From: Anoxynatronum buryatiense
GTDB taxonomy: Bacteria > Bacillota > Clostridia > Peptostreptococcales > Tindalliaceae
Length of the DNA: 64,000 nt
Assembly: GCF_900182905.1 (NCBI RefSeq)
Contig: NZ_FXUF01000002.1
Location: 310,001 to 374,000, forward strand
Reading direction: 5' to 3'
Positions 1 to 64,000 of this stretch are shown one piece after another; the first letter of the stretch is position 1, and each line of letters begins with the position of its first letter. A program made the translations under genes and the position numbers. The notes under the pieces were generated by a model, which had not been told where the DNA came from, ran no database searches, and worked only from the letters and a program-made list of their open reading frames with translations.

Positions 1-1116
1 AATCAAATCAGGCAGCACCTTTCACTGGAAACGCCCGTTTGTGGCGTCATCAAAGCCAATGGCTATGGCCATGGGGCGGTTATGATGGCTCGGGAACTTG
101 AACGGTTAGGGGCAGCGCATTTGGCTGTGGCAACACTGACTGAAGCCCTGGAATTGCGAAACAGCGGTTGTGAAATGCCCATTCTGATACTTGGATATAC
201 ACCGGAAGATAAGGCTGCACTGGTGATCCGGCATCGACTGAAGCAAACTATTTATACCCTGGATCAGGCGAAAGCTTTCTCCCAGGCTGCGGTGGCAGCA
301 TCACAAAAAGTTTGCCTGCATCTGAAGGTTGATACAGGAATGTCACGCTTGGGATTTCAGGTTAATGACCAGGCGGCTGATGATATTGCCGAATTGTGTC
401 AGTACCCAGGCATTGAGGTTGAAGGAATTTTCACCCATTATGCAGCAGCAGATGATGCCGATAAAAGCGAGACCCACAGCCAGCTGGATAAATATCAATG
501 GATGCTGAAAGCGCTTGAAAAACGTCGTTGCAGCATCAAAATGAAACATACTGCCAACAGCGCGGCTATCATTGACATGCCTGAAACTCACATGGACATG
601 GTACGTGCCGGCATTATGCTTTACGGCCTTTATCCCTCAGCCGATGTGGATCATTCCCGGATTAAACTGAAGCGATTAATGGCACTTAAAACCCGTGTGG
701 CTCATGTGAAAGCCATTGAACCGGGCACTGGGGTCAGTTACGGGTTGACATACCGCCCTTCAGATCAGGCTGTCATTGCCACGCTTCCCGTGGGCTATGC
801 CGATGGTTTCGCCAGGTCACTCGGCGGAAAAGCGGAAGTGATGATACAAGGGAAAAAAGTGCCGGTGGTGGGTCGCATTTGCATGGATCAATGCATGATT
901 GATGTGACGGGTCTTGATGTCAAACGGGGTGATGAAGTGACGCTGTATGCATCCACGTCAGACAAAGGCGATACGGTGGATGATGTTGCCAGAAAGTTGG
1001 GAACTATCAACTATGAAATCACCTGCATGGTCAGTCGGCGAGTTCCCCGGGTGTACATCCGCCAGGGTGTGACAGTGGCTGTATGGGACCCATCCCTTGA
1101 AATGACAGTTGGTTGA
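1..1116 (+). CDS. alr: Alanine racemase, 5' truncated by window
   Basis: PLP enzyme that interconverts L- and D-alanine for peptidoglycan. The reading frame is open from base 1, so the start lies outside the window; about 371 codons are visible. The first visible residues contain the PLP-lysine motif VIKANGYGHG, and the C-terminal half has the catalytic-tyrosine motif GVSYG (near base 739) and the CMDQCMIDVT strand typical of the family. The gene sits directly upstream of the ndoAI/ndoA pair, the same order as in Bacillus subtilis. The visible part is intact and nothing suggests decay. Identification is secure by motif and context. Confidence 0.97.
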   Translation, partial: NQIRQHLSLETPVCGVIKANGYGHGAVMMARELERLGAAHLAVATLTEALELRNSGCEMPILILGYTPEDKAALVIRHRLKQTIYTLDQAKAFSQAAVAASQKVCLHLKVDTGMSRLGFQVNDQAADDIAELCQYPGIEVEGIFTHYAAADDADKSETHSQLDKYQWMLKALEKRRCSIKMKHTANSAAIIDMPETHMDMVRAGIMLYGLYPSADVDHSRIKLKRLMALKTRVAHVKAIEPGTGVSYGLTYRPSDQAVIATLPVGYADGFARSLGGKAEVMIQGKKVPVVGRICMDQCMIDVTGLDVKRGDEVTLYASTSDKGDTVDDVARKLGTINYEITCMVSRRVPRVYIRQGVTVAVWDPSLEMTVG

Positions 1117-1142
1117 CAGGTTAAAACCCCTTCGGGTATAAT
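1113..1142 (+). promoter_or_regulatory. SigA-type promoter of the toxin-antitoxin pair
   Basis: TTGACA at 1113-1118, an 18-base spacer and TATAAT at 1137-1142. Both boxes match consensus. The -35 box overlaps the alr stop codon (1114-1116), so the pair can be transcribed independently of alr. It lies 33 bases upstream of the antitoxin start. Confidence 0.85.
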
Positions 1143-1175
1143 AGCGTCAACGAATGTCTGTTGCGGAGGTGCCTG

Positions 1176-1466
1176 ATGAAAAATCATGAAAAAGAGCTGA
1201 CCATACGTTTGCCGGAGAATATGCTGCAGGAACTGGATGTATACAGCCATCTTGAAAACAAGAACCTCAATGAGTTTATTCGGGAAGCGGTCCAGCAGAT
1301 TCTTTGCGAAAAAAACCGATGTCAATTACATGAGAACATGCGCATTGGTTACGAAGAAATGGGCGCCATCAATCTGGCACTGGCAGAAATCGGTGTCTGC
1401 ATTGAACGTACATTGCTGGAAGAGTATGAATTGCGATGCCCCGAATGGAAAGAGGGATCATGTTAA
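1176..1466 (+). CDS. NdoAI/EndoAI-type antitoxin (ribbon-helix-helix)
   Basis: A 96-residue protein. The N-terminal segment ([16 protein letters not shown]) is a ribbon-helix-helix strand and helix as in CopG/NdoAI antitoxins; the acidic C-terminal part is expected to block the toxin. The ATG at 1176 was chosen because GGAGGT lies 7 bases upstream; the in-frame codons before it have no ribosome site. The stop overlaps the toxin start. In B. subtilis the homologue neutralises the NdoA ribonuclease and represses the pair; that role is inferred here from position and fold. Confidence 0.88.
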
Positions 1467-1807
1467 AGCGTGGGGAGATCTATTATGCTGATCTGAGTCC
1501 TGCCGTTGGTTCTGAACAGGGTGGTGTCAGACCGGTCCTCATCGTGCAGAATGATATTGGGAATAAATACAGCCCGACGGTGATTGTGGCCGCCATCACC
1601 ACACAGATCAACAAGGCAAAGCTACCCACCCATATTGAAGTCAAAGCGCCTGATTATGGTCTGTCAAAAGACTCAGTTATTCTGCTGGAGCAGATTCGAA
1701 CCCTTGACAAACGGCGCCTTCAACAACGGCTTGGACAAATTGATGATGACATGATGGATCAGATAAACCAGGCGTTACTGATCAGTCTGGGGTTAATTGA
1801 TTTTTAA
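1460..1807 (+). CDS. ndoA: Endoribonuclease toxin NdoA/MazF (EndoA)
   Basis: A 115-residue MazF/PemK-fold mRNA interferase; B. subtilis NdoA is 116 residues. Recognisable family stretches are [26 protein letters not shown] and the C-terminal [17 protein letters not shown]. The ATG at 1460 overlaps the antitoxin stop at 1464-1466 and follows AGAGGG, which favours it over an upstream in-frame ATG at 1436. The family cleaves mRNA at UACAU in Bacillus; specificity here is not known. It is followed at once by a terminator, so the pair is a two-gene unit. Confidence 0.95.
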
Positions 1808-1839
1808 GGCTTAAGATCCGCTGTTCTTAGGCCTTTTTT
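1808..1839 (+). terminator. Rho-independent terminator after ndoA
   Basis: A 9-bp stem (GGCTTAAGA with TCTTAGGCC, one G-U pair), an 8-base loop, then TTTTTT. It starts immediately after the ndoA stop codon. Confidence 0.85.
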
Positions 1840-1883
1840 GCAGGGCAAAATCAGCAGCAAATCATTTGAAAAGGCGGTTGCAT

Positions 1884-4064
1884 ATGCAAAACAAATTCGA
1901 AAAATTTCTGATAGTATGCATCATTGTCAGTATCCTTGCCAGCGGCTTGTCGTTGGTGAGTCGCATGAAAGCTGAAGCTCAGCTGAATCAGGTGGATATA
2001 TATGTGGATTATTTTGAAGTGAATGAGCTGGCGCGGCAGTCGGAACACAACACTGTCTGGTGGCTGGATTACTTCAGGCAGCTGGGGGCCACCCATGTGG
2101 TATTGGAAGAAGAAAGCCTTGGCCTGTTAAGACAGGCATTGAAGCCGCTGAGGGTTGATGTGGGGCAGGATATCCTGAAAGAGTGGAACTGGCAGAAAAC
2201 AACACCTTCTGCATTGGCTGCCTACCATGAGACTGTGGGCATCCGAGATTATGATGTGGTTATCATGACAGAAGAAGAAACGCTCTACCAGCAAATAGCT
2301 GCCGGATTACACAGCCGGTATGAAACAGATCGGTTTACGCTTCAGCCTGGGGATGACGGCTCAGTGATCATTATCCACGGCACGATTGAAGATGCGGTCT
2401 ATAACCCCCCAGCTGATTTAACTGATTTTGAAGGACAGAACTACTTCAGGGAGCGCCGACTGCACTCCTCTCAGCTGACCCGCCTGGGACTGGGATTTGA
2501 TCAGGATAAAATCAGCACTATACAGCAGGCTGGCCTTCAGGTAATGCCCCGGCCTTTCAGCTATGGCGACTGGGGTGGTGAAACTTACCTGCGTGGTTAC
2601 CTGGATGATCTGACCACGCACGAAATAATTCCAGACATTCTTTTTTTTGGAGGGAAACAGTTACCGGGAGCGGAAGACGAGAGCCTGTCACTCCTGACAT
2701 CATTCATGAATCAACATGGAATTCGTGCCGGATTAGTGGAAACCTCATTTCAACGGGAACATCTGGAACAGGAGGGCATAGAAACCCTTACTGAAAGCCT
2801 TGACTATCAGGCGGTGCGTGTCTTTAATGTGTGGCCGTTCGTTCAGGAACGCTATCGTTTTTATCACTATGACGGCGCTGAAGAAATCGAAAATACGTTG
2901 TATCGTGCAGTGACTGAACGAAATATCCGAATGATTTATTTTAAACCTTTCAAGGAAAGCACTACTGTTTATGTCACCGATCCAGAGGAATATGCAACGA
3001 TTTTTCAGCGCTTTGAGACCCGTATTGCCCGCCATGGTCTTTCTTTGGGGAAAGCTTCGGTTTTTCCCGAAGCGCATCCATCACTGGCCTTACAAAGCCT
3101 AATGGCACTTGGCGTTGCCGCCGCCGCAGTCTTATTGCTGAGAAAGCTGTTTCCCCTGTCAGACCGGGTTGGTGTGATCCTGTTTCTGATGGGAATAGTG
3201 CCGTTGATTTTTCTGTTATTCTGGCGAACGGGATGGGGAGAAAAACTGACGGCCATGGCAGCAGCCATCCTTTTTCCATCACTTGGAATGGATCACTTTT
3301 GTCGTCAAATGTGGAAATGGCACCAACAGAAAAAGCGCTTTTCATACCTTCAGAGCATGAAAGAAGGCGTGGTGTTGCTGATACAGGTCTCTTTGATTTC
3401 ATCCATAGGCGCCCTGCTGGTGGCGGCATTGCTTTCAGATGTGCGCTATTTGCTGGAAATGGATATTTTTAGAGGCGTGAAAATCAGCCAGTTGATTCCC
3501 ATTGCATTTTATGGGCTGATATTTCTCCACTATTTTGGATACCTTCGCAGCGAAGACCGGTTGGCTGAACCGGGCATTCGGCCAACAGAAATCAGGGCTC
3601 TGCTGATGGAAAACATTAAAGTGCTCTATGTGGCAGCTATGGGCTTTCTGTTGGTGGCCGGCTATATTTATATTGCCCGCACCGGGCATGAAGGGAATCT
3701 TCAACCCACGGAAATCGAAATGATTATCCGTAATATTCTGGAGGAATCTTTGCTGGTAAGACCCCGTACCAAAGAGTTCACCGTTGCCTTCCCCGCATTA
3801 TTATTGGGAGCTTATCTGGCTTCCCTGCGCTACAAATCCCTGATCTTTTTAGCTGGGCTTGCGGCGGTGATTGGACAGACATCCATCGTGAATACTTTCA
3901 GTCACCTGCGCACACCGGTGCTGGTTTCCGTTATCAGAACAGCTTATTCTATGGCAGCTGGCATTGGTTTCTCAGTCATTTATCTGGCGCTGATGATTGG
4001 ATTTGTCTGGTTGCTGGAGCGCTGGGGCGTCAGATTATGGCGACTGATGGAGAAGACAGAATGA
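1884..4064 (+). CDS. DUF5693 family multi-span membrane protein
   Basis: A 726-residue membrane protein. It has one N-terminal membrane segment (about residues 7-27), a large extracytoplasmic region of roughly 380 residues, and a C-terminal half with some eight or more hydrophobic segments. I place it in DUF5693 from overall architecture and its position before csaB; no catalytic motif is visible. The ATG at 1884 is preferred over the TTG at 1866 because AAAGGCGG is correctly spaced before it. In related Clostridia such genes adjoin csaB and tagA/wecG, which suggests a role in building or exporting a secondary wall polymer. That role is inference. Confidence 0.7.
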   Translation: MQNKFEKFLIVCIIVSILASGLSLVSRMKAEAQLNQVDIYVDYFEVNELARQSEHNTVWWLDYFRQLGATHVVLEEESLGLLRQALKPLRVDVGQDILKEWNWQKTTPSALAAYHETVGIRDYDVVIMTEEETLYQQIAAGLHSRYETDRFTLQPGDDGSVIIIHGTIEDAVYNPPADLTDFEGQNYFRERRLHSSQLTRLGLGFDQDKISTIQQAGLQVMPRPFSYGDWGGETYLRGYLDDLTTHEIIPDILFFGGKQLPGAEDESLSLLTSFMNQHGIRAGLVETSFQREHLEQEGIETLTESLDYQAVRVFNVWPFVQERYRFYHYDGAEEIENTLYRAVTERNIRMIYFKPFKESTTVYVTDPEEYATIFQRFETRIARHGLSLGKASVFPEAHPSLALQSLMALGVAAAAVLLLRKLFPLSDRVGVILFLMGIVPLIFLLFWRTGWGEKLTAMAAAILFPSLGMDHFCRQMWKWHQQKKRFSYLQSMKEGVVLLIQVSLISSIGALLVAALLSDVRYLLEMDIFRGVKISQLIPIAFYGLIFLHYFGYLRSEDRLAEPGIRPTEIRALLMENIKVLYVAAMGFLLVAGYIYIARTGHEGNLQPTEIEMIIRNILEESLLVRPRTKEFTVAFPALLLGAYLASLRYKSLIFLAGLAAVIGQTSIVNTFSHLRTPVLVSVIRTAYSMAAGIGFSVIYLALMIGFVWLLERWGVRLWRLMEKTE

Positions 4065-4087
4065 GAGCCTCGGGAAAGGATCATATC

Positions 4088-5167
4088 ATGAAAAACATCT
4101 TTATCTTCGGTTATTACGGTTTCAACAACATTGGTGATGAAGCTATTCTTGAGGCAATTGTGGGTCAGTTTAGAAAACAGATGCCCCAGGTGACGTTGAC
4201 AGCTTTGAGCTATAAAGCAGCTGAAACAGCAGAGAGATACGGAATTATGGCCGTGAGCCGAAATCGATTTTTCGAAGTGTTTCATTCCATTAAAAAGGCG
4301 AACCTGGTGATGAGCGGCGGCGGTTCGATTCTGCAGGATGTGACCAGCAGCCGCAGTCTTATGTATTATCTTGGAATCATTTTTTTAGCAAAAGTATTTG
4401 GTCGAAAGGTGGCATTTTACGGTAATGGATTCGGGCCCATCACCAGACCGCTGAACCGGTGGCTGGTCAGACAGATGATTAATCAGGTGGATCTGATCAC
4501 CGTAAGGGATGAGGAATCACGTCAGTTGATGCAGGCTTTGGGAATTCAACGTCCCATCACCGTCACTGCAGATGCGGCTTTTACACTTCCTGTCCTTCAA
4601 GGCAGAGGTGTATCCGATGAGAATCATGAGTCCAGAAAAGTGGGAATATCTGTTCGTAGTTGGAAAAATCAGTCGATCTATCTGCCTGCAGTGGCGGCCT
4701 GTGCAGATTTGCTGGCACGTTCCGGTTATGAGGTGTACTTTCTGCCCATGCAGCCCCCGGCGGATACCCGTATTTCTGAGGAAATTATGAGTCAAATGAC
4801 ACAAAAGGCAGCGGTTATCAAAGTGGATGAAACACCTTCAGCGATGATCCGGGCCATCTCAGAAATGGACTTTATCATCGGAATGCGTCTGCATGCTCTT
4901 ATTTTTGCGGCCATTGCAGGTGTGCCAATGGTGGGGCTTTCTTATGAAGCCAAAATTACCAGTTTTTTGAAACTGGTGCAACAGCCCTGTGCAGGAGAAG
5001 TGGAAACCCTCGACAAAGACCAGTTAATTAACACGGTTCTGGCATTCCTGAAAGACCAGGAGCAGCACAAGTCAAATCTCATGAAACAGCGGGATGAACT
5101 CTGTCGAAAATCTGCACAAAACGCTGCATTGATCCAAAACTTCCTCATAAAGGAGGAACCGTCATGA
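4088..5167 (+). CDS. csaB: Polysaccharide pyruvyl transferase CsaB
   Basis: A 359-residue protein of the pyruvyl-transferase family, which adds a pyruvate ketal to secondary cell-wall polymer so that SLH-domain surface proteins can bind. Family features are GYYGFNNIGDEAIL at the N-terminus, SGGGSILQD near residue 75, GNGFGPI, and the C-terminal MRLHALIFAAIAGVP block. The ATG at 4088 follows AAAGGATC; an upstream in-frame start at 4037 would overlap the preceding gene by 28 bases and lacks a ribosome site. The stop overlaps the next start by 4 bases (ATGA), so csaB and the glycosyltransferase are probably translationally coupled. No SLH protein is seen in the window. Confidence 0.93.
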   Translation: MKNIFIFGYYGFNNIGDEAILEAIVGQFRKQMPQVTLTALSYKAAETAERYGIMAVSRNRFFEVFHSIKKANLVMSGGGSILQDVTSSRSLMYYLGIIFLAKVFGRKVAFYGNGFGPITRPLNRWLVRQMINQVDLITVRDEESRQLMQALGIQRPITVTADAAFTLPVLQGRGVSDENHESRKVGISVRSWKNQSIYLPAVAACADLLARSGYEVYFLPMQPPADTRISEEIMSQMTQKAAVIKVDETPSAMIRAISEMDFIIGMRLHALIFAAIAGVPMVGLSYEAKITSFLKLVQQPCAGEVETLDKDQLINTVLAFLKDQEQHKSNLMKQRDELCRKSAQNAALIQNFLIKEEPS

Positions 5168-5904
5168 AGCCGGTGAAGGTCATGGGAGTTCCCATCAATC
5201 CTGTTACCAACCAACAGATGGAATCATTAATCTCCGAAATGCTTTCAGAAAAAACCACCAGTACATTGATGACGCCAAACCCGGAGATGGTCATGGCGGC
5301 AAACACAAACCCGGAACTAATGGCTGCACTGCAATCAGCTGATTTGGTTATTCCCGACGGTATCGGCCTGATCATTGCTTCACGTCTGAAAAATCTGGGA
5401 CTGAAAGAACGTGTCACAGGGATTGACACCATGGAGAAAGTGCTTGCCTGCTGTCATCAGCAACAGCTCTCATTTTTTCTGCTGGGAGGAAAACCGGGAC
5501 GTGCTGAAAAAGCAGTGAACACCATCGGAAAAAAGTACCCGGGCATTAGGGTAGCCGGCTGTTATCATGGATACTTTCAGAGTGATGAGGAGGATGGTGT
5601 ACTGGAGTTGATTCGCGAGTCTTCACCGGATGTCCTTTTTGTTTGTCTGGGATTTCCCCGACAGGAAATTTGGATCAATCAAAAACGATGCCAGGTATCA
5701 AGCCGTTTAATGATGGGAGTGGGAGGCAGTGTGGATGTGTATGCGGGAGAAGTGAAACGGGCCCCGGCATTCTTTCAGAAGCTCGGCATCGAATGGTTTT
5801 ATCGCTTACTTCAGGAACCTTCCCGCTTGGGGCGCATGTCTGTCTTACCGGTGTTTTTGTGGAAAGCGCTATGGATGAAAAAGGATGAAATGAAAGACAG
5901 GTGA
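5164..5904 (+). CDS. WecG/TagA/CpsF-family glycosyltransferase (GT26)
   Basis: A 246-residue glycosyltransferase. GT26 members transfer N-acetylmannosamine to undecaprenyl-diphospho-GlcNAc in teichoic-acid-like or enterobacterial polymers. Visible family blocks are MTPNPEMVMAA, ADLVIPDGIGLI, the GFPRQEIWI strand and GVGGSVDVYAGEVKRAP. The ATG overlaps the csaB stop by 4 bases and an AAGGAGG site lies inside csaB. Together with csaB it points to synthesis of a pyruvylated ManNAc-containing wall polymer; the linkage is inferred from family, not shown. Confidence 0.9.
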   Translation: MKPVKVMGVPINPVTNQQMESLISEMLSEKTTSTLMTPNPEMVMAANTNPELMAALQSADLVIPDGIGLIIASRLKNLGLKERVTGIDTMEKVLACCHQQQLSFFLLGGKPGRAEKAVNTIGKKYPGIRVAGCYHGYFQSDEEDGVLELIRESSPDVLFVCLGFPRQEIWINQKRCQVSSRLMMGVGGSVDVYAGEVKRAPAFFQKLGIEWFYRLLQEPSRLGRMSVLPVFLWKALWMKKDEMKDR

Positions 5905-5908
5905 AGCT

Positions 5909-6778
5909 ATGAAAAAAACAACAGTATTGCTGGAATACGCGGGTATTGCACTGGGAAGTGCTTTGATGGCTTTTGCCCTCCATTTTTTTCTGGAACCCAA
6001 TACCATTGCCCCGGGCGGTGTCACTGGCGTGGCGGTGGTTATTCAGCGAATAACCGGAATTCCCATGGATTTGACAAATCTGGTCATTAATATTCCCCTC
6101 TTCCTGGCGGGGATTATGATTCTGGGTAAAGCCTTTGGAGCCAAAACCGCCTATGCCACCCTGATGCTCTCCCTGTTTCTCCGCCTGTTTTCAATGGGGT
6201 TTGGATCGACGGTTACGTTAACATCAGACATTCTTCTGGCGGCCGTCTATGGGGGTGTGGCCATGGGGGTTGGTTTGGGGCTGGTGTTTCGGCTGGGTGG
6301 TACAACGGGAGGAACCGACCTAGCAGGAGCAATACTCAACCATTACTTCCCTTCACTGAGTACCGCCAAAATGATGATGATCCTGGATCTCATGATTGTC
6401 GCTGTGGCCGGACTTGTAGAGCGGCGTGTTGAAACAGCTCTTTACTCCATTATTGCCTTGTATATTTTGGTAAAACTGACTGATTTTATTGTGGAAGACC
6501 TCAGTTATGCCAAGGCCTTCTATATCATTTCCGATAAACCCGCGGTGATCAGTCAGCGCATCATCAGCGAACTGAGCCGGGGTGTCACCGGTTTGGAAGC
6601 CAAGGGAATGTATACCGGATCTCACCGTACCATGCTTCTTTGCGTCGTCAACCGGGCAGAAGTGGCCAAGTTGAAAAAACTGGTTTATGAAGTTGACTCC
6701 GATGCCTTTATGATGGTCACCACCATTCACGAAGTGCTGGGAGAAGGTTTCAAAGAGGTGGGTAACAGTTCAGTATAA
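5909..6778 (+). CDS. YitT family membrane protein
   Basis: A 289-residue protein with about five to six membrane segments in residues 8-190, including the family glycine-rich motif GGTTGGTDLAGAI, followed by a cytoplasmic DUF2179 domain (about residues 205-283). It begins 4 bases after the glycosyltransferase, so it is in the same transcription unit. The molecular function of YitT proteins is not established. Repeat copy 1 starts directly after its stop codon. Confidence 0.88.
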   Translation: MKKTTVLLEYAGIALGSALMAFALHFFLEPNTIAPGGVTGVAVVIQRITGIPMDLTNLVINIPLFLAGIMILGKAFGAKTAYATLMLSLFLRLFSMGFGSTVTLTSDILLAAVYGGVAMGVGLGLVFRLGGTTGGTDLAGAILNHYFPSLSTAKMMMILDLMIVAVAGLVERRVETALYSIIALYILVKLTDFIVEDLSYAKAFYIISDKPAVISQRIISELSRGVTGLEAKGMYTGSHRTMLLCVVNRAEVAKLKKLVYEVDSDAFMMVTTIHEVLGEGFKEVGNSSV

Positions 6779-6857
6779 ACCTTCACAGAGCCGCCTACCA
6801 CATCCCTTGCCTTGATAGTATTTTGTCTGCAGTCTGGAGCCGCCTTGGGCGGCTTTT
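6779..6857 (+). repeat. Intergenic repeat copy 1 with terminator hairpin
   Basis: This shares with the copies at 10.3 and 13.0 kb the order CCCTTGCCTT, an AT-rich stretch, TTTTGTCTGCAGTCTGGAGC (6821-6840) and a 3' hairpin. The hairpin is AGCCGCC (6838-6844) with GGCGGCT (6848-6854) plus a short T run. A second AGCCGCC at 6789-6795 could compete for the same 3' arm. The long 5' stem seen in the other copies is degraded here or overlaps the yitT end. At least the 3' hairpin should end the csaB-wecG-yitT transcript. Confidence 0.7.
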
Positions 6858-7016
6858 GCCACTGGATGAGGCAAAAGACCTGTTCGCGGAATATCCGGAA
6901 AATGTCATGGATCTGTAACCAATCAGTGCTTGCTTTCGTCTATGATGGATGAGATGATTCAATCAGTATTATTAACATCGAAAAAAGATTTATAGGCTCA
7001 TGGGAGGGGTTCGTCA

Positions 7017-10000
7017 ATGATCGACAAATATTCCTTTAAGAAAAAATGGATTGGACTGGGGCTTGCCACCCTGGTTTCCATTGGTGCACTGGTGGAACCG
7101 GTGGCAGCTCAAACGTGGCTTTTTGAAGAAAAGACCACTGAAAACATCGCAGGCGGAGCCAGTTACCAGCGCATCCTGCGCTTTGGTGAGCAAGGGTGGC
7201 AGCATGTGAATGTGATTCGGGTGAATCTGAATGATCAACACACCAAACTGGATCTTCTTCAAAGTGCCGGTGGTGTCAGCCAGCGGGAATCATTAACCAA
7301 TATGCTTCAACGGGCAGAGAATCCGGTGGCGGGGATAAATGCTGATTTTTTCTATCTGACAAACCCGGACTCACCCATGGGAATCATGGTGCGGGATGGC
7401 AGTATTGTCAGCAGTCCTGTACTTGAGAAACCCTACAGTACCCTCGCTGTCACAAATGAAGGCCAGGCTTTCCTTACCGACTGGCATAATCACCTCTACG
7501 TATCCACTGAAAACGGAGGAATTTTCAGTATCAGTGCATACAACAAAATTACCTGGAATTATCATATGATCACCATGATGGATCGCAATTGGGGCGAAAA
7601 ATCCCCAGGGGCGGGTGATGAGTATCGGGATCTGGTGGAAGTGGTGGTTGCGGATGGCGTGGTAACGGAAGTTCGTCGAGGGCTTCCGCCGGTAACGATA
7701 CCTGAAAATGGTTATGTGCTGCTGGCCTCCGGACAAAATGGACAACTGTTGCTTCAGGGAATCCGTCAGGGAGAACGCATCACTTTTTATGATCAGACAA
7801 CCCCGAATCTCCAGAATATCCAGCTGGCAGTGGGTGGCGGTACCGTGCTGGTCAGGAACGGACAGACGGTTTCCTTCTCAGAACCGGTTGCGGGAAATCA
7901 TCCCCGAACTGCAGTGGGAATCAACCGGGCTGGCAACGAACTGATCATGGTAACCATTGATGGACGCCACCGATCATACACCGGTGTTGATGGCCAGAAA
8001 CTGGCAGCATTAATGATTGAACTGGGAAGTGATCAGGCAATCCTCATGGATGGAGGCGGGTCCACCACCATGGCAGTTCGCCAACTGGGAGAATCGGCAG
8101 TGAAGGTGGTAAATGCCCCTTCTGACGGTAATCAGCGACGCATCATCAATGGCCTTGCAGTAACTTCCACAGCACCCCAGGGTGAGTTGGCAGGTCTTAT
8201 GTTCACTGCCGGACAGGAGAGTGTCTTTGTCAACCAGCCCATGAACCTGCAAGTGTCGGGATACGACACGTACTATCAGGCATATCCCCTTGAGAGTGGT
8301 GCGGTCACCTATCGAGTGGTGGAAGGCAAAGGACGGGTTGAAAATCAGCAGCTGATTGCAGAGGCTGCGGGCACTTTGATTGTGGAAGCATCTTTTCAGG
8401 GAAAAAGTGTGAGTCAAACGATCCAGGCACTGTCGGAAGTGGCAGGGCTGCAAATTCATGTACCCCGTTACACATTAAATCCGGGAGCTTCCATGTCAGT
8501 GACAGTGGAAGGAATTGATCCCAATGGTTTCCGTGCACCTCTGTCCATGAGTCGTGTACAGATCACTGATCAACAGGGATTGGGCACGCTTTCCAATGGT
8601 GTTTATCAGGCAGGACAACGGGAAGGGACCACCGTATTGCGGGCAAGCTACAACGGATACCAGGCGGCAGTCCCCTTGTCCATTGGCATGCAACGCCAGG
8701 CGGCGGCTTCCCTGGAAACTTATCAGCCTGCTTTTCTGGGGTATCCTGCTGCTGTCAAAGGCTCCGTTTCAACGGTGAGCGGCGGTGCGGTGAACCCCAA
8801 TGCCCTGCGTCTTGATTTTGATCTTACAGGTGCCATTGAAACCACTGCAGCCTATGTGGTTTTTGGGCAGAGCATTTCGATTCCGGCGCAAACCAGCCGC
8901 ATTTCCCTGCGGGTCAATGCCACCGAAACAGCGCCTCACTGGATACGTGGTCAGGTGCGTGATGCTTCAGGGCAGACCCACACTGTCGACTTTAAACAGG
9001 GAATTGACTGGACGGGCTGGAGCACACTGGAAGGCAACCTGCCTCAGGGAGTGACTTTTCCGGCAGTGTTGGAGCGGATCTACGTGGTGGAAACCGACCC
9101 CTTCTTTAAAACCCGGGGCACTCTGCTGTTTGACGGTATCGAATTCCTGGCGCCACTCACATTGCCGGTACTGACGCCGGAGGAGGCAGGCGGACAGGTG
9201 GCAGATCCAGTGCGAAAGGTTCCTGCACAGGCAGACGGCCAATGGCTGGTGCATGGAGGCGGAGATGATAATACTGTTTCGCAGCAACTGTTGCGTCAAC
9301 TGCAAAATGGGTACCAGTCTATCTACGTGACCGGGAACGTCACTGGCGAACTTCGAAGCCAGGCGGGAAATCGTATTATTGGGGGTAATGGCGGACACAC
9401 AGCCAACCAGACAGGCCAGCAAATGGTCATTTATCTGGATAACAGTCAGGATGGTCTGCGAAAAACCAATTATCAGCAATGGCCATGGTTGATGAATACC
9501 CTGAAGGGGAGTTTACCAGAGCAAATTCTGGTGTTTTTGCCGAAGCCCATTTGGGGTCCCCAGGGATTCGGTGATGAACTGGAAGCTGACCTGCTGGGAG
9601 AGCAGTTTAAAAAACTGGCAGACCAGGGTAAGCAGGTTTTTGTATTCCATGGCAATGGCAGTGCAGAGGTGGAACTGCGTGACGGTGTTCGTTATATTGG
9701 TGTAGCCAGAAACGGACAACAAGGCGTGGCACTTTACCAGAGTGGTGGCCGGCTCAGCTACCAACTTATCAATTTGGCAGATAATACTGCGATACCAGGC
9801 GTTGCAGTGCAGGAAAAAGTACAGGAAACTGTCAGCACGCCAGCACCAATTCCAGTGAACGACCAGCAAGTATCTTTTAGGGTGGGGCAACGTTATTACA
9901 TGGCGGGAAGCGAACAGATCTCGCTGGATACCGCACCTTACATCAAAGATGGACGATTAATGGTTCCGGTGGCACACATTTCAAGAGCGCTGGGAATACC

Positions 10001-10238
10001 CAGAGAAAATGTGGAATGGGATGGATTGAGTGAAACAGTGATGATCCGAGGTTCAGAAGGGCAGGCTCTTCTGATGACCATCGGCAGCCGCCAATTGTGG
10101 GTGGAGGATGAAGCTGTCGATATGGGCGTCGCAGCAGAAATCACCAATGACCGCAGCTTTGTTCCCATTTCCAGATTCGCCGCCGCTCTGGGGATTGAAT
10201 ACCAGTGGTATCCAGATAATGAAACGGTTATTTTTTAG
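7017..10238 (+). CDS. Secreted phosphodiester glycosidase family protein with C-terminal copper-amine-oxidase-N-like domain
   Basis: A 1073-residue exported protein. A Sec signal peptide ends near VEPVAAQ (about residue 31). Residues about 70-380 form a phosphodiester glycosidase (NAGPA) domain, with GINADFFYL, the MVTIDGRH strand and the signature MDGGGSTTMAVR. The middle holds beta-rich segments resembling bacterial Ig-like and carbohydrate-binding modules. After an unassigned segment, the last ~115 residues match the copper amine oxidase N-terminal (stalk) domain. NAGPA domains remove alpha-GlcNAc from phosphodiesters; the substrate here is unknown. The ATG follows GGGAGGGG. Its position next to wall-polymer genes suggests an envelope glycan target (inference). 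Confidence 0.85.
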   Translation: MIDKYSFKKKWIGLGLATLVSIGALVEPVAAQTWLFEEKTTENIAGGASYQRILRFGEQGWQHVNVIRVNLNDQHTKLDLLQSAGGVSQRESLTNMLQRAENPVAGINADFFYLTNPDSPMGIMVRDGSIVSSPVLEKPYSTLAVTNEGQAFLTDWHNHLYVSTENGGIFSISAYNKITWNYHMITMMDRNWGEKSPGAGDEYRDLVEVVVADGVVTEVRRGLPPVTIPENGYVLLASGQNGQLLLQGIRQGERITFYDQTTPNLQNIQLAVGGGTVLVRNGQTVSFSEPVAGNHPRTAVGINRAGNELIMVTIDGRHRSYTGVDGQKLAALMIELGSDQAILMDGGGSTTMAVRQLGESAVKVVNAPSDGNQRRIINGLAVTSTAPQGELAGLMFTAGQESVFVNQPMNLQVSGYDTYYQAYPLESGAVTYRVVEGKGRVENQQLIAEAAGTLIVEASFQGKSVSQTIQALSEVAGLQIHVPRYTLNPGASMSVTVEGIDPNGFRAPLSMSRVQITDQQGLGTLSNGVYQAGQREGTTVLRASYNGYQAAVPLSIGMQRQAAASLETYQPAFLGYPAAVKGSVSTVSGGAVNPNALRLDFDLTGAIETTAAYVVFGQSISIPAQTSRISLRVNATETAPHWIRGQVRDASGQTHTVDFKQGIDWTGWSTLEGNLPQGVTFPAVLERIYVVETDPFFKTRGTLLFDGIEFLAPLTLPVLTPEEAGGQVADPVRKVPAQADGQWLVHGGGDDNTVSQQLLRQLQNGYQSIYVTGNVTGELRSQAGNRIIGGNGGHTANQTGQQMVIYLDNSQDGLRKTNYQQWPWLMNTLKGSLPEQILVFLPKPIWGPQGFGDELEADLLGEQFKKLADQGKQVFVFHGNGSAEVELRDGVRYIGVARNGQQGVALYQSGGRLSYQLINLADNTAIPGVAVQEKVQETVSTPAPIPVNDQQVSFRVGQRYYMAGSEQISLDTAPYIKDGRLMVPVAHISRALGIPRENVEWDGLSETVMIRGSEGQALLMTIGSRQLWVEDEAVDMGVAAEITNDRSFVPISRFAAALGIEYQWYPDNETVIF

Positions 10239-10277
10239 CAGCATAAAAGTAATCATGTGTGTTGTTTGAGGTTGAAA

Positions 10278-10386
10278 ATAAAGGGATTTGGCCAGGGCAG
10301 CTGACTCCGTTCTGCTCCTCACCAAATCCCTTGCCTTTATCGTGTTTTGTCTACAGTCTGAAGCAGCCATTTGTGCTGCTTTTTTG
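10278..10386 (+). repeat. Intergenic repeat copy 2, long hairpin plus terminator
   Basis: This is the best-preserved copy. A perfect 11-bp stem, AAGGGATTTGG (10281-10291) with CCAAATCCCTT (10322-10332), encloses a further partly paired region. Then come GCCTTTATCGTG, TTTTGTCTACAGTCTGAAGC (10345-10364) and a 7-bp terminator stem, AAGCAGC (10361-10367) with GCTGCTT (10375-10381), followed by T residues. The order and core match copies 1 and 3. It ends the glycosidase transcript; any further role is unknown. Confidence 0.8.
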
Positions 10387-10404
10387 ATACAGATAGAACC
10401 GTAT

Positions 10405-10436
10405 TTGAATGAAATGAGGATAAGTAGGTATATAAA
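10405..10436 (+). promoter_or_regulatory. Possible promoter for the Lon-like gene
   Basis: TTGAAT at 10405-10410, an 18-base spacer and TATATA at 10429-10434 (or TATAAA at 10431). It lies between the terminator of repeat copy 2 and the gene start at 10492. Moderate match only. Confidence 0.45.
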
Positions 10437-10491
10437 GACTAACTGCTATCAACGATGATGGTCAGCAGAATCAGCGAAGGGGGTACACATC

Positions 10492-12933
10492 ATGGAACAA
10501 TACCGACTGGACTGGCAACAGCTCAATCACTTCTGTGCAACAGAAAACTTTCATTTTCACACCACTGAAGAACTGGAACCGCTAAAAGGGATCATTGGTC
10601 AGGATCGGGCAGCCAAAGCACTGAGCTTTGGTCTTCGCATGAACAAAAAGGGATACAATATCTATATTTCAGGTATCAGTGGTACCGGGCGCAGCAGCTA
10701 TAGTCAATCCATTGTTCGGGAATTTGCTGAAAAAATGTCGCCACCCCTGGACTGGGTGTATGTCTATAATTTTAAAAATCCGGACAAACCCAAAGCCCTG
10801 GGGATGGAAGCAGGTGTTGGAAAGCAATTTAAAAAAGACATTGAAGGCATGATCGAGCAGATTCGAAAAGAAATCATGACCGCTTTTCGAAGCAACGAAT
10901 ATGAAACTAAAAAAAATGAACTCATCAAAGAATATCAGCAAAAAAATCAGGAAATGGTCAAAGAGTTAAACGATAAGGCGCAGCAATATGGCTTTGTATT
11001 TAAGGAGACAGAACATGGTTTAATGACAATACCACTGGTGGAAGAGCGTCCCATGACCCAGGAAGAGTATGAAAATCTTTCCATGGAAGCCATCGAAGAA
11101 CTGCGTGAAAAATCCAATGAGTTAAGCCTGCAGACTTTTGAAATGTTCAACGAAATCAGAGAATTAGAAGAGTTGCTGCGACAGAATGTGAAGAAGCTGG
11201 ATGAAAAAACGGGTTATGATGTCATCAACTACTATATCAAAAAACTCCTCAGTCGATATAATCACCGGGAAGAAATTCGGGAGTACATTAACGATCTTGA
11301 AAAAGACATCGTGGAAAATATCCAGCGTTTTCGGAAAACTGAAGACAGTCAGGAAAAAACGGCAGCTCTTTTTCTTCGGCGATCCAGTGAAGATAACTTT
11401 CAAATGCGTTACAAGATCAACCTTTTTGTGAACAACAGCGAAGCAGAAAGTGCTCCCATCATCAATGAAACCAACCCCACCCTCTACAACCTTATCGGAG
11501 CTATTGAATACAAAAATGAAATGGGAGTATTGAAGACCGATTTCTCGCAGATTAAGCCCGGGGCCCTCCACATGGCCAATGGCGGGTTTCTGCTGTTACA
11601 CACCCGGGAAATATTAATGCAGCCATACGCCTGGGACGCATTGAAAAGAGCATTAAAAACAGGTGAAATCAACATAGAAAATCTGTCGCAGCAAATGGGT
11701 CTCGCAGTGACCTCAACGCTGAAACCAGAACCCATTCCGCTGGATCTGAAGGTGGTGTTAATAGGTGATGCCTACACCTATAGCCTTCTCTACGCGCTTG
11801 ACGAAGATTTTAAAAAACTGTTTAAAATAATGGCAGATTTTGACACTGAAATGGATCGTACCGATGAAAACACTTTTAAAATGGCAAAGTTCATTGCCAC
11901 TCACTGCAAAGATGTGGGGTTGAAACCTTTTGACAGAGAGGCTGTTTGCCGGGTCATTCAGTACAGTTCCAGGCTTGCAGATCATCAAAACAAACTGACC
12001 ACCAGGTTTAGTCAAGTGGTGGAAATTCTCTATGAATCAGATGCCTGGGCACAAATGGACAATTCTCCATTGGTAAACCTGGAGCACGTGGAAAAGGCTA
12101 TTTTGGAGAAAATTGACCGAAACAGCAAGTATGAAGAAAAGCTCAATGAGCTTTTCGAAGACGGCACATTGCTCATGGATGTCACCGGTGAAACAGTGGG
12201 GCAAATCAACGGCCTGGTGGTGATGGGGACGGGCGAACATTCTTTTGGCAAGCCTACCCGCATCACAGTTTCCACTTATCGGGGAAAATCAGGTATTATC
12301 AACATTGAACGTGAAGTGGCCAAGAGTGGCCCCATTCACTCAAAAGGAGTCTATGTCCTCAGTGGATATTTGGGTGCGCAGTATGCACAGGAGCAGCCCA
12401 TTGCCCTGACTGCCAGTATCAGTTTTGAACAGAATTATTCCATGATCGATGGTGACAGCGCTTCCAGCACTGAACTTTATGGTATCCTGTCAAGCATAGC
12501 CAGAGTGCCCATCAAGCAGAGCATTGCTGTTACAGGTTCAGTAAACCAAAAGGGAGAAATTCAGCCAATCGGCGGTGTCAACGAAAAAATTGAAGGGTTT
12601 TTTGATGTCTGCAAAATCATGGGGTTCACTGGTGAACAGGGCGTCATCATTCCCCGGCAGAATGTAAAAAATCTCCTTTTGAAAGATGACGTCATCGATG
12701 CTGTTCGCAAAGGAACCTTTCACATATATGCTATTGGTCATGTAGAGGAGGGAATAGAGATCCTTACAGGTATTCCTGCAGGAAAAGCGGATGAAACCGG
12801 TGAGTATCCTCCAAATACTATCAACAACCGTGTGGTCAAGCGATTGAAAAGCATGTATGAAAAGGCAAAAGAGGAGGCAAGTGGCGGTAAGCCAGCACAG
12901 AAAGAAACGGATGAAATAAAATCATCATCATAA
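10492..12933 (+). CDS. Lon-family (S16) protease with degenerate ATPase motifs
   Basis: An 813-residue COG1067-type Lon homologue. The N-terminal AAA-like module has GISGTGRSS at residues 61-69, where the Walker A lysine is arginine, and the expected Walker B strand reads GGFLLLH with no acidic pair. A long coiled-coil-rich insert occupies about residues 110-320. The S16 protease domain at the C-terminus has the catalytic serine in GDSAS (S656) and lysine in GGVNEK (K699), the 43-residue spacing usual for Lon. The proteolytic site therefore looks intact while ATP hydrolysis is doubtful, as in LonC-type enzymes. A GGGGGTACACATC ribosome site precedes the ATG. It is a monocistronic gene between repeat copies 2 and 3. 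Confidence 0.9.
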   Translation: MEQYRLDWQQLNHFCATENFHFHTTEELEPLKGIIGQDRAAKALSFGLRMNKKGYNIYISGISGTGRSSYSQSIVREFAEKMSPPLDWVYVYNFKNPDKPKALGMEAGVGKQFKKDIEGMIEQIRKEIMTAFRSNEYETKKNELIKEYQQKNQEMVKELNDKAQQYGFVFKETEHGLMTIPLVEERPMTQEEYENLSMEAIEELREKSNELSLQTFEMFNEIRELEELLRQNVKKLDEKTGYDVINYYIKKLLSRYNHREEIREYINDLEKDIVENIQRFRKTEDSQEKTAALFLRRSSEDNFQMRYKINLFVNNSEAESAPIINETNPTLYNLIGAIEYKNEMGVLKTDFSQIKPGALHMANGGFLLLHTREILMQPYAWDALKRALKTGEINIENLSQQMGLAVTSTLKPEPIPLDLKVVLIGDAYTYSLLYALDEDFKKLFKIMADFDTEMDRTDENTFKMAKFIATHCKDVGLKPFDREAVCRVIQYSSRLADHQNKLTTRFSQVVEILYESDAWAQMDNSPLVNLEHVEKAILEKIDRNSKYEEKLNELFEDGTLLMDVTGETVGQINGLVVMGTGEHSFGKPTRITVSTYRGKSGIINIEREVAKSGPIHSKGVYVLSGYLGAQYAQEQPIALTASISFEQNYSMIDGDSASSTELYGILSSIARVPIKQSIAVTGSVNQKGEIQPIGGVNEKIEGFFDVCKIMGFTGEQGVIIPRQNVKNLLLKDDVIDAVRKGTFHIYAIGHVEEGIEILTGIPAGKADETGEYPPNTINNRVVKRLKSMYEKAKEEASGGKPAQKETDEIKSSS

Positions 12934-12969
12934 ATGTGACGTGAAGTCGCAGGCGGTGATGGAGAAGAT

Positions 12970-13087
12970 AAAGGGTCTGGGGAAAGGATAGCTGTTTTGC
13001 ATGTATCAAATGGCTGCCCTTCCCAGACCCTGTGCTTTTACTATTTTTGTCTCCAGTGTCAAGCTCCGTTTAAGCGACGGAGTTTTG
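12970..13087 (+). repeat. Intergenic repeat copy 3, convergent-gene terminator
   Basis: The 10-bp stem AGGGTCTGGG (12972-12981) with CCCAGACCCT (13022-13031) is followed by GTGCTTTTACTA, TTTTTGTCTCCAGTGTCAAG and a 6-bp hairpin CTCCGT (13064-13069) with ACGGAG (13077-13082) plus TTTT. The primary sequence has diverged from copy 2 in the stems, but base pairing and core order are kept. It lies between the convergent lon-like and cyclo-ligase genes and probably terminates transcription from the plus side. Confidence 0.75.
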
Positions 13088-13663
13088 TCATGTGGACTTG
13101 CAGTCGATGGTTCGGTGCTCAGTGATGAGAAGATGTACGGGCACATCATGGGGTTCCCGGGGAACCCGGTCGACCAGCTGCAGTTCATAAAGCAAAGAAA
13201 TCAGCGGCACACCAGAACGAAGGGTCGGGAGAAAACGGTCATAGTAACCGGCGCCAAAACCGATTCGATAACCTTCATGATCAAAAACCAGCCCTGGAAC
13301 AATCACCAGATCAATGAGTGTTGGGTCAACTGGCCGCAGCGTTTCTGACTTTGGTTCCAGAAGCCCAAAGTGTCCCCTCTCCAGATCTTTTGCAGGATCC
13401 TCCAACTGAGAAATCATGAGGGTATGAGTGGCGGGATTTGTGACGGGAATAAAGACCTGTTTCTCCTGCTCCAGCAGGCGCCGAATCAAGTCATCTGTCT
13501 TGACTTCATTGCGAAAATCCAGGTATACCATAATGTTGATGGACTGCTGCAGTTCAGGTTGTTCCATGAGACGGTTGATAATCAGTGTTGATTTTGACAT
13601 GACCTGCTCAGCGGATAGCTGGTTCCTCTTATTCAGAATCTGCTGACGCATGAGCTCTTTCAT
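13088..13663 (-). CDS. 5-formyltetrahydrofolate cyclo-ligase
   Basis: A 191-residue enzyme that converts 5-formyl-THF to 5,10-methenyl-THF using ATP. Family features are the N-terminal LMRQQILNKRNQL helix, YLDFRNEVKTDDLI, and the C-terminal nucleotide loop IGFGAGYYDRFLP. The start at 13663 has AAAGGAG 7 bases upstream; the ATG two codons earlier is too close to that site. The gene lies alone on the minus strand and is divergent from ftsE. It fits folate one-carbon recycling in an organism with formate metabolism, but no direct link is visible. Confidence 0.93.
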   Translation of the reverse strand: MKELMRQQILNKRNQLSAEQVMSKSTLIINRLMEQPELQQSINIMVYLDFRNEVKTDDLIRRLLEQEKQVFIPVTNPATHTLMISQLEDPAKDLERGHFGLLEPKSETLRPVDPTLIDLVIVPGLVFDHEGYRIGFGAGYYDRFLPTLRSGVPLISLLYELQLVDRVPREPHDVPVHLLITEHRTIDCKST

Positions 13664-13708
13664 AAACATGCTCCTTTCAGTCTCTTTATTTCATTTTAAC
13701 AGATTTCG

Positions 13709-13737
13709 TTGCAATTAGTAGAGGTTGACGTTATAAT
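13709..13737 (+). promoter_or_regulatory. SigA-type promoter of the ftsEX operon
   Basis: TTGCAA at 13709-13714, a 17-base spacer and TATAAT at 13732-13737, about 50 bases before the ftsE start. Confidence 0.75.
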
Positions 13738-13788
13738 AAGAGAAGAATCCTGATATTTCAAGGTATTGACCCTGGGAGTGGAAATCAT

Positions 13789-14475
13789 TTGATCGAATTC
13801 CGTAATATTCATAAAACCTATGATAATGGTGTGCAGGCATTAAATGGCATTAACCTAAAGATCAATAAAGGTGAGTTCGTGTTTCTGGTCGGCCCCAGCG
13901 GCGCCGGCAAATCAACCTTTATTAAATTGTTACTGAAAGAAGAAGAACCTTCCGATGGCTGCATACTGGTGGATAATGAAGACATCACCCGGTTTTCCAG
14001 ACGAAAGGTACCTTATCTCCGAAGAAAAATCAGTGTGGTTTTTCAGGATTTCCGGTTACTGGAAGAGAAAACACTTTATGAAAATGTGGCATTTGCCATG
14101 CAGGTGGTGGGTGCATCACCAAAAGATATTCGTCGTCAGGTTCCCATGGTACTGGGAATGGTGGGACTCAGCGATCGGGCGAAGCAGTACCCGCATCAGT
14201 TGTCTGGCGGCGAGAAACAACGGGTTTCCATCGCCCGGGCCATTGTGAATCGGCCCATTATACTTATTGCTGATGAACCCACAGGAAATCTGGACCCCGA
14301 GACAGCCTGGGAAGTGATGAAGGTGCTGCGGCATATCAGCCGGCGGGGAACCACCATTTTAATGGCCACCCACGCCAAAGACATCGTCGATGTGATGCAG
14401 CAGCGCGTAGTTGCCCTTGAAAAAGGCCGCATTGTGCGGGATGCACAAAGGGGGATCTACGGGTATGAAACTTAG
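13789..14475 (+). CDS. ftsE: Cell-division ABC transporter ATPase FtsE
   Basis: A 228-residue ABC ATPase with Walker A GPSGAGKST, signature LSGGEKQR and Walker B ILIADEPTGNLD. FtsE works with FtsX to activate peptidoglycan hydrolases rather than to transport solutes. The start is TTG at 13789 preceded by GGGAGTGG. It overlaps ftsX by 11 bases. The downstream M23 gene is the likely hydrolase partner. Confidence 0.96.
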   Translation: MIEFRNIHKTYDNGVQALNGINLKINKGEFVFLVGPSGAGKSTFIKLLLKEEEPSDGCILVDNEDITRFSRRKVPYLRRKISVVFQDFRLLEEKTLYENVAFAMQVVGASPKDIRRQVPMVLGMVGLSDRAKQYPHQLSGGEKQRVSIARAIVNRPIILIADEPTGNLDPETAWEVMKVLRHISRRGTTILMATHAKDIVDVMQQRVVALEKGRIVRDAQRGIYGYET

Positions 14476-15361
14476 AAGCTTTCAGTATATTCTTCAGCAG
14501 AGCTTTAAAGGAATTTGGCGTAATCGTGGAATGAGCGTCGCCTCCATCAGTTCAGTGGCAGCCTCTCTGACCATTCTGGGACTGATGATGGTGTTGGTGC
14601 TGAACATGAGCCATCTGGCAGGATTGGCACAAACACAATTTGACAGTGTTCAGGTATACCTGGAAAATGACCTGACCCCTGAGGCCATTGAAAGCCTCGG
14701 CCAGGACATGACGGCGATTACCGGTGTTTCCTACGTGCTCTATGAATCCAAAGAATCGGCCTTGGCAAAAATGAAAGATCGATGGGGAACCCAGGGGTAT
14801 TTGCTGGATACACTGGAAGAAAATCCGCTTCCCAACTCATATATTGTTCATGTGAGTCACATCAACGTGTCTGACAGGGTTGTCAGTGAGCTGAACACGC
14901 TGCCGGGAGTTGATGAAGTTAAATATTACAGGGATATTATCGACAATCTGATTCGTATGGCCGGGCTGATTCGCTCAGTTGGTCTGGCGGTGATTGTCAT
15001 TCTCATTATGATTGCCACTTTTATTATCTCCAACACGATCAAACTCACCATCAATGCCCGAAAAAGGGAAATCAACATCATGAAATATGTGGGAGCCACC
15101 AACTGGTTCGTCAGATGGCCATTTCTCATCGAAGGCACATTGCTGGGATTCATTGGGGCAGCCATTGCGCTGGGATTGGTTTACATGGGATATCAGTCTA
15201 TTTTTGACATGATTGCCACCCGCTTCTTTGTTATTTTCAGTGCGTATCTGTTGACAGTGGAAGAAATGATGCGGCGCACCATGGTGATGTTCGCTGTGCT
15301 GGGTGCCGGTGTGGGAGCCCTTGGAAGCATCATTTCACTGCGAAGATTCCTGGAAGTTTAA
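14465..15361 (+). CDS. ftsX: Cell-division membrane protein FtsX
   Basis: A 298-residue membrane protein with four hydrophobic segments: one near residues 25-50, an extracellular loop of about 110 residues, then three C-terminal segments with the TIKLTINARKREINIMKYVGA motif of FtsX proteins. The start at 14465 was chosen because it begins at MKLRSFQYILQQSFKGI, the usual N-terminus, and overlaps ftsE by 11 bases. The loop is expected to contact a coiled-coil hydrolase such as the next gene product. Confidence 0.96.
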   Translation: MKLRSFQYILQQSFKGIWRNRGMSVASISSVAASLTILGLMMVLVLNMSHLAGLAQTQFDSVQVYLENDLTPEAIESLGQDMTAITGVSYVLYESKESALAKMKDRWGTQGYLLDTLEENPLPNSYIVHVSHINVSDRVVSELNTLPGVDEVKYYRDIIDNLIRMAGLIRSVGLAVIVILIMIATFIISNTIKLTINARKREINIMKYVGATNWFVRWPFLIEGTLLGFIGAAIALGLVYMGYQSIFDMIATRFFVIFSAYLLTVEEMMRRTMVMFAVLGAGVGALGSIISLRRFLEV

Positions 15362-15396
15362 GAGACAGAAGATCCTGCGAAAGGGGAGGAATGTAG

Positions 15397-16536
15397 ATGC
15401 AGCATCAAAAAATAATCAAAACCATTACTTACATGCTTATGGCAGGGTTGCTGTTATCGACAACAACCACTTTTGGAAACGATGAGATCAACCAGGTCAA
15501 TCGAGAGCTGGAGCGATTGCAGCAGCAGCAAAAGGGAATCACAAGTGAGTTAAAAGAAAACGAGAGCCAGCAACGGGACGTGAGTGCGGAGATTAGTAAA
15601 ATTGGAACCGCCATTGCCAATACACAAAATGAGATTAGCAGCTTGCAGCAGCAAATTACTGATACCGAAACCCGCATTGCCCATGCTGAAGACGAGCTGG
15701 TGCTGGCGGCCATGCAGATCGATGAAAAGAAAGACCTTTTGGCCCGAAGACTGGATGCCATGTATCGAAGCGGAAATGTGGCCTATGCAGAAGTACTTTT
15801 TAATTCCCGTGATTTTACAGAACTAATGAGTAATCTTGATATGGTGCAAACCATTGTCAATTATGATGTGGAGCTTCTTCAGTTTCTGGATGAACAGCGG
15901 ATGATTGTGGAAGACAGAAAAGCTGAGCTGGAAGCAGGACGGCGTCACCTTAGCGAACTGCAGCTGGCAATGGAAAACCAGCGGTCGGTATTGCTGGTGT
16001 CCCGGGGAGAACAGGAACGGTTGAAACAGGAGCTGGAAGAAGACAAAGTGGCCCTTGCCAGGCAGCTTGATCAGCTGGAAAAAGAAGCGAAAGATTTGGA
16101 ACAGGTGCTGTTAAAACTACAGTCAGAAGGCGACTACATCGGCGGCGTGATGAAATGGCCGGTGCCCGGGCATACACGGGTTTCTTCTGAATACGGCAAC
16201 CGACTGCATCCCATTCTGAAAACCAACCGATTCCATTCCGGCATTGATATTCCTGCCCCAACTGGTACCAACATTATTGCTGCGGGTTCCGGCAGAGTGG
16301 CTTTTGCAGGCACACAGGGAGGGTATGGACGCACTGTCATACTTGATCATGGTGGCGGAATCATGTCCCTTTATGCCCACAACAGCCAGTTGCTGGTTTC
16401 TGAAGGGCAGCAGGTAACTCAGGGATCAGTGATTGCCAAGGCTGGCAGCACCGGGATGTCCACCGGGCCGCATCTGCATTTCGAAGTGCGTGAAAATGGC
16501 AAGTATGTGGATCCAAACCCCTGGATAGGACGTTAA
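15397..16536 (+). CDS. Secreted coiled-coil M23 (LytM) peptidoglycan endopeptidase
   Basis: A 379-residue exported protein with a signal peptide (residues 1 to about 28), a long coiled coil (about 30-245) and a C-terminal M23 zinc peptidase domain. Zinc ligands are visible in NRFHSGIDIP and in GPHLHFEV. The architecture is that of EnvC or clostridial FtsEX-activated hydrolases. Its place directly after ftsX supports activation by FtsEX. AAGGGGAGG lies before the ATG. Confidence 0.94.
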   Translation: MQHQKIIKTITYMLMAGLLLSTTTTFGNDEINQVNRELERLQQQQKGITSELKENESQQRDVSAEISKIGTAIANTQNEISSLQQQITDTETRIAHAEDELVLAAMQIDEKKDLLARRLDAMYRSGNVAYAEVLFNSRDFTELMSNLDMVQTIVNYDVELLQFLDEQRMIVEDRKAELEAGRRHLSELQLAMENQRSVLLVSRGEQERLKQELEEDKVALARQLDQLEKEAKDLEQVLLKLQSEGDYIGGVMKWPVPGHTRVSSEYGNRLHPILKTNRFHSGIDIPAPTGTNIIAAGSGRVAFAGTQGGYGRTVILDHGGGIMSLYAHNSQLLVSEGQQVTQGSVIAKAGSTGMSTGPHLHFEVRENGKYVDPNPWIGR

Positions 16537-16565
16537 TTCCTGAACTGAATCAGAATGAACAACAG

Positions 16566-16597
16566 AAACCCGATCTAAAACAGGTGATCGGGTTTAT
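16566..16597 (+). terminator. Hairpin after the M23 gene
   Basis: The 10-bp perfect stem AAACCCGATC (16566-16575) with GATCGGGTTT (16586-16595) has a short, interrupted T run after it. It may be a moderate terminator between the M23 gene and ctpA. Confidence 0.65.
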
Positions 16598-16717
16598 TGC
16601 TTTTGAGATCAGTTTTTCTTTGAAGTCATTTCACTGTTCGGGTGGTGTTGCTTTTCTTTTTGAGGTACAATGGTAAGGGAACTGATGACTATTTACTGAC
16701 AGCAAGGAGCGTGTCCA

Positions 16718-17932
16718 ATGATTCGAAAAAGAAGTGCATTTATAGGAGCAGTATTGCTCGTGCTGCTCACGGCTTTTACCACGCTGGTGGTCAGCAATAT
16801 CCGTGCATTGCAGGTGGGCGACCACGTGATTATCAGCAGGCAGATGTACCAGCAGATGCAGGAAGATACCGGTGGACTATACAAGCTGACATCATTAAAA
16901 GAATTTTTACTGCAGGAGTATTACCAGGAACTTGATGAAGAAACCCTGCTGGATGGTGCCATTCGGGGCATGTTTGAAGCGGTGGAAGATCCATATACCA
17001 CCTACCTGGATGCCCGGGATTATTCGGATTTGATGATGAGCACCAGAGGCACCTATGGCGGCATTGGTATCATTGTCACAGCTGACGAAGATGGTTTTGT
17101 GAGCGTGATTTCACCCATTGAAGGAACACCGGGAGAACGGGCCGGTTTGGCGACGGGTGACCGGATTTTACGGGTGGATGACCAGTCAGTGAGCGGTAAC
17201 CGGCTGGATGATGCCGTCGCTCTTATGCGAGGTGAGCCGAATACAGAAGTGGTTTTGGAGCTGATGAAACGAAATCAGCGGGAGAGCACAGAAGTGATCA
17301 TTATGCGGGAAACCATCCGCATTCAATCTGTCAGATCAGAAATCATGGAGAACGACATCGGGTATCTGCGCATCAGTTCTTTTGATGAACAGACAGCAAG
17401 AGACTTCCAGACTCATATGGATACCCTGGAGCGAAGCGGTGTGACTCAGTTGATCCTTGATCTGAGAAATAATCCGGGCGGCTTGCTGAATCAGGCCAAC
17501 CGTATAGCAGACCTCTTGCTGGGAGAAGGGCTAATCGTCTATACAGAAGACCGGCATGGCAACCGAAGAGAAGAAATGTCCGACAAAAAAATGTATCAGA
17601 TGGAACTTGTAGTTCTTATAAATGAAGGCAGTGCCAGTGCTTCAGAGATTTTGGCCGGCGCCATACAGGATCATCAACGAGGTGCGCTGGTGGGTACCAC
17701 CAGCTTTGGAAAGGGACTTGTACAGGAGTTACAGCAGCTGCCCGATGGAACAGGATTTAAGTACGCCGTTTCTCAGTACTTCACACCCAATGGCAGGTAT
17801 ATTCATGACACGGGAATTGAGCCTGATGTGGTGGTGGAAATTCCTGAAGAGTTGCTGGATGAAATGCACGAAGTGAGTGAAGAAAATGATTTACAGCTGC
17901 AGAAAGCCATTGAATTATTGCAGGGGTCCTAA
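16718..17932 (+). CDS. S41 C-terminal processing peptidase CtpA
   Basis: A 404-residue serine protease. It has an N-terminal signal anchor (about residues 8-28), a PDZ domain (about 105-190, YGGIGIIV to RVDDQSVSG) and the S41 catalytic domain with serine in GSASASE and lysine in TSFGKGLVQ. It acts outside the membrane on envelope proteins or cleaves their C-termini. Position after ftsEX and the M23 hydrolase is common in Clostridia and suggests a role in wall-hydrolase control. AAGGAG precedes the ATG. Confidence 0.95.
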   Translation: MIRKRSAFIGAVLLVLLTAFTTLVVSNIRALQVGDHVIISRQMYQQMQEDTGGLYKLTSLKEFLLQEYYQELDEETLLDGAIRGMFEAVEDPYTTYLDARDYSDLMMSTRGTYGGIGIIVTADEDGFVSVISPIEGTPGERAGLATGDRILRVDDQSVSGNRLDDAVALMRGEPNTEVVLELMKRNQRESTEVIIMRETIRIQSVRSEIMENDIGYLRISSFDEQTARDFQTHMDTLERSGVTQLILDLRNNPGGLLNQANRIADLLLGEGLIVYTEDRHGNRREEMSDKKMYQMELVVLINEGSASASEILAGAIQDHQRGALVGTTSFGKGLVQELQQLPDGTGFKYAVSQYFTPNGRYIHDTGIEPDVVVEIPEELLDEMHEVSEENDLQLQKAIELLQGS

Positions 17933-18002
17933 AGGGCTGTGGGTATTCTAACATTACCCAAATGATCTCAAGGCGAATAACAAATGGGAGAATGATGGTA
18001 TC

Positions 18003-20045
18003 ATGAAACAGATGAACCCCTTTAAAGTAGTGGCGGATTATCGGCCGATGGGTGATCAGCCCCAGGCCATTGAAAGCATCAGCCGGGGCATCAATGAAAA
18101 ATTAAGACATCAGACACTGCTGGGTGTTACCGGCTCTGGAAAGACTTACACCATGGCCAAAGTGGTGGAGCAGGTACAGCGGCCCACACTGGTCATCGCC
18201 CATAACAAAACCCTGGCCGCCCAATTGTGCAGTGAGTTCAGGGAGTTTTTTCCAGACAACGCAGTAGAGTACTTTGTGAGTTATTACGACTACTATCAAC
18301 CGGAGGCTTACGTGGCTCACCGGGACCTTTACATTGAAAAAGACTCTTCCATTAACGACGAAATTGACAAGTTGCGGCATTCGGCGACAGCCGCTCTCTT
18401 TGAACGGCGCGATGTGCTGATTGTAGCCAGTGTTTCCTGCATTTATGGACTGGGTGACCCGGAAGATTACCAGGAACTGATGGTTTCTTTGCGAGTGGGA
18501 ATGGAACGCAACCGGGATGAAATTATTCGCAAACTCATTGATATTCAGTACCAGCGCAACGACATCAGTTTCACCAGGGGAACCTTTCGGGTAAGAGGAG
18601 ATGTACTGGAAATTTTTCCGGCCTCTTCTGCAGAAAATGCCCAGCGAATCGAGTTTTTTGGTGACGAAATTGAACGCATCCTTGAAATTAACACCATTAC
18701 AGGTGAAATTATCGGAAGCCGACAGCACGTGGCAATCTTTCCGGCGTCCCACTACGCCACACAGCAAGAAAAAGTGGAACGGGCAGTAACGTGCATTGAA
18801 GAAGAGCTGGAAGATCAAATCAAGTGGTTCAAGGACAGGGACCGGCTGGTGGAGGCTCAGCGCATTGAACAACGCACCAGATATGATATTGAAATGCTGC
18901 GTGAGATGGGCTTTTGCTCCGGTATCGAAAATTATTCACGCCACCTGGCAGGGCGACCGGCGGGGAGCCGGCCATTCACCTTGATTGATTATTTCCCAAA
19001 GGATTTTCTGTTGATGATTGATGAATCCCATGTCACGATTCCACAAATCAGGGGAATGTTTGGCGGCGACCGGTCACGAAAAGAATCACTGGTGGAGTAT
19101 GGTTTCAGGCTGCCTTCCGCCCTTGACAACCGCCCGTTAAACTTTCAGGAATTTGAATCTCTCATCAGTCAGGCGGTTTACGTAAGTGCAACACCAGGCC
19201 CCTATGAAATGGAGCATAGCCAGCGAATTTCTGAACAGATCCTGCGGCCCACCGGCTTGGTGGATCCCATGATTGAGATTCGACCGGTAAAAGGGCAGAT
19301 TGACGATTTGCTGGGAGAAATTCGACTGCGTGTTGAAGGACAACAGCGAACACTGATTACCACACTGACCAAAAAAATGGCCGAGGATCTTACCCGATAT
19401 CTGTCAGAATCGGGCGTGAAAGTACGTTATCTTCACTCGGATGTGGAAACGCTGGAACGACTGGAAATTATCCGCGATCTGCGGTTGGGTGTTTTTGATG
19501 TGCTGGTGGGTATCAATTTGCTGCGGGAAGGCTTGGACTTGCCGGAGGTGTCTTTGGTAGCCATTCTGGATGCCGACAAAGAAGGGTTTCTCCGATCAGA
19601 GATCTCGTTGATTCAAACCATTGGCCGGGCCGCCAGGAATGTGGAAGGCCGCGTGATCCTGTACGCCGATAAAATTACCCCTTCCATGCGTCGAGCCATT
19701 GACGAGACAGACCGGCGGCGCCAGATTCAGGTGGCACACAATGAGGCCCATGGCATTATTCCCCGCAGCATTATGAAAAAAGTGCGGGATGTCATTGAAG
19801 CCACAAAAGTGGCTGAGGGAGAAGCTGGCTATCAGACAGACAGTGAGGCAGCACAGGCTTCGCTGCCATCAGGCAAAACGGCGGCAAAACTGATTCGAAG
19901 TCTTGAAAAACAGATGCAGGAAGCTGCCCGAAACCTTGAATTTGAAAAAGCGGCAGCATTGCGGGACGAGATTGCACTCATTCGCAGCATGCAGCCCGAC
20001 ACATATATCACTGTTGACAAAACAAAGACAAAAAAAGAGGTGTGA
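18003..20045 (+). CDS. uvrB: Excinuclease ABC subunit B
   Basis: A 680-residue DNA-damage helicase of nucleotide excision repair. It has Walker [11 protein letters not shown], the beta-hairpin [20 protein letters not shown] (Walker B), the helicase motif QTIGRAARN and a C-terminal UVR domain that binds UvrC. It is nearly contiguous with uvrA (stop at 20045, next start about 20048). The ribosome site before the ATG at 18003 is weak (GAGAATGATGG). Confidence 0.98.
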
Positions 20046-20047
20046 TT

Positions 20048-22906
<2,859 letters not shown>

Positions 22907-23045
22907 TGGTCAACACAGCGACAGTCTGGGCAATCAATGGGAATCTTTAGATTGTCGCTCATAGCCACTTCTTTATTGACAACAATGCGATTCAGAAAAT
23001 GTTGATACGGATCACCGTTGTCGAAAACAACTTGTCTGCGATAGT

Positions 23046-23073
23046 GAACCATTTGCGCAGTCAGAAATGGTTC
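23046..23073 (+). promoter_or_regulatory. Inverted repeat before tatA
   Basis: GAACCATTT (23046-23054) and AAATGGTTC (23065-23073) form a perfect 9-bp inverted repeat, 9 bases before the tatA ribosome site. It could be an operator or an mRNA hairpin that affects tatA translation. There is no T run, so it is not a terminator. Confidence 0.4.
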
Positions 23074-23097
23074 AGAAAAGCGAAAGGAGGTTATCGC

Positions 23098-23286
23098 ATG
23101 GGACGAATTGGTTTTCAGGAACTGTTGGTGGTTTTTGGACTGGCACTGCTGATCTTTGGTCCGACAAAGCTTCCTGAAATAGGGAAGTCACTGGGGAAAG
23201 GGATCCGAGAGTTTAAACAGGCATCAAAAGAAGTGAAAGACAGTGTCACCTTGGATGATGATGGTGATGAACCAAAGACTAAATAA
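23098..23286 (+). CDS. tatA: Twin-arginine translocase subunit TatA (first copy)
   Basis: A 62-residue protein with one N-terminal membrane helix, the hinge [16 protein letters not shown] and an amphipathic, charged tail: the standard TatA layout. AAAGGAGG lies 7 bases before the ATG at 23098. It is the first gene of tatA-tatA-tatC and lies 1.9 kb upstream of a gene with a twin-arginine signal. This copy keeps the canonical hinge and is likely the pore-forming TatA. Confidence 0.95.
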
Positions 23287-23312
23287 TTGATTCTGGGAAA
23301 GCAGGTGATGTC

Positions 23313-23495
23313 ATGCGTTTTGGATGGTTGGAAGTGCTCCTCATCGCAGGGGTTGTGTTGTTGGTCTTTGGACCGAAGCGATTTGGAATGATTGGCAAGT
23401 CAGCCAAAGAGAGCCTGAAAGAATTTAAGGATGAAGCCACAAAAGATGAAGCGGAAGAGTTAAAAAAGACGAAAGAATCGTTAAAGGATAGGTGA
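23313..23495 (+). CDS. Second TatA/TatB-like subunit, diverged hinge
   Basis: A 60-residue protein with a membrane helix (GWLEVLLIAGVVLLVFGP) and an amphipathic tail, so it is TatA/B-like. The hinge reads FGPKRFGMIGKS instead of FGPxKLPEIG, and the tail is richer in Glu/Lys. It lies 26 bases after tatA and overlaps the tatC start. It may act as a TatB-like or specialised TatA subunit; which cannot be decided from sequence. Confidence 0.85.
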   Translation: MRFGWLEVLLIAGVVLLVFGPKRFGMIGKSAKESLKEFKDEATKDEAEELKKTKESLKDR

Positions 23496-24226
23496 CAAGC
23501 GTGACAGACGAGAGCCGAACCATGAGCATTATCAGACACCTGGAAGAATTGAGAAAGCGCCTGATCATCTGTCTGGTAGCCCTGGCAATCACAGCGACGG
23601 CTGGGTTTTTCTACGTGGACGAGATTCGCGTTTTGCTGGTCAAGCCTGCCGGGCCAATAGAGCTCATATACATCACACCACCTGAAGCGTTGATGGTGAA
23701 CATACGATTGGCCATACTGGCGGGAATTATGGTGGCCATGCCTGTATTCGTTTACCAGCTGCTGGCTTTCATTATGCCGGCACTCTATAAAAACGAAAAA
23801 AAGTTGCTGGTGCCGGTGGTTTTTGCCATGATTCTCATGTTTATCACAGGCATTCTTTTTGCTTATCGAGTTGCGTTTCCCTTTGCCATCGCTTTTTTTC
23901 TGAAATTTGCCTCGGATGACCTGATTCCCTTGTTTACCATTACCCAATACACCTCATTCATTACCCAGTTTCTGCTCACTTTCGGCCTGGTATTCCAACT
24001 GCCGTTGCTTTTTCTTTTTCTGGGGCTGATCAATGTGGTGACAGCTCCGCTGTTGCGACGCATTCGAAAATATGTGATGCTGGTCATTCTCATAGGAGCT
24101 GCCATTATCACACCGCCAGATGTGGTTTCACAGCTGATGATTGCAGCACCGCTGTGGGTGCTTTACGAAGTGGGTATTCTGCTGGTTATGCTGGTACAGT
24201 TTCGACGGAAAAAGAAAAAGCAATAA
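23492..24226 (+). CDS. tatC: Twin-arginine translocase subunit TatC
   Basis: A 244-residue polytopic protein with about six membrane helices and the N-terminal signature MSIIRHLEELRKRL, which binds the RR signal in the family. The ORF opens with GTG at 23492 overlapping the previous stop; a GTG at 23501 is also possible. TatC recognises folded Tat substrates, and the Tat-signal oxidoreductase encoded at 25.0 kb is the obvious client. A separate promoter follows, so tat and the reductase genes may be regulated apart. Confidence 0.96.
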   Translation: MTSVTDESRTMSIIRHLEELRKRLIICLVALAITATAGFFYVDEIRVLLVKPAGPIELIYITPPEALMVNIRLAILAGIMVAMPVFVYQLLAFIMPALYKNEKKLLVPVVFAMILMFITGILFAYRVAFPFAIAFFLKFASDDLIPLFTITQYTSFITQFLLTFGLVFQLPLLFLFLGLINVVTAPLLRRIRKYVMLVILIGAAIITPPDVVSQLMIAAPLWVLYEVGILLVMLVQFRRKKKKQ

Positions 24227-24274
24227 TGGAATCAAGCAGTGGACTGAAGTCACTGAACGAGTCTTTAAAAAATA

Positions 24275-24321
24275 ATTCAATTCTTATATCTTTATGATAT
24301 AATAAATCATGAGAATTGAAT
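24275..24321 (+). promoter_or_regulatory. Promoter with flanking inverted repeat before torD-like gene
   Basis: TATAAT at 24298-24303 lies inside a perfect 10-bp inverted repeat: ATTCAATTCT (24275-24284) and AGAATTGAAT (24312-24321), 27 bases apart. A smaller inner palindrome, ATATC with GATAT, overlaps the -10 box. No good -35 box is seen at 17 bases, which fits a promoter needing an activator or one blocked by a repressor. It is about 80 bases before the torD-like start. Confidence 0.6.
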
Positions 24322-24401
24322 GTGCAGCGGGTTGTGCCTCAAATGGTTAAATCATTAACAAGCATTGGAGCACAGCTGCTGGTGAAGGGAAGGTGATGGT
24401 G

Positions 24402-25001
24402 ATGGTGATGAATGTGAATTATCAGGATCGGGTTGTGCAATATGCATTGCATGCTCGATTTTTTTATGACCAGCTGTTAGCCAAAGACTGGCCTGTGTTA
24501 CAAAACACTTTTGAAGCCATGACACCCACATGCCGACAAGCTCATCAGGTGATTAGAACTGAAATCGAAAAGGCATTATCTGACAAGGCTGCTGAAGAAA
24601 AGCTGCGGGTGGAATATGCCCATCTTTTTCTGCTTCCTGAAGGTGTGAAAATGTATGCATCCGTTCACCAAAGCAGTGAACCACTGCTGCGGCAGAAAGC
24701 CTGGCAGCAGGTGACAAAGCGGTATAAGACTCATGGCTTGAAGCTTGAACCAGATGAATATCACCCTGAAGACCATGCCTCGGTTGAACTGTCGTTTATG
24801 GCGCATCTCATTGAACAGGGTGAAAGCTACGAAGCCCAGCTTGATTTTCTGCAAAAACATGTGCTGATATGGCTGCCGGGGGTATTGCAGAAACTTTGCA
24901 CACATCCCAAAGCAGAGATCTATCGGTTGGTGTCTGAAAGAACATTACATTTTTTGAAAGAGGAAGAACAGCTGCTGATGCAGCTGATGAATATGGAATA
25001 G
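24402..25001 (+). CDS. TorD/DmsD-family molybdoenzyme chaperone
   Basis: A 199-residue, helix-rich protein of the TorD/NarJ type. These proteins bind the Tat signal of a molybdoenzyme and hold it until cofactor insertion is finished. Recognition rests on the helical pattern, the stretch EPDEYHPEDHASVELSFMAHLI typical of the group, and the position 13 bases before a Tat-signal molybdoenzyme. The start is uncertain: GTG and ATG codons alternate in frame from 24393 to 24410; 24402 is best spaced from GGGAAGG. Confidence 0.85.
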   Translation: MVMNVNYQDRVVQYALHARFFYDQLLAKDWPVLQNTFEAMTPTCRQAHQVIRTEIEKALSDKAAEEKLRVEYAHLFLLPEGVKMYASVHQSSEPLLRQKAWQQVTKRYKTHGLKLEPDEYHPEDHASVELSFMAHLIEQGESYEAQLDFLQKHVLIWLPGVLQKLCTHPKAEIYRLVSERTLHFLKEEEQLLMQLMNME

Positions 25002-25014
25002 GAGGAACTGAATC

Positions 25015-27258
25015 ATGCAATCGACGAAGAAATCTACGTTTGAGATGGACCGGCGCACGTTTCTGAAAACTGCCGCCGGCGGAAGTCTGGCCGCCGGTTT
25101 GGGACTGGGCATTCCCCGCTTCGTTCATGCGGAGCAGCAGAGTGTGATTGAACCCCAATCCAAGGTGGTGAACACTTTTTGCAGTGTCTGTGGCGGTGGC
25201 TGTGGTATCCGCGCCCACGTGGTGGATGGCCGCGTGGTACACCTGGAGGGAAATCCCGATGATCAGGCAGCTGAGGGGCGTTTGTGTGTCAAAGCCTATT
25301 CATCTATCAAAACGTTATATGACCCTGACCGTCTGAAATACCCCATGAAGCGCACCAATCCTCAAAAGGGTGAAGGGGTGGACCCGGGATTCATTCAAAT
25401 CAGCTGGGAGGAAGCTTTCCAACTGACAGCGGAGAACTTTCAGAAGGCCATCGATGAACATGGGCCGGAGTCCATCATTTTCTTTATGCGGGGACAGGAT
25501 TTTGCCAACCGGCTGCGCAATGCCATCGGCACCCCCAATCATGTGGCCCATCAGAGCACCTGTTTTACTTCTCAGGTGGCCAGCTGGTTTGCCCAGGTAA
25601 CCGGGGGCGGACGTCCTTATGTTTACGATCTGGAAAACTGCAAATACATTATGGGTTTTGGCTTCGACGGCCTGGGGAAATCCAAGAACATGCACATTCG
25701 CAGCATTACCCGGGCATTGGCCAACAATGCCAAAATGGTCATCCTCGACCCTTATATGTCTGTGACAGCCCGAAAAGCCCACGAATGGATTCAGATTAAA
25801 CCGGGAACTGATCTGGCCTTTGCCCTGGCCATGATTCACGTGATTGTCAGTGAAAATTTGTTCGATGCGTCATATGTGGAAGACATGACCTTTGGCTTTG
25901 AATACCTGGCTGACTTTGCCCGCGATTATACGCCAGAGTGGGCCGCTGAGATCACTGAAGTTCCCGCCGAAGATATTCGCCGCATTGCCAGGGAGTTTGC
26001 GACTACCAAACCAGCCCATATTTTCACCCACAAAAGGGATGCTGCCGGCCCTAATTATGCCAACAGCACCCGCTTGGCCCAGGCCATTGTTATTCTCAAT
26101 GCCCTGGTGGGTACCATTGACCGGGAAGGCGGACTGTTGCTGAAACGCAGTTTCCCCACTCCCAGTTTTGATGAGGTTTTCCCCCGCCCAGATTTCCCGG
26201 AGCGGCGCAAAGAACGTATTGACGCCTGGGAGCAGCGGGAAATCATGAGCCGCTTCACCAATGGTGACTTTGCCACTGTGGCTGATGGTATTCTGAACGA
26301 AAAACCTTACCCCACCAAAGCGGCACTGGTGCGAAAATACAACCTGCTGGCTTTTCCTGAAGCCAAGCGGATGGAAGAAGCACTGAAAAAGCTGGACTTT
26401 ATTGCCGTCTGTGAAATCTACCCCTCAGAGATGGCCATGATGGCCGATGTGGTGTTCCCTGAGCCCTATTGGCTGGAGACCTCCGGCGTGTCCGAACGGG
26501 ATTTCTTTTCCCGCTATCCCCAGCTGGCGGTCCGCACCCCGGTCATTGAACCCCAGTATGACACCAAAGGGTTCAGTGCCATCATCGTTGAGCTGGCCAA
26601 GGCCATGAATCTGGGACACTATTTTGAAGAGGCTTCCGGCGGCAAATGGAACAACGCCATTTTGGAAGCGGCAGGAACCACATGGGACGATATGAAAGAT
26701 CATCCCACAGGACTTTGGGGTGACGAAAAACCTTTTGAAGGCAAAACCAGTTTCAACACACCCAGCGGAAAAATCGAACTGTTTTCAACGGTGATGGAGG
26801 AAAATGGCTTTGATCCTCTGCCCCATTGGCGCCCCCGGCGGGAGGAGCCGACGGCAGATTATCCCTTCCATTACCTCATCAACCGTCCGCCCATGCATAA
26901 AATGACAGAATCACAAAACAATCGGCTCATCATGGCACTGTATGGCGAAAACCATGCCATTCTCAATGATCGCCGGGCAGCTGAAATGGGTATTCGTGAA
27001 GGTGACGAAGTGTATGTGGAATCCCGGGTTGCCAAAATCAAACTGAAAGCGAAACTGACGGCAGGCATTCGTCATGACTGCGTCTGTGTTTTCCACGGGT
27101 TTGGTCACTGGAGCCAGGGGCTTAGTCGTGCCGCAGGTATTGGGGCCAATGATGGTGATTTGATCCCATCCATGACCCACGAAGAAATGAAAGCACTGCA
27201 TGATCCTGGTGCTGGTGCCTGTATGCTTGATTTTCCCGTGAAAGTGTATCGGGCCTAA
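25015..27258 (+). CDS. Tat-exported molybdopterin oxidoreductase, PhsA/PsrA-like
   Basis: A 747-residue catalytic subunit of the DMSO-reductase superfamily. A Tat signal (DRRTFLKTAAGG, residues 12-23) directs export. The [4Fe-4S] cysteines are C56, C59, C63 and C91, and the likely Mo ligand is C183 in HQSTCFTSQ; a cysteine ligand is typical of polysulfide, thiosulfate and arsenate reductases. The C-terminal molybdopterin-dinucleotide domain starts near residue 620. The substrate cannot be assigned; sulfur-compound reduction is the best guess. GGAGGAACTG precedes the ATG. It lies in one operon with chaperone, ferredoxin subunit, rnfC and rnfD, with no NrfD/PsrC anchor gene. Confidence 0.88.
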   Translation: MQSTKKSTFEMDRRTFLKTAAGGSLAAGLGLGIPRFVHAEQQSVIEPQSKVVNTFCSVCGGGCGIRAHVVDGRVVHLEGNPDDQAAEGRLCVKAYSSIKTLYDPDRLKYPMKRTNPQKGEGVDPGFIQISWEEAFQLTAENFQKAIDEHGPESIIFFMRGQDFANRLRNAIGTPNHVAHQSTCFTSQVASWFAQVTGGGRPYVYDLENCKYIMGFGFDGLGKSKNMHIRSITRALANNAKMVILDPYMSVTARKAHEWIQIKPGTDLAFALAMIHVIVSENLFDASYVEDMTFGFEYLADFARDYTPEWAAEITEVPAEDIRRIAREFATTKPAHIFTHKRDAAGPNYANSTRLAQAIVILNALVGTIDREGGLLLKRSFPTPSFDEVFPRPDFPERRKERIDAWEQREIMSRFTNGDFATVADGILNEKPYPTKAALVRKYNLLAFPEAKRMEEALKKLDFIAVCEIYPSEMAMMADVVFPEPYWLETSGVSERDFFSRYPQLAVRTPVIEPQYDTKGFSAIIVELAKAMNLGHYFEEASGGKWNNAILEAAGTTWDDMKDHPTGLWGDEKPFEGKTSFNTPSGKIELFSTVMEENGFDPLPHWRPRREEPTADYPFHYLINRPPMHKMTESQNNRLIMALYGENHAILNDRRAAEMGIREGDEVYVESRVAKIKLKAKLTAGIRHDCVCVFHGFGHWSQGLSRAAGIGANDGDLIPSMTHEEMKALHDPGAGACMLDFPVKVYRA

Positions 27259-27279
27259 CCCTGAGAGAGGAGGATATCA

Positions 27280-28161
27280 ATGAGTAATCAAAACGAAATG
27301 ACCATGTTGGTGGATCACTCCCTCTGTATCGGGTGTGAAGCCTGTACAGCTGTCTGTAAAAATATCTATGACAGCGATGCCAGTATATACAATGTCACCC
27401 CGCTGATTTTTCGCACCAAAATCAGTGAACTGAATACAGGACAATACTACAGCGGCAGTGCTGCCGGCAGCATGAGAACTGTTTATAAAAAGAATGCCTG
27501 CCTCCACTGTACCGAGGCTTCCTGTGTGATGGCCTGTCCCACCAGAGCCTGTCATAAGAATGAAGACGGATTGGTGGTCATCGATGAAAGATTGTGTATC
27601 AGCTGCAACTATTGCGCTAAAAACTGCCCTTATAATGCCATCAGCTACGATCGGCCCGCAGGTGCGGTTAATAAATGCAGCCTCTGTGATGCCCGCATCG
27701 ACCAGGGGTTGGAACCTCTATGCAGCACTGTCTGCCCCACGAAAGCAGTGCAGTTTGGACCACGGGATACCATGATTGCCCATGCCAGCCAACGGGTGGA
27801 AGATCTGAAAAATCAGGGTTACGTCAGTGCAAATCTATATGGCACCACAGAATTTAACGGTCAGCGGGTGTTAATGATTCTTGATGAAGCACCACCAGCC
27901 TACGGATTGCCGGTGAACCCGCAAATTCCCCTTTCGCTGCGGCTCTGGAGTGCACTGCCGCTGCGTCCTCTGGTGCTGGCTGCAGTAGGAGCCGTGGTTG
28001 GTTTCAATTTCCTGCATTCCAGGAAGTATGAACAGAAGGCTGCGGAAGTGCGACAGAAACATGCTGCTGCTCCCTACTGTTACGTGATTCCCGGACAGGA
28101 CGAAGATGATGATCTTGAAGCCATGGATCGGGAACGAGAATCCTCAGACAGTTCTTCCTAA
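27280..28161 (+). CDS. Four-cluster [4Fe-4S] ferredoxin subunit with C-terminal membrane segment
   Basis: A 293-residue electron-transfer subunit of the PsrB/PhsB/DmsB type. Four cysteine groups start at C16, C74, C106 and C133, enough for four [4Fe-4S] clusters. It has no signal of its own and would be carried out with the catalytic subunit. Unlike typical DmsB/PsrB it has a hydrophobic stretch at about residues 226-245 (LPLRPLVLAAVGAVVGFNFL) followed by a charged tail, which may anchor it as in FdnH. AGGAGG precedes the ATG. The partner that feeds it electrons is inferred to be RnfCD, encoded next. Confidence 0.88.
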   Translation: MSNQNEMTMLVDHSLCIGCEACTAVCKNIYDSDASIYNVTPLIFRTKISELNTGQYYSGSAAGSMRTVYKKNACLHCTEASCVMACPTRACHKNEDGLVVIDERLCISCNYCAKNCPYNAISYDRPAGAVNKCSLCDARIDQGLEPLCSTVCPTKAVQFGPRDTMIAHASQRVEDLKNQGYVSANLYGTTEFNGQRVLMILDEAPPAYGLPVNPQIPLSLRLWSALPLRPLVLAAVGAVVGFNFLHSRKYEQKAAEVRQKHAAAPYCYVIPGQDEDDDLEAMDRERESSDSSS

Positions 28162-28199
28162 CCATGTCGACCGGCAGAAAATAAGAAGGGGTGAAGCAA

Positions 28200-29528
28200 A
28201 TGGAGATGAAATCTTTTAAGGGTGGTGCCCATGTCCCCCACTTTAAACGCTATACAGACCGCGTACAGATTCAACCCATGTCAGTGCCTGAACGGGTGAC
28301 CATTCCCATGCACCAATGTCTGGGAGCGCCCTGCGAACCACTGGTAAAAGCGGGTGACCGTGTCAGCGTTGGTCAGATCATTGGTGACTCAGGCGAGATG
28401 ATCAGTGCGCCGGTACATGCCAGCGTCAACGGAGTGGTGGAAAAAGTGGAAACCCTGGCATACTGCAGTGGTGATGTGGCTAAAAGCGTTATTATTAAAA
28501 CCGAAGGGGAAAATCATTCCTTCGAACCATCCGTCAAACGTGATCCGGGAGCTATGAGTAAGGAAGAGATTATTCAGGCCATCAGAGATGCCGGTATTGT
28601 AGGGATGGGGGGAGCGTCTTTTCCCACTCATGTCAATGTGAATACACGTCAGCCAGTGGACTATCTGGTGCTGAATGGAGCTGAGTGTGAACCTTTTCTG
28701 ACTTGCGACCACAGAGCCATGGTGGAACGGGCAGACGAACTGGTGGCAGGGGCAGAAATCTTAAGCCGCGTTATTGGTGCTAAGAAATGTCTTATTGGCA
28801 TTGAGGTCAACAAACCGGATGCCCTTGAAACCCTGAAGGAAAAGACCAAAGACAATGAGTTGTTTGAGATCGTTCCACTGGCGGTAAAGTATCCCCAGGG
28901 TTTTAAATCCATTCTTATTAAATCGGCCACCGGCAGAGATGTTCGCCGGGGAGCCAGATCAGCTGAAATTGGCTGTATTGTACGAAATGTGGGAACCACC
29001 ATTGCTGTCTATGAAGCGGTAGTGTACGGGAAGCCATTAATTGAACGGGTGATTACCGTCAGCGGCCCCCAAGTCCCCCATCCGGGAAATTTCCTGACAA
29101 AAATTGGAACACCTGTTGGTCACATGCTGGCACATTGCGGTGTAACAACCTACGATGATATGAAAGTAATACTGGGGGGCCCAATGACAGGACGGGCTCA
29201 GGATACTCTGGAAGCCCCGGTGATCAAAAACAGTACCGGTGTGCTGATGCTGCCTGTTGAAATGGTTCGGGAGCATGCGCCTCATGAACACTGCGTACGG
29301 TGTGGCAAGTGTGTGGCCCGATGTCCCATGCGTTTGTACCCCAATCAGCTGAGTATTTTTGCTGAAACTGAGAACTATGAAGGGTTGGAAGCATGGAATA
29401 TCATGGACTGTATGGAGTGCGGCATCTGTGTGTTCAGCTGTCCTTCCAACCGGCCCATACTTGAATTCATACGACATGCCAAGCCGGTGGTCAAAAAAAT
29501 GGAACTGGTGCGCAAACAGGCCCAGTAG
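28200..29528 (+). CDS. RnfC-like NADH-binding electron-transport subunit
   Basis: A 442-residue peripheral membrane protein of the RnfC family. It begins MEMKSFKGGAHVP, like the FKGG(V/I)H start of RnfC. The flavin/NADH-binding region holds GMGGASFPTH and NGAECEPFLTCDH, and two [4Fe-4S] motifs follow (CVRCGKCVARCP and CMECGICVFSCP). In Rnf complexes this subunit exchanges electrons with NADH in the cytoplasm. The ATG at 28200 has AAGGGG 8 bases upstream; GTG at 28191 lies inside that site. Only rnfD follows; rnfG, E, A and B are absent from the window, so this is not a complete Rnf complex here. Confidence 0.93.
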   Translation: MEMKSFKGGAHVPHFKRYTDRVQIQPMSVPERVTIPMHQCLGAPCEPLVKAGDRVSVGQIIGDSGEMISAPVHASVNGVVEKVETLAYCSGDVAKSVIIKTEGENHSFEPSVKRDPGAMSKEEIIQAIRDAGIVGMGGASFPTHVNVNTRQPVDYLVLNGAECEPFLTCDHRAMVERADELVAGAEILSRVIGAKKCLIGIEVNKPDALETLKEKTKDNELFEIVPLAVKYPQGFKSILIKSATGRDVRRGARSAEIGCIVRNVGTTIAVYEAVVYGKPLIERVITVSGPQVPHPGNFLTKIGTPVGHMLAHCGVTTYDDMKVILGGPMTGRAQDTLEAPVIKNSTGVLMLPVEMVREHAPHEHCVRCGKCVARCPMRLYPNQLSIFAETENYEGLEAWNIMDCMECGICVFSCPSNRPILEFIRHAKPVVKKMELVRKQAQ

Positions 29529-29546
29529 CAAAGGAGGAGATCGAAA

Positions 29547-30488
29547 ATGATAAAAGCAGAACATTTACCGGTATCAGCGGCGCCCTATCTGAAAGATGAT
29601 GTGTTTATCCATACCGCCATGCGTGATGTGATGATCGCCCTTTTGCCCATTTCCCTGGTATCTGTCTATTTTTACAAAGGGTATGCACTGATGATGATTG
29701 CCCTGTGCATGGCCACGGCAGCGGTTACAGAAGTCGTTTTTCGCACCATTCGAAAGAAACCGGTGACGCTGAAAGATGGCAGCGCTCTCTTAACAGGACT
29801 TTTTGTGGCACTGCTCTATCAGCCCACTGCTTCGCCTGTATCGGCCGTGCTGGCAACAGTGTTGGCCGTCGGCATCGCCAAAGAACTGGCAGGCGGACTG
29901 GGGATGAACCGATTTAATCCTGCGATTTTTGGCCGTGTCTGCATGATCTTTTTGGCACCTCTTCTGGCAGGTGTGATGGTGGGAGTTCCCAATTTGGGAA
30001 GCATCGATGTGGTTTCAAAGGCCTCTCCACTGGCCATGCTGGGTGGCGGAATGGAAATGCCCGGCTACCTGCAGATGTTTTTAGCCTATCCCGGCGGCGC
30101 ACTGTCAGAATCTTCCCCGCTGGCGTTACTGGCGGGCGGTGTTTTCCTCTACATGAAAGGCCATATTAACTGGCGGGTACCAGCGTCTATTTTCGTGACG
30201 GTATTTGTACTTGCACTGGTTACTGGTCAAGACCCGATTTATCACCTGTTGTCCGGCGGGTTGATGTTGGGTGCCCTCTTTATGGCCACAGACTGGGTGA
30301 CGGCCCCCATCACCACCGGTGGCAAACTGATTTTTGGAATCGCCATTGGTTTTCTGGTGATGTTGTTCCGGGTTTTTCTGCCGCCGACAGAAGGTGTGGC
30401 ATTTTCCATTCTCATTATGAATGCTTTTGTGCCTGTCATTGATAAATCAACCCGGCATCTGGCTTTTCTGGAGCCCAAAGAAGCTTAA
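29547..30488 (+). CDS. RnfD-like membrane subunit with altered flavinylation motif
   Basis: A 313-residue membrane protein of the RnfD/NqrB family with about nine hydrophobic segments and the family motif MNRFNPAIFGR. The site where RnfD normally carries covalent FMN (S-G-A-T) reads S-K-A-S at residues 157-160 (30015-30026), within IDVVSKASPLAML. Covalent flavin is therefore uncertain, although serine could still accept it. AAAGGAGG precedes the ATG. It is the last gene of the torD-oxidoreductase-ferredoxin-rnfC unit, before a hairpin. It is presumed to carry electrons through the membrane. Confidence 0.92.
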   Translation: MIKAEHLPVSAAPYLKDDVFIHTAMRDVMIALLPISLVSVYFYKGYALMMIALCMATAAVTEVVFRTIRKKPVTLKDGSALLTGLFVALLYQPTASPVSAVLATVLAVGIAKELAGGLGMNRFNPAIFGRVCMIFLAPLLAGVMVGVPNLGSIDVVSKASPLAMLGGGMEMPGYLQMFLAYPGGALSESSPLALLAGGVFLYMKGHINWRVPASIFVTVFVLALVTGQDPIYHLLSGGLMLGALFMATDWVTAPITTGGKLIFGIAIGFLVMLFRVFLPPTEGVAFSILIMNAFVPVIDKSTRHLAFLEPKEA

Positions 30489-30521
30489 GCCTGTCAAAAA
30501 AATGAACAGATACACACCTGT

Positions 30522-30553
30522 GCCTGCCGCTTATGCGGCAGGCTGTTTCAATG
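30522..30553 (+). terminator. Terminator after rnfD
   Basis: The 9-bp perfect stem GCCTGCCGC (30522-30530) with GCGGCAGGC (30535-30543) and a TTAT loop is followed by a T-rich but interrupted tail. It marks the end of the reductase operon after only rnfC and rnfD. Confidence 0.7.
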
Positions 30554-30577
30554 TTTGGAACCAAAAAAACGAAGGCG

Positions 30578-30606
30578 TGGAAAATAAGCGCGGAAAGAGG
30601 TACAAT
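30578..30606 (+). promoter_or_regulatory. Probable promoter of uvrC
   Basis: TGGAAA at 30578-30583, a 17-base spacer and TACAAT at 30601-30606, about 85 bases before uvrC. Confidence 0.5.
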
Positions 30607-30688
30607 AGAATCACGTGAAGAATCTGGTTAATCAACTAAGAACAGAAACGCACCAATATCTGGTGATGAACTGGAATGAGGGCATGAA

Positions 30689-32584
30689 ATGATGAAAGAA
30701 ATGACGTTGGATGAAAAGCTGAAAAACTTGCCTGATCAGCCCGGAATCTATCAAATGCTGGATGACCGCAAGGAAATCATCTATGTGGGCAAAGCACGCA
30801 GCCTGAAAAATCGCGTCCGTCAATATTTTCATTCAGAAAGCAATCATCCGCCGAAAGTGCGGGCCATGATGCAAAGAGTAAGAGATATCAACACCATTGT
30901 GACTGATACAGAGGTGGAAGCCTTAATTCTTGAATGTAATTTAATTAAAGAAAACCGGCCGCGCTATAATATTTTGCTGCGAGATGATAAAAGCTATCCC
31001 TATATTAAAATCACCCGGCAGGAAAGCTTTCCCCGAGTTATGAAAACCCGCAACCTGGTGAAGGACGGTTCCCTATATTTTGGTCCCTATACCGATGCCG
31101 GAGCAGTGAATGAAACCCTGGAATTGATTCGACGCATGTATCCACTCAAATCCTGTTCCCGGAAAATTGACCCCAAAAGTGGACGTATCGAGCGGCCATG
31201 CCTCAATTATCATATTCGAAAATGCCTGGGCCCCTGCAAAGGTGGATTGCATCAGCAAGAATACCGGGAAATGATTCAGCAAATTATCCTGTTGCTGGAA
31301 GGAAAACAGACTGAGCTGCAAAAAGCACTTGACCGGCGGATGAAAGACGCCGCTGAAAGCCTTGATTTTGAACAGGCAGCCGTATTAAGAGACCAGCTTG
31401 CAGCACTTGAAAAGGTAACAGAAAAACAAAAAATGGACCGGGGGAGCGGCCATGATCAGGATGTGATTGCAACCGCCTCCAATGACTTTGAAACCTGTGT
31501 GCAAGTGTTCACAGTGCAGGATGGTAAGATCGTGCGCCAGCATCATCATCTGATGAAAACCGACCAGGATGAATCAACTGGCCATATTCTGGCATCGTTT
31601 ATCAAGTTGTTTTACGACAATGCGCCCATCATTCCAGGAGAAATCCTGCTGGAAAAGCCGGTGGATGACCAGCAGGTCATAGAAGATTGGCTTGCCGACA
31701 AGCGGCACCGAAAGGTGTCTTTGTTAGTACCCCAGCGGGGTGAGAAGAAACGCCTGGTGGAACTGGTGAAAAAAAATGCACTGTTGCAACTGGAGCAGCG
31801 TGAAAACCGGCAACGGCAAAAAGAAGCAGCTGTGACGCAAGTGCTGGGTGACTTGCAGCAACTGGCAGCACTTGAACAGCCCCCGCTGCGCATCGAGGCT
31901 GTGGACATCTCTCACACGGCGGGTGTTGAAACAGTGGGAGTATTGGTGGTTTTTGAAAATGCCAAACCCAGTAAAAAACATTACCGAAAGTACCGCATGC
32001 GTCAGGTGACAGGACCTGACGACACTGGCAGCATTGAAGAGTTGCTGACACGACGATTGTATCGGGGACTTCAGGAGGCCAAAGAAATTGCAGCGGGTGA
32101 ACAGGTGTATAATCCTGACAAGGCAGGTGCAATGCCTGACCTGTTTCTTATTGACGGTGGTGCAGGCCAAGTGTCAACGGCAGAAAGAGTTTTGCAGCAA
32201 ATGGGCCTTCACATACCGGTAATGGGCATGGTGAAAGATGACAAACATCGCACCCGGTGGCTTCTAAGCCGCGGTCATAAAATTGACCTGAAAGAAAACC
32301 CGCCCTTATGGCGGCTGGTCACATCTATACAGGATGAAACCCATCGCTTTGCCATCAGCTTTCATCAACAGCGACGCAGTAAGCAGTTGATTCATTCAGA
32401 GTTAACCACGATTCCAGGCGTTGGCGACAAACGCCGTCAGCTGTTGATGGCGCATTTCAAAACCATGGATGGCTTAAAAAAAGCCACGGTGGAAGAACTT
32501 GCCCGGGTACCAGGTATTTCCAAAGGCGTAGCAGAGAATATCACAACCTATTTTCAGTCACAGCAACAGGCCAGCAAAGAATGA
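30689..32584 (+). CDS. uvrC: Excinuclease ABC subunit C
   Basis: A 631-residue nuclease of excision repair. It has the N-terminal GIY-YIG domain ([19 protein letters not shown]), the central UVR motif ([15 protein letters not shown]), the RNase H-like C-terminal nuclease ([21 protein letters not shown]) and terminal helix-hairpin-helix motifs ([10 protein letters not shown]). It cuts on both sides of a lesion with UvrB. ATG at 30689 and 30692 are equivalent choices. It is followed by a small PspC gene and hprK on the same strand. Confidence 0.97.
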
Positions 32585-32597
32585 AAGGATGATTGAC

Positions 32598-32810
32598 ATG
32601 AAACGATTATATCTGTCAGAAACCGATAAAAAATGGGCAGGTGTCTGCGGAGGAATTGCGGAGTATTTTGCAGTTGATCCAACATTGGTACGCCTCATAT
32701 GGGTCGTGCTTACCATTTTCAGTGTGGGATTTGGCGGCATTATTGCCTACCTGATTGCCATGGCAGTCATTCCCAAACCGCCCATCCATCAGCAGCGGGA
32801 GGGTATATGA
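32598..32810 (+). CDS. PspC domain small membrane protein
   Basis: A 70-residue protein made of a single PspC domain: [23 protein letters not shown] followed by two hydrophobic stretches. Such proteins are often linked to envelope stress, but stand-alone copies have no defined role. The ATG at 32598 has AAAGGA 8 bases upstream. The stop overlaps the hprK start (ATGA), so the two are translationally coupled. Confidence 0.9.
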
Positions 32811-33730
32811 ACACCATAACGGTGGACCAGCTGATGCACGACCAGCAGCTGGTCGACCTGACACCCAATGTGCCTGGAACAGCGCTGATCACCACCAGTG
32901 ATATGAACCGCCCGGGAATTCAACTGGCAGGTTACTTTGATTTTTTTGCCTATGAACGACTTCAGATTATTGGAAAAGTGGAACATCATTTTTTAATGAC
33001 ATTAGATGAGACCACCCGCAGCCATCGATTCGACCGAATTCTTTCCCATCCACTCCCCTGTATGTTAATTACCAGGGATTTGGAATTACCCAATGTACTG
33101 GTGGAAATTGCTGTTAAACACCAGGTAAAGCTTTTGGGGAGTCCCATGAATACCACCAAACTGATTTCCCGCTTAATCAACTACCTGGAGTTTCATTTGG
33201 CTGAAACGGCCCGGGTTCATGGCGTTCTTATGGACATCTACGGTGTAGGCGTGCTGATCACCGGGAAGAGTGGCATCGGTAAGAGCGAAACCGCCGTTGA
33301 ACTGATTAAGCGGAACCATTTGCTGGTGGCTGATGACACGGTGGAAATCAAGCGGGTAGGGCATGAACTTTTGCTGGGATATGCCCCTGAGCTAACCCGG
33401 CACATGATTGAAGTGCGGGGAATCGGTATTATGGATGTCAAAAGCCTCTTTGGTGTGGGAGCCATCAAAAATCGGACAGAGATTGATCTGGTGGTGCATC
33501 TTGAAGAATGGGACCAACATAAAGACTATGATCGCCTGGGATTGGATGAAAAATTTCGCGCCATTCTTGATGTAAAGGTGGAGGAAGTGGTGGTTCCGGT
33601 GAAACCGGCCCGAAATATTGCGCTGATCATTGAAGTGGCTGCCCGTAATCACCGGCAGAAAAAAATGGGTTATAACGCAGCTCGTGCATTTAATGACAGG
33701 CTGATGAACTATTTGGATCAAGACTGGTAA
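32807..33730 (+). CDS. hprK: HPr kinase/phosphorylase
   Basis: A 307-residue enzyme that phosphorylates and dephosphorylates Ser46 of HPr, the basis of carbon catabolite control in Bacillota. It has a P-loop ([14 protein letters not shown]) and the signature [15 protein letters not shown]. The start at 32807 overlaps the pspC stop by 4 bases and follows GGGAGGG. The expected C-terminal region ([19 protein letters not shown]) is intact. The presence of hprK implies a PTS/CcpA-type control system elsewhere. Confidence 0.96.
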
Positions 33731-33814
33731 TGAGGGGGTGTTATTCGTCTCAAAAATAACAAATCACACCAGAAGCTAAATCGTCAGTAATTTTGGCTTA
33801 ATCTCAAAAATATC

Positions 33815-33844
33815 TTGCAGAAACAACGACAGGTTGGATATAAT
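33815..33844 (+). promoter_or_regulatory. Upstream promoter P1 of the formate module
   Basis: TTGCAG at 33815-33820, an 18-base spacer and TATAAT at 33839-33844. Confidence 0.55.
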
Positions 33845-33908
33845 TGTCGTGTCTGGAATTTCATTTGGGAATGTAACGTTAAAAGTTTTGGGGGTTCTTG
33901 TCTAAATT

Positions 33909-33939
33909 TTAACATGACAACGCTTTCATATGCTATAAT
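33909..33939 (+). promoter_or_regulatory. Extended -10 promoter P2 of the formate module
   Basis: TGC-TATAAT at 33931-33939 forms an extended -10. TTAACA at 33909-33914 is 19 bases upstream and part of an inverted repeat, so a regulator may act here. The leader to the first gene is about 90 bases. Confidence 0.6.
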
Positions 33940-34032
33940 ATGGAGAGTAAGATTGTGCTGCTGGGGGCTGTGCATGGAGCAGTGATGCTTCATTCGAAAT
34001 AAAGAAATGATAAGGAACAAGGAGGGTCATTG

Positions 34033-34521
34033 ATGGCAAAAGAGTTTTTGACAGAAGAAAACTTTCAGAAATTGGATGAAGTCATTCTTCGACACAAAAA
34101 CAGACAAGGCGCTTTAATGCCAGTATTGCAGGAAGCTCAAGATATTTTTGGCTGCCTGCCCATTGAAGTGCAACGACAAATCTCAGAAGGCATTAAAATT
34201 CCAATGAGTGAAATTTATGGCGTAGTCACATTCTACTCTCAGTTCACTCTGGAACCCAAGGGCGAGTATACCATCTCAATTTGTATGGGAACTGCCTGCT
34301 ACGTTCGCGGGGCCAAGCCCATGGTCGAAAAAGTTGCAGAAATGCTAGGTATTGCACCGGGTGAAACATCAGCCGATGCAAAGTTCAGTCTGGTGGCAAC
34401 CCGCTGTATCGGTGCCTGTGGACTGGCACCAATTCTGACAGTAAATGAAGATGTTTATGGAAGACTAACATTGGAAGATATTCCCGGTATTGTTGAAAAA
34501 TATCAAAAGGAGGGTTCCTGA
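34033..34521 (+). CDS. NuoE-like [2Fe-2S] subunit of formate dehydrogenase complex
   Basis: A 162-residue protein of the NuoE/HndA/HylC family, with a helical N-terminus, GVVTFYSQFTLEPKGEY and a thioredoxin-like [2Fe-2S] domain with cysteines in CMGTACYVRGA and CIGACGLAP. It passes electrons between the flavin subunit and other partners. The ATG at 34033 follows GGAGGG; the TTG one codon earlier is too close. It is the first gene of a four-gene unit ending in fdhA. Confidence 0.93.
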   Translation: MAKEFLTEENFQKLDEVILRHKNRQGALMPVLQEAQDIFGCLPIEVQRQISEGIKIPMSEIYGVVTFYSQFTLEPKGEYTISICMGTACYVRGAKPMVEKVAEMLGIAPGETSADAKFSLVATRCIGACGLAPILTVNEDVYGRLTLEDIPGIVEKYQKEGS

Positions 34522-34522
34522 T

Positions 34523-34888
34523 ATGAAATCTATTGCTGAACTGGAAGCCATCCGCAAGAAAGCACAGGACAGTGTGAAACTTCGTTCCGAAAGAGATGGT
34601 ATTCGTGTGGTGGTTGGTATGGCTACCTGTGGAATCGCTGCTGGTGCCCGCCCGGTAATGATGGCGCTGGTGGAAGAAGTCAGCAAGCGCCAGTTGAAAA
34701 ATGTGGTGGTGACACAAACCGGCTGCATTGGTGCCTGTCGTCTGGAACCAATGGTCGAAGTGTATCAGGGAGATGAAAAAGTTACTTATGTGAAACTGAC
34801 TCCCGAAGATGCACGCAAGATTGTTGCAGAGCATCTGGTTAATGGTCATATTGTCAAAGAATGTACCATTGGGGCTTACGAAAAATAG
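34523..34888 (+). CDS. HndB-like thioredoxin-fold [2Fe-2S] ferredoxin subunit
   Basis: A 121-residue small ferredoxin-like subunit. The pattern GMATCGIAAGARPVMMALVEEV followed by TGCIGACRLEP gives the C-x(n)-C and C-x3-C set of thioredoxin-like [2Fe-2S] proteins such as HndB of NADP-reducing hydrogenases. AAAAGGAGG precedes the ATG, which lies directly after the previous gene. It sits between NuoE-like and NuoF-like subunits, the usual hnd/hyl order. Confidence 0.88.
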   Translation: MKSIAELEAIRKKAQDSVKLRSERDGIRVVVGMATCGIAAGARPVMMALVEEVSKRQLKNVVVTQTGCIGACRLEPMVEVYQGDEKVTYVKLTPEDARKIVAEHLVNGHIVKECTIGAYEK

Positions 34889-34933
34889 ACCTGGCTACAG
34901 AGAAATGAAGAATAGGTAAGGAGGGTCAACTTT

Positions 34934-36730
34934 ATGGATTTGTATCGATCCCACGTCCTGGTGTGCGGCGGTACCGGATGTGTCTCATCAGAATCAATGA
35001 AAATAATTGAATCTTTCGAAACTGAACTGGCCAAACATAACATTGAAAAAGAAATCAAGGTGGTTAAAACTGGCTGCTTCGGCCTGTGTGAAGCCGGTCC
35101 CATTGTTATTGTCTATCCCGAAGGTGCCTTTTACAGCATGATCAAGGTCAGCGATGTGCCGTTGATTGTTGAAGAGCATCTCTTGAAGGGCCGTATCGTC
35201 ACCGACCTGCTTTATAAAGACCACACAACAGATGAAACAATGAACTCCATTGACGATGTGGGCTTCTATAAAAAACAGCAGCGGGTGGCACTGCGCAACT
35301 GTGGTGTTATTAATCCGGAAATCATCGAAGAGTACATTGCTTATGACGGCTATCAGGCATTGGCAAAAGTGCTGACGGAAATGACACCTGATGAAGTGGT
35401 GGATATCATCAAACGCTCAGGGCTTCGCGGCCGTGGCGGTGGGGGCTTCCCCACCGGTTTGAAGTGGGAGTTCACCCAAAAGGCGCCTGGTGATATTAAA
35501 TATGTTGCCTGTAACGCCGACGAAGGTGATCCGGGTGCTTTCATGGACCGTTCAGTGTTGGAGGGAGACCCTCATGCCATTGTGGAGGCCATGACCATTG
35601 CCGGCTATGCCGTTGGTGCCTGTAAAGGATTTGTATACGTGCGGGCAGAGTACCCCATCGCTGTGAAACGTCTTCAGATTGCCATCGATCAGGCAAAAGA
35701 AAACGGCCTGCTGGGTGATGACATTTTTGGAACCGGTTATGGTTTTGATATGGAAATTCGGCTGGGTGCCGGGGCTTTTGTCTGTGGTGAAGAAACAGCA
35801 CTGATTGCCTCCATCGAGGGCAAGCGTGGCATGCCAAAGGTGCGGCCTCCCTTCCCTGCCATAAAAGGTATATTCGACAAACCTACCTTGTTAAACAATG
35901 TGGAAACCTTTGCGAATATCACACAGATTATTCTCAAAGGAGCCGACTGGTTTGCCGGTATTGGAACCGAAAAATCAAAGGGAACAAAAGTGTTCGCTCT
36001 GGCGGGCAAAATTAACAACACCGGTCTGTTGGAGATCCCCATGGGAACCACCCTACGGGAAACCATTTATGAAGTGGGCGGCGGCATCCCCAATGGCAAA
36101 GCGTTTAAAGCTGTTCAAACGGGTGGACCCTCCGGTGGCTGTATTCCGGCTGAATACCTGGATACTCCCATTGATTACGATAACCTTATTTCGCTGGGGT
36201 CTATGATGGGATCTGGCGGGATGATTGTGCTGGATGAAGACAACTGTATGGTTGACGTGGCGCGTTTCTTCCTGGACTTTACAGAAGAAGAATCCTGCGG
36301 CAAGTGCACACCCTGTCGTGAAGGCACCAAACGTATGCACGAGTTACTGGATAAAATTGTTGAAGGTAAAGGTACAATGGACGATGTGGCTAAGCTGGAA
36401 ACGTTGGCTAAAACCATCAAAGGGGCATCCCTGTGCGGGCTGGGTCAAACAGCTCCCAACCCTGTGTTATCCACCTTGAAATATTTCCGGCATGAGTATG
36501 AGGCGCATGTCAATGACAAGAAATGCCCAGCAGGTGTCTGTCAGGCGCTGTTGCAATACCTGGTCATTGATGATCTTTGTAAGAAATGCGGTATTTGCGC
36601 CGCCAAGTGTCCTGTGAACTGCATTAGTGGTGTCAAAGGCAAAGAAATATATCACATCGATCAAGAACGCTGCATTAAGTGCGGTGCCTGCCTGGTAGCT
36701 TGCCCATTCAAAGCCATCAAAAAAGGGTAG
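34934..36730 (+). CDS. NuoF-like FMN/NAD(H)-binding subunit (HylB/HndC type)
   Basis: A 598-residue flavoprotein. It has an N-terminal thioredoxin-like [2Fe-2S] domain (VCGGTGC, TGCFGLCEAGP), the NuoF core with the NAD/FMN motif GLRGRGGGGFPTGLKW and CNADEGDPGAFMDRS, the [4Fe-4S] motif ESCGKCTPCREG, and two C-terminal ferredoxin clusters (CKKCGICAAKCP, CIKCGACLVACP). This layout matches the electron-bifurcating or NAD-linked hydrogenase and formate dehydrogenase complexes of Clostridia. It probably reduces or oxidises NAD(H), and ferredoxin may couple through the C-terminal clusters. Bifurcation itself is inference. Confidence 0.94.
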   Translation: MDLYRSHVLVCGGTGCVSSESMKIIESFETELAKHNIEKEIKVVKTGCFGLCEAGPIVIVYPEGAFYSMIKVSDVPLIVEEHLLKGRIVTDLLYKDHTTDETMNSIDDVGFYKKQQRVALRNCGVINPEIIEEYIAYDGYQALAKVLTEMTPDEVVDIIKRSGLRGRGGGGFPTGLKWEFTQKAPGDIKYVACNADEGDPGAFMDRSVLEGDPHAIVEAMTIAGYAVGACKGFVYVRAEYPIAVKRLQIAIDQAKENGLLGDDIFGTGYGFDMEIRLGAGAFVCGEETALIASIEGKRGMPKVRPPFPAIKGIFDKPTLLNNVETFANITQIILKGADWFAGIGTEKSKGTKVFALAGKINNTGLLEIPMGTTLRETIYEVGGGIPNGKAFKAVQTGGPSGGCIPAEYLDTPIDYDNLISLGSMMGSGGMIVLDEDNCMVDVARFFLDFTEEESCGKCTPCREGTKRMHELLDKIVEGKGTMDDVAKLETLAKTIKGASLCGLGQTAPNPVLSTLKYFRHEYEAHVNDKKCPAGVCQALLQYLVIDDLCKKCGICAAKCPVNCISGVKGKEIYHIDQERCIKCGACLVACPFKAIKKG

Positions 36731-36768
36731 TTGTCGGGTAATGATAGAACCTGTAAAGGAGGATTCGA

Positions 36769-39441
36769 ATGATCACGTTGAAAATAAACGGCTTTGATGT
36801 GGAAGTCAAAGAAGGCGCTACCATTTATCATGCCGCATCCAGTATCGGCGTCAAAATTCCCACGCTCTGTTATGATGAAAGGCTCAAACCCCACGGTTCC
36901 TGCCGCATTTGTGTGGTGGAGGTGGAAGGGGCCCGTTCTTTAATGGCATCCTGCAGCACGCCTGCTGCCAATGGCATGGTGGTACACACTGAAAGTGAAG
37001 CTGTGGTGACTGCCCGCAAGGAACTTCTTGACTTGATTTTGGCAAACCACCCGCTGGACTGCCTCACCTGTGAGAAGGCTGGGCGCTGCACCTTGCAAGA
37101 TCTCTGTTATCAGTATGATATTGAAGAGAGCACCTTCGACGGTAAGCGGAAATCCTATGAAAAAGATGCCTCCAATGAGTTTTATACAGCCGATCAAACA
37201 AAATGCATTCTTTGCGGAAAGTGTGTATATGTTTGTTCTCAGGTTCAAAACACCGATGCCATCTGTTTTGTAGACCGGGGTTTTGAAACCCACATCGGCA
37301 CTCCCTTTGATATGGGACTGTCAGAGTCTACCTGTGTCTCTTGTGGTAACTGCGTGGCCGTATGTCCTGTTGGCGCATTAATGCCAAAACGCAAAGAAAA
37401 GTTCAGATACTGGGAAGTTGAGAAAGTGAAAACCACCTGCTCTTACTGCGGAGTCGGATGTCAGATGGAACTGCTGGTTAAGGATGGAAAGGTAGTGGAA
37501 GTAGAGCCGGTAAAAGGCCACTCCAATGATGGCTTACTTTGTGTCAAAGGCCGTTTTTCCTATGATTTTGTCAATCATCCATCACGACTGAAAAAACCTT
37601 TGGTGCGTAAAAATGGTGTTCTGGAAGAAGTCACCTGGGATGAAGCCTATGAAACGATTGTGGACAAAATCAAAGAAATAAAAGCTGCTGATGGCCCTGA
37701 TGCCATTGCCGCTTTTTCATCAGCCCGTGGCCTGACAGAAGAAAATTATCTAATGACCAAAATGATGCGCGCAGTCATCGGGACCAATAATGTGGACCAC
37801 TGCGCACGCCTCTGACATTCCTCCACTGTTGCAGGTCTTGCAACAACACTTGGAAGCGGCGCGATGACCAACAGTATTGCTGATATTCAGCAGGCAGACA
37901 CCATTTTTGTCACCGGGTCAAACACCACAGAGTCCCATCCCGTCATTGGAGCCCAATTGAAGCGCTCTGTTCGCAATGGCTCAAAACTGATTGTGGCAGA
38001 TCCCCGTGAAATACCGCTGGCAGCCGAGGCAGATGTGTTCCTGAAAATTAAACCGGGAACCAGCATCGCCCTCCATAACGCCATGATGAACGTGATTCTG
38101 GAGGAAAAGCTTCAGGATGAAACCTATATTCGTGAAAATACGGATAACTTTGATGAGCTGGCTGAAAGTCTTAAAAAATACACCCCTGAATATTCAGCAG
38201 AAATATGCGGAGTTGATGCAGACAAGATCCGTGAAGCGGCCCGTCTCTATGCCGGTGTTGATAAAGCGGCCATCCTGTATTGCATGGGCATCACCCAGCA
38301 TGTGAATGGAACAGAGACAGTGATGAGCTTATCCAACCTGGCGCTGATTACCGGTAACATTGGAAAGCCCGGCTCCGGCGTGAATCCTCTTCGCGGTCAA
38401 AACAACGTGCAGGGAGCTTGTGACATGGGTGCACTGCCCAATGTCTTCACCGGCTATCAGCCTGTCGGCAACCCTGGCGCTCTTGAAAAATTTGAAAAGG
38501 CCTGGGGTGTCACGCTTTCAGACAAGGCGGGGCTAACGGTGACCGAGACGTTTAAAGCCATTGAGGAAGACCGGGTGAAGATGCTTTATATCTTCGGAGA
38601 GAATCCCATGATTTCTGATCCGGATACCCATCATGCCGAGCACGCCCTTCAAAAGACCTTCCTGGTAGTACAGGACCTGTTCCTCACTGAAACTGCTGAG
38701 TTGGCCGACGTGGTATTGCCGGCAGCATCTTTCGCTGAGAAAGATGGGACTTTCGTTAACACCGAAAGAAGAGTGCAACGGGTTCGAAAAGCTGTGAAAC
38801 CACCAGGAGAAGCAAAACCCGACTGGGTAGTCTTTATGGATCTGATGAATCGTTTGGGCTACGAGAAAAAATACAATGATGCCGAAGAAATCTTTGAAGA
38901 AATTCGCAAGGTAACCCCCCAATATGCCGGCATTACCTATGACCGCATCAAAGGAAGAGGCATCCAGTGGCCTTGCCCCACCACCGATCATCCGGGCACA
39001 CCTGTGCTTCACATTGGCAAACCCGCCCGGGGCGCCGGTCTGCTGAAGCCTGTTGAGTTCGTTGAATCAGGAGAGCTGGGGGATGAAGAGTACCCGCTGG
39101 TGATGACCACCGGCCGCATCCTTTATCAGTATCACACCCGTACCATGACCGGCAAAACAGAAGGTATTAACAATATGGCGCCGGAAGTATACGTGGAAGT
39201 GAACCCTGAATTGGCGGCAGCCAAAGGCATTGAAGATGGTGCCATGGTTAAGATTACATCCCGTCGCGGTTTTGTCACCATGAAAGCAAAAGTGACCGAC
39301 AGAGTGGAAAAGGGTGTTCTCTTCGTACCCTTCCATTGGGAAAGTGGCGCGAATGTGCTGACCAACGGTGAAGTGCTTGACCAGTACTGCAAGATCCCAG
39401 GCCTAAAAGTGACAGGTGTTAACCTGGAAAAAATGGCGTAA
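36769..39441 (+). CDS. fdhA: Selenocysteine formate dehydrogenase catalytic subunit (in-frame UGA at 37813)
   Basis: An 890-residue catalytic subunit read through an in-frame TGA at 37813-37815, codon 349. Both sides stay in one frame: NVDHCARL, Sec, HSSTVAGLATT. This is the formate dehydrogenase active site where Sec binds Mo or W. The N-terminus has a NuoG-like [2Fe-2S] (C34, C45, C48, C62), a His-Cys [4Fe-4S] cluster (H94, C98, C101, C107), two ferredoxin clusters (C146-C156, C189-C199) and the [4Fe-4S] of the molybdopterin core (C224, C227, C231). A SECIS hairpin follows the UGA. The N-terminal clusters and the three upstream subunits indicate a soluble NAD/ferredoxin-linked complex. Ordinary gene calling splits it into two pieces. 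Confidence 0.95.
37816..37848 (+). promoter_or_regulatory. Bacterial SECIS element of fdhA
   Basis: Eleven bases after the UGA begins a perfect 6-bp stem, TGTTGC (37827-37832) with GCAACA (37840-37845), closing the loop AGGTCTT. The E. coli fdhF SECIS has a GGUCU apical loop on a similarly placed stem, which SelB binds. Position, stem and loop agree, so the UGA is read as selenocysteine rather than as a stop. Confidence 0.9.
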
Positions 39442-39462
39442 GCCGTCACACACAAGACTATA

Positions 39463-39499
39463 AAAACCCGGTTTCTCAAGTAATGAGAAACCGGGTTTT
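39463..39499. terminator. Strong bidirectional terminator between fdhA and ferritin-like gene
   Basis: A 16-bp perfect stem, AAAACCCGGTTTCTCA (39463-39478) with TGAGAAACCGGGTTTT (39484-39499), has a 5-base loop. A and T runs on the two sides make it work in both directions for the two convergent genes. Confidence 0.92.
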
Positions 39500-39559
39500 G
39501 TGTGCCGTGATCTTTTCAAAAGGTGATTTTAGAGAACTCAGCTCAGTTCAGTCGAAACA

Positions 39560-40060
39560 TCAACCACCCCAGGGCTGGCTCATGTAGTCTTCCATCAAAC
39601 GCTGGTGTTCTTCCTTGAACAGTTTTTCATGGCCCTGTTCCCATAAAGCCAAAGTGTGGAACAGTTTTTTGGCACTGGGATCATCGGTGTTATCAGCTGC
39701 ATTCTGGTAAAATTCAGCAAAATCTTTTTCCATTAAGTAGGCAGTGCGCAGCACACTCATGTCAGGCACCATGCTTTCAGTCACCTGCTGGTCAAGCAGT
39801 TCGTTCTCTGCACGATCGGCAAAAATATTTTTTTCCCGGTCAAGATCAAAGTCTACCTCTTTAAAAGTCTGATGCTTTTCAAAATGCTCCAGTTGTTCCT
39901 TCAGGTACTCGTAATGGTCCATTTCAACGTCTGCCAGTCGCAATAACATGTCTTTTGCACTGGCCAGGCTTACTTTTTCAGATTGATGGCGGAAAAAATC
40001 CACACCTTGCAATTCCCGCTCCATGGCATAGCGGATGATGTTTTGATAATTCTGTTTCAT
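39560..40060 (-). CDS. Ferritin-like (rubrerythrin-type) diiron protein
   Basis: A 166-residue four-helix protein. The putative diiron ligands lie in AMERELQGVDFF, DVEMDHYEYL, LMEKDFAEFYQNAA and LWEQGHEKLF, the E / E-x2-H pattern of rubrerythrin-like ferritins. There is no C-terminal rubredoxin domain, so it is the erythrin-only form. GGGAGGCG precedes the ATG. Such proteins reduce peroxide or handle iron in anaerobes; that role is inferred. It is divergent from fdhD. Confidence 0.88.
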   Translation of the reverse strand: MKQNYQNIIRYAMERELQGVDFFRHQSEKVSLASAKDMLLRLADVEMDHYEYLKEQLEHFEKHQTFKEVDFDLDREKNIFADRAENELLDQQVTESMVPDMSVLRTAYLMEKDFAEFYQNAADNTDDPSAKKLFHTLALWEQGHEKLFKEEHQRLMEDYMSQPWGG

Positions 40061-40088
40061 TTAAACGCCTCCCCGTTAAAATCTTAAC

Positions 40089-40147
40089 ACTATTATACCA
40101 TATTTATACCACAAAATGTCGGCGAATAAACCGGATTCTGGTATAAT
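40089..40147. promoter_or_regulatory. Divergent extended -10 promoters of the ferritin-like gene and fdhD
   Basis: TGGTATAAT at 40139-40147 (plus strand) is an extended -10 box for fdhD. Its exact inverse, ATTATACCA at 40089-40097, gives the same box on the minus strand for the ferritin-like gene. The two form a 9-bp inverted repeat 41 bases apart. -35 boxes are poor on both sides. Confidence 0.6.
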
Positions 40148-40177
40148 AATCATAGTAGTACACAGGGAGGGTCACAA

Positions 40178-41005
40178 ATGAATCTCGAACAGCAAAACGT
40201 CAAGCATACCTGTTCCATCATGCGAATCCAGCAGGAAGGCCCGTTGGCAAGGCCCGTTGCCATCGAAACCAGCGATGAAGTCATCATGGAAAAGCCCCTG
40301 ACTATCTTTTTAAATGAGCAGGAGTGGATCACACTTTTAAGTTCAGGTACTGCCATGGAATATCTGGCAGTGGGATTTTTATACTCTGAAGGGATTTTAC
40401 TCCGAAGGGAAGACTTGCTCAACTATCACCTCGACAGTGATGAAGGTAAGTTTCACGTTCAACTGAAAGAAAATCCAGAGTTAAAAACTCGATTAAAAGG
40501 CAAACGGGCTGTTACCACCGGCTGCGGAAAAGGCACTGTCTTTTTCGATGTGTTGGATGCCCTGACGACTCAGCCCATTAAGAACCAATACAAAATCCCG
40601 TTTGATGTGATACTGCAACTGTCTTCTGCTTTTCAAAAACGATCCATTCTGTTTCAGGAAACCGGGGGAGTGCATGCCTGTGCATTATGTGACACCTCAG
40701 GCATTCAACTTTTTCATGAAGACGTGGGCCGGCATAACGCATTGGATAAGGTCGTTGGTGAGGCTTTGATCAAGGATATTTCAGTCGATGAGAAGTGGTT
40801 GATTACCAGTGGTCGTCTTTCTTCAGAAATGGTGATAAAAACAGCACGTTACGGCATTGCAACGCTTATTTCCAGATCGGCCCCCACCAATCTGGCGGTG
40901 GAACTGGCGACACAGTTGAACATGACTCTTATTGGATTTGCACGGGGGAATCGCATGAATATTTACACGGGCAGAGAAAGGGTTTTCATTAAAGGTGAAG
41001 AGTGA
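40178..41005 (+). CDS. fdhD: Formate dehydrogenase sulfurtransferase FdhD
   Basis: A 275-residue protein that moves sulfur from a cysteine desulfurase to the molybdenum cofactor of formate dehydrogenase, needed for activity. Family blocks are AVGFLYSEGIL, VTTGCGKGT with the conserved cysteine loop, TGGVHACALCD, HEDVGRHNALDKVVG and LITSGRLSSEMV. GGGAGGG lies before the ATG. Its client is very probably the FdhA encoded 0.7 kb upstream. Confidence 0.96.
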   Translation: MNLEQQNVKHTCSIMRIQQEGPLARPVAIETSDEVIMEKPLTIFLNEQEWITLLSSGTAMEYLAVGFLYSEGILLRREDLLNYHLDSDEGKFHVQLKENPELKTRLKGKRAVTTGCGKGTVFFDVLDALTTQPIKNQYKIPFDVILQLSSAFQKRSILFQETGGVHACALCDTSGIQLFHEDVGRHNALDKVVGEALIKDISVDEKWLITSGRLSSEMVIKTARYGIATLISRSAPTNLAVELATQLNMTLIGFARGNRMNIYTGRERVFIKGEE

Positions 41006-41066
41006 TATAATCAATTCAAATGAATGATCAGAATTTTTTCCGAGTTGTATTTTTCTAAGGGAAGGC

Positions 41067-41135
41067 ATTCCTATGAAGAGCAACCGTCGGGTACTGGGAG
41101 AAATCCCCGTGCCTCCCGTGATGGAAAGGAAAAAA
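41067..41135 (+). promoter_or_regulatory. Probable molybdenum-cofactor (Moco) riboswitch aptamer before moaA
   Basis: The 5' leader between fdhD and moaA contains GTGCCTCCCGTGATGG and GAAAGGA, which resemble the conserved core I associate with Moco RNAs. Pairing supports a fold: ATTCCT (41067-41072) with AGGAA (41127-41131), and CCGTC...GGG with CCC...GATGG. A terminator hairpin follows, then moaA, the usual target of this riboswitch. I could not run a covariance model, so the class is moderately sure. Confidence 0.6.
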
Positions 41136-41143
41136 GCCCCCCA

Positions 41144-41172
41144 GGGAGCCTCCTTACCATCGGCTCCTTTTT
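41144..41172 (+). terminator. Leader terminator before moaA
   Basis: GGAGCC (41145-41150) with GGCTCC (41162-41167), then TTTTTG. Located between the putative Moco aptamer and the moaA ribosome site, it fits an expression platform that stops transcription when cofactor is plentiful. Confidence 0.8.
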
Positions 41173-41215
41173 GTATTGCACCAGAGGGAAAGGCTATGAG
41201 ACAGGAGGATCATGT

Positions 41216-42175
41216 ATGGCAGATCGATACAGTCGCCAGATCACGTATATGCGTATTTCTGTGACAGACTTATGCAATATGCGCTGTCAGTACTGCATGC
41301 CGGAAGAAGGTGTTGAGAAGCGCACCCACGAAGACCTTTTATCATTTGAAGAAATCGTTTCCATTGTAAAAGCCAGTGTGCCTCTGGGTATCCGAAAAAT
41401 TCGCATCACTGGTGGTGAGCCATTGGTACGCAATGGGATTGTTTCGCTGGTGGAACAGTTAAGACAGATTAATGGTATCGAAGAAATTGCCATGACGACC
41501 AATGGGACACTGCTGAAATCAATGGCCAAACCATTAAAGGAGGCAGGTTTAAATCGGTTCAATATCAGCATTGACTCGCTGAAAGAAGACCGCTATCGGG
41601 AGATCACCCGTGGCGGGCGCCTGTCAGATGTTCTCGAAGGAATTGAAACCGTTCTTTCGCTGGGAATGACACCACTGAAGCTGAATACGGTGGTGATAGG
41701 AGGTCTTAATGACGATGAAGTCAAAGACTTCACATCATTAACGATCAATGAGCACATTGATGTTCGATTCATCGAATTGATGCCGGTGGGAGAAGCCAGC
41801 CAGTGGGCAGAAAATCGGTTCATATCCAATGATGTACTGTTGGAGAAGCTGGGATTTTTGCTCACAGAACAGCGGGAAAATGGAAGCCCGGCCCAGTATT
41901 ATCGTTTGCCGGGTGCTATGGGGCGAGTGGGATTTATTAATCCCATCAGTCATCATTTCTGTCATGAATGCAACCGCATTCGCCTTACCAGCGACGGCCG
42001 GTTGAAACCCTGCCTTCACAGCAATGATGAAATTGATCTTCGTTCGGTTTTACATCAGCCCGCAAGTCAGATCACCAAAGTTATTGCCCAGGCCATTGAT
42101 CGCAAGCCGGAACGTCATCAGTTAGATCAGGATGAACGCTGTACCAGCCGCAATATGTGCCAGATTGGTGGTTGA
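41216..42175 (+). CDS. moaA: GTP 3',8-cyclase MoaA
   Basis: A 319-residue radical-SAM enzyme that converts GTP to the first molybdopterin intermediate. It has the SAM cluster motif CNMRCQYC, the RITGGEPLVR block, the second cluster CHECNRIRLTSDGRLKPCL, and ends in the conserved C-terminal Gly-Gly. The ATG at 41216 has AGGAGG 7 bases upstream; the longer upstream frame runs through the leader RNA and is not coding. It supplies cofactor for FdhA and the exported oxidoreductase. Confidence 0.96.
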   Translation: MADRYSRQITYMRISVTDLCNMRCQYCMPEEGVEKRTHEDLLSFEEIVSIVKASVPLGIRKIRITGGEPLVRNGIVSLVEQLRQINGIEEIAMTTNGTLLKSMAKPLKEAGLNRFNISIDSLKEDRYREITRGGRLSDVLEGIETVLSLGMTPLKLNTVVIGGLNDDEVKDFTSLTINEHIDVRFIELMPVGEASQWAENRFISNDVLLEKLGFLLTEQRENGSPAQYYRLPGAMGRVGFINPISHHFCHECNRIRLTSDGRLKPCLHSNDEIDLRSVLHQPASQITKVIAQAIDRKPERHQLDQDERCTSRNMCQIGG

Positions 42176-42200
42176 TGCACTCAGAGAAATACAGCCACCT

Positions 42201-42231
42201 GAAGCCCACATGTTTCATGATGGGCTTTTCT
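42201..42231 (+). terminator. Terminator after moaA
   Basis: AAGCCCA (42202-42208) with TGGGCTT (42221-42227), followed by a short T run. The loop has further CATG pairing. Confidence 0.75.
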
Positions 42232-42269
42232 GTTGGAGAAAATGGGTAATTCATGTGAGTGACAGTGCG

Positions 42270-42298
42270 TTGACCCTTCCCATGCAAACCGATATAAT
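42270..42298 (+). promoter_or_regulatory. SigA-type promoter of the murB-rapZ-yvcK operon
   Basis: TTGACC at 42270-42275, a 17-base spacer and TATAAT at 42293-42298, about 70 bases before murB. Confidence 0.85.
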
Positions 42299-42370
42299 GA
42301 AGTGAGACATTGACGGGGAGCCGGAAGATTTCCTCATAAGTTCCGGCAAATAAAGGCAGAGGTGAACACA

Positions 42371-43282
42371 TTGATTGAGCAAGCATTGGAGAAGGCACTG
42401 AAACAGATTGTGGGAGAAACCGCTTTGCGCTGTCAGGAGCCAATGAAAGCACATACTTCCTTTCAAATAGGCGGTCCTGCTGATTATCTGGCGGAACCCG
42501 GCACAGAAGCCCAGTTGGCTGATCTTCTATCCCTTTGCCAGGGGAGCGGCGTTCCTGTCATGGTCATTGGAAAAGGCAGTAACATGCTGGTTTCAGACAC
42601 GGGCATCAGGGGCGTGGTGATCAAAATAGGCAAAAGGATGAATCGTGTCACTGTTCAGGGGCAACAGGTCAATGCACAGGCAGGAGCGACTCTTTCCAGT
42701 TTGTCACGCACATTACTACAGCAATCTATGGCAGGGTTTGAGTTCGCTGCCGGCATCCCCGGGACACTGGGGGGAGCGCTGGCCATGAATGCAGGTGCCT
42801 ATGGTGGCGAAATGAAAGACATCTTGGTGAATTGCCGGGTGATGAACGCCAGCGGTATTATTCAAACTCTCACGCTGGATGAAATGCATATGGGTTATCG
42901 ATCCAGTCGTGTGCAGAAGACGGGAGAAATCATCTTATCGGCCAATCTGGCGCTGAAGTCGGGAGTGTACAGGCAAATTAAATTTATGATGGATGATTAC
43001 TGGCAGCGACGCGTCACACGACAACCTTATTATCTTCCCAGTGGCGGTAGTGTTTTCAAGCGGCCTGAAGGGTATTTTGCAGGAAAGCTGATTGAAGATT
43101 GTCAGTTAAAAGGCGTGGCTGTGGGTGGTGCCATGGTGTCAGAACTTCATGCCGGTTTTATTGTTAACACAGGTGATGCGACGGCAGCAGATGTAGTTAA
43201 TCTGATGAACCTGATCTGCAAGCGAGTGAAAGAAACCCACGGCGTCGATTTGGAAGCGGAACTGCGGGTAATTGGTGCATAG
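42371..43282 (+). CDS. murB: UDP-N-acetylenolpyruvoylglucosamine reductase
   Basis: A 303-residue FAD enzyme that makes UDP-MurNAc for peptidoglycan. It has the FAD motifs [12 protein letters not shown] and [19 protein letters not shown], the active-site region [13 protein letters not shown] and the C-terminal HAGFIVN. A TTG start at 42371 is favoured because AGAGGTG lies 6 bases before it; a GTG at 42362 is inside that site. It heads the rapZ-yvcK-whiA group, as in many Clostridia. Confidence 0.96.
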
Positions 43283-43298
43283 ACAGGATGGTGAAACA

Positions 43299-44150
43299 AT
43301 GAAATTTGTCATTATCACAGGGCTTTCAGGAGCCGGAAAAAGTCTCACGGTTAAGTGCATGGAAGACCTTGGCTTTTATTGCGTTGATAATCTACCTCCC
43401 GTACTGATCCCACGGTTTGCCGAATTGTGCGAAAAAACCAGAGGAAGCATCGATAAAATAGCACTGGTGATGGATATTCGGGGGGGACTTTTTTTCGATG
43501 ACTTATTCAGTAGTCTTGATGCCTTCCGGGATCAGGGGCATGATTACGAAATATTGTTTTTGGATGCAAGTGACGAAACGCTTATTAAGCGCTATAAAGA
43601 AACGCGGCGCAGTCATCCCCTTTCACGTGATGGCGCCATAGGTGAAGGCATACGGTTGGAACGACAAAAATTACAACAGCTAAAAGAAATGGCTGTCACG
43701 ATTCTCGACACCAGCCGACTGAATCCAACACAGCTGAAAGAAGAGCTGCGGCACCTCTATTTGGAAGGTGGCGAACGGAATCATTTTTTGATTTCCCTCA
43801 TCACCTTTGGATTCAAACATGGAATTCCGCTGGATTCAGATTTGATTTTTGATGTTCGTTTCCTGCCAAATCCTTTCTACGAAGAAGAACTGAAATCTTT
43901 GACAGGTCTTGACCAACGAGTCAGAAGCTATGTACTTGACAACGAAACAGCCGTTGGTTTTCTGGAACACTTGGAACAGATGATGCTCTTTCTTATTCCC
44001 AACTATATTCGGGAAGGTAAGCATCAGCTGGTGGTAGGAATTGGATGCACCGGCGGCAGGCACCGGTCGGTGTCCATTGCCCTTGTGCTTGCCTCCTACC
44101 TGCAACAACATGGTTATCGGGTAATTCTGGAACACCGGGACATTGAATAA
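43299..44150 (+). CDS. rapZ: RapZ/YvcJ nucleotide-binding protein
   Basis: A 283-residue protein with the N-terminal P-loop [12 protein letters not shown] and the C-terminal [13 protein letters not shown] motif of the family. In Gram-negatives RapZ controls GlmS through a small RNA; in B. subtilis YvcJ binds nucleotides and affects competence. It is 16 bases after murB and 9 bases before yvcK, a conserved group. The role in this organism is not clear. Confidence 0.95.
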
Positions 44151-44159
44151 GGTGACATC

Positions 44160-45467
44160 ATGAAATGGATTTACTGGCTAAAACCGGGGTTGCAAATGAA
44201 AAGATGGCTATTGTTGGGGCTGGCGGGAATTGTGATGATCTCGGCAGCACTGGCATATTTTTGGCGTGCCATGGAACTGAACCTGCCCGGCGCGACGGCA
44301 GTGGCCGCCGGACTGACCGGGCTTCTACTATTGATACTGTCGTTGCATCAGGGAATCCTTTCCCTCATGCGAAATCTGGACCGGATTCCCAGAACAGAAA
44401 CAGTCCAGTCAGAACATGACCGATTGGTGCAAATGGTATATGACCGGCAAGTTCTCTCCAAAGGACGCCGCATTGTTGTCATTGGCGGAGGTACCGGGCT
44501 GTCTGTATTGCTTCGGGGTATGAAACAGGTAACCACCAACATTTCTGCCATCGTCACTGTTGCCGATGATGGCGGTGGATCCGGTGTTTTAAGAGAAGAT
44601 CTGGGAATGCTGCCACCCGGAGATATTCGCAGCTGCCTGTTGGCGCTGGCAGAAATGGAACCCACCATGGAAGCGTTGCTGCAGTACCGATTTACTGAAG
44701 GTGTGCTGAAAGGACAGAGCTTCGGAAACCTTTTTGTTGCCTCCATGAATGGTATTAGTGACAGCTTTGAAGAAGCAGTCAAAAAAATGGGTGAAGTGTT
44801 GGCAGTAAAAGGACAGGTGCTTCCTGTCACACTGGAAGATTTGACACTCTACGCTCAGCTAAAAAACGGCAAAGTGATTAAAGGAGAATCCAATATTCCA
44901 TTAAAATGCCAGGAAGAAAACAGCCCCATCGATTTTGTATTTATTCGCCCCAGAAAACCGGCTGCGTTGCCGGAAGTACTCACAGCCATTGATGGCGCAG
45001 AAGCCATTGTGCTGGGACCCGGCAGTCTCTATACAAGCATCATCCCCAACCTTCTGGTGAGTGCGGTCACAGAGCGCATTAACCAGTCGAAGGCCGTGAA
45101 AATCTATTTACCCAACCTGATGACCCAACCGGGAGAAACCGACAGGTATGCAGTGGTAGACCATGTGGAAGCGCTGATGAGCAACACTGGTCTGGCACAT
45201 CTGGATTACGTGCTGGCCAATGCCCAGAAGGTTCCGCAAGCCATTGTAGACAAGTATCGGCTGGAGGGAGCAGAAATGGTGCTGCCAAATGCTGAAGATC
45301 ATCAGCGTCTGAAAGAAAGCGATATTCAGCTAATGGAAGTAAATGCAGTGGATATCCGCAAAGAATACGTCCGCCACGATGCACTGACCATCTCCAGAAT
45401 AATACATGATCAACTGATTCCTGAAAAGCACAGAGCAACTTTATTGCACAAAACAGCCGCTCATTAG
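44160..45467 (+). CDS. yvcK: YvcK/GlmR family gluconeogenesis factor
   Basis: A 435-residue protein. The N-terminal 90 residues hold two hydrophobic segments, absent from B. subtilis YvcK; the rest is the CofD-like fold with VIGGGTGLSVLLRGMK, VTVADDGGGSGVLRE, GNLFVASM and GPGSLYTSIIPNL. YvcK proteins bind UDP-GlcNAc and link carbon metabolism with wall synthesis. The membrane-anchored form occurs in other Clostridia. A terminator stem begins within the last codons. Confidence 0.93.
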   Translation: MKWIYWLKPGLQMKRWLLLGLAGIVMISAALAYFWRAMELNLPGATAVAAGLTGLLLLILSLHQGILSLMRNLDRIPRTETVQSEHDRLVQMVYDRQVLSKGRRIVVIGGGTGLSVLLRGMKQVTTNISAIVTVADDGGGSGVLREDLGMLPPGDIRSCLLALAEMEPTMEALLQYRFTEGVLKGQSFGNLFVASMNGISDSFEEAVKKMGEVLAVKGQVLPVTLEDLTLYAQLKNGKVIKGESNIPLKCQEENSPIDFVFIRPRKPAALPEVLTAIDGAEAIVLGPGSLYTSIIPNLLVSAVTERINQSKAVKIYLPNLMTQPGETDRYAVVDHVEALMSNTGLAHLDYVLANAQKVPQAIVDKYRLEGAEMVLPNAEDHQRLKESDIQLMEVNAVDIRKEYVRHDALTISRIIHDQLIPEKHRATLLHKTAAH

Positions 45468-45478
45468 GGCGGCTTTTC
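45455..45478 (+). terminator. Terminator overlapping the yvcK stop
   Basis: AGCCGC (45455-45460) with GCGGCT (45469-45474) then TTTT. The 5' arm lies in the last codons of yvcK. Confidence 0.75.
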
Positions 45479-45555
45479 AGCGTGGTACACCGCCGTTGAA
45501 CATGTCAGCCGGTTATGATACAGTTAAGGGTAAGAAAAAACACAGGGATGATAGC

Positions 45556-45984
45556 ATGAGATACGAAACAAGCGCTGGTGGTGTGGTGTTTTTCGGAAAT
45601 GCCATCCTGCTGCTGAAAAAATACAACGGTGACTGGGTATTGCCCAAGGGAAAAGTAGAGCCCTTGGAAACCACCCGCGCTACGGCCATTCGGGAAGTGG
45701 CTGAAGAGTCAGGTGTGAAAGCAGATGTGCTTCGATACCTGGGAGCAATTCACTATGTCTATCAGGCCAGTTGGGCCAGAAATGAGAATATCTATAAAAC
45801 TGTCCACTGGTTTCTTATGCAATCACGCACCATGCGTTGTTTTCCACAGAGAAGTGAAGGGTTTGTGGAAGCGCGCTTTGTTCATATGGACCGGGTGCTT
45901 GAAATTGTCAAATACACAGATGAACGTAAAATGGTTCAAAAAGGGCTGGAACAATTGGACCGACTGGGTAAAAAAGTCAAATAA
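45556..45984 (+). CDS. NUDIX hydrolase
   Basis: A 142-residue pyrophosphohydrolase with a complete Nudix box (GKVEPLETTRATAIREVAEESG), conserved glycine, REVAEE and all. The ATG at 45556 starts at MRYETSAGGVVFF, the usual first strand; earlier in-frame codons lack a ribosome site. The substrate is not predictable. It is inserted between yvcK and whiA and its end abuts the whiA leader. Confidence 0.9.
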   Translation: MRYETSAGGVVFFGNAILLLKKYNGDWVLPKGKVEPLETTRATAIREVAEESGVKADVLRYLGAIHYVYQASWARNENIYKTVHWFLMQSRTMRCFPQRSEGFVEARFVHMDRVLEIVKYTDERKMVQKGLEQLDRLGKKVK

Positions 45985-46007
45985 TGATCAGAGAGGATTC
46001 CGCCAAC

Positions 46008-46988
46008 ATGTCTTTCTCAACAGATACCAAAGAAGAACTGGCAAGAATTATACCTGAAGATCGGTGTTGCCAGCTTGCTGAGTTGTCGGCGCTCATTCGA
46101 ATGGCAGGCATGCTGGAACTGGCAGGTCCTGGCGATCTGCGTATCCAACTCAGTACTGAAAACCCATCGACTGCCCGAAAAATTTTCAAACTGGTGAAAC
46201 GAATATATGGGTTTCAAGCCGAGATACAGGTTCGTCAAACCCCGCGCTTCAATAAAAGCAAACAATATGCATTGCTGCTGGAAGCACCGGAAGAAAGCAG
46301 ACAAATGTTGAAAGAAACCGGTATTCTTATGGAAACAGAACAAGGGATCACCCTGCTGGAGGAGGTACCTTCAGCATTGATCAAAAATCGCTGTTGCCGC
46401 CGTGCATTTTTGAGGGGCGCTTTTTTGGGTGGGGGATCCATCAGTGCCCCGGAGAAAAACTACCATCTCGAGTTTGTTTCTTCCAACGAATCGCATATTG
46501 ACAGCATCCAAAAAATATTACGGCGTTTTCAACTTCAGGGAAAGTATATTCTGCGTAAGGGACATCACGTACTCTACCTGAAAGAAGGCGAGCAAATCGT
46601 TGATCTTCTCAATATTATGGGAGCGCACCACGCCCTGCTGGCTCTTGAAAATATCCGGATTCTGAAACAGATGCGGAATAACATCAATCGAATTGTCAAC
46701 TGTGAAACTGCCAACCTGAGTAAAACTGTCCAGGCTTCCATGCGACAAGTGGAAATGATTCAGTTCATCGATCGCCGAATCGGTATCCAGAATTTGTCCC
46801 AAAGTCTGCGTGAAGTGGCGATTGCCCGGTTAAAATACCCCGAAGCCAGCCTGAAAGAATTGGGAGAACAAATCAATCCGCCGGTGGGAAAATCTGGTAT
46901 TAATCACCGCTTTAGAAAACTGGAGCAGCTGGAAGTGCGTCTCAAAACCCAAAAGATGACATCTTTAGATGGAAATGTAGAAAAATAA
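46008..46988 (+). CDS. whiA: WhiA family DNA-binding regulator
   Basis: A 326-residue protein with an N-terminal WhiA/LAGLIDADG-like domain (SFSTDTKEELARI, AFLRGAFLGGGSIS) and a C-terminal helix-turn-helix (LKYPEASLKELGEQINPPVGKSGINHRFRKL). WhiA acts in sporulation in Streptomyces and in division and chromosome segregation in Bacillus. The start at 46008 follows AGAGGATTCC. Placement after rapZ and yvcK is conserved. Confidence 0.96.
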   Translation: MSFSTDTKEELARIIPEDRCCQLAELSALIRMAGMLELAGPGDLRIQLSTENPSTARKIFKLVKRIYGFQAEIQVRQTPRFNKSKQYALLLEAPEESRQMLKETGILMETEQGITLLEEVPSALIKNRCCRRAFLRGAFLGGGSISAPEKNYHLEFVSSNESHIDSIQKILRRFQLQGKYILRKGHHVLYLKEGEQIVDLLNIMGAHHALLALENIRILKQMRNNINRIVNCETANLSKTVQASMRQVEMIQFIDRRIGIQNLSQSLREVAIARLKYPEASLKELGEQINPPVGKSGINHRFRKLEQLEVRLKTQKMTSLDGNVEK

Positions 46989-47113
46989 TGATATTTAATT
47001 GAAAATCACTGTTAATGACTGTCTAGAAAGGATATAATTATGCACAGGACTTGCTATTCTTAAAGGCTTCACCCATCCCCATGAAGCTTCGGCTTCAGAC
47101 AAGGAGGTCATCT

Positions 47114-48160
47114 ATGCTGGAGGTAAGCTGCCGAATCCTCATGCCTGGCATGATGCTTGCGAAGTCTGTACACAGCTCAGCAGGTATACTGCTGTTAAAA
47201 GAAGGAGAAATGATTCAGCCTCACACCTTGGATCAGTTAAAAGCCCATGAAATTGAAAAAATATACATAAAGTGGCCGGAGTCAGGTCTTCAAAAAGATA
47301 TCTCGGTGGTAAAGGACGAAACCAGGCAAAAAGCGATGATTTTTGTGGAAGAGACATTGAAGTCAGCCTACCATTCTCAGTTGTTGGAGCTTGAACAGCT
47401 TCGTCGGCAAGTGGATATACTGCTTCAGGAAATTCTCAGTCATGATAATGTGTTGGTGAGCCTCACCAGCCTGAGGGCCATTGACGACTACACTTTTGGA
47501 CATTCAGTGAACGTGTGTGTACTGTCACTTATTGTTGGCATAACATTGGAAATGAGCCCGGAAGATCTTCGTATCTTAGGAATGGGTGCCATGGTGCATG
47601 ACATTGGGAAACTCTTTGTTAATCAGGAATTGCTGCAAAAACCAAAGGCACTCAATGCCTCTGAGTATGCTGAAATGAAAATGCATGCGACTCTGGGTGT
47701 GGCAGTCATTGGCAATGAACAGGTTGATGAGCGCATTTTGGAAATCATTCGTTATCATCATGAGTGGTATAATGGATCCGGGTATCCCGACGGGCTGGTG
47801 GGTGATGAGATTCCCCTGATGGCAAGGATTGTGGCCATCTGCGATGTCTATGATGCCTTGACATCCGACCGGGTTTACAAAGAAAAAATATCGGCGCAAG
47901 AAGCCTTGGAATACCTGATATGCATGGGTGATCGCCAGTTTGATTTTCAATTGTTGCGCCAGTTCCTGAAGTATATCCGGGTATACGCTGTTGGAATGGT
48001 GGTGCGCCTCACTACGGGTGAACAAGCCAGTGTCCTGTCGAACAATCCCCACTGGCCCACAAGACCGGTGGTACAGGTAACAACCGATGCTGCCGGGAAT
48101 TCAGTGCAGGAGTATCGAGTGATTGACCTGTCAAGGAAACTGGGCATTGATATCATCTGA
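47114..48160 (+). CDS. HD-GYP domain phosphodiesterase
   Basis: A 348-residue protein. The HD-GYP domain spans about residues 130-310 with HSVNVC, MVHDIGKL and HHEWYNGSGYPDGL, where GYP is intact, so cyclic-di-GMP hydrolysis is plausible. No receiver or membrane segment precedes it; the N-terminus is a short DUF3391-like region. AAGGAGG lies 6 bases before the ATG at 47114. No cyclic-di-GMP riboswitch was seen in the leader. Confidence 0.92.
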   Translation: MLEVSCRILMPGMMLAKSVHSSAGILLLKEGEMIQPHTLDQLKAHEIEKIYIKWPESGLQKDISVVKDETRQKAMIFVEETLKSAYHSQLLELEQLRRQVDILLQEILSHDNVLVSLTSLRAIDDYTFGHSVNVCVLSLIVGITLEMSPEDLRILGMGAMVHDIGKLFVNQELLQKPKALNASEYAEMKMHATLGVAVIGNEQVDERILEIIRYHHEWYNGSGYPDGLVGDEIPLMARIVAICDVYDALTSDRVYKEKISAQEALEYLICMGDRQFDFQLLRQFLKYIRVYAVGMVVRLTTGEQASVLSNNPHWPTRPVVQVTTDAAGNSVQEYRVIDLSRKLGIDII

Positions 48161-48189
48161 ACGCCGGCTCTCTGGAGCGGGCGTTTTTA
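48161..48189 (+). terminator. Terminator after the HD-GYP gene
   Basis: ACGCC (48161-48165) with GGCGT (48180-48184) around an inner GCTC/GAGC stem, then TTTTT. It starts right after the stop codon. Confidence 0.85.
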
Positions 48190-48234
48190 TGAAACTGACT
48201 GAATGACAGCCGCATCATTTTTACAGGTTTGATT

Positions 48235-48262
48235 TTCAATTACAGCCTAAATAGCGTATAAT
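48235..48262 (+). promoter_or_regulatory. Probable promoter of yqeB
   Basis: TATAAT at 48257-48262 with a weak -35 TTCAAT at 48235-48240 (16-base spacer). Confidence 0.5.
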
Positions 48263-48317
48263 AGAACTGAACGTGACAGCCGCAGCCGAAGTAAATGAAG
48301 AAAAGGGAGCTGATTTC

Positions 48318-49130
48318 ATGTTGCGGGACATCGTAGCCATTCGTGGAGGCGGAGAAATTGGAACTGCCATTGCACACAAATTGAAGCGCAGTGGCTTCAA
48401 GGTATTTATCATCGAAAATGATACACCAATTTCCATTCGACGGACGGTTGCTTACGCCCAGGCAGTATTTCACGGCGAAATGACAGTAGAGGGCATCAGA
48501 GGTGTTAATGTCTCAGATGCAGAAGGAATTATCACAGCATGGGAAAAACAAGAAATTCCGGTGATAGTTGATTCACAGTGTGACATTCTCAATGAAATCC
48601 CGGTGGATGTTTTGGTGGATGCCATCATGGCCCGTAAAAACACAGGCACCACCCGTGACATGGCTGCCATCACCATTGCCACGGGTCCTGGTTTTATTGC
48701 TGGTGAAGATGTGGACATTGTTATCGAAACCAAAAAAGGGCATGATCAGGGACGCCTCATTTTTGACGGAGCAGCAGAGCCTGAGACAGCCATCCCCGGA
48801 GAAAGCGAAGGGGTTGAAATGAATAAAGTGGCTAATGCACCCATTGAGGGCGTTATTTATACCCATGTTCATATTGGCGATATGGTGAAAAAAGGCCAAC
48901 TGATGGCTGAAATTGCCGACGTTTCCATTCATGCCCAAATCAGCGGTATTGTGAGGGGTATTATTCACGATGGTTCAAATGTTTGGAAAGGCCTTAAAAT
49001 TCTGGAGATCGACCCGGATGTTTCGCCAGAGCAATGTTACCGGCTTTCCCAACGATCTCGTGATGTGGCCGGCGGCGTGCTGGAAGCTGTTCTATATTTG
49101 AAACAGCAGCACCAATTAAACACCGACTAA
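48318..49130 (+). CDS. yqeB: EF2563/YqeB family selenium-dependent molybdenum hydroxylase accessory protein
   Basis: A 270-residue protein. It starts with a nucleotide-binding strand (LRDIVAIRGGGEIGTAIAHKLKRSGF) and a second domain resembling a lipoyl/biotinyl carrier fold near residues 190-240. I recognise the YqeB/EF2563 family, which accompanies selenium-dependent molybdenum hydroxylases that use a non-Sec selenium cofactor. The usual partners (yqeC, xdh genes, mocA, selD) are not in the window. The ATG at 48318 has AAGGGAG upstream; the frame is open back to a GTG at 48273. Its solitary location between an HD-GYP gene and dnaE is odd. Confidence 0.85.
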   Translation: MLRDIVAIRGGGEIGTAIAHKLKRSGFKVFIIENDTPISIRRTVAYAQAVFHGEMTVEGIRGVNVSDAEGIITAWEKQEIPVIVDSQCDILNEIPVDVLVDAIMARKNTGTTRDMAAITIATGPGFIAGEDVDIVIETKKGHDQGRLIFDGAAEPETAIPGESEGVEMNKVANAPIEGVIYTHVHIGDMVKKGQLMAEIADVSIHAQISGIVRGIIHDGSNVWKGLKILEIDPDVSPEQCYRLSQRSRDVAGGVLEAVLYLKQQHQLNTD

Positions 49131-49145
49131 CGGATAGGTGATGCC

Positions 49146-52100
49146 ATGTTTGTTCATTTGCACGTTCACACAGAATACAGTCTTCTTGACGGGTTTGCCA
49201 ATATCAGTGGCTTGATGGACCATGTGCAGGCCATGGGAATGCCAGCGGTGGCCATCACCGATCACGGCACCATGTTTGGTGTGGTAGATTTTTATAAGGA
49301 AGCCAAAAAACGAAATATTCGTCCGGTTATTGGCTGCGAAGTGTATACCGCAGCCAGAGCCATGCAAGAAAAAGACCCTGCTCATGATAAAGATCAGGGT
49401 CATTTAGTATTGCTGGCAGAAAACATGACAGGCTATCAAAACCTGATCAAACTGGTTTCTTTGGGTTATTTGGAAGGCTTTTACTACAAACCCCGCATCG
49501 ATTATGCCACTCTTTCCCAATATACAGAGGGGCTTATTTGTCTGAGCGCCTGCCTGGCGGGAGATGTGCAGCAACATTTGCTGAATAGAAATTATCAAGC
49601 GGCTAAAAAACTGGCACTGGAACTGGATGCCATGTTTGGCCGCGGAAACTTCTACCTTGAACTTCAGGATCATGGCATACAAGAGCAAAAACTGGTCAAC
49701 GTGGAGCTGATTCGCCTCAGCGGTGACACAGGCATTCCCCTGGTCGCCACCAACGATGCCCATTATATTCGAAAAGAAGATGCTGAAGCCCATGACATTC
49801 TACTTTGCATCCAAACTGGTAAAATACAGGAAGATAAAGACCGGATGAAGTTTCCCGGAGATGCCTTCTATCTACGGTCGGAGCAAGAAATGAAGGCTCT
49901 TTTTCCTGAGCAGCCCGAAGCATTGGAAAACACATGGCGCATTGCACAGCGGTGTCAGGTTGATTTTGATTTCAACACAATCCATTTACCTGAATACCAA
50001 CCTCCTGATGACATTTCTCTCAATGAGTATCTGGAAAAACTTTGCTTAGAAGGCATGCACCAACGTTACCCCAAGGCTGATGAAACCATTCGGGAACGCC
50101 TCTACATGGAGCTGGGGACCATTTTCAACATGGGGTATACTGCCTATTTCCTCATCGTATGGGATTTCATCAAATACGCCAAGGATCATCAGATACCAGT
50201 GGGACCTGGGCGAGGCAGTGCTGCCGGCAGCATTGTAGCTTATGTGTTGGGCATCACCGACGTGGATCCCCTTCGCTATCAGTTGATTTTCGAGCGGTTC
50301 TTAAATCCGGAGCGCATCTCCATGCCAGATATCGATATTGATTTTTGCTATGAACGGCGGGAGGAAGTCATCAATTACGTGAAAGAGAAATATGGCACCG
50401 ACCGGGTGGCACAAATTATCACTTTTGGAACCATGGCTGCCCGGGCTGCCATTCGGGATGTGGGACGGGTGATTAACATGTCCTACGGTGAAGTGGATCA
50501 GATTGCCAAAATGATTCCCATGGTGCTGGGCATGACCATTGAAAAAGCATTGGAAATGAACCCGCAGCTTCTTCAGCTCACAAAAGAAAACGACCGCGCC
50601 CGTTATCTTATTGAAATGGCTCGCAAACTGGAAGGAACTCCGCGTCATGCCTCAACCCATGCCGCCGGTGTGGTGATATCCAAAAAAAAGCTGAATGAGC
50701 ATGTGCCCCTTTACATGCATGAAAACAGTGTTACTACCCAATTTCCCATGGGAACCCTGGAAGAGCTGGGACTTCTTAAAATGGATTTTTTGGGCCTGCG
50801 CACCCTCACTGTCATACAGGACGCATTGAATATTCTGGTAGAAACAGAAGGGGTACATCTGGATTTCAGCGATAGTCACTATGATGATCCGGCAATATAC
50901 GATCTCATCAGCAGGGGAGAGACGCTGGGAGTGTTTCAGTTGGAAAGTGCCGGTATGATTCAGTTCATGAAAGAACTGAAACCCAACTGCTTTGAAGATG
51001 TTGTGGCGGGTATTTCCCTTTTTCGGCCAGGCCCAATGGATTCCATCCCCCGGTATATTCGCAATAAAAACCGGCCGGAGCTCGTTAAATATGCCCATAA
51101 GGCGCTGGAGCCCATTCTGGATGTCACCTATGGATGCCTGGTGTATCAGGAGCAGGTGATGCAGGTGGTGCGCGACCTGGCAGGTTATAGCTATGGCCGC
51201 AGCGATCTGGTGCGGCGTGCCATGAGCAAAAAGAAAATGGATGTCATGGAAGAAGAACGTCGCAATTTTATTTATGGGAAGAAAACAGCAACGGGTGACA
51301 TGGAAATTGAAGGCTGTGTGGCTCGAGGTATTCCCGCGGATGTTGCCAGTCGCATTTTTGACGAAATGATTGACTTTGCCAAGTATGCCTTTAACAAATC
51401 TCATGCGGCAGCTTATGCCGTGCTGGCCTACCAGACCGCCTACCTGAAAACCCATCACCCGGTGGCTTTCATGGCCGCTCTTATGACAAGTGTCATGAGC
51501 AATTCGTCAAAAATAGCCGAATATATTTACGATTGCCGACGGCAGGGGATTGGAGTACTGCCTCCTGATGTGAACAGCAGCGTGCGGGGTTTTTCAGTGG
51601 AACGGAATCAAATTCGATTTGGCATGGCTGCCGTCAAAAATGTTGGGGCGGGAATGATTGATCAACTGGTTATCGAAAGGGAAGCCAATGGCCGCTTCGA
51701 TCATCTCACAGATTTTTGTGAGCGAATGTGCAGTCGAGACCTCAACAAAAGGGCCGTGGAGAGTATGATTAAAGCGGGCTCCTTTGACAGTACGGGCGCC
51801 ACTCGTGCCCAGCTGATGGCAATATACGAGCAAGTGCTTGACAGTGCTGTACGCAACCGAAAAAACAATCTGCAAGGACAGATGGGTCTTTTTGATTTGA
51901 TGCAACCAGCTGAAACAATGGCACAGGATCATTACCCCGAGGTGTCGGACTTTCAGGAACGGGTACGCCTCAGTATGGAAAAAGAAGTGTTGGGCCTTTA
52001 TCTCAGCGGTCACCCACTCCAGGAATATCAGGAAAAGCTGAAGACCTTCATATCTGCTGATAGCCGCGATTTTACAGAGATGGTGGAAAATCCTATGTCT

Positions 52101-52685
52101 TCAAGGTTCAGAGACCGGCAAACCCTGATGTTGGGGGGCGTCATCTTCTCAAAAACTATGAAGACCACCCGAAATAACCAGATGATGGCCATCATCCAAC
52201 TGGAGGATCTTTTCGGAACCATTGAATGTATCCTGTTTCCTCAAACCTTGGAGCAATACCTTTCTTATATTCAGGAAGATGAAATTGTGCTGTTGGAAGG
52301 TACCCTTGATTTTAAAGACGATGAAGCGCCTAAAATCTTGGTGACTCACATGACAGGCGTGGATCAACTCGAGAGTTGGAAAAACCGCCCGCCGGGAAAG
52401 CACAGAAACACTTTTTCCAAGCCGAAAGCTGCTACTGCCAAAGGAGACAGTCAGCCAAACGGCCAGCGTTTATGGATACGCATTCCCACCAATGGGCATA
52501 TGAATCTCATTGAAAAGGTCAAACCGTTACTGCGCCAGTTTCAGGGTCAAACACCGGTTGTGATTTATGTGAATGAGACCGGCCAGCGATTCCAGGCAGA
52601 TGAAACGCTTTGGGTGACACCCAGCAGTGAACTCGTACAGGCACTGCACCAGATTTTTGGCAACGATTCCATCAAACTTCGCTAA
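49146..52685 (+). CDS. dnaE: DNA polymerase III subunit alpha
   Basis: A 1179-residue replicative polymerase. The N-terminal PHP domain has HVHTEYSLLDG and ITDHGTMFG; the polymerase core has GPGRGSAAGSIV and the catalytic aspartates in MPDIDIDF; then come tandem helix-hairpin-helix and an OB domain. It lacks an embedded 3'-5' exonuclease, so it is DnaE rather than PolC. The dnaE-pfkA-pyk order is common in Bacillota. The ATG at 49146 lies 15 bases after yqeB. Confidence 0.97.
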   Translation: MFVHLHVHTEYSLLDGFANISGLMDHVQAMGMPAVAITDHGTMFGVVDFYKEAKKRNIRPVIGCEVYTAARAMQEKDPAHDKDQGHLVLLAENMTGYQNLIKLVSLGYLEGFYYKPRIDYATLSQYTEGLICLSACLAGDVQQHLLNRNYQAAKKLALELDAMFGRGNFYLELQDHGIQEQKLVNVELIRLSGDTGIPLVATNDAHYIRKEDAEAHDILLCIQTGKIQEDKDRMKFPGDAFYLRSEQEMKALFPEQPEALENTWRIAQRCQVDFDFNTIHLPEYQPPDDISLNEYLEKLCLEGMHQRYPKADETIRERLYMELGTIFNMGYTAYFLIVWDFIKYAKDHQIPVGPGRGSAAGSIVAYVLGITDVDPLRYQLIFERFLNPERISMPDIDIDFCYERREEVINYVKEKYGTDRVAQIITFGTMAARAAIRDVGRVINMSYGEVDQIAKMIPMVLGMTIEKALEMNPQLLQLTKENDRARYLIEMARKLEGTPRHASTHAAGVVISKKKLNEHVPLYMHENSVTTQFPMGTLEELGLLKMDFLGLRTLTVIQDALNILVETEGVHLDFSDSHYDDPAIYDLISRGETLGVFQLESAGMIQFMKELKPNCFEDVVAGISLFRPGPMDSIPRYIRNKNRPELVKYAHKALEPILDVTYGCLVYQEQVMQVVRDLAGYSYGRSDLVRRAMSKKKMDVMEEERRNFIYGKKTATGDMEIEGCVARGIPADVASRIFDEMIDFAKYAFNKSHAAAYAVLAYQTAYLKTHHPVAFMAALMTSVMSNSSKIAEYIYDCRRQGIGVLPPDVNSSVRGFSVERNQIRFGMAAVKNVGAGMIDQLVIEREANGRFDHLTDFCERMCSRDLNKRAVESMIKAGSFDSTGATRAQLMAIYEQVLDSAVRNRKNNLQGQMGLFDLMQPAETMAQDHYPEVSDFQERVRLSMEKEVLGLYLSGHPLQEYQEKLKTFISADSRDFTEMVENPMSSRFRDRQTLMLGGVIFSKTMKTTRNNQMMAIIQLEDLFGTIECILFPQTLEQYLSYIQEDEIVLLEGTLDFKDDEAPKILVTHMTGVDQLESWKNRPPGKHRNTFSKPKAATAKGDSQPNGQRLWIRIPTNGHMNLIEKVKPLLRQFQGQTPVVIYVNETGQRFQADETLWVTPSSELVQALHQIFGNDSIKLR

Positions 52686-52748
52686 AATCTGCTGTTTTTA
52701 ATCGAACCACAAAACTTTTGATGAATGAGTGTGAAAACGTACAAAGTG

Positions 52749-52757
52749 TGATATAAT
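52749..52757 (+). promoter_or_regulatory. Extended -10 promoter of pfkA-pyk
   Basis: TGA-TATAAT at 52749-52757, with no clear -35 box. It lies about 95 bases before pfkA. Confidence 0.5.
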
Positions 52758-52851
52758 AAGTCGTGCTAAGCCTGGTCAAAATTGTTACATGCGGGACACA
52801 AAAAGACCAAGCAAAAAAGAATATGCATCGATAGAAATGGAGGAACCTTCC

Positions 52852-53811
52852 ATGAAGACAATTGGAGTTTTAACCAGCGGCGGTGATGCACCGGGAATGA
52901 ATGCTGCCATTCGGGCAGTGGTGCGCAGCGCCATCTACCATGAATGTAAAGTATACGGCATTCTTCGCGGGTATGAAGGACTTGTGAATGCAAAACTTAA
53001 AGAAATGAACCTCTCGTCGGTTGCCGATATCATTCATCGCGGCGGCACCATTTTGCAAACAGCCCGTTGTGAAGATTTTAAAACAGAAGCTGGCCGCAAA
53101 AAAGCCTTAAACGTACTGGAAGTATTCAATATTGACGGTGTGATTGTTATTGGCGGCGATGGCTCCATGACAGGAGCGGTGAAACTCAATGAAATGGGTA
53201 TTCCCGCCATTGGCATTCCAGGAACTATTGACAATGACCTGGCATATACTGACTACACCATAGGTTTTGACACAGCCATTAACACAGTGGTGGAGGCCAT
53301 CAGTAAAATTCGTGACACTTCAAGTTCTCATGGTCGTGTGAACATTGTGGAAGTGATGGGAAGACACTGCGGTGACATTGCCCTTTATTGCGGTTTGGCT
53401 GGTGGCGCTGAAAGCATTGTCATTCCGGAAATTCCCCATAACATTGATGAAATCTGTCGCAAGATCATTCGCGGCAAAAACCGGGGCAAGCTACACAGCC
53501 TGATCTTGCTGGCTGAAGGAGCAGGCAATGCAATGGAGTTGGCTAAGATAATTGAAGAAAAAACCAGCATGGAAACCCGGGCAACAATTCTTGGGCATAT
53601 TCAAAGAGGTGGAAGCCCTACAGCGACTGACAGGATTCTGGCCAGCAAACTGGGAGCCCGTGCTGTTGAACTGCTACTTGGAGGAAAATCAAACCGGGCA
53701 GTGGGAATAAAGTGTAATGCCATTGTGGATGTGGATATGAAAGAAGCCCTGACCATTGAAAAAACACTGGATATGGACACCTATAACCTGGCTAGCATTT
53801 TGTCAATTTAG
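52852..53811 (+). CDS. pfkA: 6-phosphofructokinase (ATP)
   Basis: A 319-residue glycolytic enzyme that makes fructose 1,6-bisphosphate. Motifs are the nucleotide loop [28 protein letters not shown], the catalytic [21 protein letters not shown] and [11 protein letters not shown]. The GGDGS glycine pattern is that of ATP-dependent enzymes. The start at 52852 follows GGAGG; upstream in-frame ATGs lack a site. It is cotranscribed with pyk. Confidence 0.97.
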
Positions 53812-53843
53812 CCAAGTAACGGTGTCAAAAGAGGAGTGAAAAA

Positions 53844-55601
53844 ATGAAAAGAACAAAAATCGTATGTACTCTGGGACCCGCCAGCGAATCAAAAGAAGTA
53901 TTTAAAGAGCTGGTGACTCACGGTTTGAACGTGGCACGACTGAATTTTTCACATGGATCTCATGAAGAACATAAGAAGCGCATTGACGTCATTAAAGAAG
54001 TGCGCCGGGAAATGAAGATTCCGGTGGCTATTCTGTTGGATACCAAGGGCCCGGAGATCAGAACCGGCAAGTTTGAGTTGCCTGAAGTGATGCTGGAAGA
54101 AGGTCAAACCTTCACCATTACCACCCGCGATGTTCTGGGAACTCAAGAGATCTGCAATGTCAGCTACGAAGGACTGCCGGGAGATGTAAGTGCTGGATCT
54201 CAGATTCTCATCGATGACGGACTGGTAGGCCTGGAAGTGCTGGAAGTTAAAGATGAAACTGACATCGTCTGTCGAGTTCTCAATGGTGGAATCGTAAAAA
54301 ATCATAAAGGGGTTAATGTACCCAACGTGAGCATTAACCTGCCGGCCATCACACCAAAAGACCGGGCTGATATTGAGTTTGGCATTGAGAACGGCATCGA
54401 CTTTATTGCCGCCTCATTTGTGCGAAAATCTGCAGATGTACTGGCTATTCGTGAAATTCTTGAGCAAAACAATGCCGGCTACATTCAAATCATATCAAAA
54501 ATCGAGAATCAGGAAGGCATGGATAACCTGGACGAAATCATCGAAGCCTCTGACGGGATCATGGTGGCCCGGGGGGATCTGGGGGTTGAAATTCCCACAG
54601 AAGAAGTTCCGCTGGCGCAAAAGAGTATGATTCGCAAGTGCAACAAGGTGGGAAAACCTGTTATCACCGCCACACAGATGCTGGATTCCATGATTCGCAA
54701 CCCCCGCCCCACCCGGGCAGAAGTCACAGACGTTGCCAATGCCATTTTTGATGGTACTGATGCCATCATGCTTTCTGGCGAAACTGCAGCTGGTAAATAT
54801 CCGGTGGATGCAGTTAAAACCATGTCTGTTATTGCTCGGCGCACAGAATCAGCCATCGACTACCGTGAACTGCTCCGCAGCAAAGATCTCAACAAGGAAA
54901 CCAGTATCACCGATGCCATTAGCAACGCCACTTGCAATATCGCCATGGATCTGGGGGCTTCGGCCATCGTCACGGCCACTTCTTCAGGCTATACCGCCCG
55001 CATGGTTTCCAAATTCCGGCCAGCACAGATCATTGTGGCTGCCACCACTGACAAGCGGGTAACCCGGCAGTTAAGCCTTTCCTGGGGTGTCTACTCAGTA
55101 CTGACCAGCCATTTGGAATCCACTGATGATATCATTGATACTTCCATTGCCAAAGCCCTTGAATGCGAACTGATTCAGCGGGGTGACCTGGTGGTGATCA
55201 CAGCTGGTGTTCCTGTAGGAGTTTCCGGTACAACCAACCTTATCAAAGCCCATATTGTCGGTGAAGTATTGGTGGCAGGGATGGGTATCGGTAAAAGAGC
55301 GGCCACAGGAAGAGTGCGTTTCGTCACCAGTGATCCAGAAACCTGGAAAGGTTTTGAAGACGGTGACATTTTGGTGGCTGCCATGACCGACGCAGACCTG
55401 GTACCTCTCATGAACAGGGCTGGTGCGATTGTAACCGAAGCAGGCGGTCTGACCAGCCATGCTGCCGTGGTAGGGCTGAATCTTGAGAAACCGACTGTTG
55501 TGGGTGTCACCGATGCCCTGACAACCCTCAAACCAGGCGATCTGGTAACAGTGGACTCTGGCAGTGGGCAAATTTACAGTGGCCGTACCCAGGTACTATA
55601 G
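53844..55601 (+). CDS. pyk: Pyruvate kinase with C-terminal PEP-utiliser domain
   Basis: A 585-residue enzyme that makes ATP and pyruvate from PEP. The core has NFSHGSHEEH, LDTKGPEIRTG, ISKIENQEG, MVARGDLGVE and ATQMLDSM. About 110 extra residues at the C-terminus carry the PEP-utiliser swivel motif TEAGGLTSHAAVVG, typical of Bacillus and clostridial pyruvate kinases. GAGGAG precedes the ATG. It lies 32 bases after pfkA. Confidence 0.97.
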   Translation: MKRTKIVCTLGPASESKEVFKELVTHGLNVARLNFSHGSHEEHKKRIDVIKEVRREMKIPVAILLDTKGPEIRTGKFELPEVMLEEGQTFTITTRDVLGTQEICNVSYEGLPGDVSAGSQILIDDGLVGLEVLEVKDETDIVCRVLNGGIVKNHKGVNVPNVSINLPAITPKDRADIEFGIENGIDFIAASFVRKSADVLAIREILEQNNAGYIQIISKIENQEGMDNLDEIIEASDGIMVARGDLGVEIPTEEVPLAQKSMIRKCNKVGKPVITATQMLDSMIRNPRPTRAEVTDVANAIFDGTDAIMLSGETAAGKYPVDAVKTMSVIARRTESAIDYRELLRSKDLNKETSITDAISNATCNIAMDLGASAIVTATSSGYTARMVSKFRPAQIIVAATTDKRVTRQLSLSWGVYSVLTSHLESTDDIIDTSIAKALECELIQRGDLVVITAGVPVGVSGTTNLIKAHIVGEVLVAGMGIGKRAATGRVRFVTSDPETWKGFEDGDILVAAMTDADLVPLMNRAGAIVTEAGGLTSHAAVVGLNLEKPTVVGVTDALTTLKPGDLVTVDSGSGQIYSGRTQVL

Positions 55602-55728
55602 CCAGGATGCCCGTGTGTAAATAAAGATTAACCCGGAGTTTACACAAGATTAACCAAAAAGAGAGACACATCACCTATAATGAAAACAGGTAACATCCTC
55701 TCCCTTTTATGATATGCAGTAATATTTG

Positions 55729-55760
55729 GGGGCTGCCACACGGCAGCCCCGCTTTTTTTT
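55729..55760 (+). terminator. Terminator downstream of pyk
   Basis: The 9-bp stem GGGGCTGCC (55729-55737) with GGCAGCCCC (55742-55750) and an ACAC loop is followed by GC and eight T. It is about 130 bases after the pyk stop, so the transcript has a long 3' end or another short RNA ends here. Confidence 0.9.
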
Positions 55761-55836
55761 ACCTAAAAAACAGCCATAACGTTGAAAATATGCTATCATG
55801 AAACAGAAGCAGACACAGTCAAACGTTTCAAACCGG

Positions 55837-57165
55837 CTACAGCTCGGGGTTCATATAAGGTGGAGCATACCACGGTTCAGCAAGTGAAGGTTCCATGATG
55901 ACATTGGGAAGGCGCCCTTCCACCTGAAACTGAACCGCATCAACCAGGTCCAGCGAAGTCATGCTTAAGATCAGGCTGTCCAACATCAGTCTTCCACGAA
56001 GAGGATTCTCGGTAAAAACATCTTCAAAGGGCTGATTGAAATTAAGGATCAAAACGCCCTCATGCAAAGTGTAATCCAGCAGATTAACTTCATGTGGAAC
56101 AGTGGGCTGAAGCTCCATACCATATTCAGGGCGGCCATCCAGCATCAGCTGGCGTACCAGATCCGGCACAGCAATCAGCTGGTTATCAACCTCGCGCGGC
56201 AGCAACAGAGCCCTGCCATTCGGTGTGCGGTAGGCGATCCAGACAAATGGACCCGTAGCAGGTTCAAAGGGTTGATCAGTCACCAGATCCCGGAAACCTT
56301 CAGGCGCAATCCGGTTATCAAAGTAAAACTGAATGCGATTCACTTCCGGGATGGTCCCCAGAGATTCAACCAGGCTGAAAGCAGCCATTCGAGCCACGTT
56401 GGGATACTCATTATAAAAGCCCAACTGGCTTGAGAGGTATAGGCTGGCAGTACCGCCTGAAAGTTGAATACGGGGCACCGGCGGAATGGGAGAGCGGTTA
56501 AAAAGACCAAGAGCCGCAGTGGGGCCGGCTTCCAGTTGAGTCACCGTTTCCCGCAGTGTGGTATTCGTTTGAGGAACAAAGCGGGTGACCGGAATCAGGT
56601 ACCTGGACGATTCGTCTGGAAAATACAGACGCAAAGCACTTTCGTTGGAAGCTCGTTCGTACCTGGCCGGCTCATAATGAACCAGTGAGACAAAGGCAAA
56701 TGAAATTTCCTGTGCATCAGCCATCAATTGCCCTTGACGGTTGCGGGGAGTTACTGAAAGTTGATAGCGTCCGTCAGGCAGATCAAGTGCTTCTTGAGCC
56801 AATATAACAGAGCTGTGGAACATCACCCTGCCATCTTCAAGGGTTTCATACCTGGCGCTGGCCGCCAGCAAGTCTGTCACCGGATGATGCGAGGCTTCGT
56901 CACCAGAGAATAACTGCAACTCGAATGGTTGCTGTTCATGGGGGAGTTCCTCATCATCAAGACCAGAGACATTCATTTCAACTACGATTTCATATTGCTG
57001 GCTATTCACCGGGTTGAGCAAGACATCAAAATCAAGTGATTGCTGAACAGCCTGGTCTGAAGAAATCTCCAAATTCAGGTCAATGGTGTCGGTATACAGG
57101 GGAATGCCGGCTCCAACAAAACTGAGAGCCAGTAACAGCAGAATGATTTTTATGAGATAACGCAT
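55837..57165 (-). CDS. Lipoprotein-like or membrane-anchored protein with two GerMN domains
   Basis: A 442-residue protein with a hydrophobic N-terminus (YLIKIILLLLALSFVGAGIPLY) as signal or anchor, a beta-rich middle and two GerMN domains in the C-terminal half (ALRLYFPDESSRYLIPVTR..., EVNLLDYTLHEGVLILNFNQPF...). GerMN occurs in the spore-germination protein GerM and in other wall-associated proteins. The start at 57165 begins at MRYLIKII, after the codons of a longer frame that lack a ribosome site. It is convergent to pyk and divergent from rlmD. A role in spore formation or wall remodelling is inferred. Confidence 0.85.
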   Translation of the reverse strand: MRYLIKIILLLLALSFVGAGIPLYTDTIDLNLEISSDQAVQQSLDFDVLLNPVNSQQYEIVVEMNVSGLDDEELPHEQQPFELQLFSGDEASHHPVTDLLAASARYETLEDGRVMFHSSVILAQEALDLPDGRYQLSVTPRNRQGQLMADAQEISFAFVSLVHYEPARYERASNESALRLYFPDESSRYLIPVTRFVPQTNTTLRETVTQLEAGPTAALGLFNRSPIPPVPRIQLSGGTASLYLSSQLGFYNEYPNVARMAAFSLVESLGTIPEVNRIQFYFDNRIAPEGFRDLVTDQPFEPATGPFVWIAYRTPNGRALLLPREVDNQLIAVPDLVRQLMLDGRPEYGMELQPTVPHEVNLLDYTLHEGVLILNFNQPFEDVFTENPLRGRLMLDSLILSMTSLDLVDAVQFQVEGRLPNVIMEPSLAEPWYAPPYMNPEL

Positions 57166-57267
57166 GGAAGCCACTCGCTTTCTGTCGCTATGATTAATAT
57201 TGGTACCCACTACTACATGATAACACGAATAGACCGTAAAGGGTACCATCTAAAGGAGCGGATTACT

Positions 57268-58620
57268 TTGAAACTCAATGAAAAATTCACCGTGACCATC
57301 GAAGACCTGACCCATGAAGGAGAAGGAGTGGCAAAAGTTGACGGATTTCCCCTGTTTATTCCTAATGCGCTGCCGGGAGATGAAATGGTGGTCATGGTGA
57401 CCAGGGTACGTAAAAACTTTGGACTGGCAAGCAAACAACAGTTAATAAACCCATCGCCCAACCGGGTAAATCCACTATGTGAATTATTTAATCAATGCGG
57501 CGGTTGCCAAACCATGTCCCTGAACTATCCCACACAATTGATATTCAAAGAGAAGCGAGTGAGTGATTCACTGAAAAGAATTGGCAAAATAGACACAGTG
57601 GTAAAGCCGGTACTGGGCATGAAAGAGCCTTGGCATTACCGCAACAAAGCCCAGTTTCCCATCGGTCTGTCCCACCATAAACTGTCCATCGGCTTTTACC
57701 GTCAGGGCAGTCACGATATTATCGATACCCGAAAGTGCCACATTCAGCATTCCATCATGGAAAACGTCGTCAAAATCCTGCGTGACTTTCTTGAAAAAGA
57801 GCACATCTCTATATATAACGAAACCACAAACACCGGACTTGTGCGCCACCTGGTGACAAAAGTGGGATTTGCCACTGGTGAGGTGATGGTGATTCTGGTG
57901 ATCAACGGAAAACACCTGCCAAAATCTCATCTTTTAGTGGAAGCATTGCAACAGGTGAACGGCTTGGTGAGTGTGGTATTGAACGAAAATACGAAGCGAA
58001 CCAATGTGATTATGGGGAAAGAAAATCAGGTGATCTTCGGCAAGGTTTATTTGACTGATCGGCTTCACCACCTTGATTTTCAGATATCACCCCACGCCTT
58101 CTTTCAGGTGAACCCTGCTCAAACAGAGGTACTTTACGATAAAGTGCTGGAAATGGCTTCTCTCACCGGAAGCGAAACTGTCATGGACCTGTACTGCGGT
58201 ATCGGCACCATCAGCCTGTTTCTGGCACAAAAAGCCCGGAAAGTGATCGGCATTGAATCTGTCGAACCTGCTGTTGAAGACGCCCGGGCAAATGCTCACC
58301 TAAACCATATTTCCAACGTCGAGTTCATGGCTGGCCCTGCAGAAAATTGGATGCCTCAACTGGCCCAATCAGGAATTCAACCAGAAGTCATTGTGGTGGA
58401 CCCACCCCGTAAAGGTTGTGATGAGGTGGTACTGCTTGCCATGATACAAATGAATCCAGATCGTATTGTTTACGTTTCCTGCAACCCGGCGACCTTGGCC
58501 AGAGACCTACGCATTTTAGAAGATGGAGGGTACCAAACATTGGAAGTGCAGCCAGTTGATCTTTTTCCACATACTAGCCATGTTGAGACGGTAGTATTGA
58601 TGTCAAGAGCGGAGAAATAG
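57268..58620 (+). CDS. 23S rRNA (uracil-5-)-methyltransferase, RlmD/RlmCD type
   Basis: A 450-residue SAM-dependent enzyme. It has an N-terminal TRAM domain (FTVTIEDLTHEGEGVAKVDG), an iron-sulfur cysteine set (CELFNQCGGC and DTRKCHIQH), the SAM motif DLYCGIGTISL, the VDPPRKGCDEVV block and the nucleophilic cysteine in VSCNPATLARDL. The TTG start at 57268 has AAAGGAG upstream; the frame upstream of that belongs to the leader. It methylates U747 and/or U1939 in other Bacillota; which one here is unknown. Confidence 0.93.
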   Translation: MKLNEKFTVTIEDLTHEGEGVAKVDGFPLFIPNALPGDEMVVMVTRVRKNFGLASKQQLINPSPNRVNPLCELFNQCGGCQTMSLNYPTQLIFKEKRVSDSLKRIGKIDTVVKPVLGMKEPWHYRNKAQFPIGLSHHKLSIGFYRQGSHDIIDTRKCHIQHSIMENVVKILRDFLEKEHISIYNETTNTGLVRHLVTKVGFATGEVMVILVINGKHLPKSHLLVEALQQVNGLVSVVLNENTKRTNVIMGKENQVIFGKVYLTDRLHHLDFQISPHAFFQVNPAQTEVLYDKVLEMASLTGSETVMDLYCGIGTISLFLAQKARKVIGIESVEPAVEDARANAHLNHISNVEFMAGPAENWMPQLAQSGIQPEVIVVDPPRKGCDEVVLLAMIQMNPDRIVYVSCNPATLARDLRILEDGGYQTLEVQPVDLFPHTSHVETVVLMSRAEK

Positions 58621-58845
58621 ACTGAGATAAAGGCTTGAAAAATTGAAGATAATTATTAAAAGTTTGTTGAACTGCCATCATAACAGTTGATTTTTGAGAT
58701 GAACTCCTGTAAATCCTAAGTCCACTCGTTAGTATTAGAATAGGAGATGGTGTTGACAGTCGAACATATCAGTTTAATAAGAAGTGACCAGACTGCGGTG
58801 AAAGTTACTTGCAACATTGCAAAACAAATGGAAAAGGTGAATGAT

Positions 58846-59280
58846 ATGCATCGGGCAACGATAAGAGCGTTTCAGAAAAAAGACTTAAACACTGTCATGG
58901 AACTGTGGCTTGACACAAATACGGCGGCGCATGACTTTATCGGTGAAGACTACTGGAGAGCCAATTATGACACAGTGAAACAAATGATTCCTGATGCGGC
59001 GGTGTATGTTTATGAAGACCAATCAGTTAAGGGATTCGTCGGACTCATCGGCAATTATCTTGCCGGCATTTTCATTGAAAAAAGCGAACAATCAAAGGGG
59101 ATTGGAAAGCTGCTATTGGATTACATTAAAATGAATAACGAAGACCTGCTGCTGCAGGTTTACAAGAAAAACAGCAGGGCTGTTCAGTTTTACCAACGAG
59201 AAGGGTTCGTGGTTGACAAAGAGCAGATTGAAGAAAACACCAATGAAATTGAACTTGTGATGAAGTGGAGAAAAAAATGA
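58846..59280 (+). CDS. GNAT-family N-acetyltransferase
   Basis: A 144-residue acetyltransferase with the acetyl-CoA loop motif SEQSKGIGKLLLDYIK and the C-terminal NSRAVQFYQREGFVV typical of GNAT proteins such as YjaB. The ATG at 58846 follows AAAGGTGA. The stop overlaps the next start (ATGA). The substrate is not predictable. Confidence 0.9.
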   Translation: MHRATIRAFQKKDLNTVMELWLDTNTAAHDFIGEDYWRANYDTVKQMIPDAAVYVYEDQSVKGFVGLIGNYLAGIFIEKSEQSKGIGKLLLDYIKMNNEDLLLQVYKKNSRAVQFYQREGFVVDKEQIEENTNEIELVMKWRKK

Positions 59281-60089
59281 AAAGTGACGATACTAACAGT
59301 TTGCGAGCCACCCTCAGAATTGACTGTGATAAATGCAGTGGATTATGCTGCATGGCTTTGTATTGCACGAAAACAGACGGGTTTCCAGAGAATAAAGAAG
59401 CAGGAGTGCCCTGCAAGCAACTGATGCCTGACTTTCGATGCCGCATACATTCGATGTTGGCAAAAAAGGGTATGAAAGGGTGTCTGGCCTACGATTGCTT
59501 TGGGGCAGGGCAAAAGGTGACACAAGGGATATATGCCAACGAAGACTGGAAAAAGAATCCTGAAAAGGCAACAGAAATATGTCGGGTCTTTATGATGGTC
59601 TTTCAACTTCACCAAATGATATGGTATTTGCTGGAGGCCCTGTCGTTGGTGACAGATGAGAGTGAGCGGCGAAAATTTCATGATTTGATGGCAGCCGGCA
59701 GGCAGTTGACAACCCTTCCGGTTGAAGAGATGCTAAAAGTTGATTTGACAGCATATCATGGAAAGGTCAACCAGGTGTTAAAACAAGTGAGCAGCAGAAT
59801 CGCCTCTGTTTCATCGAAGAAAGCAAACAACAGTGACTATTTCGGGAAAAATTTCAAAAAATCAAATCTTAACGGTAGAGATTTCAGCATGGCCATAATG
59901 GTTGCGGCCAATTTAGAAGGATGCAGCCTCAAGGGCACCAATTTTTTGGGTGCTGACTTGCGCGATGCCAACATTAAAAACACCGATTTGAGCGAGGCTG
60001 TATTTCTAACCCAAATGCAGGTAAATGCCACTCTGGGCAATTCAAACACCAAGCTTCCCACCACTATTTCCCGGCCGGCTGTCTGGTGA
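59277..60089 (+). CDS. Cysteine-cluster protein with C-terminal pentapeptide repeats
   Basis: A 270-residue protein in two parts. Residues about 13-75 are cysteine-rich (CDKCSGLCC, YCTK, CKQLMPDFRC, GCLAYDCFG), resembling YkgJ-type metal-binding clusters. The C-terminus (about 200-255) carries a short pentapeptide-repeat run (NLNGRDFSMAIMVAANLEGCSLKG region and NTDLSEAVFL). The middle is helical without a recognised domain. It overlaps the acetyltransferase stop by 4 bases, so they form a unit. Function is unknown. Confidence 0.75.
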   Translation: MKSDDTNSLRATLRIDCDKCSGLCCMALYCTKTDGFPENKEAGVPCKQLMPDFRCRIHSMLAKKGMKGCLAYDCFGAGQKVTQGIYANEDWKKNPEKATEICRVFMMVFQLHQMIWYLLEALSLVTDESERRKFHDLMAAGRQLTTLPVEEMLKVDLTAYHGKVNQVLKQVSSRIASVSSKKANNSDYFGKNFKKSNLNGRDFSMAIMVAANLEGCSLKGTNFLGADLRDANIKNTDLSEAVFLTQMQVNATLGNSNTKLPTTISRPAVW

Positions 60090-60194
60090 TGATCGAGTTT
60101 GATTCATTGTCATAAAGTTTTTCGTAAAAAGAGCATTGACAGTCAAGTGGAAAGCACACGATCATGCTATTCTTGTGGCAAGGAGGTGCTTAAA

Positions 60195-61142
60195 ATGCAC
60201 GCATGGGAACAAATCCAAAAGACGGTCGATTATATTGAAGATGAGTTGAGTGAAGAGATTCAGATCGAAACATTGGCACATATGGCAGGACTTTCGCGGT
60301 TTTATTTTCAAAGACTTTTCAAGAGGCTGGTTAAAAGACCAGTCAACGAATACATTAAACTTCGACGACTGGCCAGAGCATCGGCTGCACTAACGGATAC
60401 AGACAGGCGAATCGTTGATGTGGCGATGGACTTCGGCTTCTCTTCTCACGAAACTTTTACCCGCGCATTTAAGGAGGCTTACGGGATTACGCCGGAGGAA
60501 TATCGGGCTGTGCCGGTTCGACTTAATCAGATTTACAAGCCAGAGTTGTTGTTGAATTATACAATGATTGATGAAGATGTGCCGCTTATCACCAACAGCA
60601 TCGTTATCGAGATAACGCGTAAAAAAGTGGATACAGCCCAAATCTATGCCGGGCTTTCTGCTCAAGTTCCCATTTCACAGGCCCCGGTGGGTGAAGCTAC
60701 CGGTATCGACATACCGGGACAGTTATGGGATGCATTCCATCGCCAAAAGGTTGATATGCCTCATATTGTGCAGGATAGTGCTGAAATAGGAGTGTCGATG
60801 ATGGGCGAGACTGAAAACGAAACCTTTACTTATTTTGTGGGGGGAGCTTCGAAATCAAACACGGCAGATGACGGTCACATGACAACTTGGCAACTGGCTG
60901 CAGGTGAATATGTGGTTTGTTGTTTTGAAGCAGAAAATGTTGAGACGCTCACCACGCAAGCCCTGGGGAAAGCGATTAGCTATCTGTTTGGAACATGGCT
61001 GGCAAAACGGGGGCTGGTAACACATTCTTTTTCAATGGAAAAATATGGCAAACCCATGCCTGATGGAGCCTATATGGAACTTTGGGTGATGCCCGTGCAT
61101 CTGAAGGATATGGAGAAGCCGCCATCTGAAGTTGCATCTTGA
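60195..61142 (+). CDS. AraC-family regulator with GyrI-like effector domain
   Basis: A 315-residue protein. The N-terminal ~110 residues carry two AraC helix-turn-helix motifs (IETLAHMAGLSRFYFQRLFKRL and IVDVAMDFGFSSHETFTRAFKEAYGITPEEYR). The rest (about 125-305) is a GyrI-like/BmrR effector-binding domain. The start at 60195 follows AAGGAGG; upstream in-frame codons lack a site. The GyrI domain usually binds small hydrophobic or cationic molecules. Targets are not known; neighbouring accessory genes are candidates. Confidence 0.92.
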   Translation: MHAWEQIQKTVDYIEDELSEEIQIETLAHMAGLSRFYFQRLFKRLVKRPVNEYIKLRRLARASAALTDTDRRIVDVAMDFGFSSHETFTRAFKEAYGITPEEYRAVPVRLNQIYKPELLLNYTMIDEDVPLITNSIVIEITRKKVDTAQIYAGLSAQVPISQAPVGEATGIDIPGQLWDAFHRQKVDMPHIVQDSAEIGVSMMGETENETFTYFVGGASKSNTADDGHMTTWQLAAGEYVVCCFEAENVETLTTQALGKAISYLFGTWLAKRGLVTHSFSMEKYGKPMPDGAYMELWVMPVHLKDMEKPPSEVAS

Positions 61143-61216
61143 ATAAACAGGAACAAGAGATGCTGATCAAGAGATGCTTTTGAAAGAAGGAGGTTTACCC
61201 AAGACGTAGCCAGGAG

Positions 61217-62059
61217 GTGACAGGGATAGGTAAAACTGTGAAGCACCAACAGGACATCGGAACGATTATCGCAAAGAGGTATGATAATGGGGCGGATTTC
61301 TGGACCACTCCCGATAAGCGGTTAGGTAAAGGTGGCCCTTACTCGACGCTTTCCAGCGTGTTATTGCTTCTGGAACTGGGGCTTGACCCCTCAGATCCGT
61401 TACTGGTGGGTGCAGCTGATCTGATAATCAGTTGTCTGCGAGAAGACGGACGATTTAAGCTTTCTCCCAATGGCGCCATTTATCCTTGCCACACCATCAA
61501 CGCCGTCAATGTGCTTTGTCATTTGGGTTACGCAGCAGACCATCGCTTTCAAAAAACTTTTCGGCATCTATTGGAAACGCAGTACAGTGACGGTGGGTGG
61601 CGATGTAATAAGTTTAGTTTTGGAAGAGGCCCCGAAACTGATTATTCGAATCCAGGGCCGACATTAACTGCTTTAGACGCATTTCGCTTCACAAAGCATC
61701 TGAACCGGGAACCTGGTCTCAACAAAGCTGTTGATTTTCTCTTGGAGCATTGGGAGATTCGAAGACCCATTGGGCCCTGCCAGTATGGGATGGGGACGCT
61801 GTTTATGCAGGTGGAGTATCCTTTTGCGACTTACAACCTCTTTTATTATATATATGTCTTGTCCTTTTACCACCATGCCCGGAAAGACCGAAGGTTTCTT
61901 GAGGCGCTGAATGTGCTTGAATCTAAAATGCAGGATAATCAAATCGTTGTTCAGCGGGTCAACCGAAAAATCGCCAGCCTGTCATGTTGCCAGAAAGGAA
62001 AGGTCAGTGAACTTGGAACAATACGCTATCATGAGTTGAAAAGAAATCTGATTGATTAG
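61217..62059 (+). CDS. Squalene-cyclase/prenyltransferase alpha-alpha barrel repeat protein
   Basis: A 280-residue protein with alpha-alpha barrel repeats of the terpenoid cyclase/prenyltransferase fold, with LLETQYSDGGWRCNKFSFG as a QW-like motif and DGRFKLSPNG as another. It is less than half the size of a hopene cyclase and the DxDD motif is not visible, so cyclase activity cannot be claimed. The start is uncertain: GTG at 61217 lies inside the AGGAGG ribosome site, and GTG at 61238 has only a weak site. No isoprenoid genes are nearby. Confidence 0.7.
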   Translation: MTGIGKTVKHQQDIGTIIAKRYDNGADFWTTPDKRLGKGGPYSTLSSVLLLLELGLDPSDPLLVGAADLIISCLREDGRFKLSPNGAIYPCHTINAVNVLCHLGYAADHRFQKTFRHLLETQYSDGGWRCNKFSFGRGPETDYSNPGPTLTALDAFRFTKHLNREPGLNKAVDFLLEHWEIRRPIGPCQYGMGTLFMQVEYPFATYNLFYYIYVLSFYHHARKDRRFLEALNVLESKMQDNQIVVQRVNRKIASLSCCQKGKVSELGTIRYHELKRNLID

Positions 62060-62127
62060 TTATCAAACATTAATTGACAAAAGCCGTCATTGCAACCGAC
62101 TGCAGGTACTGGAGAAAATCCAAAACG

Positions 62128-62250
62128 CTGACCGGTTGTGGTGGCGGCTCTTTTAGGCCGCCGGCTTCAATGACACCATACAGCATAGCGAGACTTCCTT
62201 AGTACAGATATGATCTTTCATGCGAACTTGTCTGCAGTCTGAGAATTATA
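62128..62250 (+). repeat. Possible trace of the intergenic repeat (copy 4)
   Basis: The sequence CTTGTCTGCAGTCTGAGAAT at 62227-62246 matches the core of copies 1 and 2. Upstream, GGCGGC (62143-62148) and GCCGCC (62157-62162) form a hairpin with an 8-base loop. The other parts of the repeat are missing or rearranged. It lies about 50 bases before manA. Confidence 0.4.
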
Positions 62251-62298
62251 ATGGATGCATCGTCAATAATGGGTATGTATAACCAGGGAGGTATGACA

Positions 62299-63252
62299 AT
62301 GCAACCATTATCGTTTAACCATCTTTACTTTGAAAAAATATGGGGAGGACGGGAATTGGTGTCTTTTCGGGATGACCTGCCAACGGGAAGTATCGGCGAA
62401 AGCTGGGATATTGCTTCTCATCCGAATGGCACCAGCACTGTATTGGACGGACCCTTTCAAGGGAAAAGTCTGTCGAAGCTGTATGGTGAAAAGCGAGCAG
62501 ATATCTTTGGTGTATCCATGACACATGGCCGGTTCCCTCTGCTGCTTAAACTGATAAATACAACACAAGCACTGTCGGTGCAAGTGCACCCCAGGGATGA
62601 CTATGCCCTGGTCAATGAAAATGACCTGGGAAAGGCGGAGGCCTGGTATGTAATGAAAGCATCACCGGAAGCATACCTGATTGTCGGAACAGGAGAGATC
62701 GATCAAAAGGGTTTCCAGCAGGCACTGGACGAAAACCGGGTTGAAGAAATTCTGCACCGGGTACCGGTGAAAGAAGGAGACGTGTTCTATATTCAGGCTG
62801 GTTTGCTCCATGCCATTGGCCCTGGTTTGATTATATATGAAATTCAGCAGAATAGTGATACCACTTATCGGTTTTACGATTATGGCCGCCCCAGAGAACT
62901 GCATGTGGAAAAAGCCATGGAAGTGATTGATTTTCAGTTGGAGGGAAACCGGGTGGAAGGGGTCGGTCAAAAAATTCCCGGAGGAAGAAAAACGCAACTT
63001 GTTCAATGCCCGTATTTTTTGCTGGAAAAATACCAGGTTGAAACTCGGATAGAGGAAAACAGTGACCCCAACAGGTTTTTTCTGTTCACAGTGGTAAAGG
63101 GAACGGGTACCCTGAGCTGGACAAAAGGCAGGAAAATCTTGAAAAAAGGTGACAGCTTACTGATTCCGGCCGCCCTGGGATCCTATTCGCTGGAAGGTGG
63201 ATTTGAATTGCTGAAAAGCTATGTGCCCGATCCCGTGGCAGCAGAGTCATAA
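62299..63252 (+). CDS. manA: Type I mannose-6-phosphate isomerase
   Basis: A 317-residue zinc enzyme of the cupin type that interconverts mannose-6-P and fructose-6-P. Zinc ligands are visible in LSVQVHPRDDYA and in AGLLHAIGPGLIIYEIQQNSDTTYRFYDY. The ATG at 62299 has GGGAGG 7 bases upstream; the ATG two codons earlier is too close. The product could feed GDP-mannose or ManNAc-type polymers, and a glycosyltransferase follows. Confidence 0.94.
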   Translation: MQPLSFNHLYFEKIWGGRELVSFRDDLPTGSIGESWDIASHPNGTSTVLDGPFQGKSLSKLYGEKRADIFGVSMTHGRFPLLLKLINTTQALSVQVHPRDDYALVNENDLGKAEAWYVMKASPEAYLIVGTGEIDQKGFQQALDENRVEEILHRVPVKEGDVFYIQAGLLHAIGPGLIIYEIQQNSDTTYRFYDYGRPRELHVEKAMEVIDFQLEGNRVEGVGQKIPGGRKTQLVQCPYFLLEKYQVETRIEENSDPNRFFLFTVVKGTGTLSWTKGRKILKKGDSLLIPAALGSYSLEGGFELLKSYVPDPVAAES

Positions 63253-63316
63253 TGTGACAAGGTAACAAGCGTACGCGTTAACAATATGGAAAAATGGAGA
63301 AGAAAGAGGTTGTTTG

Positions 63317-64000
63317 ATGAAAGTAGCTATTTTGTCACCCATTGCCTGGAGAACACCGCCAAGACATTATGGACCCTGGGAACGGGTCGTTTCACTGCTG
63401 ACAGAAGGATTGGTCAGAAAAAAGATCGATGTCACACTGTTTGCAACGGGGGATTCCGTCACAACGGCTGAACTGCGCAGTGTTTGTCCGAAACCCTATG
63501 AAGAGGATAAAAACCTGGACCCCAAGGTTTGGGAGTGTCTGCATATCTCGGAAATTATGGAGCAGGCCCATGAGTTTGATCTCATCCACAACCACTTTGA
63601 TTTCTTGCCCCTGTCATATAGTGGGCTGATTAAGACCCCCATGGTGACTACGATTCATGGGTTTTCATCACCTAAAATATTACCAGTGTTCCAGAAATAC
63701 AACCAGCGAACAGACTATGTTTCCATTAGCGATGCAGACCGCAACCCTGCACTTGATTATATCCGAACGGTCTATCACGGAATTGATCTGGAACATTTCA
63801 CACTGAAAGAAAATCCTGGCGAATACCTGCTTTATTTTGGGAGAATTCACCCAGATAAAGGGACTTGGGAAGCCATTCAGGTAGCCCAAAAAACAGGGAT
63901 GAAACTGGTGATTGCCGGCATTATCCAGGATCATGAATATTATTCAAAATATGTTGAACCCTATTTAAATGAACAAATAACCTATATCGGGTCTGTCGGA
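63317..64000 (+). CDS. GT4-family glycosyltransferase, 3' truncated by window
   Basis: 228 codons are visible before the window ends and the frame stays open. The N-terminus MKVAILSPIAWRTPPRHYGPWE is typical of GT4 enzymes with a glycine-rich UDP/GDP-sugar loop, followed by LIHNHFDFLPLSY, VTTIHG, VYHGIDLEHF and YLLYFGRIHPDKG. The start at 63317 has AGAGGT 6 bases upstream. It is likely in a unit with manA. Donor and acceptor are unknown. Confidence 0.9.
   Translation, partial: MKVAILSPIAWRTPPRHYGPWERVVSLLTEGLVRKKIDVTLFATGDSVTTAELRSVCPKPYEEDKNLDPKVWECLHISEIMEQAHEFDLIHNHFDFLPLSYSGLIKTPMVTTIHGFSSPKILPVFQKYNQRTDYVSISDADRNPALDYIRTVYHGIDLEHFTLKENPGEYLLYFGRIHPDKGTWEAIQVAQKTGMKLVIAGIIQDHEYYSKYVEPYLNEQITYIGSVG

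Follow-up and report, generated by a model that had tools for sequence, protein, structure and literature searches.

The window analysed here, a 64,000-nucleotide stretch of the Anoxynatronum buryatiense genome, holds a five-gene operon (24393-30488) in which a chaperone gene is followed by genes for a molybdoenzyme (subunit A), a ferredoxin subunit (B), RnfC and RnfD, all in the same direction and separated by 13-29 bases (Table 1). The initial annotation had named this set torD, a Tat-signal molybdoenzyme with a Cys ligand, a four-cluster ferredoxin subunit, rnfC and rnfD, and our assignments, made with Pfam and NCBIfam profiles at their family cut-offs and with sequence motifs, agree with it. 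The chaperone scores 66.6 bits against the TorD family NF003442, below the cut-off of 132. The window's tatA product is probably the exporter that serves the operon enzyme. The promoter and terminator proposed at the two ends fare less evenly: the -10 hexamer is perfect, but the -35 is weak, and a consensus promoter scan, which returned 6 promoters where shuffles give 6.8, does not list it. Likewise, the 51-nt stretch with the hairpin folds at -24.9 kcal/mol (z -5.0), but its T tail is poor and it is missing from the output of a terminator scan (10 found versus 7.3 expected).

Table 1. Features of the operon and its upstream Tat genes, in window coordinates.
Feature	Position	Strand	Basis
tatA (Tat export)	22999..23286	+	PF02416 7.5e-20; directly upstream of operon
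tatC	23492..24226	+	PF00902 5.7e-62
-10 hexamer TATAAT, perfect (candidate promoter)	24298..24303	+	read from sequence; -35 weak: TTCAAT, 16-nt spacer
torD/dmsD-like molybdoenzyme chaperone, 202 aa	24393..25001	+	PF02613 (Nitrate_red_del) 2.8e-21
PhsA/PsrA-like molybdoenzyme A, 747 aa, Tat signal	25015..27258	+	profiles, motifs, 2vpw_A match
ferredoxin subunit B, 16 Cys, FdnH-like, C-terminal membrane helix	27280..28161	+	TIGR01582, 1kqf_B
rnfC, NADH/FMN domain and two [4Fe-4S] motifs	28191..29528	+	TIGR01945, 7zc6_C
rnfD, membrane electron conduit	29547..30488	+	TIGR01946, residue mapping, AlphaFold
terminator-like hairpin, 9-bp GC-rich stem, poor T tail	30522..30543	+	fold of 51-nt stretch

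A search of other genomes for the order torD-phsA-phsB-rnfC-rnfD found it again in three genomes of a sister genus, together with the uvrA-tatA-tatC and uvrC neighbours, and in a fourth the rnfD end of the operon lies at a contig edge, beside uvrC. As both order and neighbours are repeated, the arrangement goes beyond chance.

Subunit A belongs to the Molybdopterin oxidoreductase family, and its best family match is PhsA (NF012032; 464 bits, cut-off 694), so that it is related to PhsA and not an equivalog. The closest solved structure is 2vpw_A (359 bits), a polysulfide reductase entry named thiosulfate reductase. The Tat signal reads RRTFLK (PF10518, 22.6 bits, just below the cut-off of 22.7). 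The Cys ligand lies within HQSTCFT, which is present in 13 of 18 PhsA rows (three loci counted twice); of the five rows without a match, L070 and L084 are truncated at the 5' end, while L119, L120 and L122 are more distant. A has this motif and lacks the Sec or Cys in HCARL-U/C-H that marks a formate-type site. We favour a sulfur compound, polysulfide or thiosulfate, as its candidate substrate. A role as arsenate reductase was rejected on the ArrA score (254 bits, cut-off 1600). In the alignment, A and ArrA have in common a His four residues ahead of the Cys. Subunit B has 16 Cys, invariant over 19 rows, as expected for four [4Fe-4S] clusters. It scores 164.9 bits against TIGR01582, below the cut-off of 334.7, and its closest solved structure is 1kqf_B, the beta subunit of FDH-N. 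B has one hydrophobic stretch at its C terminus, from about residue 222, where the AlphaFold model places a helix (229-263); the model is weak (pLDDT 72.7, TM 0.48 to 1kqf_B) and was used for the helix only. Judged by eye, helix-like C-terminal ends are found in 22 B rows.

RnfC of the window (TIGR01945, 492.8 bits, cut-off 246; 366 bits against 7zc6_C) retains the motifs GMGGASFPTH and NGAECEPF. Among the matches listed (rows below 400 aa dropped, four loci present twice), GxGG..(F/L)P and ECEP are kept in 70/70 non-fused RnfC rows and in neither of two fusions, and two CxxCxxC motifs are found in all 72 rows. RnfD (TIGR01946, 231.6 bits, cut-off 207) is modelled by AlphaFold in the known fold (pLDDT 77.4, TM 0.84 to 9eri_D). 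Mapping from the A. woodii residues N123, D249 and T156, as given in an excerpt of PMC11889175, places the riboflavin ligands at N124 and D249 and the FMN site at S160, which is Thr in most relatives: among the matches listed, the Asn and the Asp occur in 81/81 rows, and the third position is Thr in 75/81 and Ser in 6/81; that the FMN anchor of the window's RnfD is a Ser counts against the reading proposed below. Judged by these residues, the flavin and NADH sites of both proteins are intact.

The operon-type RnfDs form one clade of 81 rows among the matches listed (SH-aLRT 92), with E113 and W250 in 100% of them, where canonical rows mostly have Q (86%) and Y (82%). From the full RnfD set, identical rows and rows below 280 aa had been removed (134 to 111) and the NqrB of the window's own genome was regrouped. 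Group-specific changes affect 2/7 positions in helix V, 13/82 in other membrane parts and loops and 0/11 in the two arms. As none of the 14 conserved positions of the RnfG-facing linker is changed in this way, an altered outer docking face is invisible in the sequence. The window operon has the make-up of what we call a half-Rnf, with rnfCD beside A and B, without rnfG, E, A or B, and with an RnfD of the E113/W250 clade.

The initial annotation had also stated that NrfD/PsrC and RnfG, E, A and B are missing. None of nrfD, rnfG, rnfE, rnfA or rnfB lies within the operon, but the genome also holds a separate rnfCDGEAB, on another contig, and nqrBCDEF, so that the statement holds for the operon only. 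The canonical rnfCDGEAB carries its own, diverged RnfC and RnfD and does not contain the subunits of the window operon. A genome-wide search that covered NrfD (PF03916), FdnI-type cytochrome b (PF01292), MqnA/D and MenD showed no NrfD partner outside the operon either, no FdnI-type cytochrome b and no member of the MqnA/D families, and MenD gave sub-cut-off matches only. About 36 kb upstream (the gap measures 36.5 kb, and the two rnfD genes are 42.6 kb apart), a second operon (L007) combines an exported selenocysteine formate dehydrogenase, in which the HCARL-U/C-H motif is present, with an rnfCD pair of its own.

How general is this arrangement? We sampled 80 of 393 relatives listed, seeded with RnfDs already known from such operons, and counted 76 loci after setting aside three canonical ones (L128, L136, L137) from 79. 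Gene content was read by tblastn (E up to 1e-5) with proteins of the window's genome as queries. Among the matches listed, rnfC is present in 72 of the 76 loci, A or B in 67, B in 63 and rnfG in one, with rnfE/A in 0/76 and rnfB in 0/76. In the 35 loci with 5.5 kb on both sides, again among the matches listed, C is found in 35, B in 34, A in 32 and E/A in none. The same queries detected rnfE/A in 28/28 canonical rnfD loci, mostly stretches of just 3.9 kb. Nine of the 76 loci lack A and B among the matches listed, and in eight of them the contig breaks off on one side, within or beside rnfC or rnfD; L133, which has full flanks and no A or B, has an FMN_bind (RnfG-like) gene beside rnfCD. Looser blastp returned an RnfB-like 147-aa ORF (38%) on the opposite strand of L131, perhaps a ferredoxin, which dropped out at a stricter cut. 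Tat genes were listed at some of the 76 loci (TatC at 15, TatA at 17). The gene orders are varied (ABCD, CDAB, ABDC, CDB and ACDB), which argues against mere inherited synteny. Going by length and match, six contigs appear twice (L049/L102, L053/L069, L054/L065, L055/L066, L056/L126 and L057/L127); identical rows were removed from the RnfD set, and the RnfC and PhsA counts keep the duplicates.

Part of the loci is represented by 57 host genomes. The RnfA/RnfE/NqrD/NqrE family (PF02508) scores above cut-off in 55 of them, the window's included, so that the host genomes give no proof that the cell has lost the pump half or that the operon works independently of it. NrfD occurs in 1/57 hosts (G594, which holds L098, a locus titled Thioalkalivibrio sp.) versus 70/299 genomes of a phylum sample that includes the window's genome (Fisher p 2e-5, kinship ignored). 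A class-wide search at E 1e-95 gave 3/391 genomes, the third of which (G348) has a canonical Rnf (L143), so that the clade is rare in the class sample at this threshold; an order-wide search found an RnfD of the high-scoring set in 8/198 genomes.

Many genomes share the arrangement, which is both conserved and modular. The enzymes joined to rnfCD are formate dehydrogenase, a PhsA-like enzyme and, at two loci, a [NiFe] hydrogenase, and changes between Phs and formate partners number at least four on the RnfD tree. Natronincola peptidivorans and one MAG encode a fusion with an [FeFe] hydrogenase in front and, behind it, an RnfC that has no FMN/NADH motifs. This natural exchange of modules suggests that RnfC is the inner port and that electrons are conducted by RnfD.

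With Rnf (RnfCDGEAB) the operon shares RnfC and RnfD, in which the residues for FMN/NADH and for FMN/riboflavin are intact, and the fold of RnfD, but it has only these two of the six subunits, its RnfD falls in a separate clade, and its partner is an exported molybdoenzyme, or in related loci a hydrogenase, where that of Rnf is ferredoxin. The catalytic subunit with a Cys ligand and the four-cluster B subunit resemble PsrABC and PhsABC, whereas neither the operon nor the rest of the genome showed an NrfD/PsrC quinol anchor and B has an FdnH-type helix. B is indeed nearest to FdnH of formate dehydrogenase N (FdnGHI), C-terminal helix included, and the sister operon encodes an exported Sec formate dehydrogenase; however, there is no FdnI cytochrome b, and RnfC-RnfD occupies its place. 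A truncated RnfC/RnfD beside formate dehydrogenase has been described for the syntroph phylotype unFirm_1 (genome about 60% complete), with RnfC and formate dehydrogenase detected in the metaproteome; in excerpt, that report reads the pair as a truncated ion pump, an oddity, and mentions neither a family nor versions with PhsA or a hydrogenase (PMC5080403, 2016). The adjacency is the same as here, a likeness drawn from the excerpted description. Our literature search found nothing on PhsA-like or hydrogenase versions; the remark in the initial annotation that no described complex was known has to be qualified by the 2016 report.

We consider it likely that the operon encodes one membrane complex, in which the RnfC-RnfD arm of Rnf acts as a quinone-free wire between NAD(H) and an exported enzyme. 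A and B would be exported together by Tat, and the C-terminal helix of B would hold them on the outer face, from where B may exchange electrons with RnfD. Within RnfD, electrons would cross the membrane between a covalent FMN on the outer side and riboflavin on the inner side, and the cytosolic port would be RnfC with its FMN/NAD(H) site and its pair of [4Fe-4S] clusters. Excerpts of Rnf structure papers put FMN-D close to RnfG near the outer face and riboflavin towards the cytosol, and have RnfC dock on RnfD (PMC11889175, PMC9588780, PMC12174285). The complex would correspond to the RnfG-RnfD-RnfC-NAD+ arm with B in place of RnfG and with the pump-input half (RnfA, E, B) missing. In sister complexes the outside enzyme would be a formate dehydrogenase or a [NiFe] hydrogenase, likewise exported, and two loci would have at the inner end the [FeFe] hydrogenase to which a degenerate RnfC is joined. 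For the window enzyme we favour NADH-driven outward flow to polysulfide or thiosulfate, which the membrane potential would assist because electrons leave the negative side, while flow through the formate-type complex may be reversible. More guardedly, we lean towards a general quinone-free RnfC-RnfD wire that forms a respiratory complex class of its own, with exported oxidoreductases outside and NAD(H) or [FeFe] hydrogenase inside. The path from NADH through RnfC and RnfD to an outside reductase had been suggested in the initial annotation; its quinone-free link fits our data, but that NADH always donates is less certain: electrons may also flow inward, and at two loci an [FeFe] hydrogenase takes the place of NADH at the cytosolic end.

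The same complex might work mainly in reverse, oxidising an outside donor and forming NADH from electrons that enter via RnfD and RnfC, in a redox loop that builds membrane potential. The wire also bears [NiFe] hydrogenase and formate dehydrogenase, with a donor potential for formate (about -430 mV) below that of NAD+ (-320 mV). Moreover, forward Rnf runs from RnfG through RnfD and RnfC to NAD+ (PMC11889175, in excerpt). However, A of the window groups with PhsA/PsrA reductases and the TorD-like chaperone also suits reductases, and we regard a mainly inward flow as unlikely. Similarly improbable, in our view, is that RnfD in operon-type complexes pumps Na+ beyond acting as a passive wire. RnfD/NqrB has been proposed as an ion path in an Rnf structure (PMC9588780) and in Nqr work reviewed in PMC12174285, whereas PMC11889175 has RnfD only transfer electrons and RnfA/E pump (all in excerpt); rnfA/E is absent from the 76 loci among the matches listed.

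In place of a separate wire, the operon RnfC and RnfD could be spares that dock on canonical RnfG, E, A and B, so that a full pump serves the exported enzyme via RnfG. RnfA/E-family genes are indeed present elsewhere in nearly all hosts (55/57, the window genome included), and the outer linker of RnfD is without visible change. Yet the operon RnfDs form a separate clade with fixed E113 and W250, the canonical operon already includes an rnfCD pair, rnfE, A and B occur in 0/76 loci among the matches listed versus rnfE/A in 28/28 canonical loci, and a hydrogenase-RnfC fusion would make a poor spare for a ferredoxin:NAD+ pump; such docking seems very unlikely. Finally, that the PhsAB-like enzyme and RnfCD are co-expressed and separate, linked by a diffusible outside carrier, is highly improbable: L064, a 5.3-kb contig, does have phsB-rnfC-rnfD directly behind tatC without phsA, but B lies near rnfCD in 63/76 loci among the matches listed, in many orders and with different catalytic subunits, and its end is helix-like in the 22 rows judged by eye.

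Respiratory molybdoenzymes are textbook quinone users. If the complex is as we propose, a quinone-free NAD(H) wire would explain how anaerobes poor in cytochromes and quinones use formate, H2 and sulfur compounds outside the cell. Cells that use it could also run redox loops, or let the membrane potential drive electrons out, with no need of a quinone pool, for instance from NADH to outside formate in syntrophs; how syntrophs drive NADH electrons to formate is an open question, and the membrane potential could push them outward. Another is which Rnf/Nqr subunit pumps Na+, on which published models, in excerpt, disagree (PMC11889175, PMC9588780, PMC12174285). Here, operon-type complexes would be natural half-machines that have RnfD and lack RnfA/E.

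Apart from Rnf, RnfC-type NADH modules are found in other enzymes, namely RnfC2 in methylene-THF reductase and PrdC in proline reductase. To our knowledge these enzymes are cytosolic, without RnfD or an exported partner, and they resemble the operon in that a homologue of RnfC serves them as a redox module that can be detached. The PrdC profile also matches the window RnfC, below its cut-off.

The operon of the window consists of five head-to-tail genes, and gene calls with domain searches agree with the composition proposed in the initial annotation: a TorD-like chaperone, a molybdoenzyme with a Tat signal (A), a ferredoxin subunit (B), RnfC (C) and RnfD (D). tatA and tatC lie directly 5' and uvrC 3'. 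Of the proposed bounds, the terminator corresponds to a GC-rich hairpin, whereas the evidence for a promoter is weak despite a perfect -10 box. By profile search the catalytic subunit is closest to PhsA (464 bits, below the cut-off of 694), and its closest solved structure is the Thermus-type polysulfide/thiosulfate reductase 2vpw (359 bits). The B subunit is closest to FdnH of formate dehydrogenase N. Its 16 cysteines are invariant across 19 rows, and its C-terminal helix is seen by hydropathy and in a predicted model; 22 B rows have, as judged by eye, a similar hydrophobic C-terminal stretch followed by a charged tail. FdnH shares this helix, but the FdnI-type cytochrome b of formate dehydrogenase N was not found by profile search in the 4.16-Mb genome. 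Profile searches of the genome likewise found no MqnA/D family member and no NrfD, the partner that the initial annotation had considered might be encoded elsewhere. MenD gave sub-cut-off matches only, as in 7 of 14 control genomes; the search for quinone genes and quinol anchors covered these four.

The operon lacks rnfG, E, A and B, as had been claimed, although such genes are present elsewhere in the genome. Its five NQR2/RnfD/RnfE genes belong to an rnfCDGEAB operon, an nqrBCDEF operon, a lone rnfC-rnfD pair, the window operon and a further operon with the same architecture (order by reading; domains of C, G, B, NqrC and NqrF and the RnfA/E, NqrD/E family by profile). In this further operon, 36.5 kb 5' of the window operon (42.6 kb between the two rnfD genes), a weakly fdhE-like gene (sub-cut-off) precedes that of an exported formate dehydrogenase, whose only in-frame TGA falls at the Sec position; the genes for B, RnfC and RnfD come next. 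The genome also has two ApbE flavin transferases.

The window operon belongs to a modular class (half-Rnf: rnfC and rnfD beside an exported A or B, without rnfG, E, A or B) that is wider than initially read. Among 198 genomes of the order searched with the window RnfD, RnfDs proven in half-Rnf operons score at least 265 bits (225 for one contig-edge fragment), and the next match 213. The order torD-phsA-phsB-rnfC-rnfD without rnfGEAB, whose conservation had been proposed as a check, recurs, its neighbours unchanged, in G004, G016 and G039 (also L102, of the same family as the window genome); G047 has its rnfD end, next to uvrC, at the edge of a contig. The formate version occurs in G026, G039 and G047. 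In G091 and G102, one of them Natronincola peptidivorans DSM 18979 (L127), a torD-phsA-phsB-X-rnfD operon adjoins tatC, X being a protein of 1012-1027 aa in which an [FeFe] hydrogenase precedes an RnfC domain. In both fusions the RnfC domain retains two [4Fe-4S] motifs but has lost those for FMN/NADH.

Ten half-Rnf RnfDs, searched against the genomes of 84,980 species, gave 393 relatives, 80 of which were taken, in 79 loci; three were canonical rnf operons and were left out. The remaining 76 contain rnfC (72), a catalytic subunit (56), B (63) and A or B (67), and an RnfG-like gene in one; tblastn within the fetched loci found rnfE/A in none and rnfB in none. Where at least 5.5 kb flanks rnfD on each side (35 loci), rnfC is present in 35, B in 34, A in 32 and rnfE/A in 0, and, at E up to 1e-3, the same tblastn queries recovered rnfE/A in 28/28 control loci with RnfD nearest canonical. 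Catalytic partners by tblastn are formate dehydrogenase (44, one resting on a partial match), Phs-like (7), both (3), Phs-like with hydrogenase fusion (2) and none (20, many being cut contigs). In two of these 20, L082 and L094, genes for a Tat ferredoxin and for both subunits (small, large) of an [NiFe] hydrogenase come after rnfC-rnfD; this hydrogenase can be read as a third kind of exported enzyme using the wire. The genes occur in several orders (ABCD 32, CDAB 9, BCD 6, CDB 5, CDA 4, ABDC 2, ACDB 2, and others). In L114 and L084 a single wire would seem to serve two exported enzymes, and L133 may be an intermediate form linking Rnf with the wire.

Could half-Rnf RnfC and RnfD borrow subunits of other Rnf sets in the host? 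Such borrowing is possible, since RnfA/E-family genes are above cut-off in 55/57 hosts, and the outer linker of RnfD has no group-specific change relative to canonical rows. The [FeFe] hydrogenase-RnfC fusions argue against it, as does a separate RnfD clade: in a 111-row tree (a quick search with many open forks) 81 half-Rnf rows lie on one side of one branch (SH-aLRT 92), with at least four changes of Phs/formate label. The riboflavin ligands and FMN-bearing hydroxyl known from A. woodii RnfD (accessible text of PMC11889175) are kept in 81/81 of these rows, the hydroxyl being that of Thr in 75 rows and of Ser in six, including the window RnfD. E113 and W250 are fixed in the clade, canonical rows having mostly Q and Y, and RnfC GxGG..(F/L)P and ECEP occur in 70/70 non-fused rows. 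NrfD is present in 1/57 hosts versus 70/299 genomes of the phylum sample, the hosts being non-independent, mostly MAGs, of several phyla by title, and the sample including the window genome.

In Rnf, electrons from RnfG, on the outside, pass via the FMN and riboflavin of RnfD and then via the RnfC clusters and FMN to reach NAD+ (accessible parts of PMC11889175, PMC9588780 and PMC12174285). The window operon retains exactly the RnfD-RnfC arm and supplies a membrane-tethered four-cluster B in place of RnfG. The simplest reading of this anatomy is that B, next to its exported catalytic partner, would give electrons to, or take them from, the FMN of RnfD. As the fused RnfC without an NADH site carries a hydrogenase, the fusions suggest what lies at the inner end of the wire. 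Outward flow would be favoured by the membrane potential and inward flow would build it. For the PhsA-like enzyme we favour outward flow to a sulfur compound; either direction is plausible for the formate version, whose hosts include MAGs labelled Syntrophomonadaceae. The proposed quinone-free link from NADH through RnfC and RnfD to the reductase largely fits the findings, among them the retained RnfC/RnfD sites and a genome in which NrfD, MqnA and FdnI-type proteins were not found; path and direction are read from anatomy.

The claim that no such complex had been described stands in part. A 2016 study of an uncultured syntroph noted that RnfC and RnfD adjoin a formate dehydrogenase; the dehydrogenase and RnfC were both detected there (PMC5080403, in its accessible text). 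For haloalkaline syntrophs, the available portions of PMC6295475 list Rnf C, D and G, those of PMC10608574 describe a formate dehydrogenase that is exported and whose B subunit bears a helix, and neither draws a link between the two. In searches pairing RnfC/RnfD with molybdopterin, thiosulfate reductase or hydrogenase fusion, mostly outside subscription journals, no title or abstract described the other versions.

Other features are listed in the table. NQR without NqrA is known from Clostridium ultunense and Pseudothermotoga lettingae (accessible text of PMC5924567). The lone rnfC-rnfD pair may be a further half-Rnf that supplies flavin reductases outside the cell. With a cytosolic formate dehydrogenase cluster in the window and the exported version 5' of it, cycling of formate between inside and outside is conceivable. 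The anticodon AGC called for a tRNA-Ala is unusual in bacteria.

Coordinates of features in the window and in loci fetched around rnfD genes (L-numbers; G000, window genome, with the window at G000:C2:310001-374000)
Sequence	Positions	Strand	Feature	Remark
Window	24393-30488	+	torD-A-B-rnfC-rnfD
Window	34030-42175		Cytosolic NuoE/NuoF-type formate dehydrogenase cluster (named by reading)	Alpha subunit with one in-frame TGA after NVDHCARL (Sec position); FdhD gene (PF02634), moaA-like gene 3'
Window	52629-52715	-	tRNA-Ala, anticodon AGC	ARAGORN; possibly false call
L008 (G000:C5:36000-55000)	9536-11841		Lone rnfC-rnfD	RnfC domains by profile; RnfD on long branch; 2-6 kb from genes reading like exported FMN-binding flavoproteins
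L009 (G000:C1:364000-383000)	8977-12894		nqrBCDEF	No nqrA adjoining
L082	7594-14587		rnfC-rnfD, Tat ferredoxin, [NiFe] hydrogenase	Also genes reading like hydrogenase maturation
L094	7539-17563		rnfC-rnfD, Tat ferredoxin, [NiFe] hydrogenase	As in L082
L084	1-9930		Adjacent Phs-like and formate operons	Surrounding a single rnfCD pair
L114	617-11924		Adjacent Phs-like and formate operons	Surrounding a single rnfCD pair
L090	3-3482		Fused formate dehydrogenase catalytic and B subunits	1163-aa open frame from contig edge, 5' of rnfC-rnfD
L133	6893-10002		FMN_bind (RnfG-like)-rnfC-rnfD	Without E, A, B or molybdoenzyme; RnfD in half-Rnf clade, long branch
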